Shown here: in pieces, positions 1-64,000 of the stretch | How the letters are laid out: every line of letters begins with the position of its first letter | How positions within the stretch are numbered: position 1 is the first letter of the stretch | Origin: Dactylorhiza incarnata | Taxonomy: Eukaryota > Streptophyta > Magnoliopsida > Asparagales > Orchidaceae | DNA length: 64,000 nucleotides | NCBI GenBank assembly: GCA_033032865.1 | Contig: JAWHQI010000040.1 | Location: forward strand, 11,205,001-11,269,000 | Reading direction: 5' to 3' | Notes under the pieces: generated by a model | What the model was told of the DNA's origin: nothing | Seen by the model: only the letters and a program-made list of their open reading frames with translations | The model's database searches: none | Made by a program: the position numbers and the translations under genes

Positions 1-450
1 AGGCTCAAAGTATTAATTGATCACTCAAGGGTAAAGAGATTTGCACGCACCCCTCAAGAGAGGATGACATTAATCTCCCGGATTGGAGTCAAATCCAATA
101 GTGGGGTTCACAGCGTAAAGCAAGTTTTATGTAATCGATTATAGGACGAGAGTCCGGTTGATTTTTCCTAACTTAGTTGGGCATTAACCTTGAGAGAGGC
201 ATGTTCAAGCTTCAGGAACCTCCACGGTCAAGTAGTTTAATTAAAATGAAACTAGATTTATTTTATTTTCACTTAATTATTCTCACTCCAAGGTGATTTT
301 AGATTGAGCACTAATTTTTTTACCATCGTTTAAACCCTACTTTTAGTTTGCAATTTTGTCTCTTATAGCTAAGTAAAACAAAACCTCAAAAATTTAATAG
401 ATAAGATAATAGTGATTTTCCTCGAAGTAGAAGTAATCAACGCTCCCCGT
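1..450 (+). repeat. Athila C 5' LTR, upstream part (degraded)
   Basis: This stretch is the reverse complement of blocks in the two complete minus-strand Athila LTRs (12240-12480 and 49140-49350). Shared landmarks are the 'cctccacggtcaag' block, the 'ggattggagtcaaatcc' block and the purine-rich stretch near 420-445. It is therefore an old LTR of the same family lying on the plus strand. Its left end is outside the window. It is interrupted at 451 by another LTR and resumes at 1961. It carries many substitutions relative to the two younger copies. No coding capacity. Confidence 0.75.
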
Positions 451-1960
451 TGATGGAGGCAAGGACCCGCCAGATGGTTGTGATCGTGTTTGTGATTCCA
501 CGTCGACGCATTACTTTGATCGCGGCGGCAAATTTGAAGACTACGATGGAAGATGCCGCGAGATTATTGGAGCCGGCTTGATGGTCTATGTTCGAGTCGG
601 CACGGTTCATGTTGGAGCACTTTTGGTCCATGACGATGGCGGATGACGGCGCCACTCCAACCATGGCGAGCGCCATCGCCGCTACAACTTCCAACCGTGG
701 CGCAAGAATTAATAGTTATAATTATAATCACTCTATTATAATTAGTAATGTGTGTTATTTCATGTTTTGCATTTTATTTTGGATTTTGATTAAGCACTCT
801 TGTTTATTTGGGCTGCATATAGCCTTTTCCTTTGTATGGCCTATATATATGGCCTCATGTATTAGTGAAGGAGATTATTGATGATAAAAAAAAAGAAACC
901 CTAAGAATTTCCCTCTCTCTCTCTCTCTCGTTTTCTCTCTTCCAGCCGCCCAAGGTCCCTCCCCTCTCCTCTCCAAGTTCGACCAGGCCGACCCCTTCTC
1001 CCTCCCTCTCCTTCCCCTCTCTTGGTCGACCTCTCCCCTCTCTAACCCCTCCTCCTCTCTCTTGGCCGACCACCTCTTCTCCTCCTCCCCTCTCTCGGCC
1101 TGCTTGCCCAAAAAACCGACCACCCCCAGCAGCCCCCCTTGGCCACCTCCTCCTCCCCTATCCTCCCCTCTCTCGGCCTGCTTGCCCAAAGTCGACCACC
1201 ACCAGCAGTCCCCCTTGGCCGCCTCCTCCTCCAAGCCACCCCCTTCCTCCTTCTCTCCACGGCCAGCCCTATCCTACCCGACCACCTCCATCCCTCCCCT
1301 CATCACAACACTATTCCGGCCACCCCTCACTTCTTCTACAGCCACCACTCAACAGCCAACCTCCACGAAAAATAGCCCCGGATTTGGTCTTGCTCGTGGC
1401 GGCCGGATTTGAAGGCGACGATGCTCTACTTCAAGGACTCTCCTCCGGCGACCACCACCGTGAACGGCCTAGGAATTTTTACAACCGGATCTACGATTCC
1501 GGGAAGGGTAACGCTTCCTACTCCGTGTGAGATTTTCTCTCTAGTTAATTGTGGTGGTATAGATCTGTGACGGATTTTTCTCGGCGCTATTTTGCTCGCG
1601 TTTATTTTCATTTGGGATAGTGGGCGCTCTAGGATTTATCGTTTATTCGACGAGGAGTGGCGATCCTCTTTTGCTCTTGTTGGGGAAGATCTTCCTATTT
1701 TCCGAAGTCTTGCTTTCGGAGGATCTTCTTTGGTACAACACATTCGCTTGTCCGGACGCAAACATTCGTCCCTTTAGCTTGACGGATCCCGGCTTATCGC
1801 CGACGATTCGATCTTGTCACGGAGTTGCTATCCGTACGCGTACGAAAATTAATAATAAATCTAGTCGAGGGCTGCGTTTAAGTTGGTTTGGGAAGAGCGG
1901 AGCGTTAATAGTTGTTGTTCGTAGTCGCGTGAGACCGCCTCATTCCGGTGGCCTACATCA
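451..1960 (+). mobile_element. Solo LTR (gypsy-type TGATG...CATCA ends) nested in Athila C LTR
   Basis: The unit begins TGATGGAGGC and ends GCCTACATCA, an imperfect 10-bp terminal inverted repeat with TG...CA ends. It is flanked by the 5-bp direct repeat CCCGT (446-450 and 1961-1965). Removing it rejoins the interrupted Athila LTR sequence. There is no internal domain, primer site or coding region, so this is a solo LTR left by LTR-LTR recombination, or a lone LTR-like insertion. A TATATATA stretch lies near 844 and is followed by a TC-rich leader (about 905-960), which suggests plus-strand orientation. The long open frames inside are pyrimidine-rich low complexity and are not genes. The lineage is not certain. 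Confidence 0.8.
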
Positions 1961-2092
1961 CCCGTGGAATACGACCTTGGTATTTCTAAATATCCTATAC
2001 TATAGACGATAAGGTACACTTGCCTTCATCAAATATAGTTTTGGAAAATATCTTTAAACCTTCGCTTTGCAAAACCATAAATTTCTATATAA
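1961..2092 (+). repeat. Athila C 5' LTR, downstream end
   Basis: After the CCCGT duplication the sequence continues with 'aatacgaccttg', 'cctatacta' and 'aaggtacacttgcc', in the same order as the reverse complement of the R-U5 end of the Athila A and B LTRs. The expected terminal CATCA is eroded, and the end is placed just before the primer-binding-site relic at 2099. Everything here is diverged, so this is an old insertion. Confidence 0.7.
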
Positions 2093-2098
2093 TGTTTT

Positions 2099-2116
2099 TG
2101 GCGCTGTTATCGAGGA
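2099..2116 (+). promoter_or_regulatory. Relic primer-binding site (tRNA-Asp type)
   Basis: The sequence TGGCGCTGTTATCGAGGA is a mutated version of TGGCGCCGTTGCCGGGGA, which is complementary to the 3' end of plant tRNA-Asp and is used by Athila elements. It lies just after the LTR end, as expected for the reverse-transcription primer site of a plus-strand element. Confidence 0.65.
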
Positions 2117-2444
2117 GTTTGCGTAGATATTTTGAAAAGAGGATAGCTATTAATTTTACCGTGTTTCTTTTTATTTTTTTTTTACTTTTTCTAAATCCAA
2201 AAAAAAATCTTAAAGGTGTAATCTAAATCTTCGAAAGGGACGTTTGGGCTCTCATCCCATATCATCTCTTAGTACCGGTGAGAACCCCTCACAGGGCATA
2301 CCTCGGGAAATCCATGACTAACTTAATCCACCTAAAAGAAAAAATATTTATAATTATCAAGTTTTCCTCTTTCTTTATTTTTAGTTTTATTATTCTCTCT
2401 TTTCTCTTTTTCTCATTCTTCTTTCCCTTTTTACTTTTTAGTGT

Positions 2445-2586
2445 ATGACCCAATGTAGAACTTCGAATATGCCTTTTCATCCAAAGATCGAGCGAACCCT
2501 TTTGCGGTGCCGCCGTTCTCGTGTTCAGGAAATACACTTATTATTCGAAGAGTCGATTGGGGACACCAACTCATACAACGCTTGCA
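2445..2586 (+). pseudogene. Athila C gag N-terminal stub
   Basis: The frame opens with MTQ and matches the first ~45 residues of the Athila gag proteins elsewhere in the window: MTRG... at 20604 and MTRR... at 56269. Landmarks are 'IERTL..R.R' and 'EESIGDT'. The similarity stops near 2586, where an oppositely oriented LTR (D) with its own primer site begins. Only the N-terminus of the capsid precursor is left, so the gene is dead. Between 2117 and 2444 there is only an AT-rich leader. Confidence 0.7.
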
Positions 2587-3552
2587 GTCCCCGACAACGA
2601 CGCCAAAAACATGACACACTTACGACAAGTGCACCGGTCGTACAAATAATAAAAGTTGGGAGAGACTCCCCGAATATCGTTCTCAGAGGATTGCAAGTTG
2701 GGGTGTATGATTTCTCATCAGGGAAATTGATTATAAAGATTTCTATGTTAATAATAAGGAGGGGGGGGGGGGGGGGGGGGGGTTGATTTGGGTTTCCTAA
2801 TTTAACAACAACAAAGGAAAATGCGGGCTGAGAGCACCACTTCGCTTGGCGAGATGAAGTGCAGGCCACAATGTCGTGCTTCGGTAAGAGGGTGGAGGAG
2901 AAGGCTTGCAGATGGATGATTCATAACCGACGGAGTGAGGGTCATAAGCACCTTATCACAAAACACGCAACTAGCAATTGCTAGTGCGGCGCACAACGCA
3001 ACGACGAAGTGGATGGCAGAATGGGGGCGCTCCTCAACTCACATAAACCACAATAATTCTCATAAGCATGAAATCACATTTACTATTACGAGGGTTTATG
3101 CACATCATCCAAAACAACACACATTCATAAGGAATGATCTGAAGCAATACACAAGGGGAAAGAGAAAACACAAGATCGAAGACTCGCTGAAGGTTCTCGG
3201 TCGGAAACGTAGGGTTGTCAAGCCTCGTTCGAGCTCATTCTTCAGTTACTGTCCGGGGTTCAGAGGAGTTGTCACCTTGCTCCACGTTACCCATCTTCTT
3301 CGTGGCTCAGCTCAAGATAGCTCTTGTTGGAGACACCTTGGATGCAGCAAAAACTTTCTGTTAATGGCGATCTTGAGCTCATGGATGACGGAGGAGGCCG
3401 AGGAGGAAGCTTGATGAGTCCCAAATATATACACATTTATGGACTCATCTGGGCCGATTTTATAGTCTATGCACTTCACTTTAGACATGTTTTCACTCAT
3501 ATTTGATACTCCATGCTAAGTGCACCTCTAGGCCCGTTTTTGGTGTTATTTC
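2587..3552 (-). repeat. LTR D (minus strand) with adjacent PBS relic
   Basis: Read on the minus strand, a primer-site-like TGGCGTCGTTGTCGGGG (about 2589-2605) abuts an LTR end at about 2610 (TGACACAC on the plus strand, GTGTGTCA on the minus). The LTR runs right to about 3552, where GTTATTTCA gives the TG...CA counterpart. A minus-strand TATA-like CTATAAAATC lies near 3460. A 22-G homopolymer (2761-2782) and the 16-bp palindrome ACTAGCAATTGCTAGT (near 2973) lie inside. The 2930-3100 part is an inverted copy of the right part of LTR E (about 4380-4520). The outer border is uncertain, and no internal region is attached. Confidence 0.5.
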
Positions 3553-4525
3553 ATGTTCTTCTTCTTTAGTAGTTTTCATGCATTGTTAAGTGCCACTTTC
3601 AGTGGCTGGATTCGTGGTTGTGCTGGAACAGGTGTCATGCAGGTGTTTCCGGTACAATTCTGTACAGGAACACAGCGCACGATCACTGGTTCTATTGCGC
3701 ACGACACTGGTCGTGCGCCACTGATCGTGTGCACTTACCCCCTGAAATCTGAGTTCTATCTTCCTTATCGCACGACCATTTACGATAGTGCGCACGACCA
3801 CTGGTCGTGCGCCACTGGTCGTGCGAACATTTTATTTTATAAATTTCTTACATTGCAGGCTCCGCCCCAGGTAGGCGCACGATCACAGAACTCCAGCGCG
3901 CACGACCACTGGTCGTGCGCCAATGACCGTGCGCACTGTTTATTCCAGCGCCTATAAATATTCCTGCCCGCGATTTAGGTCGCATCCTTCACTTTTTTTC
4001 TCGCCCAGCTCCGCCGTTCCGCCCATTTTCGCAGGTGTTCGCCCCCTAGGCCTCCCCATCATCCAAGGGCTTCAAGGAGGAGATTCTACACTCATCTTCA
4101 TCGCCAAGGAAGAAGTTCTTCGCATCGGACGTGGCCGGATTGTACAACGCTAGAGAAGACGGGTCCATTGGGAGGTGTGACAGCCCTCCTCTACCCCGGA
4201 CGATAGTTGGGACCGAGCTAGGACGCGGATTGACAACCTGGTGCTTCCTACCGTGAATCTACAACGAGCCTCCGGATTCGGTCGTATCTCTTGCCTTTTT
4301 CTCTTCCTTATGTTGATGTAATGTTTGTAATCTCTATATTTTGATGATGTATGCTATGAACTATGCTTTGTAATGCTTATTTCATTTATTTGGAATTATT
4401 TAGTTCATATGTGTTAATGAGGTGCGCCGCCATTCATTTTCCACTCCACCACCGTGCCCGGTGCCGCACTAGCAATTGCTAGTGAATTGCTAGTGGCGTG
4501 CTTGTCGACGAGGTGCTTGCGACCC
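3553..4525 (+). repeat. LTR E (plus strand), 3' truncated
   Basis: A plus-strand LTR-like promoter unit. It has a palindrome array (3660-3945), a TATA box CCTATAAATATT at 3951, and a leader and R-U5 stretch to about 4525. Its right end (about 4380-4525) is similar, in inverted orientation, to LTR D at 2930-3100, including ACTAGCAATTGCTAGT, so D and E belong to related families. The expected U5 end and primer site are missing, and SIRE ORF3 sequence starts at about 4530. It is a fragment, and the left border is a guess. Confidence 0.5.
3660..3945. repeat. Palindromic GCACGACCA/TGGTCGTGC array upstream of TATA
   Basis: Units such as GCACGACCACTGGTCGTGC are inverted repeats with 9-bp arms around one central base. 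They recur near 3798, 3817 and 3900, with half-sites (TGGTCGTGCGCC, GCGCACGATCAC) between. The array ends about 10 bp upstream of the CCTATAAATA box. It has the same position relative to TATA as the GC-rich palindrome arrays in the Athila A, Athila B and SIRE 4 LTRs, but the motif is different. Confidence 0.8.
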
Positions 4526-4534
4526 TCATCCGTA

Positions 4535-5715
4535 TGCCTATTATCTTCGTAGTAGCCTGCTGGTTCAGGAGGGATTAGCTAAATTATTTGCTTCAGATTG
4601 AATAGAAGTAAATCAATCTTACCCTCAAGATCAGCAGCAGTGGTGTTTTCTTCATCCTCATGACCTTCTGAGGAGGATTGAATGATCTGAATACTCTTGT
4701 CAACAACAGTAGGATTGGAAGCATAACAAGCAGAGTGATCTTCATCATGTCCTTCTGACATGTCCTTAGTTGTAACAACAACATCTTCATTCTTCTCTTC
4801 TTCATTCTCTTCCTTAGGAGAATGGTTTTCATGACCTTCATTGTCATGACCTCCATCTTGATAATTCTTTGGTGGGCTGCTTGCTGGTCCTGATTGTCCA
4901 TAGCTGGGATATTGCCTTCTGCATCTGACTCAGATTCAGAGCAGATAATCCTGGCTTTCCTCAGCCCTTTGACCAATGTCTTCTTCTTATCCTTGGGTTC
5001 ATATGTTTGGCTCATGGGGAGGACCCTTGAGAATCTGTCCAGGGTCTTGATATCCATTCTCCTTAAGTAATGGAGGTATGTTCCTTTGGTCTTGTCAAAT
5101 TTTCCTGGATAGGAGTTTGGGAGGTAAAGTGAGAGAATTCTGCCTAGGTTGGGGGCATGCAGACATTCCCTTATCCCTTGATAGCACAGCAGCCCAGGAT
5201 GTATTTTTCTTCAGAATAACTCTTGACATCAAATCAAACATAAGTTTTGATATGGTGTCATGAGATCCTGGCTTACACAATATAGCCTTGCCAACAATAT
5301 CAGAGAGTAGTTTGCCTCTCTGGTTAAAGAACTTCCTCTTCAGTGAGCCAATTTTGGCCTCACTATACTCAAACCATAGCAATGCTTGGTCTTTATCTTT
5401 GTCATAAATATCATCTTCCTCTTCTTCACTGCAGGCGGTCAGCTGAAGGGTCTTCTCCATTTTCTTAAGAGAGATTTTTCTCTTGACACTCCCTATCTTT
5501 CCCTTGATTGAGGAATTAGATGAGGACATCTTGGCAATGGTGAAGAATTCCAGAACTTCAGTTCTGAGAATCATTGTTTGCTCAGATAGCACATATTCCA
5601 GTCCTTGATCAGATAGAAGTTGAATCACTTCTTTTATCTCTGCAGGGGCATGTTGAAATCCATTTCTTATTATTTCATATCCTTCATGCAAATTTTTTGT
5701 TATTTTTGGCGCCAT
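4535..5715 (-). pseudogene. SIRE 1 extra ORF (ORF3, env-position), truncated
   Basis: The frame starts with MAPK at 5715 and is open to 5095, then continues in shifted frames to about 4535. Its N-terminus aligns with the ORF3 of SIRE 3 (62773 leftward): 'YEG.E..RNGFQ.AP.E.K', 'GLE..LSE' and later 'KPGSHD.IS..MF'. The middle resembles the plant-transposon-protein-like region of SIRE 3 (RGKLLSDIVGKAILCK against RGKLLTDIIGKGLICK). The C-terminal part is acidic (SESESDAEG, EGHDEDHS). No signal peptide or membrane segment is visible. The position after pol is that of the SIRE env-like ORF, but nothing in the sequence proves an envelope function. The 3' part is lost at the junction with LTR E. Confidence 0.75.
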
Positions 5716-5809
5716 TTCTTCTGAAGGATAGGTCGTTGAGAAGGGAGGGAGAAGGGTTCATCTCGTCGGCTAGGTTAATGGAAAGTGTAATTAACTAATC
5801 AACATTTTA

Positions 5810-5822
5810 ATATTTATAGGGG
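5810..5822 (-). promoter_or_regulatory. TATA box upstream of SIRE 1 ORF3
   Basis: On the minus strand the sequence reads CCCCTATAAATA, a strong plant TATA consensus, about 100 bp upstream of the ORF3 ATG (5715). A palindromic CTCAGC/GCTGAG array lies a further ~110 bp upstream. It suggests a promoter inside the element serving ORF3. This is inference; transcription start data would be needed. Confidence 0.6.
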
Positions 5823-5927
5823 CTTGATTTGGGTTTAGATTTGCCATAAGTATACATGTTGATTAAACTAATCAATTTGATTGATTTTACATTGCTGATG
5901 AGTCAATTAGGGCATGTTTTAATTTAT

Positions 5928-6105
5928 CCAGCTCGTCTCAGTGGAACCGCTGAGATGGAGTTATTATCTTCTGGGACAATGTATTGTCAACCACTGAGAC
6001 AGTTCTAGTCATCTTAGCGGATTAGCTGAGACTTTCTCAGCTATCTCAGCGGTTCAGCTGAAATCTTCTCAGCTGTTTCTGCTGAATTCACTGCCTATCA
6101 GTGAA
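5928..6105. repeat. CTCAGC/GCTGAG inverted-repeat array between pol and ORF3 (SIRE 1)
   Basis: The 525-bp spacer between the pol stop (6241) and the ORF3 start holds a dense run of CTCAG, GCTGAGA, TCAGCGG and CCGCTGAGA words in both orientations, for example CTCAGCGGTTCAGCTGA near 6048. SIRE 2 and SIRE 3 have arrays of other motifs (TCGACG, GCTCGACGC) at the same place. The SIRE 1 LTR is not in the window, so a match to its U3 cannot be tested here. Confidence 0.75.
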
Positions 6106-6240
6106 TTATATAATTTGGCTTGTTTCAGGATCTAAACATGCTACCAATTATTTAGATAGCAACTTATCCTATCCAAGCTTGTTATACTAAAGCTAAGGAA
6201 TAATATAATGAGCAAGTTATATACATTGACAGTATAAAAT

Positions 6241-8032
6241 CTATTCTAGATTTAACATACCAAGTTCAATTTTAAAAGCATTAAACTTTGCATCATCCAA
6301 TGGCTTTGTGAAGATATAACCTACTTGTTTGTCAGTGGGGACAAATTCAAGGCATATATCTTCACTTTCAACATGCTCTCTAATAAAATGATACCTTATC
6401 TCTATATGCTTAGTCCCGCTATGTGAGACAGGATTCTTAGCTATAGAGATAACACTGGATGAGCCACAAAACATGGGAATATTACTTACCTTGAGGTTAT
6501 AATCCTCTAGCTGATGTTGTATCCACAATAGTTGTGCACAACAACTTCCTGCACCAATGCACTCAGATTCAGCTGTGGATATTGCCACACTGGTCTGCTT
6601 CTTGCTGCTCCATGAGATCAACCTTCTTCCTAGGAATTGACAAGTTCCACTTGTGCTTTTCCTATCTTCATTGCAACCTGCAAAATCTGCATCTGAAAAG
6701 CCAATTAGCTCAAAATCATTGTTCCTAGGGTACCAAAGGCCATGATGTTGGCTCCCCTTAAGGTATCTCAAAATCCTCTTTGCAACTGAGTAATGAGATT
6801 CCTTAAGGCATGCTTGGTACCTAGCACAAACACATGTAGCATACATAATGTCTGGTCTAATGACAGTCAGATACAACAGGGACCCAATAATGCACCTGTA
6901 CATGGACTCATCAATGGGCTTACCCTTTTCATCCTTGTCCAGGGAAATGTTGGACCCAAAGGGAGTTTTAATGGTGGTAGTTGATTCCATCCCAAACTTC
7001 TTAAAAAGCTCCCTAGTGTATTTGGTCTGAGAGAGGAAAATCCCCTCATCAGAATGTTTCACATAGAGGCCTAAGAAGTAATTGAGCTCTCCCATACTGC
7101 TCATCTCAAACTCCCCCCTGCATAAGGTTGGCAAACCTTTTGCAAAGGTTATCATCTGTAGACCCAAATATTATGTCATCAATATAGATTTGGACTAGGA
7201 GACATTTGCCCTTTGTTTCCCTAAGAAACAATGCACTATCTATCTTTCCCCTCAAGAATTTGTTCTTGATGAGAAATCTAGACAAGGTCTCATATCAATC
7301 CCTAAGGGCTTGCTTTAGATCATACAGAGCTTTCCTAAGCAAATAAACATGAGAGGAGAGGGTTGGATGAACAAAACCTGAGGGCTGCTCCACATATACC
7401 TCTTCCTTTAGATTGCCATTCAAAAATGCTGATTTCACATCCATCTGGTACACTTTGAACCCCTTGTGGGTAGCATAGGCAAGGAACAACCTTATTGCTT
7501 CTAACCTTGCAACTGAGGCAAAGGTTTGATCAAAGTCAATACCTTATTCTCCCATGTATCCCTTGGCAACCAGTCTGGCTTTGTTCTAGATGATGATGCC
7601 ATTCTCATCAAGCTTATTTATGTAGATCCACTTGGTGCCAATGATATTGTGTCCTTGTGGTTTTGGCATCAACTTCCAAACCTTGCACCTCTTGAATTGA
7701 AGCAGCTCCTCTTGCATTGCTTGAATCCATAATGTGTCTTCATTAGCTTCTTCAAATTTCTTGGGCTCCATTTGTGATAGAAAGCTCAAGAATAGAGCTT
7801 CATTGTGAGCTCTGCTTCTGGTAACCACTCCTTGGTTTAAATCTCCAATTATTTGGTTTCTTGGATGATCCCTTAGGTGCATGTTTGTTGTAGGCAACCT
7901 GTCAGCTATCTGTAGCTCTTCTTCTTGAGCAGCAACATCTTCAGCATCTTGTTGATCTTCAACTTCTTGGATGGCTACCTCTGAATTGATCTTGCCTGTG
8001 CTGGGTATGTCTTGGATAGATATATCTTGCAT
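6241..8032 (-). pseudogene. SIRE 1 reverse transcriptase and RNase H (broken)
   Basis: The copia RT is read from about 7790 leftward: 'W..AMQEEL.QF' and 'TKWIY.NKLDE', then after stops '[12 protein letters not shown]' and '[10 protein letters not shown]'. The catalytic Y-x-D-D region lies near 7170-7190, where a frameshift separates it from 'GELNYFLGL' and 'GIFLSQTKY'. RNase H follows: 'LIGFSDADFAGC', 'TSGTCQFLG', 'STAESECIG' and 'KHIEIRYHFIREHVE'. The frame ends at 6241 after GMLNLE. Premature stops near 7295 and 7560 and the frameshift near 7165 make it non-functional. The N-terminal 8032-7800 stretch is the variable linker after integrase. Confidence 0.9.
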
Positions 8033-8035
8033 CTT

Positions 8036-8995
8036 CTATTCATTACCTGTCAAAATAGGAGAACTGGACCAACCCTTATAGAGCAGGCTGGTCTCATCAA
8101 ATACCACATGCATAGATTCATCTACAACATGAGTTTTCTTGTTGAATACTCTATAGTCCTTGCTATGCGAGTTGTATCCAACAAGAACACATACATTGCA
8201 TTTTTTAGCAAACTTAGTTAATTGAGATTTTCCATTATTTAAAATGTAGCATTTGCAACCAAAGATTCTAAAGTATGAAATAGTTGGTTGTTTGCCTTTT
8301 AGAATCTCATAGGGGGTTATTGCTAGGGCCTTATAGATAGATGCTCTATTGAGAACATAACATGCAGTATTGACTGCCTCAACCCAGAAATATTCTAGAA
8401 GTGAGGAGTCACTAAGTAATGTTCTCCCAGCTTCTATCAATGTCCCATTTCTCCTCTCTGTCACACCATTTTGCTGTGGAGTCATAGGGGAGGAAAATTC
8501 TTGGGTGATACCAAATTCTTGACAAAACCTTGTCATTGCCCCAGATTGAAATTCTGTACCATGGTCAGTTCTAGCCTTAACCACAGTATATTGTAGGTCA
8601 TTCTGGATTGCCTTAACATGGATTATAAAGGCATCTAAAGTATCAGATTTCATCTTAAGGAAGAATACCCATGTATACTTTGAATGATCATCAACAATCA
8701 CCAAGGTATACAACTTCCCACCTAGGCTCTAAATTAGCAAAGGACCAAACAAATCCACGTGCAATAGATAAAGACATCTTTCAGTGTCTTTGGAGCCAAT
8801 GCTTTTAAAGGGGGCCCTAGTTTGCTTGCCCATTTGGCATGCATGACATGGACCACTTTTAATACATTTCAAATTAGGACTATATCTAACTAAGTTTTTG
8901 GAAAATAGTCTATACATTGTCTTGTAGTTAATGTGAGCAAGTCTCTTGTGCCATTGAACACAAAGAGACCCACTTTCATTAGGTACAAGACACAC
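8036..8995 (-). pseudogene. SIRE 1 integrase (GAG-pre-integrase plus catalytic core)
   Basis: The HHCC zinc region is visible at 8995-8729: WHKRLAH, then CHACQMGK. It is followed by 'HVDLFGP', with the first catalytic Asp, and a stop near 8729. The core continues from 8713 with 'VIVDDHSKYTW', 'RTDHGTEFQ' (second Asp), 'SSPMTPQQNGVTERRN' (catalytic Glu) and 'ANTACYVLNR'-like residues. The C-terminus has 'FGCKCYILN' and 'FVGYN'-like motifs. This is the enzyme that inserts copia cDNA. The in-frame stop at the DLFGP junction and the break to the protease at about 9000-9110 disable it. Confidence 0.9.
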
Positions 8996-9112
8996 ATGAG
9001 ATAAAGAAGAATTGCATATAAAATCTAAGCAATAAATATTCCCACTCCTAGTGCCTGAGAGAATGATCTCTAAGTCTTGTGACTTTTTGATTAAGCACTT
9101 ATCATTGTGGAA

Positions 9113-9388
9113 TTAAATAACATAGCCTAAGTCACATAATTGACTTATGCTTACAAGGTTGTGTTGCAACCCTTCAACATAAGCAACCCTTGTGATGGAG
9201 ACTATGCCCTTAGAAATCATACCATATCCTCTGGTGATGCCTTTTTCTGATCCACCAAATATGACCTTAGGTCCATTCTTCAGAGCTTTGTATTCCTGTA
9301 CAAGACTCTTGGTACCTGTCATGTGCCTTGAGAACCCACTGTCCAAGTACCATATTTGCCCTAAGCTGATACATGAACTAACCTGCAA
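9113..9388 (-). pseudogene. SIRE 1 copia aspartic protease (retropepsin)
   Basis: The motif 'WYLDSGFSRHMTG' is the copia active-site region; the family form is WYLDSGCSRHMTG, so the usual Cys is Phe here while the catalytic D-S-G triad is kept. The downstream 'GITRGYG' and 'HNLVSISQLCDLGY' are typical flap and C-terminal signatures. The protease cuts the gag-pol polyprotein. The frame is cut off from gag at 9390 and from integrase by stops between 9000 and 9113. Confidence 0.85.
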
Positions 9389-9396
9389 GAAGGAAT

Positions 9397-10611
9397 TTAT
9401 TTACCCTTAGGAGCCCAATTAATTTTGGGTCCTAGGCTTTTGTTAGCATGATAAGATGACTTCACACCTGCTGCAGCCTTTGCAGGAAAGATTTTCTTTG
9501 CACCAGGCACATTGGGATTGTGCCAAAAGTCTATGACAAAGTGACCCACCTTACCACAACACCAACACTCAAGAAAATTGTATCTTCTCTTTTGAACATT
9601 CTTTGAAGAAGTAGCATCAATATGCTTGAGTTCAGGAGGGAGGACAACAACATTCTTCATATTCCTCTCAGCAATGATTTGACTGAAAGACAATCTATGG
9701 TCAGTCTTGACAGACTTGGTTTGAATGACATCAGCTTGTCTTGGCTTGGTAGCTAGACAAGATTTGATGGCATCAGACATTGAGCTGTTAGACATGATAA
9801 CAAGCTTGTCAGCAGCCAATGGCTTAGCTGGTAGGGACTTGGAAGAGCTAGCATTATTATTCTTGACTGATGGGGCTGAAGCACCAAAAACAAATGGTCC
9901 AAAATGGGCCATTTGAATTTCTTCATGGGGAGCTTTCATAACACTCATCCTCATGCCCTTTCTTCTACTATAATAATGAGTATTTTCTTTCCTATATGAA
10001 CTCTCATTCTTCCAGTGACCATACATACTGTCATGGTCATACCTGTTAGAGGGAAGTAACACCTTTAGAAAGGTGGTATGAGGCTTAGACTTAGCCTTAT
10101 TCTTTTCTCCACTCCCATCACTCACTGCCAAATTTTTAAAACCTAGTCCTCTCTTGTTAGTTTGGGAGGAAAAGGTGTCAATGATTGGTAGTACAGATTT
10201 GGGCTTGGAGAATTGAGCCACTAGGCTCTTCTCTTTGGGAAGCTTCTCCTCAAGGTACTCTGATGTTAAACAGGTTCTTTTAGGAAATGGTGCTCAATTA
10301 GACTATTTTTATCCCCTTGAGTTGGCTTATCTCTCTACTCATCTGAGCCACCATGGTAGGTGACTCAGTGCAATCTTGCTTAGCCAACTGAAGGGAGGCA
10401 ATCTCCTGAGCTTGCCTCTTGGATAGCTTCTTGCTCTTCTTCAGAGCATCCAATAAAGCTTCATACCTATCAATCAATTGATTGACAACCACTTCAGAAT
10501 CTATGCCACTCTCATCATTAGATGAGCATGCTTCAGATTCTGGTATAGATTCATAATCAGAAGAAGGGTTGAGAGGAATTGATACCTTGGCAGGATTGTC
10601 CTGACTATCTA
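9397..10611 (-). pseudogene. SIRE 1 gag, C-terminal part, interrupted by Tekay LTR
   Basis: The right part (10611-10298) is a Lys/Glu-rich coiled-coil region preceded by acidic serine-rich sequence, as found after the first zinc knuckle in SIRE gag. A stop or frame break near 10290-10225 is followed by a second open piece (10221-9397) that ends in a knuckle-like 'CWCCGKVGHFVIDFWHNP', in which the last Cys has become Phe, then 'GPKINWAPKGK'. The first half of gag (UBN2 domain and first knuckle) is missing, because a Tekay-like LTR begins at 10612 inside the coding sequence. Confidence 0.8.
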
Positions 10612-11977
10612 TAAGACCCCCCTCCCGGAACACAAGACACGGCCGTGGGGAGCCTTATGCCCAGGACCCCTGCCTTATGGAAGTGCCAGCCCACAAGCTA
10701 GCCCCCTCCAAAAGACGCCTATCATGCTGGCTATTCTCACATATCATCATGCCAACCCATCAATTGTAGAAAAATAATAGAAGCCATAAATTCACATCTA
10801 AGTATTAATGTTCGTTCAAGTACAAAAGGACAGGTAGCTACAAAAAAGCTCCTGTTTAACATCAGAGTACAAAATTGCCCTAAGGCTACATCTCAAAACA
10901 CCTGCTCACATCTGTTACTGATGGTAACGAAGATGTCATAGTCTCTGACCCTGTCGTCCCGACCTTGCTATCCTCCTCCAGCGCCGTGCACTGCTGCTCC
11001 TGGGTGCGCTCCTAAAAAGAGGGGTGCATCAACTGTTAGTCATAACGACTAAGTGGCATCACATCCTCTCCCCCGACAACTCCAAGGCACCAGGTGGATG
11101 GGAATGAAGAGAAGCTGCAATATATACAGTAGTAGCAAAAGCAGGTGGCAATGAAAGATGTAATCATAGAAGTATATCAAAAGTATAAAAAGTACATCTA
11201 ACAAGTAGTATGGTTAGCGACAGAGTATAAACAAGCCGAGTATATAGATAAGTAAATTGAACTTAACTTATAAGGATGCCCATACAAGCTTATAAGTTAA
11301 GGATCCGAACATAAAGTAGCCCATCATATAAAGGTGCCCATACAAGTTTATATGATGAGGATCCAATGCAGTGCAATGCTATGATCATGGAATGATGAAC
11401 GCAATGCAATGATTATGATATGACGACTCACCCATTCATATTTGCTATGTCGACATAAACTTGTACTTCCCACTTTTCGAGGGTAGATAACCACTCAGGC
11501 ACCTCACGTCGTGGCCAGACGGAGACAGTGGAACGGGCTCCTCCACTATTAGGAGGGTATGAACACTACCAGACCTAGGCCTATGTATGCCTCGATGCTG
11601 AGAACACCCAACGGAGACACTGCGCACTGCTCACATCATGCTGAGTCTATATAACACGGAAGGGGTCTTTAGGAAAAGAGCACCAAGAGTCCAACCCAAC
11701 TGGTCTAGAGTCTAACTACCTGCTTCTGTCGGTGTCACGAATAGCAAGCCTGTAGACCCGCCACAAGTAATCCTCCAACTAGGATCATTACACAACCAGG
11801 TGTAAACCATGCACATTCATGCAATTCCCATGCGAATTCATGTAAGTCCTATGCACAACCCGCGCTATCAAGCACCTGAGGACTCACGAATGGAGCCTAT
11901 CCAAGGCCCCCAACAACCGGGTCCTTAACATTTCACCATAAGATATAACCATTTCATGTAATCCACACCAAGCCATC
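10612..11977 (-). repeat. Tekay/Del-like LTR, 3' portion (minus), left of nested Athila A
   Basis: On the minus strand this portion ends with a C/G-rich terminus (GTGTTCCGGGAGGGGGG then TCTTATA), a decayed form of the GGGG-TGTTACA end of Tekay/Del LTRs. It joins the portion at 22563-24794 once Athila A and its CCATC duplication are removed. The total LTR is about 3.6 kb, within the long range usual for this lineage. No coding sequence is recognised. It holds a leader or U5-like stretch and short repeated blocks (for example 11220-11360). Confidence 0.65.
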
Positions 11978-12913
11978 TGATGGTGCAAAACTATGCTTGC
12001 AAACGACAACGGCAAGTGTACCGTATCGAATGTAGTATAGGTTATTAAAACAAGGTCGTATTAGACTCGGGGCGGCTGATTATTCTTACTTCAGAAAATC
12101 TCTATTATTTTATCGAAAGAAACTTGGGTTGGTTGGTTGCAAGAAAGAGAAATAATTTGTTAAAACTATGATTAAAAGGATTAGCACTCAACCTTGAATC
12201 ACCCTGGAAAAATAAATAAATAAAGAAATAAAACTTCTAATCCTCTTTAAAAGAAATGCTTGACCGTGGAGGTTCCCGATTTATAAATATACCTCTCTCA
12301 AGGATACGCTTAACTGAGTTTAGGTTGATCAATCGAACTCTCGTTCTAGAATCAAAACCCCTAAAACTCGCCTTATCGAAGTGAACCCCTCTATTGGATA
12401 TAACTCCAATCCGGGAGATTTATGTCGTCCTCTCTCGAGGAGTGCATTCAAATCTCTTTATCCTTGAAATGATCGATTCGAACTCAAAACCTCTCGGTTA
12501 TTAGACTACGAAAACAAGAATGAGATTATATATCGATAATATAATCTCAATCAATATAAATTCAAGGATAAATCTTAAGCGATCTAAATAAGAGAAAAAG
12601 AAGTTCTAAACTAAATTATGAATTATATTTTCCTTAGATCATCTCGACTGAGTACTAATGAAATTTAGCTACTCATGGATATGGAGGAATTGAAAGCAAT
12701 AAAAGAGTACATAATGGAAAAGAGAATAGAATACAAGAAAAGAGAACTAATTTTATTGATTTGCAAAAGAAATTACAACTAGGAATTAAAAGCTACAAAC
12801 CCGAAATGAAAGTGCAGCTAAGAAAGAAGATTACAAGCTTAAGAATGACAAAAATAGTGCAAGAAAATATACTAGAACTCCAAAACTTCGTCCTCAAACA
12901 TCTGGAAAAGCTC

Positions 12914-12926
12914 CCTTTAAATATGC
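12914..12926 (-). promoter_or_regulatory. Athila A LTR TATA box
   Basis: The minus-strand sequence GCATATTTAAAGG lies about 12 bp downstream of the palindrome array. The same box is in the 5' LTR at 21907-21919, where it would drive the genomic transcript leftward. The box and its spacing to the array match the layout of the Athila B and SIRE 4 LTRs. Confidence 0.65.
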
Positions 12927-12937
12927 AAAATTTTGGT

Positions 12938-13401
12938 GTTACACGCCCGTGACCAAGGGCGTGTAAGGGGCGTGATTTGCTGTCAGTGGAGAAGGCGCCG
13001 TCTGGCTTCAATAGAGGCGTTACGGACGTGTCACACCCTAAGTCACGCCCGTGACCTGGGGCGTGTAATCTTTAAAACTCACTGCTGGCGGGAAGCTTCG
13101 GCGGGAAATTGGCGCTGGAAGAGCCACGCCCGTGTACTGGATGTCACGCCTCAAATGTCACGCCCGTGACTTGATGTTACGCCCGTGATGGGGGGGGGGG
13201 GGGGGCGTGTAATTTTAATTGACGTGGCAGCTGGCTCTGAACGCTTGTGGCGGGTCACGGCCGTGACATTGGGTCACGCCCGTGACCTGGGGCGTGTACT
13301 TGGCGAACTTTTCACAGAGCGTCCCCGGAGTGGCAGAAACAGGTCTGGAACACTACGCAGGTTACACGCCCATGGTCACGCCCGTGACCTGGGGCGTGTA
13401 A
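12938..13401. repeat. GTCACGCCCGTGAC hairpin array, Athila A left LTR
   Basis: About six units of (GT)CACGCCCGTGAC(C), several extended to hairpins of the type TTACACGCC...GGCGTGTAA. Full units lie near 12939, 13043, 13158, 13253-13300 and 13361-13401. The arms are rich in CpG. The array occupies U3, directly upstream of the TATA box. The right LTR holds the matching array at 21931-22388. Open frames over the array (HARDxGRV repeats) are by-products of the repeat. Confidence 0.9.
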
Positions 13402-13575
13402 ATACATTTTCTGCTCCAAATGTCCAGAAAACCTGAAAATATAAAATAAACATAAGTTAGCTTATGAAATTAACATAGGAAAGATTTATGCGAAATAATT
13501 TATAAAAATAACATAATTTCATAATAAAATTATAATAAAACTATACTAAAAGATGAGTAAATAAATTACTCATCA

Positions 13576-13612
13576 AACACCCCCATACTTGCTCGTTTCT
13601 CGCCCCGAGCAA
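13576..13612 (-). promoter_or_regulatory. Athila A polypurine tract and adjacent stem
   Basis: On the minus strand the LTR is preceded by AAGTATGGGGGTGTT, the plus-strand primer tract. Immediately upstream is a small stem, TTGCTCG...CGAGCAA with a ~10-nt loop. Athila B has the same tract (AGTATGGGGGTATT at 50441-50455) with a weaker version of the stem. This is consistent with priming of plus-strand DNA synthesis; a role for the stem is inference. Confidence 0.75.
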
Positions 13613-15369
13613 ACCATTTTTCATAAGGGTAAGAAAAATTAATGCAAGACAGAATTATGAAGACTAGAGAGTAAAATGCGAAGTATTATGCTGGCATGCG
13701 TAGATATTTTAGTAAAAGATGTTTTTGGCATAAATACTAATTTATGAAATACTTCAAAAATGCGTTATAATTATTTATCATTACTTTAAAAATGAGTCGA
13801 CGGTCAATCAAAAAGTTATATGAAGGGAGAAAATAGCGTGATTGCTGAGATTTAAATTACTAGACGTAGACGCTCGGGGTGGCCTCCAAAGAAATCCATC
13901 AATGTCGACGGCCATAGGCTTGCCCGTTTGCACTTTCTCCACTACACTTCGAACTAAATCGACTCTATGGATCTTTAGGACTTAAATAGGGTATATTTTA
14001 AGGCTTGGGTTTAAGGGTGAGGTAAACAATGATAAACATGAAGGCGCATTCCACTTAAACAAAATTTTTGAGCTAAAAGAAAATGACGACTACCACAAAA
14101 TAATGAAGCTTTACCCCATACTCATATTTTTTCTAATGGGAAACACTCTCATACTCTTTTATTTAAATCACGAATCTTCATAATTGGGATCATTCCAAGT
14201 ATGCATGTGCATACCTAAGCCGCATATCATTATGAGATTATTGCTTTTTGAGATTTAAACATTTCTTTTGAATTGATACCCATAATTTTTTTCTTTCAAA
14301 GAATCGTACCCAAATTTTTTTTTTCATTTTAGCTCAAAATTTCAAAGTGTTCATTTGGGTTTTGGGCTTTTTAGCTTTGGTGCCGAAATGATGAGGGTGG
14401 ATCAAATAAAGGTGTAAGGCTCAAATTTGTGTGAACAATGGTGGTAAATCTAGGTTGGGTGCAAAGGCTCAAACTATCCAAAGAAAGGCCTAAATCATTT
14501 CCGTAAAGTTAATTTGTCTAAAGTGCACACGTTTCGAAAATAGCTTGGGGCAAGTTCTAGACATCGAGAAAGGACACCCTTTTGTTCAATTCGAGTAACA
14601 GCTTTCTAACAATCTTCTACACACTCACCTAAACTACTTTTGGATAAGACCGGATTCGAATTTAAAAGTAAAATAAATTATTACTACGCAAATTAATAAA
14701 ACATAATTTTAGATCTATGCCAAGAATTTAATTTGACACCAACACTACTCAAAGACATGCATATGACTAGGAGCACTACATGAGTCAACAATTTTACTCA
14801 AAAGTTTCAAAAACTATTCTAGCACAAAATTATTTTTAGTCCATATGAAAAACAGTCTACTTAGAACTTACAATTTAGCAAGTGGGAGTTTTGATGAATA
14901 AAAAGAACATTTCCTAATAGATTTTTTTTTATAGTTCTTGGACTTCCCAAGATCTACCCGGTGAAGGGTTTGCAAGGTACTAGAGGCTATGATGGGAATT
15001 CAAGCCCAAAGCGTCCTTTCCAAGAAATTTAATTTCAATTTTTTTTAATAATTTTTATTTTTGTTTTCAAGTACAACTACAAAGAAAGCTATTCTACACC
15101 CCCATACTTAAAATTAAACATTGTCCCCAATGTTTAAAACTAAGTATGAAAGATAAAACTAAAAAAATGACAATAAAGAAAAATCAAGATAAATTACTAA
15201 AGTGTAAAGAGGGCTTCCCTGGATGGTAGTCGGGGTTGCCGGTCAAACACCTGCAGAGTTAAATTAGAAAAACAAATAAGAAAAGAAAGAAAAAAATAAA
15301 GAGGTTAACATTGGGTTGCCTCCCAAGAGCGCTTTGTTTACCGTCGCGTAGCTTGACTAAGTGGTAATT
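13613..15369 (-). other. Athila A long 3' non-coding region
   Basis: There is no credible gene between integrase and the polypurine tract. The stretch is AT-rich but is recognisably shared with Athila B (50455-52050): 'gcctccaaagaaatccatca', 'ggccataggcttgccc' and 'gcaagttctagacatcgaga' occur in the same order in both, although the two families are otherwise diverged. Athila B has its env-like ORF just upstream of this block, and A does not. The conserved GGGAGGCAACCCA after the pol end lies near 15313-15325. Confidence 0.8.
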
Positions 15370-16673
15370 TTAAAGATTTTGGAAGTGAATGGTTTCGATG
15401 TTTCCGGACGCTGGGTCGCTGGGGTGATATAATTTTAAGCGTTGTCCGTTTACTTTGAAAGAGCCTTTTTCTGGGTGCTCTATTAGCACCGTTCCGTATG
15501 GCCAAACTTCTTTAACTATGAAGGGACCGGACCATCGTGATTTTAATTTACCCGGAAAAAGCCTAAGTCTAGAATTAAATAAAAGGACTAAGTCTCCCGG
15601 TGAAAAAGTTTTTGGATTTTTGATTTTTTTATCATGATAAAATTTTGTGCGCTCCTTATAAATCTTATTATTTTCATAGGCGTTTGCGTGCCACTCGTCT
15701 AATTCATTTAATTGCAGTTTTCTATGCTCGGAGGCTAAGTTTAAATCCAAATTTAAAATTTTTAGCGCCCAAAAGGCGCGATGTTCTAATTCCACCGGCA
15801 GATGACAAGCTTTTCCATAGACTAATCGGTATGGTGTACATCCGATGGCGGTTTTGTACGCTGTCTGATATGCCCATAGTGCGTCGTCTAATTTTAGCGA
15901 CCAATCCTTCCTATTAACGGACACATTTTTTTCTAAAATTCTTTTAAGTTCACGGTTCACCACCTCCACTTGGCCATTTGCTTGTGGGTGGTAGGCGGTA
16001 GATAGCTTGTGGGTAACTCCATACTTTGCTAAAATTTTAGCAAGTTGGTTGTTACAAAAATGTGTGCCCCGATCACTAATTAGTGCTCGGGGTGTGCCAA
16101 ATCGTGAAAATATTTTTTTTACAAAATTTACGACGACTCTCGCATCGTTGGTGGGAAAAGCATGTGCTTCCGCCCACCTTGACACGTAATCGACTGTAAC
16201 AAGGATATATTTATTAATAAAAGAGGAGGGTAAAGGACCTACAAAATCTATTCCCAAAGATAAAAAATTTTGCATTCTAAAAAAATATTTTGGGGCATTT
16301 CGTCCCGGTTAGAAATGTTACCTGACCGTTGGCACCGATCACAATTACTCACAAAATTGTGAGCATCTTTAAATAAGATGGGCAAATAGAAGCCCGACTC
16401 TAGCGCCTTTCTTGCGGTCCGGTTCGCTTGATAATGGCCACCGGTTGGCCCTTCATGGCAGTGCCGCAGAATTTGGGCGCCTTCCTCGCTCGAAATACAC
16501 CTTCTTACCACTTTGTTCGCGCAGACACGAAATAAAAAGGGGTCCTCCCAAAAAAAATTTTTCAAATTCGAAAAGAATTTCTTCTTTTGTTGACTTGAAA
16601 AATCTTTTGTTGACTTGAAAAATCTTTTGGTAGGACACGGGCCACTAAATAGTTGGCCAAATCCGCGTACCAA
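15370..16673 (-). pseudogene. Athila A integrase
   Basis: The zinc-binding HHCC part is read at 16560-16300: 'HCHEGPTGGHY' and 'CDRCQRSG'. A frame break near 16260-16275 separates it from a 302-codon open core (16275-15370) with 'GIDFVGPLP', 'DYVSRW.E', 'LISDRGTHF' and '[16 protein letters not shown]', giving the D-D-E triad. The C-terminal '[14 protein letters not shown]' and 'KSRWSGPF' form the GPF/Y module, with no chromodomain, as expected for Athila. The integrase inserts the cDNA. The core is intact. A 20-bp direct duplication near 16577-16625 disturbs the region between RNase H and integrase. Confidence 0.9.
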
Positions 16674-18286
16674 GGGGTGGAAGAAGTCGTTACCTTTTCG
16701 TTGGCAAGGAGGCGCTCTTCAGGGAATTTGTCGTCTATTTTGGCTTCCACTAGCGCTCCTGCAGCCGGATTCTCCAACCGTGAGAGGTGGTCGGCTGCAA
16801 CATTCTCCGCTCCCCTTTTGTCCTGGATCTCCAAATTGAATTCTTGTAGTAGGAGGATCCACCTTAGCAGTCGAGGCTTTGCATCTCCTTTTTGTAGCAA
16901 AAACCGGAGAGCGGAATGATCTGTAAAAACAATAACTTTTGAAAGCGTTAATTATGATCGAAACTTATCAAACGCAAAAATTATTGCCAAAAATTCCTTT
17001 TCCGTTGTTGTATAATTTGCTTGCGCGGATGTTAGAGTTTTGCTTGCGTAATAAATTGGGTGACAATATTTATTCACCCGTTGGCCCAAAACTGCACCTA
17101 CAGCAAAATCACTCGCGTCGCACATGATTACAAACGGAAGAGACCAATTTGGCGCGATTAAAATAGGAGAATTGATAAGCTCGTTTTTAATTTTATTAAA
17201 TGCTTTTAAACATTCATTATCAAAATTAAACGCGGATTCTTTTTCTAAAAGATGGGTTAGCGGTTTCATAATATTTGAGAAGTCTTTTATAAACCGCCTA
17301 TAGAAACTCGCATGACCTAGAAAACTCCTGATAGATTTTACATTCGTAGGAGGGGGAAGTTTTTCTATGACCTCGATCATGGCCCTATCGACCTCGATCC
17401 CCTTACTAGAAACTTTATGTCCGAGGACTAACCCCTCTCGGACCATAAATTGGCACTTCTCCCAGTTGAGTACAAAATTCGTGTCTTCGCAGCGTTGAAG
17501 AACACGGTCAAGATTATTTAGACAGTTAGTGAAAGAATCGCCAAAAATAGAAAAATCATCCATGAATACTTCCATGGCGTCTTCTATAAGTTCATTAAAA
17601 ATTGCCAACATACATCTTTGAAATGTAGCCGGTGCGTTGCAAAGTCCAAACGGCCTTCTTCGATATGTGAAGGTGTCGAACGGACAAGTGAAGGTGGTTT
17701 TCTCTTGATCTTCGGGAGCAATTGGGATTTGAAAATATCCCGAAAGACCATCGAGAAAACAATAGTGTTAATGACCAGATAAGCGTTCTAAAATTTGGTC
17801 AATAAACGGTAACGGAAAGTAATCCTTGCGGGTAGCATCATTTAATTTTCTGTAATCGATGCATACACGCCAACCCATAACAGTACGGGTCGGAATCAAC
17901 TCATTATTTTCGTTGGTGATTACCGTTATTCCTCCCTTTTTAGGCACTACTTGCACTAGGCTAACCCAAGTGCTATCAGAAATCAGATAAATAATTCTCG
18001 CGTATAATAATTTTATAATTTCGTCCTTAACGACGTCCTTCATGTTTGGGTTAAGGCATCGTTGAGGCTGAATAGTGCCGCGAGAATTATTTTCTAAATT
18101 TATTTTATGCGTGCAAAACGAGGGGCTAATCCCCTTTATATCTGAAATTTGCCATGCAATTGCATGGCGGTGATTATTTAAAATTTTAATTAATTCGGAA
18201 ATTTCCGAATCGTTAAGTGCGGAAGATATTATTACGGGTTGTTTTGAATTTCTTTCTAAAAATATGTATTTTAAATGTTCCGGCAA
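16674..18286 (-). pseudogene. Athila A reverse transcriptase and RNase H
   Basis: RT starts in the open piece 18286-17768 with 'GRVCIDYRKLND' (here MGWRVCIDYRKLN) and 'DYFPLPFIDQ'. A stop at 17768 precedes 'FLDGLSGYFQI', and 17611-16952 carries 'VFMDDFSIFG', the catalytic F-M-D-D form of the YxDD box, then 'GHKVSSKGIEVD' and 'FLGHASFYRRFIKDFS'. RNase H follows with 'FVIMCDASDFAVGAVLGQ' and 'YTTTEKEFLA'. The 16900-16680 frame holds '[28 protein letters not shown]'. At least one stop and one frameshift (near 16950) break the polyprotein. Confidence 0.9.
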
Positions 18287-18850
18287 TTATTTTAGTTCTA
18301 AACTCGGTGGCTCCTCGTAAGATGTTTTTATTTTAGAAATATTTAAGTTTACTTCTTCAAATTTGGTTGGCCGAGTTATTTCTTCTAAACAAAATAAATT
18401 TGCAATTTCCGGATTTTCAAATAAAGGCGAAATTATTTCAGAAAACGATGTTATTTCCTCTTCAAAATTTGTTTCTAGGGTAAAACAAGAGTCGTCGTTT
18501 GGAAACGCATTTCTCATCGATTGATTTATATTAAAAATAACTTCTTCTTCCCCAACTCGTAGGAGAAGGTTTCCGTTACTTACGTCAATTATAGCCCGAG
18601 CGGTGGCTAGGAAGGGCCGACCGAGTATGAGTGGTACTTAAGCGTCCTCTTCGATATCGAGGATGACAAAGTCTACCGGAAAGATAAACTTGTCAACCTT
18701 CACTAGCACATCCTCAATGATCCCGATTGGATACTTTACGGACCGATCCGCTAGTAGGATGCTTATATTGGTTGGGCTTGGGGTGCCCAAACCAAGCTTC
18801 TTAAATAAGGAGAACGACATAAGATTTATGCTCGCCCCTAGATCGGCCAA
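18287..18850 (-). pseudogene. Athila A aspartic protease and linker
   Basis: The active site reads 'ADLGASINLMSFSLFKKLGLG' in the piece 18850-18638; the D-L-G-A-S form is usual for Athila. 'PVDFVILDIEEDA' precedes a stop at 18638, and after it 'P.ILGRPFLATARAIID' can be read, completing the C-terminal protease signature. The piece 18517-18287 is a linker to RT with no recognised domain. The protease would process gag-pol. Two stops make it non-functional. Confidence 0.85.
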
Positions 18851-20604
18851 GGCGTTTTAATTAATAAATTTCCGAACAAACACGGGATGGAAAACCGTCC
18901 CGGATCATTTAATTTTTCCGGTAATTTATTAAGAACTATCGCCGAACATTCTGCATTAAGAGAAACACGCGAAATATCTTCAAGTTTCTTTTTATTTGAT
19001 AATAAATCCTTGAGATATTTCGCGTATTTAGGCATTTGAGAGAGTGCCTCGCAAAATGGTACATTGATTTGTATTTGTTTTAAAATATTTATAAATTTTT
19101 TATACTGCTCCTTGTTGCGCTCATTTTGTAATTTAGAAGGATACGGAATAGAAGGCGTTTGAATAATGCGCGGAGCTAAATCAGAAGAGTTTAAATGCGG
19201 AGTTGGAGTTGAAACGTTTACCTTAGGCTCGGCCAAATTTGAACTTTTTACCTCCTTTCCGCTGCGAAGGGTTATAGCGTTGGCGCTCTCCCGTGGATTT
19301 GGCTCAGTATTGCCCGGTAGAGCTCCCTGCTGGCGTTCGGAGAACATCTTGGCGAGTTGTCCAATCTGATTTTCTAGGCTTTTAATAGATCAGGAAAGGT
19401 TCCGGTTATTGGCATCAGTAGAGGCGACGTATTTGGTGAAGACCTCTTCAAGTGAAGGGGCCTTTGGTGGTTGTGGTGGAGCGAATCTGGGAGGATTCAC
19501 TTGTGGGGGGCGTTGAGCATTATTGGGGTTGCTCCATGAAAAATTCGGGTGGTTCCTTAAACCCGGATTATAGCTATTAGGAAGATTATTATTTGGGTTA
19601 TAAGGAGGACGATAGGAGTTCCCCATATAATCAACTTGTTCTTGATTATAATAATTATTATTATAATTATTAGCCCCGTTAATGGCGGAGGAAGCAGACA
19701 TCTCCGCCATTTGCTTAGTAAGCCATTCTACTTGATATGCTAAATTCGAGTGGCCTCGACTTCAAAGAGTCCGGTCGGTTTGTTAGGACGCGATCGTGGC
19801 GCATTCCACTGATAAGCATTCATGGCCATCTCCTCAAAAAGCTCTTAAGCGGCATCTGGGGTTTTGTTATTTAGAGTTCCCCCAGCTGCTGCATCAATCA
19901 TTTGCCTCGTTTGGAGAATCAAACCATTGTAGAATGTTTGAACTTGTTGCCATAAAGGAAGGGCGCGGTGAGGACATCTCCGCAATAATTCCTTGAAGCG
20001 CTCCCATGTGTCATAGAGAGACTCCGAGTCTATTTGCGTAAACGAGAGAATGTCCGTTCGTAATTTAGCAGACTTCACCGGAGGAAAATATTTAGTTAAA
20101 AATTTCTCCGTCATTTCGGCCCATGTAGTGATGGAACCTCTAGGAAGAGATCCCAACCATTGCTTGGCCTTAGTCCGCAAAGAAAATGAAAATAAACGCA
20201 AACGAATGACGTCATCGGTGACGCCATTAATTTTAAACGTATCGCAAATTTCCAAAAAAATTCAATAAATGTAAATTTGGATCTTCATTTGGTAACCCGT
20301 CAAAGATGACGGTTTGCTGTACCATTTGAATGATACTCGTTTTGATTTCAAAATTATTATTCGCCACTGCCGGGCGAATAATACTTGATTGTGTTCCCTC
20401 CCAATTTGGCCTCGCATAATAGGACATAGTCCGTAGCGGGGCCTCATTATGGTCGGGGTTATCCATTAAGCCTTCGTTAGTTTCTCCGATTGACTCTTCT
20501 TGAATTATTGGTAGATCACTAAATCGGAGACGACGCTGCAAGGTGCGTTCGATTTCCGGATCAAAACAAAATTCTAGATTGACCGGAGAGTCTCCTCGGG
20601 TCAT
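18838..20604 (-). pseudogene. Athila A gag
   Basis: The start at 20604 (MTRGD) has 'DPEIERTLQRRLR', shared with Athila B and C. The capsid-like core (20255-19845) has 'MEICDTFKINGVTDDVIRLRLF', 'KQWLGSLPRGSITTW' and 'KYFPPVKSAKLR'. Downstream is an Asn/Pro-rich piece (19710-19390) and a Lys-rich tail with 'NAITLRSGKE' (19347-18838), a constant Athila motif just before the protease. There is no CCHC knuckle. Frameshifts at an A-run near 20262 and stops near 19845, 19740 and 19389 break it. Confidence 0.9.
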
Positions 20605-20947
20605 AAACCAAAATTAAAAGAGGAAGAGATGCGAAAAAGATATATAAAATAAAATAAAATTTTAGATAAATATTTTAATTATATTATATTTAATAATAAT
20701 TTTTATATAAATTTTTTTATGCAGATTTTTTTTATTATTTTTATTATTATTTTTTATTTTTAGGTGAATTAAAATTAGTCCTGAACTTCCCAAGATCTAT
20801 CTGGTGAAGGGTTTGCAAGGTACTAGAGGCTATGATGGGAATTCAAACTCAAAGCGTCCTTTCCAGGAATTTAGTTGCACCTTAAAATTAAGAAAAAGAA
20901 AAAGATAAAATTAATAGATATTTCGGTTTTCGAAATATCAACCGTTT

Positions 20948-20964
20948 CCCCGGCAACGGCGCCA
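20948..20964 (-). promoter_or_regulatory. Athila A primer-binding site (tRNA-Asp)
   Basis: The minus strand reads TGGCGCCGTTGCCGGGG, complementary to the 3' end of tRNA-Asp without mismatch as I recall that tRNA. It lies six bases from the LTR end at 20971. This is where minus-strand cDNA synthesis starts. Confidence 0.9.
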
Positions 20965-20970
20965 AAAACT

Positions 20971-22562
20971 TGATGGTGCAAAACTATGCTTGCAAACGTC
21001 AACGGCAAGTGTACCGTATCGAATGTAGTATAGGTTATTAAAACAAGGTCGTATTAGACTCGGGGCGGCTGATTATTCTTACTTCAGAAAATCTCTATTA
21101 TTTTATCGAAAGAAACTTGGGTTGGTTGGTTGCAAGAAAGAGAAATAATTTGTTAAAACTATGATTAAAGGATTAGTACTCAACCTTGAATCACCTTGGA
21201 AAAATAAATAAATAAAGAAATAAAACTTCTAATCCTCTTTAAAAGAAATGCTTGACCGTGGAGGTTCCTGATTTATAAACGTACCTCTCTCAAGGATACG
21301 CTTAACTGAGTTTAGGTTGATCAATCGAACTATCGTTCTAGAATCGAAACCCCTAAAACTCGCCTTATCGAAGTGAACCCCTCTATTGGATATAACTCCA
21401 ATCCGGGAGATTTATGTCGTCCTCTCTCGAGGAGTGCATTCAAATCTCTTTATCCTTGAAATGATCGATTCGAACTCAAAACCTCTCAGTTATTAGACTA
21501 CGAAAACAAGAATGAGATTATATATCGATAATATAATCTCAATCAATATAAATTCAAGGATAAATCTTAAGCGATCTAAATAATAGAAAAAGAAGTTCTA
21601 AACTAAATTATGAATTATATTTTCCTTAGATCATCTCGGCCGAGTACTAATTAAATTTAGCTACTCATGGAGATGGAGGAATTGAAAGCAATAAAAGAGT
21701 ACATAATGGAAAAGAGAATAGAATACAAGAAAAGAGAACTAATTTTATTGATTTGCAAAAGAAATTACAACTAGGAATTAAAAGCTACAAACCCGAAATG
21801 AAAGTGCAGCTAAGAAAGAAGATTACAAGCTTAAGAATGACAAAAATAGTGCAAGAAAATATACTAGAACTCCAAAACTTCGTCCTCAAACATCTGGAAA
21901 AGCTCCCTTTAAATATGCAAAATTTTGGTGTTACACGCCCTTGGTCACGCCCGTGACCAAGGGCGTGTAAGGGGCGTGATTTGCTGTCAGTGGAGAAGGC
22001 GCCGTCTGGCTTCAATAGAGGCGTTACGGACGTGTCACACCCTAAGTCACGCCCGTGACCTGGGGCGTGTAATCTTTAAAACTCACTGCTGGCGGGAAGC
22101 TTCGGCGGGAAATTGGCGCGGGAAGAGCCACGCCCGTGTACTAGATGTCACGCCTCAAATGTCACGCCCGTGACCGGGGGGCATGCAATTTTAATTGACG
22201 TGGCAGCTGGCTCTGAACGCTTGTGCTGGGTCGCGGCCATGACATTGGGTCACGCCCTTGGTCACGCCCGTGACCTGGGGCGTGTAGTTGGCGAACTTTT
22301 CACAGAGCGTCCCCGGAGTGGCAGAAACAGTTCTGGAACACTACGCAGGTTACACGCCCATGGTCACGCCCGTGACCTGGGGCGTGTAAATACATTTTCT
22401 GCTCCAAATGTCCAGAGAACCTGAAAATATAAAATAAACGTAGTTAGCTTATGAAATTATCATAGGAAAGATTTATGCGAAATAATTTATAAAAATAACA
22501 TAATTTCATAATAAAATTATAATAAAACTATACTAAAAGATGGGTAAATAAATTACTCATCA
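20971..22562 (-). repeat. Athila A 5' LTR (right)
   Basis: 1,592 bp. It pairs with 11978-13575. It contains the palindrome array 21931-22388, including a perfect 40-nt hairpin at 21931-21970 with 19-bp arms and a 2-nt centre, and a TATA box at 21907-21919. Transcription would run leftward into gag. Confidence 0.95.
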
Positions 22563-24794
22563 CCATCAGTGCTACCCATACCGAGTTATTATAACTCTTA
22601 TGCAGTAGCGTGTGTATAACATGGAAATTACTCTACAAGATCCTGTAGGACTACTTGTGTGTACGGTGTCATATTATATTTTACTAAATAAGTAAGCCCG
22701 AACATATCACCAATATTCAATCCTCATGCACAAATCACAACGTGTTTCAACACGATTAAAGCTATCAACCTTATTGAGAGGTTATCACCAATCTAAACCA
22801 TCCAATATATTATCAAGTGATATGAATATTAAATCATACATGTTCCCCCACACTCAATATTTAGATGCTCATCGTAATGTTTCATTCAACATAATAATTG
22901 CCCACAACACGTTCAGTCAAAATGCACATCCAAGAAGTTCTACTCAGCTCCGAACATGATCTACTTTCCTTCCCTCCATGGGATGGACTTCAACAGTAGG
23001 ATTATATCAACTATAATCATCATATGCCCATTCCCTAAGGAATCATATTCACGTAATAATTTATAACATAATATTTAATCAAGAGATTATTTCAGAACTG
23101 AATCCTCTGAAATTTTTACATAGCTCATACCCGTCATTTTGAACATCTCCCCCAAATATAAGTCTCATCAATTATTACCATAATTATGCATCACAATGTC
23201 CTATTTCCAAATCATAACGTTCATCTACGCCTCGCTCAATTGACATGGGAATCTAGGAACTCCTACCACCAAAAGGGGGAAACCTGATGTTCTATGTTCT
23301 CTACCGCCGGGCGCTAGTGATCCAGACGACAAACCTTCCTGTCAACATTGGATGTCGACGGGAAGTTAGCCCTTCCCGTCGACAAGTCGACCTGTTAGCA
23401 CCGGCGGTAGCGCTACCGCCGGGCGCTAGGAACTCTATCAGCGCTCTGTCGCATCGACATTAAGTGTCGACACGAAGTTATCCCTTCACGTCGACAAGTC
23501 GACCCGCTAGAGCAGGCGGTAGCGCTACCGCCAGTCTCTAGTGACTCTATCAGCACTTCGTCCCGTCGACATTAAGTGTCGAAGGGAAGTTATCCCTTCC
23601 CGTCGACAAGTCGACCCGCTAGCGCCGATGGTAGTACTACCGCCGGTTGCTAGTGACTCTATCAACACTCCTTCCCGTCGACATTAAGTGTCGACGGGAA
23701 GTTATCCCTTCCCATCGGCAAGTCGACATGCTAACGCCTGGTGCTATCTAACATAGAACAAATCCTTTGTTAAACACATCCCCTTTTCTTCCTGTGAACT
23801 CTCAACTCCAATTAAGATCAATTCTTTCTTCCCTTAGTTGCTGGACTTTCACCACTACTCATGTGTCCCCTTATTAATCAAGTGCAATATTTATAATTAA
23901 AACTCTCTTTAACAAGGGACTATTCATCATCTTCCCCAAACAAGAATTATGTCATTTCACCTTCTCTCCTCCAATACTCCCTCATTAGGCCACCGATCTT
24001 CACAAAACCAGCTCCATAAACTTCATATTGAAGAGGGGAGTTGAACGAAGACATACACGTGGCGAACGATGCCCTAGATCATACGCTCTAGCGTGGCCAC
24101 TTCCTACGAAACTCCATTAATCTCGCTAAATCAAGCTCTTTTGAGCTCAATTTCTCTCCTAATTAGATATAAAGATCTAGCACCAAGGGCGAGGGGTCAG
24201 AAATCACCTGATTTCCGACCGATGATCGCGGTTGTCTCCTCGGCGGCATGACGACGGTCGACCGATCTCAAGTCCTTCTCCAAGCTTGCTCCTTCAAGAA
24301 CCCTAAGTTAACACCTTTAGGTGTGAGGAAGAAGATGATGAAGAATAAGAAGAAGAAGATGAATAGGGCCCTCTGATTAGGAGAGTTCAGCCCATTTGGG
24401 TTAGGAGACAAGGAAGAGAGAGAGAGAGAGATTTTCATTAATGAGTATTAAATGCAACCCATCTTTCCAAGCCTTATGTTGGAACTCCACAAATAGGTGC
24501 CAGCTGCATATTGGCTTTTAATTCCACCATTAACTTAGATTTAGGCAATTTAGGCCACCCACTATGGAAGAAATCACGTATACTGATTCGCCCGCTACCA
24601 CCGACATTAGCAGAAGCTACCTTCGGCGTTAGCTCCCTTCTACCAATCCTCTGCCATTTGCTTTCTAACTTCAAGGGACTCTTGGAGATCAGGGCACATC
24701 CATGGCTCCATTAGGACCTCAAAACTCCTACTGCCCAAGCATCTCCAATTGATTCGTGTCACTAGAGGGTTTTAGTTCGAATTGGGATGTTACA
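22563..24794 (-). repeat. Tekay/Del-like LTR, 5' portion (minus), right of nested Athila A
   Basis: On the minus strand the LTR begins TGTAACATCCCAATTC at 24794, a start typical of Tekay/Del LTRs. Just outside it, on the internal side, is TTAAATTTCGGGGACAAAAT, which resembles the 3' coding end and plus-strand primer region of that lineage, so this is the 3' LTR. Inside, an AG/CT-rich leader starts near 24435 and is followed by the 112-bp tandem array (23290-23750). A TTTAATACTCATTAAT stretch near 24445 may be the promoter. The LTR is interrupted at 22567 by Athila A and continues at 11977. Confidence 0.75.
23290..23750. repeat. 4 x 112-bp tandem repeat inside the Tekay-like LTR
   Basis: The landmark GTCGACAAGTCGAC occurs at 23378, 23490, 23602 and (mutated) 23714, an exact 112-bp period. 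Each unit contains an inverted repeat CTTCCCGTCGAC...GTCGACGGGAAG with a 7-nt loop, perfect in the last unit near 23668-23700, and a second GC-rich palindrome, GGTAGCGCTACC, with GCGCTAG words. It lies downstream of the probable start site, in the transcribed part of the LTR, unlike the U3 arrays of the other families. Confidence 0.9.
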
Positions 24795-26509
24795 AATCCA
24801 ATAAACGAGGAAAAAATTTTGTCCCCGAAATTTAAGTTGGGGCTATGCAGATTGAAGGTCGGACAATGCAAATCCAATTCAGAGTACACTTGACGAGGCT
24901 ATTCATTTAGTATGTCCTAACTCCCACTTAACACTTGTGCATGGCATTACTTATTCACATTGCATCGCGCATCAACCCAAATTTCCCCCAAGTGTACCTT
25001 TGCAATTCTCCACAAAGTATGCATGAGCAGTTGGTCAATACAATCATTTACCATTCATATACGCACAAGTGATTCTCATGATCAATTGTAAATTACAATG
25101 TCCGCATATTTCTAGATTACCGATCTTAATGGGCATAATACATTCTCCATTCATCAAGACAAACTATAATAACATCTTTTAATAAGGAATCCATTTCCAA
25201 AATACATCGCCTTGAAATTTGTACCACAACTTATAAATTGATATTTACCACATCTTCATCACATTTCAAGTTCACCCGATTTCACCACAACTATTTATGA
25301 ACGGTAAATTTATATAATTATAATTGACAAATTCCCAATAACTATGTGTTATGGTCTCAAGGATTTAGTCGTAGTAAGCTTTATGTTTCCAATAATTCTA
25401 AAACTCGGTATTTGTTTTAGCCTGTGATGTTTAAAAATTGGCCAAGGTGATATTACGAAGCATTATTGCAGGCTCATGGCAAGGTGAATCCATGACTCTA
25501 CACCTCGCATAGGTCATTATGACATCATTCCCTTCTAAGGACATGAGACCCGAGTCTAGTGTTACTTTTGTCTAACCCAGTTCTTACTTAAACTTGCACC
25601 GAATTCAGAAATTGGTGCCAATTTTCCCTTGTGATTTAGATCATTTCATTTAAAGAATCTTTCAACTGTGAACGTAACCTTTATTCAACAGTTGGGTCAT
25701 GATACAGGCTCTCTAGAAATCTACCTTGTCGAGGCAATATTGTTACACATACTCTTACTTATTAGTACATTCTCCCCAACCTCCAAGGTTGACCAAAATT
25801 TGATGCTTTGGAGGCAATTGCTACATCTCTTGGTAGTTTGCAACTGCTCTTTACATAAGGGAAGTCATCGTGCATTAATATGTCATGACTTCATCTCATG
25901 TGGGTGTTAAATAATTAACTCCTTCTCCAACGCAAACATCTGAGACAACAACAATTCTCCCTTTGGTAGTAGTGTATCATTGAGGTTCATGTTATGTTTA
26001 TTATATACTAAAGTGGGTAGATTTATATCATCCAACAAGTTATACAACTTTTGATAACTTCAACATATAACCATTATCGACTAAGCCCGCAAAATTTAGG
26101 AAGAACACACTCCAATACTTACACCCAATTTGGAGCCCTACCTAAAGCAGAACTTGAAGGTATGTATCATGTTTCACATTTTTTGGATAATTATCCCGGG
26201 AGGAGTTCAACATGTGTGTTTCCGCTATCCGCACCTTAAGCATGTGCGATCTCTTCCCAGGTCAAGGCACTAAAAACGAATTCAATTGTGAAATCCTTTT
26301 TCCAAATTCCACAATATCTGAATCGCCGACCAAACATAACCATCATCGTTCACGTATTATTCGAATAAACAAGATCTATGGGAAACTGAAGTCGGTACGT
26401 AACTAGTCAAATAAACGAAGAGATAATCCCCCATACATTTTTGGACTAGTTTTCTTCCACCCCCATATGGTACATTCATCTCATGTATGGTCACAATCCT
26501 TAGGGGTAA
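24795..26509 (-). other. Tekay-like internal debris, no readable gene
   Basis: This 1.7-kb stretch starts at the internal edge of the Tekay-like 3' LTR. I find no RT, integrase or chromodomain motif in any frame, and the longest open frames are short and unconvincing. It is probably eroded or rearranged 3' internal sequence. It ends where SIRE 2 begins at 26510. Confidence 0.5.
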
Positions 26510-26808
26510 TGAAAGTGTACATTGTGCCTCTGAGAATCCTTTAGAGGGGGGGGGGGGGGGGTGAATAGAGATTTAAATATTTTTTCTATCCTAACTGTGC
26601 AAACAATAAAACTTACTAAGGTATTATGCATACAATCAAAACCAATGGCAGAATAAATAATATAAGTATAACTGGAAATTAATGCAGAAAATGTAAATGG
26701 GACAACACAAAAGTCACAGCAAAGACACAAAGATTTTTATAGAGGTTCCCCAAAATTTGGGTACTCTTCTCTTCTACCACCTGGTAGGAATGCACAACCT
26801 GTGCCTGA

Positions 26809-27050
26809 GTCTTTTGATAAGGAGACTCTTAGAACCAAAGATCTTTTGATAAGGAGATCTTGAACCACAGATCTTTTGATAAGGAAATCTTGAACCACAG
26901 ATCTTTTAATAAGGATATCTTGAACCACAGATCTTTTGATAAGGAGATCTTGAACCACAGATCTTTTGATAAGGAGATCTGGAACCACAGATCTTTTGAT
27001 AAGGAGATCTTGAACCACAGATCTTTTGATAAGGAGATCATGAACCACTG
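26809..27050. repeat. 30-bp minisatellite in SIRE 2 3' LTR (8 units)
   Basis: AGATCTTTTGATAAGG recurs at 26839, 26869, 26899, 26929, 26959, 26989 and 27019, after a diverged first unit at 26809. Each unit contains GATCTTTTGATAAGGAGATC, a partly symmetrical word. The 5' LTR copy has two units fewer. Because 30 is a multiple of 3, all frames stay open (LIKRSVVQDL repeats), but this is not evidence of a protein. Confidence 0.95.
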
Positions 27051-27719
27051 AATCCTTTGGAAGAGGGATTCTTAAAACTCTTTACAATTGAGTTGAAGAG
27101 AGAAGGAAGAAGAAGAAGTAAGAAGAAGAATTATGTTCTCAGAATTCTATTGAATCCTTAAGCTTCTTTTCTTTTGCTGGATCTGCTAATGATGAACCTT
27201 TACTTATGATTGTGATAATTTGCAAGAGTTATAAGCTTCCGATCCTTTCTACTTTCTTCTGATTGAAATTTGGCTGCTATGAGATATTGATGAACCTTTA
27301 CTTATGGCTGTTCTGTTCTAAGAGGGAGTGCAATTCTTGTTTTTCTGTCTTTTAGGGTTCTATGAGGAAGAAGAAGAAGGAGGAAGCCCTAATCCACAAA
27401 ATGCAGACAATTGTGAATCAATGCTCTACTGTTCTTCTCATTGCTATTCTTATTTATTGTCGATGATTTAATTTGAATTCCTTTCCTATTTTGGGTTGTC
27501 CTAAAAAGGTATTGGGTGGACAATTAGTCTCTCTTCCTTCGTTTGTTCACGACCCATCTGCCAACTGTTTGAATCCTTTCCAAGAAAGCTTTTTCTATCT
27601 TCTTGAATGCTCCTCTCCATTCTAGGCAATAAATAAGCCGTTGTAGAATGTCTTTAGTGCTGTGGGCCCTCAGAGAGAGTGCAAAAGAAACAACTGAATA
27701 GGTTTCCTTTTCAGACTGT

Positions 27720-28140
27720 ATTCGACGCTGCGTCAATTTCATCTTCTCTGTTATCGACGCACCTTCGAGTTCTTGCAAGAGCAGCTTTGAATACCTTCTT
27801 GCTCTGATTGAACCCTGATGTCAATGTTGCATCGATTACTTATCGACGTAACCGTTGAGTTGAAGGCTTGACTTTGAACTTCATCATCTGCGTCGAATTT
27901 TAGTCGATGTTGCGTCAACTTCAGATGGCTTTGACAAATTCTTCCTTCTGCGTTGAGTTGAAGTCTAAGCTGCTTCGACTTCTAATGATACTTCGACATG
28001 CTCATTTCATCAACGTCGATATCCTTTCGACGTGGCATCGACTTGATCTTCTTTGATAGAAAGGTAGAGTTGCTTGGACTTCTAGTTTAAGTTACGTCGA
28101 TATGAAGGCAAAGTTGCGTCGAATACTATACGACGCAATT
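27720..28140. repeat. TCGACG/CGTCGA array in U3 of SIRE 2 LTR
   Basis: Words such as TCGACGCTGCGTCAA, ATCGACGCACCTTCGAG, TATCGACGTAACC and GTCGATGTTGCGTCAACTT are spread over 420 bp in both orientations, with many CpG. The same motif family appears inside the element at 30450-30835, just upstream of ORF3. The truncated 5' LTR lacks this portion. Confidence 0.85.
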
Positions 28141-28318
28141 GTTAACTCAACCCAATTTATGCTTGTCTTGCTCTAGTCTTGACACTCCAAGTTGTGTGTG
28201 ATATCCTAAGACACCTAATGACCAAATTACCCTCACTATACAATGGGTAATTAAAACCTAAGAGTTAAAATCACTTTAGATATTTTGTTAAGTAAAATCC
28301 AAGGAGTTTTTTCCAACA

Positions 28319-28332
28319 ATCTCCCCCTATTT
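28319..28332 (-). promoter_or_regulatory. SIRE 2 polypurine tract
   Basis: The minus strand reads AAATAGGGGGAGAT immediately before the LTR start TGTTGG. It is the plus-strand primer of reverse transcription. Similar AGGGGGAG words recur inside ORF3 (28539-29060). Confidence 0.9.
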
Positions 28333-28538
28333 ATCTTAACAAATTTTACAGTCTTGGTTAAAGTGATTTTACACAATCTTTTACATAAGTATAGTTACAT
28401 ACAAGACAACATAGACAGTAAAAGTATGATAGAATGAAATAACAGAATATTTCATACATTGTCAAATATGTTATATTGTTCACCATACCACATTCTGTTT
28501 GACTTTCCTTAGAGAATATAAATAGAGATACCTGAATG

Positions 28539-30328
28539 TCATTGATCCTTCTCAGGATTTTTTCTTTTCCTTGAAAATACTTTTGGAGTTACCTTCCTTG
28601 GGGGCAATGTAATTGGTTCATTTTCTTCTTTAGCATCATTATCTTTGGGAAGCTCCCCCTGAGTTTGTGCATTCAGCTCAACATTATGAACAGCTTCCTC
28701 GACAATCTTGGCCACCTCATTCAATAATTGATCATCATGGAGCTCCCCCTAGATCACTGCTATCCCTACAACAATCATTGCTCCAGCTGGCTCTTGGGCT
28801 GGTTCTTGAGGTGTTTTAGGAAGCTCCCCCTGAGTTTCTACAACTTGTTCTCCTTGATTCTCTAGAGATTCTACTTGAGACTCCCCCTGGACATTTGTTA
28901 GGTATTGATGTACCTCTTCCATATCTTTTTCAACCAGCTCCCCCTGATCAGCATGCTCACCCTGAACAATTTGGAATATAGTAATTTTATCAAGGGCTTT
29001 AATATCATTCCCGTTGTCATGGACACTCATCTCTAGAGTATGTCCTTCCTCCTCCTGAATTTTCTCCCCCTTCTTAACCTTGTTGGCAAGAGAGGTTAAG
29101 AAATCCTTTATTACTAAGGAGGAAGACATGAAATATTTGAGACATTGAAGAGAGCCCTTTGAATCTAGTAGTTCAGACTCCATCTGTTAATACTTCTTTA
29201 CAAATCTTCTGGCTTGGCTGGCTAGTAGGTCTGCAAAGGTGCTTGAATCCAGCCCTACAGCTTTGGATATTTCTTGCTCAATGTCAAGGGAAGGTGTAGG
29301 ATTGGAGGTAAGGGCATGTGGAGGTGGAGGTGTGAGGTTCTCATTTTGATTAGAAGGATCCCGGTAGGCAGGGAGGGGATTTGGTAGGTTTCTGGAGAAA
29401 TATAAGTTGGTGGTGGAGATGGAACAGATTTGTTGTTTGGCAGTGGTATGGATAGTTGTTGTTGTTGGTGGTGGTGGATGGGAGATTGTGGTGTTGGCTC
29501 TGGGACTGTAGTATCATCTGGAATATCTTCTTATGATGTTGTAGCAGGTTCTTGTTCTGGAATGACATCCCTTGGGGGATCTGGTACAGTGTTCTGTGGA
29601 GTTGGGGAAGGAGGAGGAGAAGATGCAACCTGACCAGGCTTTAGGATCTGCCTGGTCTATTTAGAAAAGATTCCTATGATTAGCCTTTTTCCTGGAGGAA
29701 TGGGCACTTCCTTGGATTTGCACACACTAGGATAGTGGTGGAAGAGCACTTGGCTCATGATTTTTATGTAGGCATTTTCTTTGTGGGCATATTTGTGCCC
29801 AATCATTCTCAGGAGCCATCTCCCCCAGTTTTTCTTCTTCTAAAGGACCAGAATTCCCATGATCTACAGCTACTGCATGGGAATAACATTATGAGCTGTG
29901 ATTTTGCAAAGAAGCACCTTCCCTACAATATCAATCAGAAACCTGTGGTCCTCTCCATGATCGATCTTCTTTAGATTTATGGCTTTATCCTTCTTGAACT
30001 GCATGATCTCCAAGACATTCTTTGTCTCTTCTCCTGTCAATTCATCTAGGTCACTCCCATTGGGTAGATCAAATGCTTGAGAGAGTATTTCTTCAGATAC
30101 ACAGATATCCTGTCCAAAAATTGTCCCTTGAAGGGACCCATCATCTGCTACATGAACACTGTACTTGAATTCTATAAGTTCTACATCTAGAATCTTACAA
30201 ATAGTAGAGATATGCTTGGTTAGGCCAGCAGACTGAAAAAGTCTTAGAATGGCCTTGAAACTTTCGGTGACAGCATTAAAGGAATCCATATCCACATTAA
30301 AACAAGAGTTGATCTTGGGTGGAGCCAT
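28539..30328 (-). pseudogene. SIRE 2 extra ORF (ORF3, env-position)
   Basis: The start at 30328 (MAPPKINS) lies 14 bp after a pyrimidine tract ending TTGCAG, a good 3' splice-site consensus. The N-terminal ~150 residues have 'GSLQGTIFGQDICVSEEILSQAFDLP' and 'HRFLIDIVGKVLLCK', weakly like ORF3 of SIRE 1 and 3 and like the 'putative plant transposon protein' type of region. A Pro/Gln/Thr-rich middle (29630-29350) follows with stops. Then comes a Glu-rich C-terminal part (29183-28539) with repeated Q-G-E-L-P blocks and a basic end, PRKVTPKVFSRKRKNPEKD. No membrane segment is visible. Frame breaks near 29860, 29530, 29210 and 28750 make it non-functional. Function unknown. Confidence 0.65.
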
Positions 30329-30449
30329 TGAATTGTAAATACCTGCAAATACAAGAAAAAAAGAGAGAGAGAGAAAAGCATGAGAGAACTGGAGAACAAG
30401 AGAGAAAGGAGAGGAAAATTTGAAAGCGTAATGAATTCGAAGCCAAAGT

Positions 30450-30835
30450 TGCTTAAAAGAATATGATTCGTCGCAACTTTGGGTTTAGGTCGACGCACCG
30501 TCGATAAAATTAGTATTTGGCGCACAAAAATATGTCGAGACTGCTTCTAGAAGAAACTCTACGCGCGCTGTTATATCGACATTGCATCGATTAGAGATTA
30601 AGTCAAGATTGTTCAGCAAGCCTTAAGTTGACGTAGTCCTATCGACGTTACGTCGAATTCTAATCGACGCGACCTCGACTTTGATCAGCGACCATTAAGT
30701 CGATGCTTGCATTGGTATGAACTTGACGCTGCGTCAAATTCTATTCGAATTATCTACTCTGAGTGCTTCTTGACACTGGCGTCGAGTAGGAGTCGATGGT
30801 ACATCGACTTCTATTCGACGCACCTCTGAATGAAC
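30450..30835. repeat. TCGACG/CGTCGA array upstream of SIRE 2 ORF3
   Basis: Words GTCGACGCACCGTCGA, ATCGACGTTACGTCGAA, ATCGACGCGACCTCGAC and GTCGATGGTACATCGACTT occur in both orientations over ~390 bp, ending about 120 bp before the ORF3 start. They are the same motif family as the U3 array of this element's LTR (27720-28140). The adjoining 30835-31060 has no recognised coding sequence. Confidence 0.85.
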
Positions 30836-31059
30836 ATATCTATTTTCTTAGAAAATTCTTGCTGTTTTTCCAAGCAATTATGTTCATTGAAAATAGTGTT
30901 TATGATATTAATTTTATGAACTATAAGGACAATAAGGAAGTTTTAAAGAGGAGATTACTCCCTTGGTTGAATTTAGTTCCTTCTTCATGACCTATATCTT
31001 TCTTCCCATTCCATCCTCTTTTCGGTGGGATCCTACCTAATCTTGCACAAATAATTCAA

Positions 31060-32923
31060 ACATTAGAAGGAACCTAGGTTACCTTGGGCCCTTTGCTTTT
31101 ACCATTATAGGGTTCAATGAAAGAATAGAAGGGTCTTTCAAGATACCCTTTTGGGTGATAAGGAATGGGTTTCCCAAACCTAGGTTTATTATTTTGATAC
31201 TTAAAATGAGTATAGAATGTATCTAAATATAAGATATTAGCAGAGTGTTTTATTACCCTAGGTTTGGCTTTAGCATTTTGATTGTTTAGTTTCTCTGCAT
31301 TGCTCTTCCCTTGAGATTTGTTTTATTTGTGAAGATTTGTTTTATTACCACTAGTTATTTTCTTTGGTTTATTAGCTTCCTGATCCTTAGTTTTTGCACT
31401 GTCCTCACAAGATTCATAGTTACTAGGTCTAATAAAGCTAACTGGATTTTTCAAGGCAGGTTTCCTAAGTGATTAAATCTCAAGGAGAGATTTTCTGTGA
31501 TGTCTTTGAGTTTTCGACTTCTCCCATTGAGAGAATCCTCAAAGACTTTTGCCTTTGCTATCTCTTCTTTTAACTTTATATTTTCATTTCTTATTTCTAT
31601 TAGCTCCGATTCTTTGTCCTAAATTTCATTTCTTAAGTTCTTATTTATTGAATAGAGTTCATCTTTCTTAAAGTTTTCTAATTCTTCCTTATCTGCTTTT
31701 AATTCTTTTTGAATTTTAATAAAGTCATTACAGAATTCCTTGAAGCAGGTTTTAAAATCATCAGAACTAAAATCAAAATCATCAAACAAGGATACATGTT
31801 CTTCTTCATCATCTGATGACATCCCCAATGCCATCATGTAAGCTGCTTCTGCTTCTGCTTCATCATCACTTTCAGATGATGAGGAGCTTAACTCTGCTTC
31901 AGAGTCACTCCAGGTTTCAGCAATGAAACCCTTGGATTTCTTCTTGTCCTTCCCTTTGAGAGACTTCTTCTTCTTCTTCTTTTCATTCTTATTGCTGCTC
32001 CTGACCATTTGTTCTTGTGGGCACTCAGGAGCTATATTCCATGTCTTGTTGCAGGAGTAGCATATCACCTCCTTTTTTGGATTCTTGTCAAATCTAGGCT
32101 TTGAGCTCCTCTCTCTTCTCGTTGAGTCTTCTGTCTTCACCCATTTTCTGAATCTCCTTGCTAGAAGATTGAACATTTCATCTTCAGGAGTGGAGGGCTC
32201 TCCTTTAGTAGCTTTCAGAGCAAGGCTCCTTTGGATAGGAGCTGGGGGTTGACTCCTTTTCCTTTGATTCAGCTCTGTTCTTAAGAAGCATCTCTTATGA
32301 CTTTAACTTTCCTATCAAAGCCTCAGTAGAGATTTCTCTATGGATTATGGACTCTATGATGGCCTAGATCCTTGAATCCCATGAGCTTGGGAAGCACATG
32401 AGGATTTTATCATTAATTTCAGTCAAGGATATCTCCTTGTCCAAGCCTCTGAGCTCATTACTGATAAGGTTGAATCTGTCATATATATATCAGCAACTGT
32501 TACTTGAGCTTTCTTCTGAAAGTTCTCATATTGGGATATGAGAAGGGACTTCTTGTCCTTCCTTTCATCAGCACTTCCTGCTACAAGTCTGTAAAGTGAC
32601 TCCCAGATTTATTTAGCCGACTGACAGTCAGCAACTTTTTGGAAAATGTCATCTGACATTATGGAGACAAGAATATTCAGAGCTTTGGCATCACATGCCT
32701 TCTGCTTTTTCTCTGTTTTAGTCCACTCAGCCCTGGGCACAGGTTCCTGAGTTGAAGTCCCACTGACATCTTTCTTGTATGGAGTTGGTGGACCTAAAAT
32801 TATGACATCAAAAATGTCTTCATCAATAGAGTTCATATAATGTATTATTCTTACCTTCCAGAGTGTGAACTTATTCAAGTTACACACTGGAGGTCTTATT
32901 GAGGCATAATCCTTAGAACTCAT
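31060..32923 (-). pseudogene. SIRE 2 gag
   Basis: The start at 32923 (MSSKDYASIRPP) is followed by 'FTLWKVRIIHYMNSID', the N-terminal part of copia gag (UBN2-type), with 'LISNELRGLDKEIS'-like and 'CFPSSWDS'-like motifs readable across stops. The region 32176-31619 has the first zinc knuckle as CYSCNKTWNIAPEC; the zinc-binding His is replaced by Asn and the neighbouring Gly by Trp. A Lys block and an acidic Ser block (SDSEAELSSSSSESDDEAEAEA) follow. At about 31075-31095 a decayed 'KGPKVT.VP', the end of SIRE gag, is visible. Several stops. It packages element RNA in functional relatives. Confidence 0.8.
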
Positions 32924-33009
32924 TTTCTTTATAAAATATATTTGTAATAAAGAAATAATAGTAGGAGGTCTTTTTGATCAAGGTGTTAACCTTTTTAATG
33001 ATCAACTTC

Positions 33010-33021
33010 CCTCTGATACTA
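33010..33021 (-). promoter_or_regulatory. SIRE 2 primer-binding site (initiator tRNA-Met type)
   Basis: The minus strand reads AGTATCAGAGGG next to the LTR end at 33024. Copia elements usually have TGGTATCAGAGC, complementary to initiator tRNA-Met, so the core GTATCAGAG is kept and the flanks are mutated. Confidence 0.8.
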
Positions 33022-33023
33022 AT

Positions 33024-33932
33024 TGAAAGTGCACAGTATGCCTTTGAGAATCCTTTAGAGGGGGGGGGGGGGGGGCTGAATAGAGATTTAAATATTTTTT
33101 CTATCCTAACTGTGCAAACGATAAAACTTACTAAGGTGTTATGCACAAAATCAAAACCAATGGCAGAATAAATAATATAAGTATTGCTGGAAATGAATGC
33201 AGAAAATTTAAATGGGACAACACAGAAAGTCGCAGCAAAGACACAAAGATTTTTATAGAGGTTCCGCAAAATGTGGGTACTCCTCTCTTCTACCACCTGG
33301 TAGGAATGCACAACCTGTGCCTGAGTCTTTTGATAAGGAGACTCTTAGAACCAAAGATCTTTTGATAAGGAGATCTTGAACCATAGATCTTTTGATAAGG
33401 AGATCTTGAACCACAGATCTTTTGATAAGGAGATCTTGAACCATAGATCTTTTGATAAGAAGACCTTGAACTACAGATCTTTTGATAAGGAGATCTTGAA
33501 CCACTAAATCCTTTGGAAAAGGGATTCTTAAAACTCTTTACATTTGAGTTGAAGAGAGAAGGAAGAGGAAGAAGTAAGAAGAAGAATTCTGTTCTCAGAA
33601 TTCTATTGAAGCCTTCAACTACTTTTCTTTTGCTGGATCTGCTAATGATGAACCCTTTCTTATGATTGTGGTGATTTGCAAGGGTTATAAACTTCAGATC
33701 CTTTCTACATTCTTCTGATTGAAATCTGGCTGCTATGAGATATTGATGAAGAGCAGCCTTCAATTGTTCTGTTCTGAGAGGGAGAGTAGTTCTTGTTTTT
33801 CTATCTTTTAGGGTTCCAGGAGGAAGAAGATGAAGGTGGAAGCCCTAATCGACAAAATGCAGACAATTGTGAATCAATGCTCTACTTTTTTCTCATTGCT
33901 ATTCTTATTTATTGTCCATGATTTAATTTGAA
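33024..33932 (-). repeat. SIRE 2 5' LTR, U3-truncated
   Basis: The sequence aligns with 26510-27476 of the 3' LTR: the same TGAAAGTG end, a G16 run (33060-33075), a 30-bp minisatellite (33325-33505, six units) and a decayed 'attgtccatgatttaatttgaa' end at 33932. The U3 half with the TCGACG array is missing, which would leave this copy without its promoter. The break adjoins an ORF3 fragment of another SIRE copy. Confidence 0.9.
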
Positions 33933-34196
33933 GCTGTTGTGAACACAATTTTCTTTTTCACTACTGGTAACTGTTTTCCTTTCTTTCTTTTCTGAGGTAT
34001 CTCCACTGCATCCTCTGGATTACATCCAATGCCCCTTCTATGGAGTTGCCCTACTTCCTATAATATTTTGGCTTGAGGGTTTCTTGTAGTATACTTGCTG
34101 GGATCAAATAAGGTGGTTTTGATTGGAATTGCTTTTGCCAATTCTTCCTGTTCAACTACCTCTTTTCACCTTTGCAAAATATCAACGAACCATTTC
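33933..34196 (-). pseudogene. ORF3 C-terminal fragment of another SIRE copy
   Basis: The minus-strand frame gives 'RWFVDILQR.KEVVEQEE', 'TTLFDPSKYTTRNPQAKI' and a basic end, 'KRKKGKQLPVVKKKIV'. The first part resembles 'KPFVYFQRRKEVA' near the C-terminus of SIRE 3 ORF3 (60240-60290). It is cut by the SIRE 4 LTR at 34197 and by the broken SIRE 2 LTR at 33932. One internal stop near 34165 and another near 34060. Confidence 0.5.
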
Positions 34197-35368
34197 TGTT
34201 GGATCGGTAGGCGCCCTTAGAGGGGGGGGGGGGGGTGAATAAGGGTTTTAAAAACTTGTGTTATATTTTTGAGTACTTGAAATAATAAGAGATCAAAATA
34301 GTGATTTTGAATAAAGATCTAAATTGTTTTATAATGAAAAAGAGGATAATAAACAATTTAGAGAAATGAAGATCAAATCAATTTTATTACACAAAGAGAG
34401 ACATGATTATTATTAATAAAATTGATTACAAATTTTGATTTCAATGACGTTAGAAATCAAGGCGAAATATGAAAGACTCCTTTTGTTTTCTATACCGACT
34501 CGTATCCCCACGAACCGGTTGGCTTTAGCCGATCCTTCCCCGGATACGACCTCAAGATGCTCTAGCCAATCCTTCCCCGGATATGGCCTCGATCACCCTC
34601 TAGATCTATACCCTAGACCTAGTCGCCAACATGAGACGAATTTCTGCCCTAAGTCCTACCCAGACCTAGTCGCCAACACGAGGCGAGTTCACTAAACATT
34701 TACAAGAAAAGATGTGAAATAAATAACAACAATATAAAAACTCCCTATATGGATCTCTTGGAGAAGCAGACAAAGACCCGCAGAGTATGATCGTAGTCGA
34801 TGCGGTCTTTTGTCACAATGATGACGCGTGTTGAAATCTTCTCCACGGATATTCTTAAACCTTCATGGATTTGTGGGAGTATCCCTCTGAACCTTCCTCT
34901 ATATGATGTGGCACGAAGCTTTAGAATTTAGGAGTGGAAGAGGATGAAGAAGACATATCCAAGGGGTCCTTTTTATAGCTTCAGCGCTAGCGCCTGCGCT
35001 AGCGCTACTGCCGGCGCTATCCTGGATTAGGCATTATTCTGCGCGAGGGAATCTTCAATCTGAGGAAACATTTCTCTCTTGCATTCTGTGCTCCGCACTA
35101 CCGTCTGCTCTATCCGCTACCGCCAGGCACTAACTCCTTCTATATGTGCTCCAGAATTGCGCAAATCATCGCTAGCGCAGGGCGCTAGGTGCTACCGTCG
35201 GCGCTAGTGGGCATGTTGGATTTGTTGGCTCAAATTTGGGGGGAACCTTCTTATGTAATCCTTGAGTCATATGGACTTTGTTTCCTGCACACTTAAACAC
35301 ACAAGATCAAATACACATAGGATTTGTTATTCTCAAACCTAGGAGATGCGAAAGGCCATGTTCCAACA
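34197..35368 (-). repeat. SIRE 4 3' LTR
   Basis: The ends are TGTTGGATCGG (34197) and CATGTTCCAACA (35368), with a polypurine tract AAAAGGGGGAGTT outside the right end, so this is the 3' LTR of a minus-strand SIRE-type element. It contains a G14 run (34222-34235), a degenerate minisatellite with CCTTCCCCGGATA and CCTAGTCGCCAAC words (34500-34690), a TATA box and the GCGCTAGCGC array. Its internal region is only 63 bp long before SIRE 3 begins. Confidence 0.85.
34969..35215 (-). promoter_or_regulatory. SIRE 4 TATA box and GCGCTAGCGC array
   Basis: The minus strand reads AGCTATAAAAAGGACC at about 34966-34981. Immediately upstream are GCGCTAGCGCAGGCGCTAGC and related words to 35215, separated by a less dense stretch. 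The layout (GC-rich palindromes directly before TATA) is that of the Athila LTRs but with an unrelated motif. Confidence 0.8.
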
Positions 35369-35431
35369 AACTCCCCCTTTTGATAATAACAAATCCATTA
35401 ATGATATATCAGAGCATTAATATATAAGCAT
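35369..35431 (-). other. SIRE 4 internal 3' end with polypurine tract
   Basis: Only the PPT (TATCAAAAGGGGGAGTT on the minus strand) and ~45 bp of AT-rich 3' untranslated sequence remain visible before the SIRE 3 LTR at 35432. The rest of element 4 should lie beyond SIRE 3, to the right of this window. Confidence 0.7.
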
Positions 35432-37030
35432 TGAAAGTATTTATTTAAGGGTAGCTAATCACCTAGGGGGGGGGGGGGGGTGAATAGGTTATTTTAAAAT
35501 CTATTTACAATTCTTAGTAAAATCCTAATTGAATGTGAATGAAGATCAGAGCTTTCAAGAAACAAACACAAACACAAACACACGTAATTTTATAGTGGTT
35601 CCCCTATCTCAGGTAATCCACTTTCCCCTTTCTCCCCTCTAGCAGTGTGCTAGATAGGACTTATATCTCCTCCAGATCTCAGACAACCAAAAAGGTCTTA
35701 CGGCTCATATCTCAACAGATCTTACAGTCTCGGATCTCAACAGATCCTACACTCTCAAATCTCAACAGATCCTACAATCTCAGATCTCAATAGATCCTAC
35801 CTCAGCCTTTATAACAATAGGCTTACACTCAGATTCACCCCTGAATCTTACAACTCAGATCACAACTGATCCTACACCTCGGATCCTTGAAAGATCCTAC
35901 ACTCAGATCTGACAACTCAGATCCTACAAGAATTGAAAGAAGTAGAAATATATCACTTAAACTCAGATTCTTCAATTTATTGAGTCTTCTTGATCTATCA
36001 GAATGATCAGACAGAAATCATCAATAGAACAACAACAACAAAATGGTCTTCTTGAATTGCACAAGCTGTGATGACTGTTCTTCTTTAGGAAGACAGATTC
36101 TTCCTCCTTGACCTTCTCTCTTCAGAAATAATATCAGCACCAGATTACTGAAGGGATTTCTTCAAGTTAGAACAATTCTGAAAGAGGAGATGGCTTCTTC
36201 AGATTCTTCCTCAGATTTCACCTTGAACAACGGAGAAGATGATGGCTTTGAATAAGAATGTTTATTTTTTAAGTCATAGGTCATGCCTTCTATTTATAAC
36301 CCGCCATCCGCAACATCTGATACGCTCCTCCACGTCAACATGACATAAGATCCTCAACGGTCTTTAGTGGATTCAGAATTGATGAGAAGTTGAGACATGG
36401 TAATCATCTCGACATTGCTCAGCTTGTTGTAGATGTACTGTTACACAATTCTTAACTCAGAGCTTTTCAGGAAGAGGGCGTTGAGCAATGTGTATCTCTG
36501 TCGACGCTTTTTCTATAAGGTGTCGAGCAATGTGTAGATGCTCGACACTTTCTACTTAGACTGAAAATCTCAAAGCCTCCTTCTTAGGCGACGAGCAATC
36601 TTTAGTCGTTCAATGCTCTTTATCTGTAGGCGTCAAGCGATGTATAGGAGCTCGACGCTTCTTAACTTTGCCTTCACATCTAGACTCTTTTTGCTGACAT
36701 TTGAGCTAACTGAAGTTATTCGACGCTTCTTATTCCACGGAGTCGAGCGATATTCCTTAGCTCGACGCTTCTTGACTTGGTCTCAGATCTTCAGTCATCG
36801 ACCTTGCCTTTTGAGACAGCAGACATGGGTCGACGCTTCTGGGTCACAGATGTCGAGCGATGTGTAGTGTCTCGACGCTTTTGAACTTAGATGAATTTCT
36901 TGAGCACCTAGCTTGACATGATCTCCTGCACATTGATTCTAGATAATATATCAAATACATTGTGAGGTATATCTTTGACTTAGGAATGGACTTCTCCAAA
37001 TCTAGGACATTGTGGGCAATGGTCCCAACA
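35432..37030 (-). repeat. SIRE 3 3' LTR
   Basis: 1,599 bp. The ends are TGAAAGTATTT and GTCCCAACA. The adjoining polypurine tract AAATAGGGAGAGAT (37031-37044) marks it as the 3' LTR of a minus-strand element whose body continues at 37045-37455 and 60223-64000. It contains a G15 run (35466-35480), an AGATCTCAACAGATCCTACA-type minisatellite (35690-35930), a TATA box (GGTTATAAATAGAAGG, about 36286-36301) and the GCTCGACGC array. Confidence 0.9.
36470..36885. repeat. GCTCGACGC/GCGTCGAGC array in U3 of SIRE 3 LTR
   Basis: Words AGCTCGACGCTTCTT, TGTCGAGCGATGTGTAG, GTCGAGCAATGTGTAG and TATTCGACGCTTCTTATTCC alternate in both orientations at roughly 40-60-bp spacing. The array lies ~170 bp upstream of the TATA box. 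GCTCGACGC also recurs four times in the pol-ORF3 spacer of the same element (63015-63102). Confidence 0.9.
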
Positions 37031-37455
37031 ATCTCTCCCTATTTGAAGAAGTCATAACCTTAGTCAATGATGTACCCCCTTTTTAGAAAGATAACCACTA
37101 TTTTCTATACATGCAATCATATCATAATGAGTATAACACTTTAGAAAACCAGATTACCATAACATTCTATCAAAAGAAAATATCTCAGACATGATTGATA
37201 ATATGAGCACAGAATCACAAATTACATGATCTACATCACAAGCAGTTCAAAATAAATCATGTAAATATAAGGAAAAATCACATCACAGGCATATATATGA
37301 TGATAATAAAAGATAGTTTGCTATGGGAGCTCATCAAGATTGTCCAAAATTATACAAAACATTATCTGAGAACTTTAAGAAAAATTTAAGTCCTATTGCT
37401 GTTCAGGTTCCTTGATATCTATTCCTCTCCTGGCTTTCTTTGATCGGGCTTCAGA
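37031..37455 (-). pseudogene. SIRE 3 ORF3 3' end, UTR and PPT (left of Tat insertion)
   Basis: Next to the LTR is the PPT, then ~350 bp of AT-rich untranslated sequence. The last ~55 bp (37397-37455) are coding on the minus strand and end with EARSKKARRGIDIKEPEQQ and a TAG stop. They continue in frame from KEVA at 60223 onward once the Tat element is removed, so the Tat insertion split the terminal codons of ORF3. Confidence 0.85.
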
Positions 37456-38866
37456 TGTACAACCCCGATATTCACCAGGCGAGGAGGCACGGTTTAAGAA
37501 GGCAACAAGATGAAGGAAGTAATAAGAGAGGAATCCCTTAGGGCCAAAGACCTCGCGAGAGAGACCTTGGAGAAGTCTCTCTCTGAGGGCTCGCCGAGAG
37601 GCGAGCGAGAAGGGTCGGTGAGATAAACGCTCGCAGGCAATTTGAGGAAGTTTTCTGAGTTCGACGAAAGGAGTACTGCGTTCGACGAACTCTCCCATGT
37701 TCGTCGAGCTCACCCGACTTCGTCGAGCTCACCCCTGTTCGGCGAAATCATCAGAAGTCGACGAAGTGTTCTATACTCATTAAAGCCGAAGGGATGGTCT
37801 CGCAAGAGGACACGCGAGATCCAGACCTCGGCAGATATCCTCAAAAGTCTGGGCAAAGCGAGGGCTGACAAACCAATACCTCGCAGGCCGCTGGCAGAAG
37901 AGACCTATGTTCAGTAAAGAGGTGTTCAGCGATATGTGTTAAGTGCGCGGCAAAGTCATTAGGCGATCTCGCAGGAAGGCTCGCGAGTTTAGAGCCTTAG
38001 CGTCCATCGAGCTCAATTCTGCATTCGATGAATGTCGAATGGAGCTCATCATTCGTCGGATGGCGCCCGACGAACAAAATATATTCTATAGCAGTGCTCG
38101 ACAAATTACAGCAGGGAAGCAGCGGTCGACGAACCGCCCGTCTCAGCGGACAGCGAACTATTTAACGTTCTTCATTCGTTGAGCTCGTCTGTGATCGGCG
38201 AAGTGCCCTGCATTCGACCAAAGGTGTGTTGAGCTCGACGAAGTCAGGAGGCGGTCTCGCAGGAAGGTTCGCGAGACCGGACCTCGACAGATACCGCTAG
38301 AATGGGCCAGCGAGGTCCTCGCAGGGCGATCGCCTAGGAGAGGCATCGCGTGCAGGGCTCGCGAGAAGGCCCGCGAGAGCTTCGGCAGTAAGGTTCTCAC
38401 AGTTTTTTGCCCATAGGTTGATAGGTCAAAATTACCCTTTTACCCCTACTGGTCTGCCTTTAGCCTCTCCAAACAGCGGAGTTTGGCTGTTAGCATGCCC
38501 ATTTGGGGTGCGGATAGTAAAATCAAAAGGTGGGATCCTGCTATTTGCAGGCCAGATCAGAAAACCTATAAATAAGACCTAAAGGGCACCTTTGGAGAGG
38601 ACTTCACTTCAGCTTCTCTCTCCTCAGGCTCTCCTTGGTTAGCATTTCCAGAGCTCTCCAAGGTGCCCGAGTCTCAGCTTTGGCTTGGGAGGGGAAGCGC
38701 TCAATGATCTTCCGGGTTAGTGGAGGGACCTCCTCGCTGTGACTAAGGTCTTAGTCATCTTCCTAGTCTTCAGTCTACCTTCTCCGAGGGATCAGTAAGG
38801 GCTAGCTGCCCCTCATTTCGGTGAGGGCCCCGAGCTCCACAAGAGGCCGAGAAATTGGTTTCAACA
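37456..38866 (+). repeat. Tat 5' LTR
   Basis: 1,411 bp, closely matching 58837-60222. It has clusters of TTCGACGAA/TTCGTCGAGCTC (37658-37770, 38028-38250) and CTCGCGAG/GCGAG words, a TATA box (CTATAAATA, 38566-38574) and a leader with CTTCTCTCTCCTCAGG. Relative to the 3' LTR it keeps about 25 extra bp near 37850. The open frames across it are by-products of the GC-rich repeats. Confidence 0.93.
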
Positions 38867-38886
38867 TTTTGGTGCGGTGAGCGTGG
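38867..38886 (+). promoter_or_regulatory. Tat primer-binding site region
   Basis: Directly after the LTR the sequence is TTTTGGTGCGGTGAGCGTGG. A TGG...-starting primer site is expected here. I cannot assign the tRNA with confidence; it is not the tRNA-Asp site of the Athila elements. Confidence 0.5.
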
Positions 38887-38889
38887 AGC

Positions 38890-40332
38890 GTGGCTGGTCC
38901 AAGAAAGTTCCAAGGAGCGGATATGACAGGAGGCGAGGATCAAGGCGAGGAGTTCAGCGAGTCACCGCAGGTGGTGACGCTGAGGATGTTCGCAGATTTT
39001 AGGAGGGAGGTGCTTAACAACTTCGGGCTTACAGTCGCGGCGCTGTGGAGTGAGTTTGCGACCCCAGCACCTCAGGCGACCCTTCCCCCGGCAGCGATCG
39101 GCGGGAACGTCCCTGTGGGAAGGGCCGGAAAGGAAATCGCCGGAGGTTCAGTCCAAGACTTGGAGGGGCGAGTGCTGTTCGCCAGCCCGGCGAGCTCTGT
39201 GCCGGCGAGCGCGCGCCCGGAGGATGTAGCAACTGTGGGAGTGGTCCAGGTGAACACCGTTCTCGCGAGCGCAGTCCCCGCGAGCCCGAGTCTAGCGAGA
39301 GAGCTCGGGGGGCGTATGGAGCGAGAAAGGATGGCAGAAGGGGGAAGTCCCTTCTACAAGTTAGTACTTTCAACACCTGTCCCGGTAGGGTTCGGAGAGT
39401 GGGATAAGGTGTACTACAACGGCAGGGATGACCCTGTCCAACATCTCCAATCTTTTGAGGACTCGGTCTCTATCAAGCCGATGTCAGATGCTTTCAAGTG
39501 TCGGCTCTGCGCCGTCACCCTTAAAGAAAAGGCCAGGGACTGGTTCCATCAACTCCCTACAGGGTCGATCTACGCCTTTGAAGATTTGTGCCGAAGTTTC
39601 CTGCTGCAATTCTCGACTTCAAAAAAGAGGAAGAAGGACGTCGAGTCTCCCTTCAAAGTGAAGCAGGAACCCAAGGAGTCGTTGGCTCACTACGCGGATC
39701 GGTTCCAGGAAGAACTGCTGCTCACTCAGGAGATGCCTGGGTTTGCACTCCAGCTCGCCTTCACGGTCGGGCTGAGGGAAAATTTCTTCAAAATGGCTCT
39801 GAAGAGGAAGGCCCCCGTCTCCTACGAGGAGATAATGGAGAGGGTGGCAGAGGAAATCGAGAGTGAGGAGGCCAACCCGGAACTCACCAAGAGGCTAGCA
39901 AAGCTCAGCGAGCCGGAGGTCAGGCAGCAAGAGGTGAGGAGAAGGGAAGAACCCAGGGCCCTGAAGGTGGAGTGGAGGCATCATGGCGGAGGAATGCAAG
40001 GACAGGGAAGGGGTTACGCCCCGGGGAGGGGTAAATTCAATGGGGGTCAAGGAAGACCCCATCAGTTGGGATGGAGGCAGGGTCCAAGGCCGATGCCTCC
40101 TCCACCCCAGCAAGCCATGACAATCAGACGGGGAAGGGGAGGAAGAGGAAGGAGAGAAGAGGCGAGGGAAGAAGTGGGAGCAGGAAGGAGAAGAAGGAAT
40201 AGGATGGCGGAGGCCAAGACGGGAGAGGTGACACTGCCGTACTGTGACTTCCATGATGAGGAAGGTCACGCGACGGCCACCTGCCCAGAGTTCCTGGAGA
40301 CAGAAAGGGCCCGAGTGCCCGTGCCACGGTAG
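38890..40332 (+). CDS. Tat gag (capsid/nucleocapsid precursor)
   Basis: 480 codons, open. An N-terminal variable region (1-155) is followed by the retrotransposon gag core (about 155-310): 'YYNGRDDPVQHLQSFED', 'FKCRLCAVTLKEKARDWFHQLPTGSI', 'FL.QF', 'KQ.PKESLAHYADRFQEE' and 'AFTVGLRENFF'. A Gly/Arg-rich basic stretch (about 375-450) precedes a CCHC-like knuckle of the Tat form, YCDFHDEEGHATATC (C-H-H-C). It would coat the element's RNA. The frame stops at a TAG just after 'RVPVPR', probably once CAG, and pol would have continued. The start is the first ATG, 24 bp after the LTR end. Confidence 0.9.
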   Translation: MAGPRKFQGADMTGGEDQGEEFSESPQVVTLRMFADFRREVLNNFGLTVAALWSEFATPAPQATLPPAAIGGNVPVGRAGKEIAGGSVQDLEGRVLFASPASSVPASARPEDVATVGVVQVNTVLASAVPASPSLARELGGRMERERMAEGGSPFYKLVLSTPVPVGFGEWDKVYYNGRDDPVQHLQSFEDSVSIKPMSDAFKCRLCAVTLKEKARDWFHQLPTGSIYAFEDLCRSFLLQFSTSKKRKKDVESPFKVKQEPKESLAHYADRFQEELLLTQEMPGFALQLAFTVGLRENFFKMALKRKAPVSYEEIMERVAEEIESEEANPELTKRLAKLSEPEVRQQEVRRREEPRALKVEWRHHGGGMQGQGRGYAPGRGKFNGGQGRPHQLGWRQGPRPMPPPPQQAMTIRRGRGGRGRREEAREEVGAGRRRRNRMAEAKTGEVTLPYCDFHDEEGHATATCPEFLETERARVPVPR

Positions 40333-40382
40333 CAGCAACCAGTGAGGATTGAGGAGGTTGGGCCTCAGGAGGAGGAGGAAAG

Positions 40383-41255
40383 GTGCGAGAACCGAGCCGA
40401 TTTGGGGTCCCGAGGGGGGATCAGAGTGATCCATGGGGGCGTGGGGGGGGGGGGGGGGGGGTAGGGATTGAGGCAACCCGGAAGGCGAGCCTCCATACTA
40501 TCTACCGTCATAGCGTGGCTTTGACATCCCTAGCCCCGCCCCCGACACAGAAGATTTCCTTCACCCAGAAGGACATGCCAGGTTATGAGGACCCATTCTG
40601 CGATGCGTTGGTCATTCAGACAGCGATCAGGAACTTCACCGTTTCCCAAATCCTGGTGGATAACATGAGTTTGGTCAATGTCATTTTCAAAAAGGTGATT
40701 GATGGGATGGAGGTGGATGCGCGAAGGGTGTTGGCCTCAGACGGTCCGTTGTTTGGATTCTACGAAGAAAGAAAAGAAGTGGAAGGGGGAGTAGGACTCC
40801 ATGTGGTCTTGGGAGGGCAGTCCAGGAACTGCCGCTTTGTCATAGTGGATCCTCCCAGCAGTTATAGCGCCATCTTCGGACGGCCGCTCATCAGCGCGTT
40901 CCGCCGTGTCCCCTCCACTTTCCACCAGTGCCTAAAGTTCAATGACGGAGGAGTCCAAGTCCGAATCAGGGGAGACCCGAAGGTAGCAAGGCAATGCTAC
41001 GTGACGACAGTCAACACCATCTCTTGGATGGGAGAGGCCGAGAGATGGGACCAGGAGGTGGGTGAGCCGGCAGGGCTTGAAGGAGAGGGTCGGAAGGAGG
41101 AGATGGAGCAGAGGTCCGAAGAGCCGATGGAGGAAGAAGAGGTAGAGGGTCAGGCCTCGGGAGGGGGGGCAGAAGAATTGATGGTGGTTGGGCAAGAAGG
41201 AAAGGAGGGTGACATCGAAGCACTCGCTAGTGGTGAAGAGAAGGAAGGAGATTGA
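40383..41255 (+). pseudogene. Tat aspartic protease region
   Basis: After a G20 run (40443-40462), which probably caused a frameshift relative to gag, the frame carries 'ISFTQKDMPGYEDPFCDALVI' and the retropepsin-like core 'ILVDNMSLVNVIF' (usual form V.IDNGSS.nILF, so the active-site Gly is Met and the next Ser is Leu), then 'SYSAIFGRPLISAF', the C-terminal protease signature. The rest is an acidic Glu/Gly-rich linker to RT, ending in a TGA at 41253. The mutated active site suggests no protease activity. Confidence 0.8.
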
Positions 41256-41429
41256 GGAGAACAGTCCCGGTTGGAGGCCGTGGAGGAGGTCGTGGAGATC
41301 GAAGTCACCACCCGAGCCGGTGTGGTGGAGAAAGTCAGGATCAGCGGGGAGCTCGGCCTGGAGGAGCAGAAGCAGAACCTATCATGCGTTCAGTAGAATG
41401 TGGATGTCTTCGCTTGGAGCGCCGTATAG

Positions 41430-42653
41430 ATGCCCGGGATCGATGCAGATGTGGCTTGCCACCGCCTCAATCTCGACCCCGGCACCCGTCCCATCCGTCA
41501 AAAGAGGAGGGCCATAGCAGACAAGCTGGAAGGACCCATCCGAGAGGAGGTGGGTAAGCTCATTCAGGCAGGGTTTGTATCAGAGATCCAGTATCCAGGC
41601 TGGGTCTCTAACGTGGTCATGGTAAAGAAGGGGGGAGGTAAGTGGAGAATGTGTATCGACTTTTCCTTGCTTAATAAATCATGCCCCAAGGATTGCTACC
41701 CTCTGCCTAGAATCGACGCGCTGGTTGACTCAGCCGTCGGTTTCCCTCTAATGTCTTTTCTAGATGCTTTTTCTGGTTATCATCAGATTCGCATGCATCC
41801 CCCGGACATCAAGGATGTATCCTTCATCACGAGGGATGGGTGTTATTGTTATAAGATGATGCCTCTCGGGCTCAAGAATGCAGGTGCCACATACCAGAGA
41901 ATGATGGACAGGGTCTTCCGAGAACAAAAGGGGAGAAACCTGGAGGTCTACGTCGATGATCTCATGGTAAAGAGCCGGGACCTCGAAGCCCACCTCCGAG
42001 ACCTTGAAGAGACTTTTAAGACTTTGCGGATGTATAAGATGAAGCTCAACCCCTTGAAGTGTGTCTTCGGGGCCAGCCGAGGGAAATTCCTAGGTCACCT
42101 GCTCACCCCGGCGGGGGTGGAGCCAAACCCGGACAAGGTCAAAGCAATAATGGAGTTGGGATCACCCAGGAACTCGAAGGAGGTTCAGAGCCTCACTAGA
42201 AAGCTGGCCGGACTCACTAGGTTCCTCTCTAAGGCGGGAGACAAGTGTGCCCCCTTTTTCAAAGTATTAAGGGGAAACAAAAAATTCGAATGGACCTCGG
42301 AGTGTGAGGAGGCTTTCCAGGCCTTGAAAGAACAACTCACTCAAGCTCCTCTACTCCAAGGGCCGAGACTGGGAGAGGACCTATCCCTATACCTGGGGGT
42401 AGGGTCTGAGGCAGTAAGCTCAGTACTGATCCGGGAAGAAGGGAGAAAACAGTTCCCCATCTACTACGTCAGCCGAGTGCTGAGAAAGGCGGAGCTCCGG
42501 TACCCGATTCTGGAAAAGTTGTCCATCGCATTGGTGGTGACGGCCCGGAGGCTTCGACCCTACTTTCAGGCACATTCGATCAAGGTAGTAACTGATCACC
42601 CACTTCGCAACGTCATGGAAGGGGTGGAGCACTCAGGAAGATTGGCAAAGTGA
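41430..42653 (+). pseudogene. Tat reverse transcriptase and first RNase H
   Basis: 407 open codons. RT motifs in order are 'KLIQAGFVSEIQYPGWVSNVVMVKK', 'WRMCIDFSLLNKSCPKD.YPLP', 'FLDAFSGYHQI', 'MMPLGLKNAGATYQRMMD' and the catalytic 'VYVDDLMVKS' (YVDD), then 'FLGHLLTPAGVEPNPDK'. RNase H follows with 'LYLGVGSEAVSSVLIREE' (the usual first Asp is not evident) and 'ISRVLRKAELRYP.LEK', ending with 'VVTDHPLRNVM'. It stops at a TGA at 42652-42654 where a Trp codon is expected (LAKW), and the frame is open again directly after it. Upstream 41256-41429 is a frame-shifted linker. Confidence 0.9.
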
Positions 42654-42656
42654 TCC

Positions 42657-43616
42657 GTGGAGCTGAGTGAGTTCAATGTTACGTTCGTGCCCAGGGCGTC
42701 GATCAAGTCCCAAGCTGTGGCAGACTTTATGGCTGACTACACAACCGAAGTAGGGGAGCATGAATCTCCCCCCTCAGTGGCATGGAAGCTGTTGGTGGAT
42801 GGTGCGTCAGGAAAGCACTCCTATGGAGGTGGAATCATCTTGGTGAGCCCCCAAGGGACCAAGATCGAGCAAGCTTTAAACATCCACTTCCCGATTACCA
42901 ATAACCAAGCGGAGTACGAGGCAGTGATAGCAGGCCTGCGGTTAGCCCGAGAATTGGGAGTGCAAGATGTGGAGTTCTCGACGAACTCCATGGTGGTATC
43001 ATGCCAAGTCAGGGGAGAGTTTGAGGCAAAGGACCCGGCCCTCCTGCGGTACTTGGAAAAGATCAAGGGGGTCATCGGGCATTTCCGCACTTTCTCCGTC
43101 AAGGATGTGCCAAGAGAAGAGAGCACCCCCGCAGACCTCTTGGCCAAGTTCGGTCCCCGAGCAGGGGGAACAGTTTCGGAACTCTTTCGACCCACCATCG
43201 AGGAAGGAGAATTGATGGAGGTGGATCAGCGGGTCTCTTGGATGGATCCTTTCATCACTTTCCTATCATCAGGAAAGTTCCCTGAAGGAGACATAGACAG
43301 GCGACGCTTCAGGTATAAGTCAGCTTATTATTCCTTGCATGCAGGAGGGCTATATAGGAATACTCTCTCGGGACTCCTGGCCTGTTGTGTTTCTGAGGAG
43401 GAGGTCCAGAAAGTCCTGAAAGAAATTCACTCCGGGGAGTGTGGCAGTCATTCCGGGAGCCGATCCCTAGAGGGGAGGTTGTTGAGACAAGGCTACTTCT
43501 GGCCCACCCTTAGTAAAGATGCGGCGGAGTTCGCAAGAAGATGTTCAAAGTGCCAGCTCTATGCTCCACTCCAACTCCTCCCAGCCAAGAGGCTTCGGAC
43601 CATCACGGCTCCCTGA
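42657..43616 (+). pseudogene. Tat second (archaeal-type) RNase H and integrase zinc domain
   Basis: The first ~150 codons after the stop have 'KLLVDGASG..SYGGGIILVSPQG', 'ITNNQAEYEAVIAGLRLARELG' and 'STNSMVVSCQVRGEFEAKD'. This D-E-D arrangement is the archaeal-type RNase H that marks the Tat lineage; the third Asp position reads Asn (STNSM for the usual SDSqL). The C-terminal part holds the integrase HHCC finger: 'EIHSGECGSHSG', 'YFWPTL' and 'CSKCQLYA'. A TGA at 43614, where a Trp is expected, ends the frame. Confidence 0.88.
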
Positions 43617-43634
43617 CCTTTTGCCATATGGGGG

Positions 43635-44492
43635 TTGGACCTAGTTGGCCCTTTCCCTCAAGCTAGTGGCCAAAGAAGGTTCTTACTGGTCATGATCGAT
43701 TACTTCTCCAAATGGGTCGAAGTGAAGGCGCTCGCCAAGGTAACATCTCAAGTTGTGAGGAATTTTGTGTGTGGAGAAATAATTTGCAGGCACGACCTCC
43801 ACCTGGCTATAGTGACGGACAATGGGCCACAATTTGCTAGCGAAGAATTTGTTAGCTTCTGCACCCAGCTTGGCATCGACCTCAGGTTCGCATCGGTTCA
43901 CCACCCGAAAAGCAACGGCCAGGTGGAGGCGGCAAACAAAGTAATCGTCAACCTACTAAAGAAGAAGGTGGAGAACCTCCGGGGGAACTGGGTGGAGCAG
44001 CTACCATCCGTTCTCTGGGCCCTAAGGACTACCCCAAACACTGCCACTGGAGAGACGCCGTTCAAACTTTCTCATGGGTCCGAACCAGTCCTTCCCATAG
44101 AGTTCGAAGTAAAGACCCCAAGGGTGATCGCCACAGGTGAGGGGGACGAAGAGTGGCTAGTGACTAATGAGGAGGAACAAAGGCTATCCTTGGACCTAGT
44201 GGAAGAACTCCGGGACCAGGCCACCATCAGGTAGGAGGAAATCAAGCGACGAATGGCCCGATATTTTGACAAGCACATCCGAGTAAAGCACTTTCAGAAA
44301 GGAGATCTGGTCTTGAAGAAGGTCAACGCGGCTGGAAGAGGGGCCGCGGTAGGCAAGCTCAACCCCAATTGGGAGGGTCCATACATTGTAAGCGAAGTAC
44401 TCAAGTCAGGGGGGTATCACCTCCGAGATGTGGAAGGGGTACCTCTCGGCCGAGCCAGAAGTGGAGACGATTTGAAGCGATTCTACCCTTGA
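43635..44492 (+). pseudogene. Tat integrase core and C-terminal domain
   Basis: 'MDLVGPFPQASGQRRFLLVMIDYFSKWVE' (first Asp), 'IVTDNGPQF' (second Asp) and 'VHHPKSNGQVEAANK' (Glu) give the D-D-E triad in the frame 43635-44234. A TAG at 44232, probably from CAG, is followed in frame by 'RRMARYFDKHIRVKHFQKGDLVLKKV' and 'NPNWEGPYIVSEVLKSGGYHLRDVEG', the usual C-terminal module, ending at 44490-44492. No chromodomain is present. Confidence 0.9.
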
Positions 44493-44570
44493 AAGTTTTA
44501 TTATGATATTAGTTGAATATTTTACTTCTTCACTTGATAGTTATAGTTGTTATGCGAGGGCAAGAAAGGT

Positions 44571-45443
44571 GATAAGTATTGATGCTGGAATGCCCCAGAT
44601 CGATTCCGCTCCCGGGCTCTCACTAGACGGGGGGTTTCAGGTTGATCTCTGGAGAGGCTGGCAAGGTGATAAGTATAGACGCTGGAATGCCCCATATCGA
44701 TTCCGCTCCCGGGCTCTCACTAGCAGGGGGGTTTCAGGTTGATCTCTAGAGAGGCTGGCAAGGTGATAAGTATAGATGCTGGAATGCCCCAGATCGATTC
44801 CGCTCCCGGGCTCTCACTAGACGGGGGGTTTCAGGTTGATCTCTGGAGAGGCTGGCAAGGTGATAAGTATAGATGCTGGAATGCCCCAGATTGATTCCGC
44901 TCCCGGGCTCTCACTATACGGGGGGTTTCAGGTTGATCTCTGGAGAGGCTGGCAAGGTGACAAGTATTGATGATGGAATGCCCCAGATCAATTTCGCTCC
45001 TGGGCTCTCACTAGACGGGGGGTTTCAGGTTGATCTCTGGAGAGGCTGGCAAGGTGGCAAGTATCGATGCTGGAATGCCCCAGATCAATTTCGCTCCCGG
45101 GCTCTCACTAGACGGGGGGTTTCAGTTTGATCTCTGGAGAGGCTGGCAAGGTGACAAGTATCGATGCTGGAATGCCCCAGATCGATTCCGCTCCCGGGCT
45201 CTCACTAGACGGGGGGTTTCAGGTTGATCTATGGAGAGGCTGGCAAGGTGACAAGTATCGATGCTAGAATTCCCCAGATCGATTCCGCTCCCGAGCTCTC
45301 ACTAGACGAGGGGTTTCAGGTTGATCTCTGTAGAGGCTGGCAAGGTGATAAGTATCGATGCTGGAATGCCCCAGATCGATTCCGATCCCGGGTTCTTACT
45401 AGACGGGGGTTTCAGGTTGATCTCTGGGGAAGTAGGCAAGGAG
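44571..45443. repeat. 9 x 97-bp tandem repeat in the Tat 3' region
   Basis: The word AAGGTGATAAGTAT or its variants (GACAAGTAT, GGCAAGTAT) begins units at 44571, 44668, 44765, 44862, 44959, 45056, 45153, 45250 and 45347, an exact 97-bp step eight times over. Units share GGAATGCCCCAGATCGATTC, CTCCCGGGCTCTCACTAGAC and TTTCAGGTTGATCTCTGGAG, with a few substitutions each. It starts 79 bp after the pol stop. The 3' untranslated region of Tat elements is a known source of satellite repeats. Open frames of 60-85 codons across it are repeat by-products. Confidence 0.97.
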
Positions 45444-45872
45444 ATGAATTCTTCATAAGCTCAGATTGATAAGCCTCAGGTTGGCGAGCCTTCGGCGCTG
45501 ACCCGGGCCTTCTCGCTCGGCGAGAAGAAAGATGTCGCACGATAGTATATGAGTGACGAGAATCAACCCTAAGCACTCCGGGGCATCCGATGCTCGGCAG
45601 AGAGGTCGCAGGCACCGGGGGGGAGGTGAGCTCTCATCGAGAAGGAAAGTACCTTGCGAAACCTAGAGGAAAACGCATACCTAAAGGGTAATAACCTTCG
45701 CAAAGACAAATATCGAGGCATGCGAGAACGAGATATCAACATGAGAAATAATATAGCGAGCACAGTACAAGGCGAAAAACATGCATCTATGCATTTCAGG
45801 GTTTGATTTACATGAAGCGGCGATCTCGCCAGCCCAAAACAAAACAAGAAATAAAACCAAAGATTACAAATA
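45444..45872. other. Tat 3' spacer after tandem array
   Basis: There is no convincing gene. GCGAG/CTCGC words are frequent (CTCGCTCGGCGAGAAG, GCGAGCCTTCGGC). It separates the tandem array from the end of antisense gene 1. It probably includes the 3' untranslated region of that gene. Confidence 0.6.
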
Positions 45873-47841
45873 TCAAGGATCACTCGCGAACCCTTCCTCG
45901 TCATCGCTGCTCTTCACTAGCGGGAGCGGGATGAAGAGCTCCTGGATGATGTCTTCCAGAGTCAAGTCGGCCGCGTCGGTAGCTAGGAGGCCGGCCGCCT
46001 TCATCGTCTGGAAGATATAACGAGCTGACTCGGTGGACTTCTCGCGGATTTCCTCATCTCGCGCTCGCCGCTCTTCCTTCAGGCGACGGGGAGAAGGGGG
46101 AACGACGACACGGGGGAGCTCGCAATTTAGAGCTTTTAGCCCGGCCACCTCGCCCTCCAGGTCCTGGATGCTAGCGTTGGCTCTTCCGGCAGCCTCGACA
46201 TCCTACAAATAAGATAAATTAAGGGAGCAAAATGGCCGAAGGAGAAGAGTGTGACGAGGTCTAGGTAACTCACCACACTACCCTCTACGGCGAGCAGCTT
46301 CTCCTTCAGCTGTGCGTTCTCGGCAAGAAGCCCTTGATAGGCCCTCGCGAGCTCCACGTTCTGAAGCTCCAGTTGCAAGCAGCACCTCCCCTTCATGTGG
46401 GCGAGCTCGACAGAGCGCAACTGAGACCTCGCGCTCTCGAAAGCGAGAGTCCTCGCAGTCTCATCTTTGTAAGCCCCCGCGTCCTCGCGTCCATAGAGGA
46501 CGAACGAGAAGTAAAAGGCATGACCGCTGACGGTCTCCTTCTCCACCCAGGTAGGGAGGATGGTGGAGATGTCCGCCCAGTTCATCTCTGGCTTCCAGTT
46601 CACCAAGAGCTCTCCGGTCTCATCCCGGCGCCTCTGGCCAAGACCGAAGTTATAGTGGTTGACGGGGATGGGCGGAGCGGAGGTTCTGGCAGCCTCCTAG
46701 CTGGGCTCATCATCCTCACCTCCTGCGGAGAGGCTGGTAAGGTCAAACTCATCAAAAGCGGCCTCGCCAGGCTCCTTCCCCATTGAGGAGGCGAGCGAGA
46801 CCTGGCTCGTCTTATTCTTTTTCTTCGGCGGGGATTTTGAGGGAAGGCCATGGCTACTAGAAGCCCCCGATCTCTTGCGAGAGGAGGGCTCACCTGGTGT
46901 GATGGCGCCTCGACAAGCTTCCTCCCCCATGGTCGCTAGAGCAAGGGTAGCGTCGGTCTTCCGATTGCTCGCGTAGGGGGGATGGATGGGGAGATCTCGC
47001 TCGCCTAAAAAAGTGTTGAAACTTTAATAAATGCGGGGTTACTGGGAATGGCAATAGTTATTGAGCAAGATCTTTACCTTCCCCAGCGAGCACTGGAAGC
47101 AGCGAGTCGAAGATGCGGCGGAGATGAACAACCACAAAGTTCTTCTTACAGAAGAACTGATAAAGGACGGCGTCATGTCCTCCGAGGGCATGGGCCGATA
47201 GGTGGTCTCGCCGTGCTGGACTGGCGAGATCGGGATATTGCCGAAGTTCCCCTTGACGAAGAGGAACTTCTGGGCCCAGAAGTTGGCCTTGTTGACGGTC
47301 TCGTCGACTTTAGGACCCGAGCCCACAAAGTAGGCGGTCCCGTCCTTATAGGCGCGGCGCGGAAGGAGAACAGCTTCCGAAAAACCGGAAGGCTGAACTC
47401 GATGCGCTCCTCGCACAGGTAGCATGCGAAAGCTGTGATCACCACCATGGCGTTAGGGGTAAGCTGACCCGGAACAACGCCGTAATGCGTGAGCACCCGG
47501 CGAGCAATAAGAAAACCAGGATTAGTTTATATAATGTGCGAGACTTGACCTGCAGAGAACAAGAAATGAGTGAGAGGGATTATTACCTGGCGAACTTCCG
47601 GCCACAAGGGGAGACGCAAGCCGACCGAGAAATGAGCGGTGGGGATGGCCAGCTCGTCGACAGGTGGCGCGTTGATCAAGTCGTTCTCGCTAGGATGGCG
47701 CGCCGCGAATGGAGGGGTGACGTAGTCGGCAACCGCGGTGAAGTATTCCTCGTCTGTCAGGTTGCAATGAAAGAAGCTATGGTCAGCGAAAGCCTTATCA
47801 ATCTTTCGCCGACCCTCCGACTCGTTAGCATCGCCGCCCAT
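45873..47841 (-). pseudogene. Tat antisense gene 1 (gypsy-type transposon domain), with introns
   Basis: It starts MGGDANESEG at 47841. Apparent exons are 47841-47587, 47496-47078, 47004-46274 and 46202-45873. The introns (90, 73 and 71 nt) begin GTAATA, GTAAAG and GTGAGT; two end in AG and the first now ends in GG. Joining exons 1 and 2 gives LPLWPEVRQ/VLTHYGVVPGQLTPN, typical of the 'putative gypsy type transposon' domain (Pfam Transposase_28) of Tat antisense ORFs, followed by 'KANFWAQKFLFVKGNFG'. Exon 3 is basic, then carries 'WADISTILPTWVEKE'; exons 3-4 form a coiled coil (RSQLRSVELAH, LQLELQNVELARAYQ). A TAG near 46700 and a frameshift near 47180 break it. Function unknown; such antisense ORFs are known in Tat elements. 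Confidence 0.7.
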
Positions 47842-48662
47842 TTCAAAAACCTGCGAGAAAGGAAGTAGAACGATAACGGGAAGGAGCGAGAGCTCTGAAG
47901 CAGAGGAGGAAGAAGGTTGACAGTAAATGCGGTGGTTGGCTCAGCTATGACAGCCTATTTATAACAAAAGTAAAAGTGCAGGAAGAAGCCCAAGCGCCGG
48001 TGAGCGCGGTTAGCCAAAACATCACATCACGACCGCGGGCGAGAAAGGCCCGCGAGGTTTGTACCAGCAACATCTTCGCGAGAACAGCACAAACAGATAT
48101 AATGGCGTAAAAAGGGGGGGGGGGGGGAGGCTGCCGCAAGATACATTTAACGAGAACGGAGGCCCCCCGCGAACATAACATAGCATGAAAATGAAACAGA
48201 CATATTAGCAGTGAGCGAGAACTAATAAAAGGCTAGTAATAATTATTATCAGACGAAATTAAGCCAATATATGAGTTGCAAGCCATTGCGATATTGTCCA
48301 GAATAGCGGCACTAATTAACATGTAGTAAGAGTTTGCGACAACAAGAAGTTAGCGAGAATTATGGGGCAACCACTTCCACCTACCCCCACTCCGCGACCC
48401 GGACCGCGGCGGTACCCTAGAATTATAGTAATCCTCGGCCGCGCGGCCCTCCCGGTCCATGAGGAAGGCGTAATCCCTCATCCTCGCTATATGCACCTAC
48501 GGCATCGTGACGTTCTCATCGTGATCACATTGTCTCGCGGCCCGGAGCCTCGCACACTCTTCCATCAAGACAACATGCCTATCCTCGGCGACCTCTCTGT
48601 CCCGTCTCGCCTGCATGTTGAGGTCCATCAGCATCCGACCATGTTTTAAGCAACTGTGCTGC
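47842..48662 (-). pseudogene. Tat antisense intergenic stretch with gene 2 coding remnant
   Basis: From 47842 to about 48350 I see a leader for antisense gene 1 (TATA-like minus-strand GCTGTCATAGC region, CpG- and GCGAG-rich sequence and a G14 run at 48114-48127) and no protein. From about 48640 to 48355 a minus-strand frame is coding-like: 'MLMDLNMQARRDREVAEDRH', 'LMEECARLRAARQ', 'MRDYAFLMDREGRAAEDYY', with one stop. It lies just after the gene 2 exon at 48663-48781 and is probably its C-terminal continuation in a shifted frame. Confidence 0.5.
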
Positions 48663-48781
48663 TCATTGTTTCATCGTCTCTGGATCTCGCGGATCCCCTA
48701 AGAAGTCTTCCACTTGATCAGGAAGGGGGGACATCTCCTCGTCGCCCAACTCGGAATCGGTAGGCGGATTTTCAGAATTCT
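48663..48781 (-). pseudogene. Tat antisense gene 2, late exon (left of Athila B)
   Basis: A minus-strand frame from 48781 follows a 3' splice-site consensus (TTTCACAG). It reads NSENPPTDSELGDEE and EDFLGDPRDPETMKQ, ending in TGA at 48663. The acidic, Pro-rich composition resembles the exons at 58142-58639. The Athila B insertion site (48824) lies ~40 bp upstream of the acceptor, that is inside the intron. Assignment to the same gene as 58142-58639 is inference from strand, order and splice signals. Confidence 0.55.
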
Positions 48782-48823
48782 CTGTGAAATATTACGAAAA
48801 GGTTAGATAGCGCACTTGAGTTC

Positions 48824-50440
48824 TGATGAGATAAATTCGCGCTGCGCAAAATTAAAATATTATCCACGTATAATTCGATAAGGCAAGTGTACCTATCGCT
48901 TTATAGTATAGGATTTAGAAAATCAAGTGTCGTATTTTTCCGGGCTTGTTGAGTACTTCTACTCACAAAGAAGAGCTATTATTTTATCGATCGAAAGTTG
49001 GGTTTGTTTTGGAAAAACAATTTGGAGAAAATTAACTACGAAGAAAGATTATGATTAAAAGGATTTGCACCTGGTCTTGAATCCCTTTGAAATAAAATAT
49101 AATTTTATAAAAGATGAAACCGCAAACTCTTATTGAAATATCCTCGACCGTGGAGGTTCCCAAAATATGGTAGAGCCTCTCTCGAGAGAACTACCACCTA
49201 ACCTTAGGTTGATCGATTAAGACCCCTCGGCCAGTCGAAATCCCCTAAGCTTGCTTTAAGCGGTGAACCCCACTATTGGATTTGACTCCAATCCGAAAGA
49301 TTTGTGTCACCCTCTCTCGAGGAATGCATACAACTCTTTTTATCTTTGAGTGATCTCCTCGTTCGCATGGATCTCTCGATCACTAGCAAACGAATCATAG
49401 ATTGAAAGTCATATTCCGGACATATGAAATCAAAACAAAATAATTCAAAGATAAATCGAAGATAAACAAAACGAGAGTTTGCTAATTAGAAAGATTCAAA
49501 ACATATTTTATTTTATTCCAAAGTTCATCATGACCAAGTGCTAAAGGAAACTTAGCTACTCATCATAGTGATGGGAATACAAGTAGAAGAGGAAAAAGAC
49601 ATGATTAAGAAAACAACAATACTTGAATTAAAATAACAATAATAAAAACTTACAACTTTAGGAAAAAGTAGCTAGAACATAAAAAAACAGTAAACTAAAG
49701 CTGAAATTAAGCTCCAAAATTGCACACACCGACTTCTGGAGATTGCTGCCTTTTATAGATGAAAAAATGGGGAGTCACGCCCTTGGTCACGCCCGTGACC
49801 AAGGGCGTGTAAGCTGCGTAATTACTGTCATAAAAGCCCGGGACGTTGGGGAAGAGGAACCGCCAAAAATCAATTGCACGGCGGGTCACGGCCTCGGTCA
49901 CGCCCGTGACCAAGGGCGTGTCTTGAACGGGTCTGGAAACAGCGGGAAATGCCGCGATCTGGAGTTAATCTGGCGATTGCAGAAAAGTCACGGCCTCGGT
50001 CACGCCCGTGACCGAGGGCGTGTAAGCTAGAAACGGCGGGAGTTGATTGCTGGCTGAAATGAATGCAATCCGGGCGAGTCACGCCCGTGACTTTAAGGTC
50101 ACGCCCTCAGTCACGCCCGTGACAGAGGGCGTGTAATTTTAATCTGACGTGGCGGCTGACTTCTTTCAACTGGAATGCGCGGGGCTGGATCACGGCCGTG
50201 ACAAAATGTCACGCCCTAGGTCACGCCCGTGACCGAGGGCGTGTACTTTGCGATTTCGGCAGAAATACTCGAAATATTCTCCTGATTAGTCATATGAGCT
50301 TGAAATTGCTATTGGCAGCCCAAATTACCTGAAAATACAAAAATAATATAAATTAGTGATAAATTAACTAAAACTAAATTAAATTAAATTAATTATAAAT
50401 AAAATATTATGTGAAAATAACTATAAATATAGCATCATCA
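48824..50440 (-). repeat. Athila B 3' LTR (left)
   Basis: 1,617 bp. It pairs with 56384-57998, with very few differences. It includes the hairpin array 49774-50250 and a TATA box (CATCTATAAAAGG, minus strand, 49749-49761) about 12 bp from the array. The R-U5 part is related to Athila A but clearly diverged. Confidence 0.95.
49774..50250. repeat. GTCACGCCCGTGAC hairpin array, Athila B left LTR
   Basis: Hairpins with extended arms (TCACGCCCTTGG/CCAAGGGCGTG, CACGGCCTCGG/CCGAGGGCGTG) lie at 49774-49812, 49884-49922, 49987-50025, 50076-50134 and 50198-50243. The core GGTCACGCCCGTGACC is that of Athila A. Arm sequences differ between units but are complementary within each unit, so the pairing is kept. 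The right LTR holds the same array at 57332-57803. Confidence 0.93.
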
Positions 50441-52050
50441 AATACCCCCATACTTATTCGTTTGCTAGTCCCGAGCAAACAACTTTCCATAGGAGTAGAA
50501 AAATTTAAATACAAGAAAAGAATTTTGAACCTAAAGAGTAAAAATGCGAAGTCTTGCGCCTAAGCGTGTAGAAATTCTAGTAGAAAAACCTATTCAGCAT
50601 AAAGATTAGCTTATAATTTTTAAAAATGCGTTATAACATATTGTTACTACTTTTAAATTAAAAATCCGGTAAATCCTAAAATAATATTTAAGGAGGAGGT
50701 AGCGTGTTTACTAAGATCAATATTACACAAAATCAAAGTTCGGGATAGCCTCCAAAGAAATCCATCAATGACGATGGCCATAGGCTTGCCCTTTCACACT
50801 CTCGCCACGGCACTAGTTTAACTCATAAGCACGAATCAATAGGACTTAATTAGGTTGAAATGTGGCTTAGGTTCAAGGTGCGGATATCAAAAGATAAACG
50901 TGAAGGGTTAAGGCACACTTAAAACAAAAAGAAGAGCTTTGCAAAAACTTGTATGCTAAATAATTTTTACACCCCAAATAATTTTGAAATATAAAGGTAG
51001 GGGTCAAAAATGCACTCTGCAAATTTTTTCTCAATATTTTTTTTTCTTCATTTTTTTTTCATTTTTTTTCTTCTTTTGCAGCAAAATGATAGCAAAATTA
51101 AAATCACCATTTTCACAAATAAGAAACACAAGCTAGCAACAAATAAAGCTCTAAATTTCAAGCGTGCACCATAGGCAGGCTATTTGGCTTTGGTGAAAAT
51201 GAGTGGGGCTTACAAAAGAAACGGTAAAAAGCACAAAATGGCTAGCAACGGTTAAGATTTTATGGCATGGAATGCAAAGGCTCAAACGAATCAAGAGATG
51301 ACCTAAATCATTTTCATGCTCATGAATCTAACTTATGCAAATGTCTTGAGAGTCGCTAGAGGCAAGTTCTAGACATCGAGAAAGAATACCCTTCCGTTCA
51401 AATTGGGTACTATTTCTCCAGTAAACTTCTACATACTCACTTAAAGCATTTTTGGATTCTACCGATTTTAAATTAAAAGTAAAACAAAAATATTCTACGC
51501 AGTTAGAAAATCATAAATCTAATTTTATGCTGAATAGTTAATTCGACATGAGATCCTACTAACGCGTGCGCGTAACTAGAACACTGCACGAGTCAACAAT
51601 TTTACTCCAAAATTCAAAATCTAATAAAGTATATAAAATTTTCTACAACACTATGTAAAAGTAAATCTACTAAGAATTTTGCAAACAAGTAAATATAGAA
51701 ATATTAAGAAAACTATATAGTTTTTTTTGTAGATTTTTTTAATTTTTTTAAATTTTATTTTTTTTTTGATAAAAATTTTGGGTGTTGCTTTGCAATAAAA
51801 CCGACGTGAAATACCCTCCCCCATACTTAAAATAAAACAGTGTCCCCAATGTTTTAGAAAGAAGTGCGAGTAAAGGAGAGGAAACTTCCCTGATGATGAG
51901 CAAATCAAAACCCAAGCTATCCTGAAGAAAAACAGGAAGTAAAACTCTTTTTTTTTTATATTTTGAATATTTTGACAGGAATAAAAGAGAAATAAAACAA
52001 AAATAAAGGTGCGGGACAGAAAATAAAAGATACAGACGACCAAAAATAAA
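50441..52050 (-). other. Athila B PPT and conserved 3' non-coding region
   Basis: The tract AGTATGGGGGTATT abuts the LTR. The following ~1.5 kb lacks genes but shares ordered blocks with Athila A 13606-15150, such as 'cctccaaagaaatccatcaa', 'atggccataggcttgccc' and 'caagttctagacatcgagaa'. T-rich low-complexity runs lie at 51030-51075 and 51715-51780. Confidence 0.8.
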
Positions 52051-52058
52051 AAAAAACT

Positions 52059-53270
52059 CTAAGCATCATCGTCGTCGTCCTCCTGCTGATAATAAGCACG
52101 CAGATCAGCAAATTCCCGCTGCAGATGCTCCATAGAAGAAGCATGGCGCTGCTCGAGGGTATCAAAACGTGTGTCAAAATGAGTGCGCATGGACAGCTGC
52201 TCTGTCTGAATCTGATCCAAACGAGTGTGGATCCGCCCAAACTGCTGATCGAAATAAGTGGATGAGTCGGGCGCAGGGGGAAAATGCTGCTGTGGCGGCT
52301 GTGGAAACTACGGAGCTGGAGCAACGCCACCCGAATCAGCTTCGAAATCAAGATCGATCGGGTCGCCACCCACTTCGCCAGGAATGGCCTCGTACTCGCG
52401 GCCACGCCGACGCATCAAACCAAGGGCTCGGAGGTTTTGGAATGTGATAGGCGCAGACGTTTGGAGTGGAGACATGGGAGGAAGTGCATCCCAGAGCTCC
52501 AAATGCTTGGCCAAATAAGTAACAAATGAACCTCCATGAAGCGCACTAAGCCTCCGATTTTCGGCCTGATGCCGAAAAAACATCGCTAGCGCCGAACCAA
52601 GATTGAGGGGGACTCGTTCGTGCATGCTATATAAATATAACAGGTCCGCGCGGGTCACCACTCCATGGCTATCGCCGCGAGCGGAAAGTGTGAAAGTGAG
52701 GAGGTAGTGGAGATAGCGTAAGGCGGGGGAGAGGAGATGACTACCCTTGGATTTTTTAGGCGAATATGGATTGGGGTCGTTACTGATTTCCACCCAAAAT
52801 CCGGGAAGGTTATACTCACGAGGGAAATCAAGGGGGAGAGCGGTGTAGGCCTCCGTAAGAGTGAAGGCCTCGTCGCAGAAGCCCATGAGAACGTTGAACT
52901 GACGCAAAGGAAGAGTTTGCGAAAGCCCGCCCATTCGGAATTCAAGCATGTTGTCGGCCCCGGCCCAGTGGAAATCAAACGAAGAGAAAAACTCCACCGT
53001 CAGTTCGTAGTACGCCGGCTCCGAAATGGAGAAGAAAGGAGCCCAGCCCGGAGTAGTGAGTAGATCTCGCACCGCGTTCGCCTGCCCGAGGGTGGTGAGA
53101 ACGTTCCAATCGATGACGCGGAAAACTCCAAATTCTTTCCCATGGAGGCGAGTACTTCGGTCTTGATGAGTGGGATGGGAAAAATTGAGCATAGCCTCCG
53201 CATCAAAAGTTTCATCGGGGACTGAAGAGGAGGACTCGCCAATGGCGTGATTGCGGTGGCGGCCGGCCAT
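52059..53270 (-). pseudogene. Athila B env-like gene (ATHILA ORF family)
   Basis: It starts MAGRHRNHAIGESSS at 53270 and is open to a TAG near 52308, then continues in frame to a stop at 52059-52061 (404 codons in total with one stop). Residues ~60-200 resemble the Athila ORF (Pfam ATHILA) family: 'WAPFFSISEPAYYELTVEFFSSF', 'EFRMGGLSQTLPLRQFNVLMGF' and 'SPALRYLHYLLTFTLSARGDS'. After the TAG comes a coiled-coil-like tail (FDQQFGRIHTRLDQIQTEQL) ending in an acidic DDDDD run. No signal peptide or clear membrane helix is seen, so 'env-like' is positional. It sits 3' of gag, where pol would end in a complete element, ~105 bp after a TATA-like box. Confidence 0.8.
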
Positions 53271-53364
53271 TTGGAAGGAAGAAATGAAGTAATCGGCCAA
53301 ATATGAGAGAGAAGAAGGGAGAGATGGGGGACAAGGTGTGGAGAAAAGAGAGGGGGAAGGGGCA

Positions 53365-53375
53365 CTTAAATAGGG
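53365..53375 (-). promoter_or_regulatory. TATA box upstream of Athila B env-like gene
   Basis: The minus strand reads CCCTATTTAAG, about 105 bp before the ATG at 53270 and about 13 bp after the last hairpin of the internal array. The array-TATA spacing is like that in the LTRs of Athila A and B. A CT-rich leader follows. It suggests a subgenomic promoter. Confidence 0.65.
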
Positions 53376-53387
53376 AAAAATTCAGGT

Positions 53388-53950
53388 GTCACGCCCTCGG
53401 TCACGCCCGTGACCGAGGGCGTGTAAGGGGCGACACGTGAAATCTGGCGTGAGGGAGGAATCCGAGGCTTGACCGGTCAAAAAGCGGATTTTTCCCAGGT
53501 CACGCCCTCGGTCACGCCCGTGACCAAGGGCGTGTAACTGGCGAAATCAAAGAGGGCCGGGAATCCAATGTGCGATGGTCAAAAAGCGGTTCCCGGGCTG
53601 TCACCGCCCAGGGTCACGCCCGTGACCATGGGCGTGACTTGACTGTCACGGGCGTGACAATCAAACGACATCTTTGACCGGGTGCTGTGGAGGTGTTGCG
53701 CCAGCAGGATGAGTCACGACCGTGACCTTCAAATGTCACGGGCGTGACTCGATTTGTCACGGGCGTGACATTGTGAACTAAGCCCGTGAGTCCCGACTCA
53801 GGCCAAAATGTTCTTCCGTTGATGTCACGCCCGTGACCAAGGTTGGTCACGCCCGTGACTTTTACGGAAGATGAATGGAGTGCAACTCGTCGAGAGACTC
53901 GCCAGAAAAATGAATCGTAATGCGCCACGCCCTGGTCACGGCCGTGACTG
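53388..53950. repeat. Internal GTCACGCCCGTGAC hairpin array upstream of env-like gene
   Basis: At least two full hairpins (53388-53428 and 53499-53539, with arms CACGCCCTCGG/CCGAGGGCGTG) and a run of simpler units (53613-53660, 53710-53770, 53823-53860, 53927-53950), in which the orientation GTCACGGGCGTGAC also occurs. The motif is the LTR motif, but the unit order and flanking sequence are not those of the LTR, so it is not simply an LTR fragment. The next ~400 bp (53951-54330) is A/T homopolymer-rich with no gene. Confidence 0.93.
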
Positions 53951-54359
53951 AGACATTTTTTCAGAAATATTTTTTTTAGTTTGGTTTTGTAATTTTTTTA
54001 TCTCTTTTTTTTTTTGAAAATAAAAAAAAATAAAAAAAAAATATCAAGGTAATAAAATAAAATGAAAAATACTAAAAATAAAGTACCGACTTGGAGAGCG
54101 GAGTTTCATGCGTATGTGCGAGTGACCGTTATCTCGCAAATCTCCTCCAAACCTGCAAAAACCTAAAAATAGAATAATAACATTTTTATTTGTTTTTTTC
54201 TTTTTCATTTTTTTTTGTTTTTTTGTTTTTATTTTTATATGTTTTTTTTTTATTTTTAAAAACAAGAATAAAAATACTTAAAATTTTTTAAACGGAAGAA
54301 AAATAAAATAAAAATAAAAATAAAATAAAAACATGGGTTGCCTCCCAAGAGCGCTTTGG

Positions 54360-56269
54360 TTACGGTCGTTGAGCTCGACCATAGTGGCACGCCGGTCTGT
54401 ACCTCGTTCTAAATTTATCATCAAATGATGATAACGGCTTTGAGCGATGCAAGGTGGGTGAATTTGTTGCATGAATTAAAATATTCTCATACCTCATTCG
54501 GAGGAGAAGAGTGCCCTCACAAACGTCAAATATTGCTCGTGTAGTGGCCAAGAATGGACGACCAATGATTAAAGGTATCCCGGCGTCCTCTTCCATATCA
54601 AGGATAACAAAGTCTACCGGTAAAGTAGACTCGCCAACCTCAACTGGCACATCATGAATCACCCCTATGGGTGTCTTCACCGAGCGATCAGCTAATTGTA
54701 ATTTGATGTCGGTGGGGGTAGGTTCTCCTAACTGTAATTTTTGGGATAAACTATAGGGAATAATATTAACACTAGCGCCCAGATCGGCGAAAGCGTTTGA
54801 AAAATGAGTAGATCCTATAGTGCATGGAATATTAAAATTAGAATTAATATTATTAGCCCGCTCGATCAAACGAGCGGGGTAAGGAAGACGGGGTTGAAAT
54901 TCTAGAAGAGGAAGAGATGATGGGGTAGGTGAAATTTCCTCTTCAAGATCGGTGTCCGAATCATCCGCAAAGGTCACCGCCAAGACATTTGAAGTTGTCG
55001 GCGGTGTTCTTTTCGGCTGATCGGTGACCATTTTTAAAAGTTGCCCCACTTGATTCTCCAAATTCCGCAACGACCCTTGTAAATTGCGGACATCCACATC
55101 ATTTTTAGAAATATATTTATTAACCACCTCCTCGAGAGAAGGCGGTTTAGGGGCTTGCGGTGGAAGAGATGAATTTGGAGAAGCAAGGGGAGCATTACCC
55201 GTGTTACCTTGATTACCCCATGATAAATTGGGGTGGTTCCTCCAACCTGCGTGGTATGTGTTACCGTATTGATTGTTCCCCGGATTGAAGGGCGGCCGGT
55301 TCGGATTACCCATGTAATCCACATGCTCCGCCGTATTTTGATTAGGCTCCCAGGTAGGTGTAGAAGAGGGAGCAGTCATCCCTTCTAGTTTCTTGCTAAG
55401 TAACTTAACCTGTAGAGATAAATTAGTAAATGAATCAATTTCATACAGCCCGACCGGTTTATTTGAGCGCGACCGAGGTGTACTCCATTGATACGTATTC
55501 ATGGCCATACTCTCTAAAAGCTCTTGCGCGCCTGCCGGTGTTTTGTTATTCAAGGTACCACCGGCGGCAGCGTCAATCATTTGACGCGTTTGGGAATTTA
55601 GGCCGTTATAGAACGTCTGAATTTGCAACCAGTCGGGATTGCATGATGGGGGCATCAGCACAAATATTCCTTAAACAGCTCCCAAGTATCATAAAGTGTT
55701 TCCGATTCAACTTGGGAGAAAGAAATGATATCCTTACGCAATTGGGCTGATTTAGCGGGCGGAAAATATTTCGTGAAAAATTGTTCCGTCATTTGGGCCC
55801 ATGTGGTGATAGATCCTCTTGGAAGAGAACTGAGCCACTGCTTAGCTTTATTGCGCAAGGAGAAAGGAAAAAGCCGAAGCCTTATTGCGTCATCGGATAC
55901 CCCGTTAATTTTGAAAGTATCGCATATTTCTAGAAAACTAAAAATATGCGCGTTGGGATCCTCATCTTGAAGCCCATCAAATTGTACATATTGTTGTACC
56001 ATTTGAATGATGCTCGGCTTTAATTCAAAATTATTGGTCGCTATAGCAGGTCGAACAATACTAGAAGTGGTATCCTCTAGATCTTGAGAATTTGGATCAC
56101 CCATATTAGAAGAAGTAGAAGAAGAAGAAGAAGAAGAAGGAGAAGTGTCACCTACGGATTCCTCAATCAGATCTTGAGAATTTGGTCCTTGAAATCTTAA
56201 GCGTCGCCGAATGGTTTGCTCGATTTCCGGATCTAATTCAAGAAGATCGGACGGATTCCTTCGGGTCAT
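54360..56269 (-). pseudogene. Athila B gag-protease
   Basis: It starts MTRRNPSDLLELDPEIEQT at 56269. The gag core has 'FLEICDTFKINGVSDDAIRLRLFPFSLRNKAKQWL', 'PRGSITTWAQMTEQFFTKYFPPAKSAQLR'. One frameshift at about 55655-55661 separates it from a long open frame to 54360 with 'TFYNGLNSQTRQMIDAAAGG', an Asn/Pro-rich part, then the protease 'FADLGASVNIIPYSLSQKLQLG', 'LPVDFVILDMEEDAGIPLIIGRPFL' and 'TTRAIFDV', a complete Athila retropepsin. Apart from the frameshift it is intact. Pol motifs do not follow; the frame ends in a hybrid tail where the deletion joins post-integrase sequence. Confidence 0.9.
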
Positions 56270-56360
56270 ACACCAAAAAGAAAAACGTAGAAAAGAGAGA
56301 AGAAAGAAAAAAAAATGATAAAATTAATAGAACTAAGCTTTCAAAATATCAACAATTAAT

Positions 56361-56377
56361 CCCCGGCAACGGCGCCA
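56361..56377 (-). promoter_or_regulatory. Athila B primer-binding site (tRNA-Asp)
   Basis: The minus strand reads TGGCGCCGTTGCCGGGG, identical to the Athila A site and six bases from the LTR end at 56384. Both elements would use the same primer. Confidence 0.9.
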
Positions 56378-56383
56378 AAAACT

Positions 56384-57998
56384 TGATGAGATAAATTCGC
56401 GCTGCGCAAAATTAAAATATTATCCACGTATAATTCGATAAGGCAAGTGTACCTATCGCTTTATAGTATAGGATTTAGAAAATCAAGTGTCGTATTTTTC
56501 CGGGCTTGTTGAGTACTTCTACTCACAAAGAAGAGCTATTATTTTATCGATCGAAAGTTGGGTTTGTTTTGGAAAAACAATTTGGAGAAAATTAACTACG
56601 AAGAAAGATTATGATTAAAAGGATTAGCACCTGGTCTTGAATCCCTTTGAAATAAAATATAATTTTATAAAAGATGAAACCGCAAACTCTTATTGAAATA
56701 TCCTCGACCGTGGAGGTTCCCAAATATGGTAGAGCCTCTCTCGAGAGAACTACCACCTAACCTTAGGTTGATCGATTAAGACCCCTCGGCCAGTCGAAAC
56801 CCCCTAAGCTTGCTTTAAGCGGTGAACCCCACTATTGGATTTGACTCCAATCCGAAAGATTTGTGTCACCCTCTCTCGAGGAATGCATACAACTCTTTTT
56901 ATCTTTGAGTGATCTCCTCGTTCGCATGGTTCTCTCGATCACTAGCAAACGAATCATAGATTGAAAGTCATATTCCGGACATATGAAATCAAAACAAAAT
57001 AATTCAAAGATAAATCGAAGATAAACAAAACGAGAGTTTGCTAATTAGAAAGATTCAAAACATATTTTATTTTATTCCAAAGTTCATCATGACCAAGTGC
57101 TAAAGGAAACTTAGCTACTCATCATAGTGATGGGAATACAAGTAGAAGAGGAAAAAGAGATGATTAAGAAAACAACAATACTTGAATTAAAATAGCAATA
57201 ATAAAAACTTACAACTTTAGGAAAAAGTAGCTAGAACATAAAAAACAGTAAACTAAAGCTGAAATTAAGCTCCAAAATTGCACACACCGACTTCTGGAGA
57301 TTGCTGCCTTTTATAGATGAAAAAACGGGGAGTCACGCCCTTGGTCACGCCCGTGACCAAGGGCGTGTAAGCTGCGTAATTACTGTCATAAAAGCCCGGG
57401 ACGTTGGGGAAGAGGAACCGCCAAAAATCAATTGCACGGCGGGTCACGGCCTCGGCCACGCCCGTGACCAAGGGCGTGTCTTGAACGGGTCTGGAAACGG
57501 CGGGAAACGCCACGATCTGGAGTTAATCTGGCGGTTGCAGAAAAGTCACGGCCTCGGTCACGCCCGTGACCGAGGGCGTGTAAGCTAGAAATGGCGGGAG
57601 TTGATTGCTGGCTGAAATGAATGCAATCCGGGCGAGTCACGCCCGTGACTTTAAGGTCACGCACTCAGTCACGCCCGTGACAGAGGGTGTGTAATTTTAA
57701 TCTGACGTGGCGGCTGACTTCTTTCAACTGGAATGCGCGGGGCTGGATCACGGCCGTGACAAAATGTCATGCCCTAGGTCACGCCCGTGACCGAGGGCGT
57801 GTACTTTGCGATTTCGGCAGAAATACTCCAAATATTCTCCTGATTAGTCATATGAGCTTGAAATTGCTATTGGCAGCCCAAATTACCTGAAAATACAAAA
57901 ATAATATAAATTAGTGATAAATTAACTAAAACTAAATTAAATTAAATTAATTATAAATAAAATATTATGTGAAAATAACTATAAATATAGCATCATCA
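56384..57998 (-). repeat. Athila B 5' LTR (right)
   Basis: 1,615 bp, nearly identical to 48824-50440. The hairpin array is at 57332-57803 and the TATA box at about 57307-57319 on the minus strand. Point changes relative to the left LTR fall partly in hairpin arms (for example GGTCACG to GGCCACG near 57453). Confidence 0.95.
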
Positions 57999-58141
57999 AG
58001 TTCGCACAGGGCAGGGGGCGTCAGAATGCTTACCTAGAGGGGGGCGAGAAGTCCCAGGGCGGCCCTGGAAGACATTACCATAGTGGGGGTAGAGAGATTT
58101 ACCCAGACCTGGAGGGTAGGCTGCGTTGTTGGCCGGTGGGA

Positions 58142-58639
58142 TCTATAGTTTTGCCGGGAGGAGGCGGAGACGAAGGCCGCAACACCTGGCGAGCCGGGGA
58201 CTTCCGGGACGAGACTGAAAGAAGCAGGGAATGAAGGTCAGATAGTTATCAAAAGGAGGGCTGGCATGCGAGATTAAGGGCGTACCTGCGACATTTGTCC
58301 CAGCGAGATTCGTATCCGCCGGCGGACTTTTGCGAGACCCACCAGCAGGTTCGCAAGTGTCCTCACTCGGCAAATCATCCTGCGAGTAGGCATGAATCAC
58401 AAGCAAACTTATTGACTTAAGCTAGAGGGATACTCATACCTTCTCGTGGGGATGGTTATCGGGGAGGAGTCCAGCAGCACAGAGCCATCCCCGGTTCGGC
58501 AAGCCGCCTTCGCCTTCTTAGTCTTCGACGACTGAGCGGGAGGCGGCCGATTCATCCAGGTGGGGACCTTGGTCGTCGAGGGTAGCCTGCCGGCTCTCAC
58601 AACCCTCAGGCGAGCCTCAGCTTCTTCGGTAAGCGGCAT
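58142..58639 (-). pseudogene. Tat antisense gene 2, first exons (right of Athila B)
   Basis: The start at 58639 reads MPLTEEAEARLRVVRAGRLP. Exon 1 runs to 58440, with a GTATGAG donor. The intron ends CTCGCAG and exon 2 (58379-58286) reads DDLPSEDTCEPAGGSRKSPP. It is followed by a GTACGC donor, an intron ending TTTCAG and an exon from 58214 (SRPGSPRLA). The composition is basic, Pro- and Ser-rich, with no domain I recognise. The stretch 58004-58141 continues leftward to the Athila B insertion and then to the exon at 48663-48781. It is on the strand opposite to gag-pol, as for gene 1. Confidence 0.6.
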
Positions 58640-58836
58640 CTCCTGGCAGCTACAGTACGGGACAAAAAAAAAGAAAAGGAAGTGACGGCGCACGCCACTG
58701 AGGACTCCGGATGATATTTATAGCCCTCAGGGTGGGTCCTACCAAAGATTCCCGATAGATTATCAAGGGGTTGGCGAATACCAGGGGTTGGATGTTTCTT
58801 CGCGAGCCTAAATAACCTCCCGAAGAGCGGGGATTG
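58640..58836 (+). other. Tat 3' untranslated end with polypurine tract
   Basis: There is no gene on the plus strand. On the minus strand it is the upstream region of antisense gene 2, with TATAAATAT near 58715. The sequence just before the 3' LTR, CCGAAGAGCGGGGATTG (58820-58836), contains the purine-rich plus-strand primer GAAGAGCGGGGA. Confidence 0.65.
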
Positions 58837-60222
58837 TGTACAACACCCATATTCGCCAGGCGAGGAGGCACGGTTTAAGAAGGCAACATGATGAAGGAAG
58901 TAATAAGAGAGGAAGGCCTTAGGGCCAAAGACCTCGCTAGAGAGGCCTTGGAGAAGTCTCTCTCGGAGGGCTCGCCGAGAGGCGAGCGAGAAGGGTCGGC
59001 GAGATAAACGCTCGTAGGCAATTTGAGGAAGTTTTCTGAGTTCGACGAAAGGAGTACTGTGTTCGACGAACTCTCTCGTATTCGTAGAGCTCACATGACT
59101 TCATCGAGCTCACCCCTGTTTGGCGAAATCATCAGAAGTCGACGAAGTGTTCTATACTCATTAAAGCCGAAGGGATGGTCTCGCAAGAAGAATCGCGAGA
59201 TCCAGACCTCGGCAGATATCCTCAAAAGAGTATCCCTCGCAGGCCGCTATCAGAAGAGACCTATGTTCAGTAAATAGGTGTTCAAAGACATGTGTTCAGT
59301 GAGCGGCAAAGTCATTAGGCGATCTCGGAGGAAGGCTCATGAGTTTAGAGCCTCAGCGTCCAGTGAGCTCAATACTGCGTTCGGCGAATGTCGAACGGAG
59401 CTTAGCATTCGTCGGACGGCGCCCGACGAACAAAATATATTCTATAGCAGCGCTCGACAAATTATAGCAGGGAAGCAGCGGTCGACGAAACGCCCATCTC
59501 AGTGGACATCGAACAATTTAACGTTCTGCATTCGTCGAGCTCGTCTGTGATCGGTGAAGTGCCCTGCGTTCGACGAAAGGTGTATTGAGCTCGACGAAGT
59601 CAGGAGGCGGTCTCGCAGGAAGGTTCGCAAGACCGGACCTTGGCAGATACCGCCAGAATGGGCCAGCGAGGTCCTCGCAGGGCGATCGCCTAGGAGAGGC
59701 ATCGCGTGCAGGGCTCGCGAGAAGGCCCGCGAGAGCTTCGACAGTAAGGTTCTCACAGTTCCTTGCCCATAGGTTGATAGGGACAAATTACCCTTTTACC
59801 CCTAGTGGTCTGCCTTTAGCCTCTCCAAACAGCGGAGTTTGGCTGTTAGCAGGCCCATTTGGGGTGCGGATAGTAAAATCAAAAGGCGGGATCCTGCTAT
59901 GTGCAGGCCAGATCAGAAAACCTATAAATAAGACCTAAAGGGCACCTTTGGAGAGGACTTCACTTCAGCTTCTCTCTCCTCAGGCTCTCCTTGGTTAGCA
60001 TTTCCAGAGCTCTCCAAGGTGCCCGAGTCTCAGCTTTGGCTTGGGAGGGGAAGCGCTCAACGATCTTCTGGGTTAGTGGAGGGACCTCCTCGCTGTGACT
60101 AAGGTCTTAGTCATCTTCCTAGTCTTCAGTCTACCTTCTCCGAGGGATTAGTAAGGGCTAGCCGCCCCTCATTTCGGTGAGGGTCCCGAGCTCCACAAGA
60201 GGCCGAGAAATCGGTTTCAACA
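58837..60222 (+). repeat. Tat 3' LTR
   Basis: 1,386 bp. It pairs with 37456-38866 and has the same TTCGTCGAGCTC clusters (59038-59140, 59400-59600), TATA box (CTATAAATA near 59922) and TTTCAACA end. It ends at the right flank TCAGC, where the SIRE 3 ORF3 resumes on the minus strand. Confidence 0.93.
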
Positions 60223-62773
60223 TCAGCAACTTCTTTCCTTCTCTGGAAGTAGACAAATGGCTTTGAGAAGTATCTGATTGGCTCCTTATCACTTGCCTGA
60301 ACTTTCCCAGCCAACCTATCAGCTTTGAACTTTATCTTCAGCTCCTCCTGATCCCTGTGCTTCCTCCACTCATCTTCAGAGTACCATTTCTCCCTTTCTC
60401 CTGGATTGCCTTTCACAGCTCCCCATGCTGCCAAAATCATGTCTCTTGAGGAGGGAGACCAATGTTCATAATCATCCCTTGCTTCAATTTCTTCTCTAAA
60501 TTTCCTCTTGCTAGATTCTACTTGTTCATAAGTGATATTCTTACTTTTGTTCTTATCTTAAGGGCTGTACATCTTTGCAATTTGCTTTTGAATTTGGGTA
60601 GGAGATGCAGGCTTGGTTTCAAAAACTTGATCATCATAGTTTATGGGAGGATAGCCTAAGGTTTCTCTTATTTGATTGGAGGTCCAAACAACATGCTCAA
60701 TGCTGGCTTTAATCATTGACCTCTCCCCCTTTATGACTTCTTCTACTATATGATCTCTTAGAACATTTTTCTGAAATCTAATTTGACCCTCCAGATGATG
60801 TACTCCTCCTTCAATAGTTTTCTTAACCTTAAGAAGATGATCATCAATGGTAGTTGTAGTCATTTTTACTTGATCCTTTAGGGTAAGGAGCTCTCATCAA
60901 CCTTCGCTAGCATATCAACATCATGTTTTTGCAACCTTGCTTCTATTTTGGCAGAGCCTGTTAGAATTTGAGCAACTTGTTCTTTGTATAACACCTGCAT
61001 ATTGTTGCTCAAGATTCCTTGATTCTTTTGAACATCATCTGCAGCCTTTGCAATATCTATTTGTGTTGCTTTAATAGCCTTTGAAGTCTCTTTGATTGAA
61101 TCTAGCTGTTCAGTTGTATAATCCACAGAAGCACCAACTCTTTTGAAGAATTTGACCATTTCCTCTCTCAGTGCATTCACCTGAAAGTTGACTTCAAACC
61201 TGACCAATTTCATTTGAAAATATACATCATTTTTCATTTTTGTGTTGTATTCCTCAATGTACTGCTCAAGTAATCTTCTTTGATTGTTAAGCAACTCCTC
61301 CAGCTGAGGTAATATAGGACCTAGGTCCACATTAATTTCTCTTGCTACATCAGCATTGGTACTGCTGTCTTCTTTGATCAAAGAGTCTTCTCTATAGCTC
61401 ATATGTGAGCTGGAGGATTCTATTTTGATAACTTTCTCAGCCTGTTTCTTTTGAGATTGAGATCCTCCCCCCACATCCATAGCATCAATATCAGGAAACT
61501 CTTGATCAGGGATCTCTAGAGCTGGGATCTCATGCTGAGACTCCCCCTCAACTGATGCATTATCTAGATCAAGATTCTTAGGAGCAGGGATCTCATCCTG
61601 AGCCTCCCCCTCATCTTGTACATTGTAGAAATCAGTATTATCTTTAGCAGGGATCTCATATGGAGCCTCCCCCTTAACTGTTGCATTATCTGGATCAAGA
61701 TTCTCAGGAGCAGGGATCTCATCTGGAGCCTCCCCCTCATTTTGAAACTTCCCCTCATCTCTAGCAGGGGATCCAGATTGACCGCCTCTCTCTCCTTCTT
61801 CTTTCTCTTTCCCATCTTGTTCTTTGTTGTTCTTGTCAACCCCTTGCAGTATAGGATCAGTACCTGTTTGTGTGTCAGGAATACTGTCCCTGGATTTTTC
61901 ATCTTCTTTTTCTTCAGATGTTGTAAGATTAGGATTGTGGATTGGTGTGGATTTTGATTTCTGTCTGGAGGAGGATGAACTATAAGAACTAGAAGAGATC
62001 TGCTTCTTCCTTTTCTTCTGAACTTTCTTCTGCTTGGGAGAAGATTCTGCTGGTAGATGACTTGAGAAATTCCTTTCCCATCTTTCTAGCATCCTGATGT
62101 CCATTTTCATCATATGATTTATTTTTGACCCAAGTCTATTGTTTAAGGAATCTGGGATTACCTTTACTAGATACAAAGACAGTATCCTACCCATATTGGG
62201 TGCTTGGATACATTCTATCACTCTATCAAACACTACTCTTCCCCAATCAGTTTTTAATGAATGGATAATTCTGGTCAGTAGGACGAACATTTTCCTTGAA
62301 ATTTTATCATGGGACCCTGTCTTGCATATCAGTCCCTTTCCTATTATATCTGTCAGCAGCTTTCCTCTTGAGTTCATCCCTTTCCTCAACACACTACCAG
62401 AAATTTCGTGTGATGTGTCAATTCCACACCATACTTCAGCTAATCTTATTTGCTCAGAACTCACCTCTTCTTTGTCTTCATCACGTTTGAGCCTTGGCAG
62501 TTCTAGTGCCTTAGCGAGACTTGTGGGTGAAATCTTAATCTTCTTTCCATTCACAGTAGTTTTGAGCTTCGAGTTGGCGGTGTGTATTACTGCATTGGAG
62601 AATAGTTCTAAGACTTATCGTTTCCAGATTAGAGACGATTCAGATAGAATGAATTCTAACCCTGATTTGTAAATTATCTCGATGGTGGTCTTGAGTTCCT
62701 CTGGGGCTGCTTGGAATCCATTGCGAACGAGCTCGACTCCTTCGTAGAGGTAATCACTGCTCTTGGGAGGCAT
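60223..62773 (-). pseudogene. SIRE 3 extra ORF (ORF3, env-position), split by Tat
   Basis: It starts MPPKSSDYLYEG at 62773. A TAA at about 62618 splits the N-terminal 50 residues (homologous to SIRE 1 ORF3) from a long open frame to 60878, and further breaks lie near 60880 and 60558. The N-terminal part has 'KKIKISPTSLAKALELPRL' and 'RGKLLTDIIGKGLICKTGSHDKIS'. A Ser/Lys stretch and a run of acidic E-G-E-A..EIPAP repeats (about 61760-61500) follow. Then comes a long coiled coil (LEELLNNQRRLLEQYIEEY, residues in 61300-60900), and the tail has 'REKWYSEDEWRKHRDQEELK'. It continues at 37455-37397. The full length would be ~870 codons. No membrane helix is seen; function unknown. Confidence 0.75.
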
Positions 62774-62884
62774 TGTAGTTGTTGATTTTCGATTGAAAGT
62801 TTTGATGGAGAGATTTTCTAGGGCAGAGAATTTCGAACTAGGAATTCTAGGTTCAAGAAACCATAGGTACTGTCGAAGTGTCTT

Positions 62885-62896
62885 CCCTATTTATGG
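62885..62896 (-). promoter_or_regulatory. TATA-like box upstream of SIRE 3 ORF3
   Basis: The minus strand reads CCATAAATAGGG, about 115 bp before the ATG at 62773 and ~115 bp downstream of the GCTCGACGC array. The arrangement matches SIRE 1 and Athila B. Confidence 0.5.
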
Positions 62897-63009
62897 AATT
62901 TCTAGTTCTAGAAGATGAATAGCCGCGCGCCAGACTTGTTTAACAAGATTGATCAAATGGTTCAGATTCACCCTGTCTCGGGACGACCTTACTCTCCTTG
63001 TAAAGGCGT

Positions 63010-63105
63010 TGAGACCGCTCGACGCCAATTGTTCTCACTTAGCGCTCGACGCTAAATATACACGCTCGACACTGAGTGTACGCGCTCGACGCCAGATGTA
63101 ACTTT
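63010..63105. repeat. GCTCGACGC array between pol and ORF3 (SIRE 3)
   Basis: Four GCTCGACGC/GCTCGACAC words within 90 bp (near 63018, 63041, 63064 and 63088), one doubled as AGCGCTCGACGCT, next to GGCGTTGAG. It is the motif of the U3 array in this element's own LTR (36470-36885), which is more than 26 kb away in the window because of the Tat insertion. Confidence 0.85.
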
Positions 63106-63236
63106 ACTCACCTTTTTGGACTTAATTATTATTTTTATTTATTTATTATATTTTCAATACTTATTTAAAAATTATTATTTATTTTAGCTTTATTTTGGTT
63201 TATTGTATGTTTTAAGACAACTTCATTCCATATTTA

Positions 63237-64000
63237 GCATTCCTAATTCAATTTTGAAGTTATTGAATTTTGTCTCATCCAAAGGTTTAGTGAATATGTC
63301 AGTCAATTGTTTGTCTGTGGGTACATATTCAATTATAATATCCCCATTTCTACATGTTCTCTAATGAAGTGATATCTAATGTTTATGTACTTTGTTCTAC
63401 TATGTGACACAGGATTATTAGCAATATCAATAGCACTAGTAGAATCACAATATAAAGGAGATTTACCTAGCTGGATTTTATAGTCTTGGAGTAGATGTTG
63501 AATCCATAGTAGCTGAGCACAATAGTTTCCAGCTGAGATGTACTCAGATTCTGCTGTAGAGATAGCTACACTGGTCTGCTTCCTGCTACTCCAAGATATT
63601 AGCCTTTTGCCAAGGAATTGACAGGTGCCTGATGTGCTTTTTCTGTCCTCCTTGCATCCTGCAAAGTCAGCATCTGAAAATCCAGTCAGTTCAAAATCAT
63701 TGCTCCTAGGGTACCAAAGGCCAAGATTGGGAGTACCCTTTAGATATCTCAGGATTCTTTTGACAGCAGTGTAGTGAGATTCCTTAGGGCTTACATGATA
63801 CCTAGCACACACACATGTTGAGAACATAATGTCTGGCCTACTAGCAGTTAGGTAGAGCAGTGAGCCAATAATCCCTCTGTACAATGTTACATCAATAGGT
63901 TTCCCTTTGTCATCCTTGTCCAGTGACATGTTGGCTGCCATTGGGGTTTTCATGACAGTGGAATTTTCCATTCCAAACTTCTTGATGATCTCCTTGGTGT
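63237..64000 (-). pseudogene. SIRE 3 RT C-terminus and RNase H (runs off window)
   Basis: The frame enters from beyond 64000 and shows 'FGMENSTVMKTPM', 'YRGIIGSLLYLTASRPDIMFS', 'YLKGTPNLGLWYP', the RNase H motifs 'GFSDADFAGC', 'STSGTCQFLG' and 'STAESEYI', then 'YHFIREHVE'. A 1-nt frameshift near 63340 precedes 'YVPTDKQLTDIFTKPLDE' and the end GMLNME at about 63237. It is clearly better preserved than SIRE 1. 63106-63236 is AT-rich spacer with no gene. Confidence 0.9.

What the first reader, a model, noticed from the sequence alone, without database searches (positions are those of the whole stretch)
53365..53950. LTR-type promoter module repeated inside the element upstream of the env-like gene (Athila B)
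The LTR promoter of Athila B is a cluster of GTCACGCCCGTGAC hairpins followed ~12 bp later by a TATA box. The same motif cluster, again followed ~13 bp later by a TATA box (CCCTATTTAAG), occurs inside the element ~105 bp before the ATG of the env-like gene. Unit order and flanking sequence differ from the LTR, so it is not an obvious LTR copy. It looks like a dedicated internal promoter using the same regulatory code as the LTR, a way to express the extra gene separately from gag-pol.
Basis: partly seen in the sequence, partly recalled or inferred. Interest (0 to 1): 0.88.

Follow-up and report, generated by a model that had tools for sequence, protein, structure and literature searches.

The report
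LTR-like internal promoter in Athila retrotransposon
Inside a plant Athila retrotransposon, the palindrome cluster and TATA box that mark its terminal (LTR) promoter occur a second time just before its extra gene, which looks like a built-in second promoter; a similar arrangement is known from an unrelated group of plant retrotransposons, so this may be a solution reached twice.

Summary
Element B (minus strand, LTRs 57998-56384 and 50440-48824) has 10 GTCACGNNCGTGAC palindromes at 53948-53400, TATTTAA at 53372 and the extra-ORF ATG at 53270. All 69 near-matches in the window lie in four LTR arrays or this one (0.1 expected). The three TATA-proximal units repeat the LTR spacing (111, 102 bp) and TATA offset (15 vs 16 bp), but their spacers show no clear similarity to LTR spacers. 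The leader after the TATA has no ATG and no AG. Sister element A lacks the whole cassette.

The closest precedent is the Sireviruses (Ty1/copia; PMC2829016): of 13 with a palindromic motif in the LTR, 9 of 9 with ENV also have it before ENV, 0 of 4 without; but six ENV-bearing Sireviruses lack the motif. That paper called the motif Sirevirus-specific. Here the same logic appears in Ty3/gypsy, with a TATA in place. Best reading: a second promoter answering to the LTR's trans-factor. Transcription is untested; the ORF has no predicted transmembrane segment ('env' is positional) and ends at an in-frame TAG; a splicing rival stands; no further copy could be obtained.

The parts
56384..57998 (-). 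5' LTR of element B; GAACT target duplication on its outer side
48824..50440 (-). 3' LTR of element B; GAACT target duplication on its outer side
57330..57815 (-). 5' LTR palindrome array, followed by TATAAAA
49770..50255 (-). 3' LTR palindrome array, extended units at cores 49799, 49910, 50012, 50123, 50233 (5' base), followed by TATAAAA
54360..56323 (-). gag and protease open frames of B (Retrotrans_gag, Asp_protease_2); the part of A between 18557 and 15364 (reverse transcriptase to integrase) has no counterpart in B
53400..53948 (-). internal array of 10 GTCACGNNCGTGAC palindromes; extended 34-bp units at cores 53413, 53524, 53626
53366..53372 (-). TATTTAA, candidate TATA box, 15 bp after the last extended unit
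53271..53365 (-). pyrimidine-rich candidate core and leader; no ATG and no AG before the ORF start; start of transcription about 53340 is inferred
52308..53270 (-). extra ORF, 320 codons from ATG to an in-frame TAG (52310-52308); ATHILA ORF-1 family PF03078
51818..51854 (-). PPT-like motif beyond the extra ORF, 94.6% identical to A 15135-15099; distal edge of the cassette missing from A
54299..54387 (-). end-of-pol segment aligned to A 15364-15275; proximal edge of the cassette missing from A
54151..54170 (-). acceptor-like TTTTTGCAG/GT, basis of the rival splicing model

Best explanation
The segment 53948-53271 is a second RNA polymerase II promoter inside the retrotransposon. A DNA-binding factor that recognises the GTCACG/CGTGAC dyad, and that also acts on the LTR promoter, binds the internal array; TATTTAA at 53372 positions initiation near 53340; the short transcript carries the ATHILA ORF-1 ATG as its first ATG and ends in the 3' LTR. 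The extra gene is thus switched on by the same signal as the genomic RNA but is translated from its own mRNA. Shown: array, motif identity with the LTR, geometry, TATA-like word, clean leader, absence of the cassette from the ORF-less sister. Inferred: binding, initiation, separate mRNA, 3' end.
For: In this window the motif occurs only in LTRs and at this site (81 of 86 CGTGAC/GTCACG hexamers lie in the five arrays). Same unit spacing and TATA offset as the LTR while the spacers at the same places show no similarity (INT_s1/B3_s1 z -0.0, INT_s2/B3_s2 z -0.6; B3_s4/A5_s3 z 7.5 as a pair that the test does recognise). Internal units are closer to the B LTR (mean identity 0.885, 15 comparisons) than to the A LTR (0.791, 15; no significance test made). 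The 30-bp TATA linker resembles the A LTR linker (0 of 500 shuffles reach it) and the B LTR linker (8 of 500). First ATG after the TATA is the ORF start; five ATGs lie between the upstream acceptor-like site and it. G+C-rich blocks (over 0.5) in B are the LTR arrays and the array plus ORF, reminiscent of the CpG islands of Sireviruses. Sireviruses with the motif show the same placement in 9 of 9 with ENV and 0 of 4 without. In this window copia1 has a motif cluster (0 of 200 shuffles) and TATAAATA 103 bp before its extra-ORF ATG.
Against: No transcript data. One copy only. TATTTAA is a variant TATA. A plausible acceptor (TTTTTGCAG/GT, 54153/54152) and a donor-like GTAAGT (57212) exist, and splicing is the reported route for barley Bagy2 (PMC7264820). 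The ORF has an in-frame TAG in this copy. Six ENV-containing Sireviruses lack the motif (PMC2829016). CpG observed/expected is near or above 1 in much of B, so it does not single out the array; only G+C does. In copia3 the cluster before the extra ORF (GTCGA type) differs from the repeat (AAGATCT) in the direct-repeat pair taken as its LTRs, no TATA was found, and TTTGCAG/GT adjoins the ATG, so a shared code does not hold for every element here.
Confidence: 0.55

Rival explanations
1. The extra gene is expressed from a spliced LTR transcript (donor in the leader, acceptor near 54152), and the array is not a promoter.
For: Acceptor-like TTTTTGCAG/GT at 54153/54152, with a similar TCTGCAG/GT after pol in A; GTAAGT at 57212. 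Spliced env-type RNA is reported for Bagy2.
Against: The spliced leader would be about 880 nt with five upstream ATGs; between the AG inside TATTTAAG and the ATG there is no AG; the same donor word was not found at the matching place in A, whose listed donor-like words are at 21082 and 18583; ORF-less A keeps the acceptor-like site; the model does not explain LTR motif and TATA at this place.
Confidence: 0.22
2. The array is a diverged relic of an LTR U3 brought in by recombination or template switching, without present function.
For: Unit spacing 111/102 and TATA offset match the LTR; weak spacer hints (INT_s2 against A5_s4 11 of 500, against B3_s1 23 of 500; ungapped INT_s2 against B3_s2 P 0.051); Athila families exchange segments by recombination (PMC2410132).
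Against: No similarity beyond the TATA linker (INT_R against either LTR, z 0, though the two LTRs themselves reach only z 2.0 there, so this test is weak); spacers are near the chance level while two of three units keep 0.94 and 0.88 dyad symmetry (0.76 in the third).
Confidence: 0.12
3. The palindromes act in RNA (structure, dimerisation or packaging) rather than as DNA sites.
For: Strong predicted fold of 53380-53680, z -8.7 with 0 of 100 shuffles as good, as any palindrome array would give.
Against: No Rfam match; three of 10 cores are inverted; the LTR copies lie upstream of the TATA; the TATA adjacency is unexplained.
Confidence: 0.05
4. The arrays are platforms for an element-encoded or host chromatin factor (anti-silencing or silencing), not promoter-proximal activator sites. 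Not exclusive of the best explanation.
For: VANC proteins bind short motifs that accumulate as tandem repeats in non-coding parts of their own element (PMC5735166). Nine of the 18 differences between the B LTRs fall in the 480-bp array, six of them at CpG, as methylation would cause.
Against: The 15-16 bp distance to a TATA in both places favours promoter use; no binding data.
Confidence: 0.13

Closest known systems
Sirevirus repeated motifs (RM) in the LTR and upstream of ENV (Bousios et al. 2010, PMC2829016; author name recalled)
   Same: Palindromic short motif in the LTR before the TATA and again between pol and the extra gene; internal copies absent where ENV is absent; G+C/CpG-rich blocks; internal promoter proposed.
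   Different: Sireviruses are Ty1/copia and the paper called the motif Sirevirus-specific; six ENV-bearing Sireviruses lack it; its CGG-CCG signature is met in only 2 of the 8 units compared here; the authors could not conclusively identify an internal promoter, whereas here a TATA lies at the LTR offset.
Athila of Arabidopsis, pol-less gag+env families (PMC2410132)
   Same: LTRs + gag + env ORF without pol; purifying selection on gag and env is reported there.
   Different: The passages seen (12 of 42 places) describe no motif array; the word promoter has 0 occurrences in the main text.
Foamy virus internal promoter and Tas (PMC8670036)
   Same: A second promoter inside the element that shares its activator with the LTR promoter.
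   Different: It lies in env, drives regulatory genes, and its activator Tas is known; here the factor is unknown.
Maize Grande gene23 (as described in PMC7264820)
   Same: Extra gene in the 3' internal region with its own promoter.
   Different: Antisense gene; no sharing of an LTR motif is mentioned in the passages seen.
VANDAL/VANC anti-silencing motif arrays (PMC5735166)
   Same: Short motifs accumulated as tandem repeats in several non-coding regions of one element.
   Different: DNA transposon; protein-DNA binding was shown there, not here.

Membership tests
Athila lineage (Ty3/gypsy) | LTR pair with TG...CA ends and 5-bp target duplication | tested here: met
   TGATGATG...CATCA, GAACT on both sides
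Athila lineage (Ty3/gypsy) | gag, protease, then RT/RNase H/integrase | tested here: inconclusive
   B has gag and protease only; A, alignable with B in gag, protease region, end of pol, 3' region and LTR, has RT, RNase H and integrase
Athila lineage (Ty3/gypsy) | ATHILA ORF-1 protein between pol and 3' LTR | tested here: met
   PF03078 36.6 bits, cut-off 20.2
Athila lineage (Ty3/gypsy) | primer-binding site for tRNA-Asp | not tested
   TGGCGCCGTTGCCGGGG follows the 5' LTR; pairing with a tRNA was not computed
Athila lineage (Ty3/gypsy) | RT phylogeny within Athila | not tested
   no RT in B; no tree was built
Sirevirus RM/ENV architecture | palindromic RM cluster upstream of the LTR TATA | tested here: met
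Sirevirus RM/ENV architecture | further RM copies between pol and the extra gene, absent when the gene is absent | tested here: met
   B has 10, ORF-less A has 0 between its LTRs; one element each
Sirevirus RM/ENV architecture | RM clusters define CpG islands | tested here: inconclusive
   G+C over 0.5 at the arrays and over the extra ORF; CpG observed/expected is high in most of B
Sirevirus RM/ENV architecture | CGG-CCG signature | tested here: inconclusive
   CGG...CCG in 2 of 8 units (INT1, B33), judged by eye on the sequences
Sirevirus RM/ENV architecture | Ty1/copia Sirevirus | tested here: not met
   PF03078 ORF in B; RVT_1, RNase H and integrase of Ty3 gene order in sister A
Retroviral env | transmembrane segment | tested here: not met
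   highest 19-residue Kyte-Doolittle mean 0.95 in the 320-codon ORF and -0.72 in the piece after the TAG, examined apart
Internal Pol II promoter | TATA at a fixed distance from regulatory sites, clean leader | tested here: met
   sequence only
Internal Pol II promoter | capped transcripts starting there | not testable with these tools
   no RNA data available

The most novel reading that the evidence does not exclude
Two unrelated plant retrotransposon lineages (Sireviruses and Athila) independently evolved the same two-promoter design: one palindromic operator, repeated in the LTR and again before the extra gene, read by one trans-factor. The bold form is that the extra gene's own product (ATHILA ORF-1) is that factor, a Tas- or VANC-like autoregulator or anti-silencer, which would explain why operator and gene come and go together and why the internal motifs track their own LTR while the spacers do not.
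Probability: 0.12. Interest if true: 0.88.

Novelty: new variant of a known kind. Interest (0 to 1): 0.62.

Why it matters
How plant retrotransposons express the gene after pol, and what that gene does, is open. If an LTR-type operator array with a TATA stands before it in Ty3/gypsy Athila as well as in Ty1/copia Sireviruses, then separate promoters, not only splicing, may be a general route, and the shared motif gives a handle (EMSA, DAP-seq, ChIP) to find the factor that controls both promoters. Co-loss of operator and gene would also suggest that the gene product acts on the operator.

Tried and rejected
More copies: exact pattern scans of viral contigs and genome contigs found 0; the protein search in viral contigs found 1 patterned stretch and 0 relatives. 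These collections hold viral, bacterial and archaeal DNA, so the absence of plant copies says nothing. Protein homologues: one orchid protein, Platanthera zijinensis P0001, 50% identity over 46% of the ORF, whose first Met aligns with ours; a second search with the pair scored only the 7999 best-sharing candidates and found no other. Structure prediction from two sequences gave mean pLDDT 37.7 and was not used. The bacterial promoter scan is irrelevant to a plant. Rfam: no match. Motif letters in the paper library: 0 papers for four spellings. A resemblance between ATHILA ORF-1 and the DUF1985 domain of VANC is recalled only; Pfam at E up to 10 did not list DUF1985 for our ORF, so it is not claimed. 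Tandem Repeats Finder saw only a 21-bp cluster at 53713-53769 in the internal array. Papers opened but hardly used: PMC1142308 (Diaspora, an env-less member of the Athila/Calypso lineage; passages), PMC11963269 (Retand; passages).

The within-window comparison of other extra ORFs was made after seeing the data. In the 6-mer test (17 regions) the 4 intervals before an extra ORF exceeded all or nearly all shuffles, but in copia2 and copia3 the top word was CTAGAA and GAGAGA, not the dyad motif (3 of 200 shuffles reached each), so only B and copia1 (0 of 200 each) are convincing. Six control regions without arrays gave 92, 19, 200, 84, 29 and 189 of 200; a seventh, 45500-47000, gave 4 of 200; the remaining six regions are known or suspected arrays (0 of 200 each). 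The labels copia1-3 are mine: copia1 rests on an RVT_2 match below the curated cut-off (25.2 against 31.6 bits) and an integrase frame, copia2 on DNA similarity to copia1 (no Pfam match of its own), copia3 on no Pfam match at all and on a direct-repeat pair assumed to be its LTRs.

On re-checking I corrected the account of the Sirevirus paper (six ENV-bearing elements lack the motif; one of the 13 lacks the LTR TATA) and the CpG statement, and for that reason lowered the best explanation from 0.60 to 0.55 and raised the splicing rival from 0.20 to 0.22.

Full report
What is there. The window is plant DNA dense in retrotransposons. Element B (minus strand) has LTRs at 57998-56384 and 50440-48824 (98.9% identical), ends TGATGATG...CATCA and a GAACT target duplication. 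It encodes gag and protease. The stretch of its relative A that holds reverse transcriptase, RNase H and integrase (between A 18557 and 15364) has no counterpart in B. B carries an extra ORF of 320 codons (53270-52311) of the ATHILA ORF-1 family, PF03078, which ends at an in-frame TAG. Athila elements with gag and env but no pol are described in Arabidopsis (PMC2410132, passages). Element A (LTRs 11978-13575 and 20971-22562) has integrase and reverse transcriptase; between the end of its pol and its 3' LTR the longest sense open frame is 57 codons, so it lacks the extra ORF.

The observation. GTCACGNNCGTGAC occurs 10 times at 53948-53400 on the minus strand and otherwise only in the four LTRs (6, 5, 5, 5). 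With up to two mismatches the window holds 69 matches, all in these five clusters, against 0.10 expected. The unit is larger: a 34-bp near-palindrome, CACGCCCTCGGTCACGGGCGTGACCGAGGGCGTG in its best internal copy. After the last unit come 15 bp, TATTTAA at 53372, 95 bp of pyrimidine-rich DNA and the ATG at 53270. The LTR has 16 bp and TATAAAA. A TATA-like word in that place is expected in 0.6-0.9% of cases.

Copy of the LTR or not. The three TATA-proximal internal units are spaced 111 and 102 bp, as in the B LTR; the spacers between trimmed units are 71 and 62 bp in both. BLAST joins the two arrays at 65% identity over 282 columns, a match that the shared palindromes contribute to. The spacers alone, at the same places, are unrelated by alignment (z -0.0 and -0.6). 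The same test recognises one pair of A and B LTR spacers strongly (z 7.5) and the two internal spacers as relatives of each other (z 5.4), but several A-B LTR spacer pairs also score near zero, so its power is limited. Of the 16 comparisons of internal with LTR spacers the best are INT_s2 against A5_s4 (11 of 500 shuffles) and against B3_s1 (23 of 500), not significant after 16 tests. The 30-bp TATA linker is alike (0 of 500 shuffles against the A LTR, 8 of 500 against the B LTR). Beyond it no similarity was found, though there the two LTRs themselves reach only z 2.0. Ungapped, INT_s2 against B3_s2 gave 23 of 62 matches (P 0.051) and INT_s1 against B3_s1 23 of 71 (P 0.16). Internal units are closer to B's own LTR (mean identity 0.885 over 15 comparisons) than to A's (0.791 over 15). 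Motif and geometry were thus kept, or kept in step, while the rest was replaced. An ancient U3 duplication followed by selection on motif and spacing fits best; independent build-up is not excluded.

Promoter features. Between TATA and ATG there is no ATG and no AG, so a transcript starting about 30 bp below the TATA would carry the ORF start as its first ATG. In contrast the acceptor-like site at 54153/54152 would give a leader of about 880 nt with five upstream ATGs. The orchid homologue P0001 starts with a Met aligned to ours. Array and ORF together form a G+C-rich block (0.51-0.59 in 400-bp windows, 52.0-54.0 kb) in an element otherwise at 0.24-0.47 outside the LTR arrays; CpG observed/expected is near or above 1 in much of the element and is not distinctive.

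The cassette. B 54387-54299 aligns with A 15364-15275 (end of pol) and B 51854-51818 with A 15135-15099 (a PPT-like motif). Between these A has about 140 bp and B about 2.4 kb holding array, TATA and ORF. Array and gene are therefore present or absent together in this pair; a single deletion or insertion would suffice, so this is weak evidence by itself.

Precedent. PMC2829016 (passages; sections 9 and 10) reports palindromic repeated motifs in the LTRs of 13 Sireviruses, and in the linker upstream of ENV in nine of nine of these with ENV and none of four without. In those with a TATA (Tnd-1, one of the 13, lacks it) the cluster lies before the TATA. Most clusters coincide with predicted CpG islands. 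Six further ENV-containing Sireviruses lack the motif. The authors called the motif Sirevirus-specific and saw support for an internal promoter of ENV without identifying one. The present element is Ty3/gypsy and has a TATA-like word. In the listings of my paper searches I saw no report of this arrangement in Athila; the Athila4/Calypso paper (PMC155253) is not held, and most subscription journals are missing. PMC7264820 (passages) states that env-like genes are transcribed from the 5' LTR promoter and that splicing is reported for Bagy2.

Other extra ORFs in the window (labels tentative). In copia1, CTGAGA/CTCAGC dyads at about 6074-5935 precede TATAAATA at 5818 and the ATG at 5715 (103 bp), with ATGs at 5805 and, out of frame, 5761 in between. 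In copia2, four GTCGAGCG words precede ATAAATA at 62894 and the ATG at 62773 (121 bp), with another ATG at 62864; that frame stops after 52 codons. In copia3 a GTCGA-type cluster precedes the ATG at 30328, but no TATA was found, TTTGCAG/GT adjoins the ATG, and the repeat in its presumed LTRs is a different word. So a motif cluster before the extra ORF may be common; whether it matches the LTR motif could be checked only for B (yes) and copia3 (no), because LTRs of copia1 and copia2 were not identified.

Mechanism and confidence. The most likely mechanism is a second TATA promoter that answers to the same factor as the LTR (0.55). The factor is unknown. The bold form, with the ORF product as factor, rests on analogy with foamy virus Tas (PMC8670036, passages) and VANC (PMC5735166, passages), plus co-occurrence, and is given 0.12. 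The structure model was too poor to test it (mean pLDDT 37.7).

Limits. One copy, no RNA, host unknown, own-genome search unanswered 13 times. 'Env' should be dropped as a functional name here: no transmembrane segment was predicted by hydropathy.

Noticed in passing
window 3676-3960, + strand: Another palindrome cluster (GCGCACGACCACTGGTCGTGCGC type, 0 of 200 shuffles) followed about 14 bp later by TATAAATA; looks like the promoter of a further element with a different operator.
   Followed up: partly
window 6074-5715, - strand (copia1): CTGAGA/CTCAGC dyad cluster, then TATAAATA 103 bp before the ATG of the extra ORF, a layout like that of B.
   Followed up: partly
window 63100-62773, - strand (copia2): Four GTCGAGCG words and ATAAATA 121 bp before an extra-ORF ATG; the frame stops after 52 codons.
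   Followed up: partly
window 30830-30328, - strand (copia3): Dense GTCGA/TCGAC cluster before the extra ORF, with TTTGCAG/GT just upstream of the ATG; the presumed LTR carries a different repeat (30-bp AAGATCT units, about 26810-27059).
   Followed up: partly
window 23337-23738: 112-bp tandem repeat with GTCGAC dyads near the 5' LTR of element A; owner unknown.
   Followed up: no
window 51854-51818 and 15135-15099: Internal PPT-like motif after the extra-gene position in both B and A, 94.6% identical; PMC2829016 mentions one extra PPT in Athila4 and Calypso.
   Followed up: partly
window 44566-45445: Tandem repeats with a period of about 97 bp (about 91-93% alike) downstream of the integrase of the Ty3-type element that contains B.
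   Followed up: no
LTR pair of B: Nine of 18 differences between the two LTRs lie in the 480-bp palindrome array, six at CpG, suggesting methylation of the array.
   Followed up: partly
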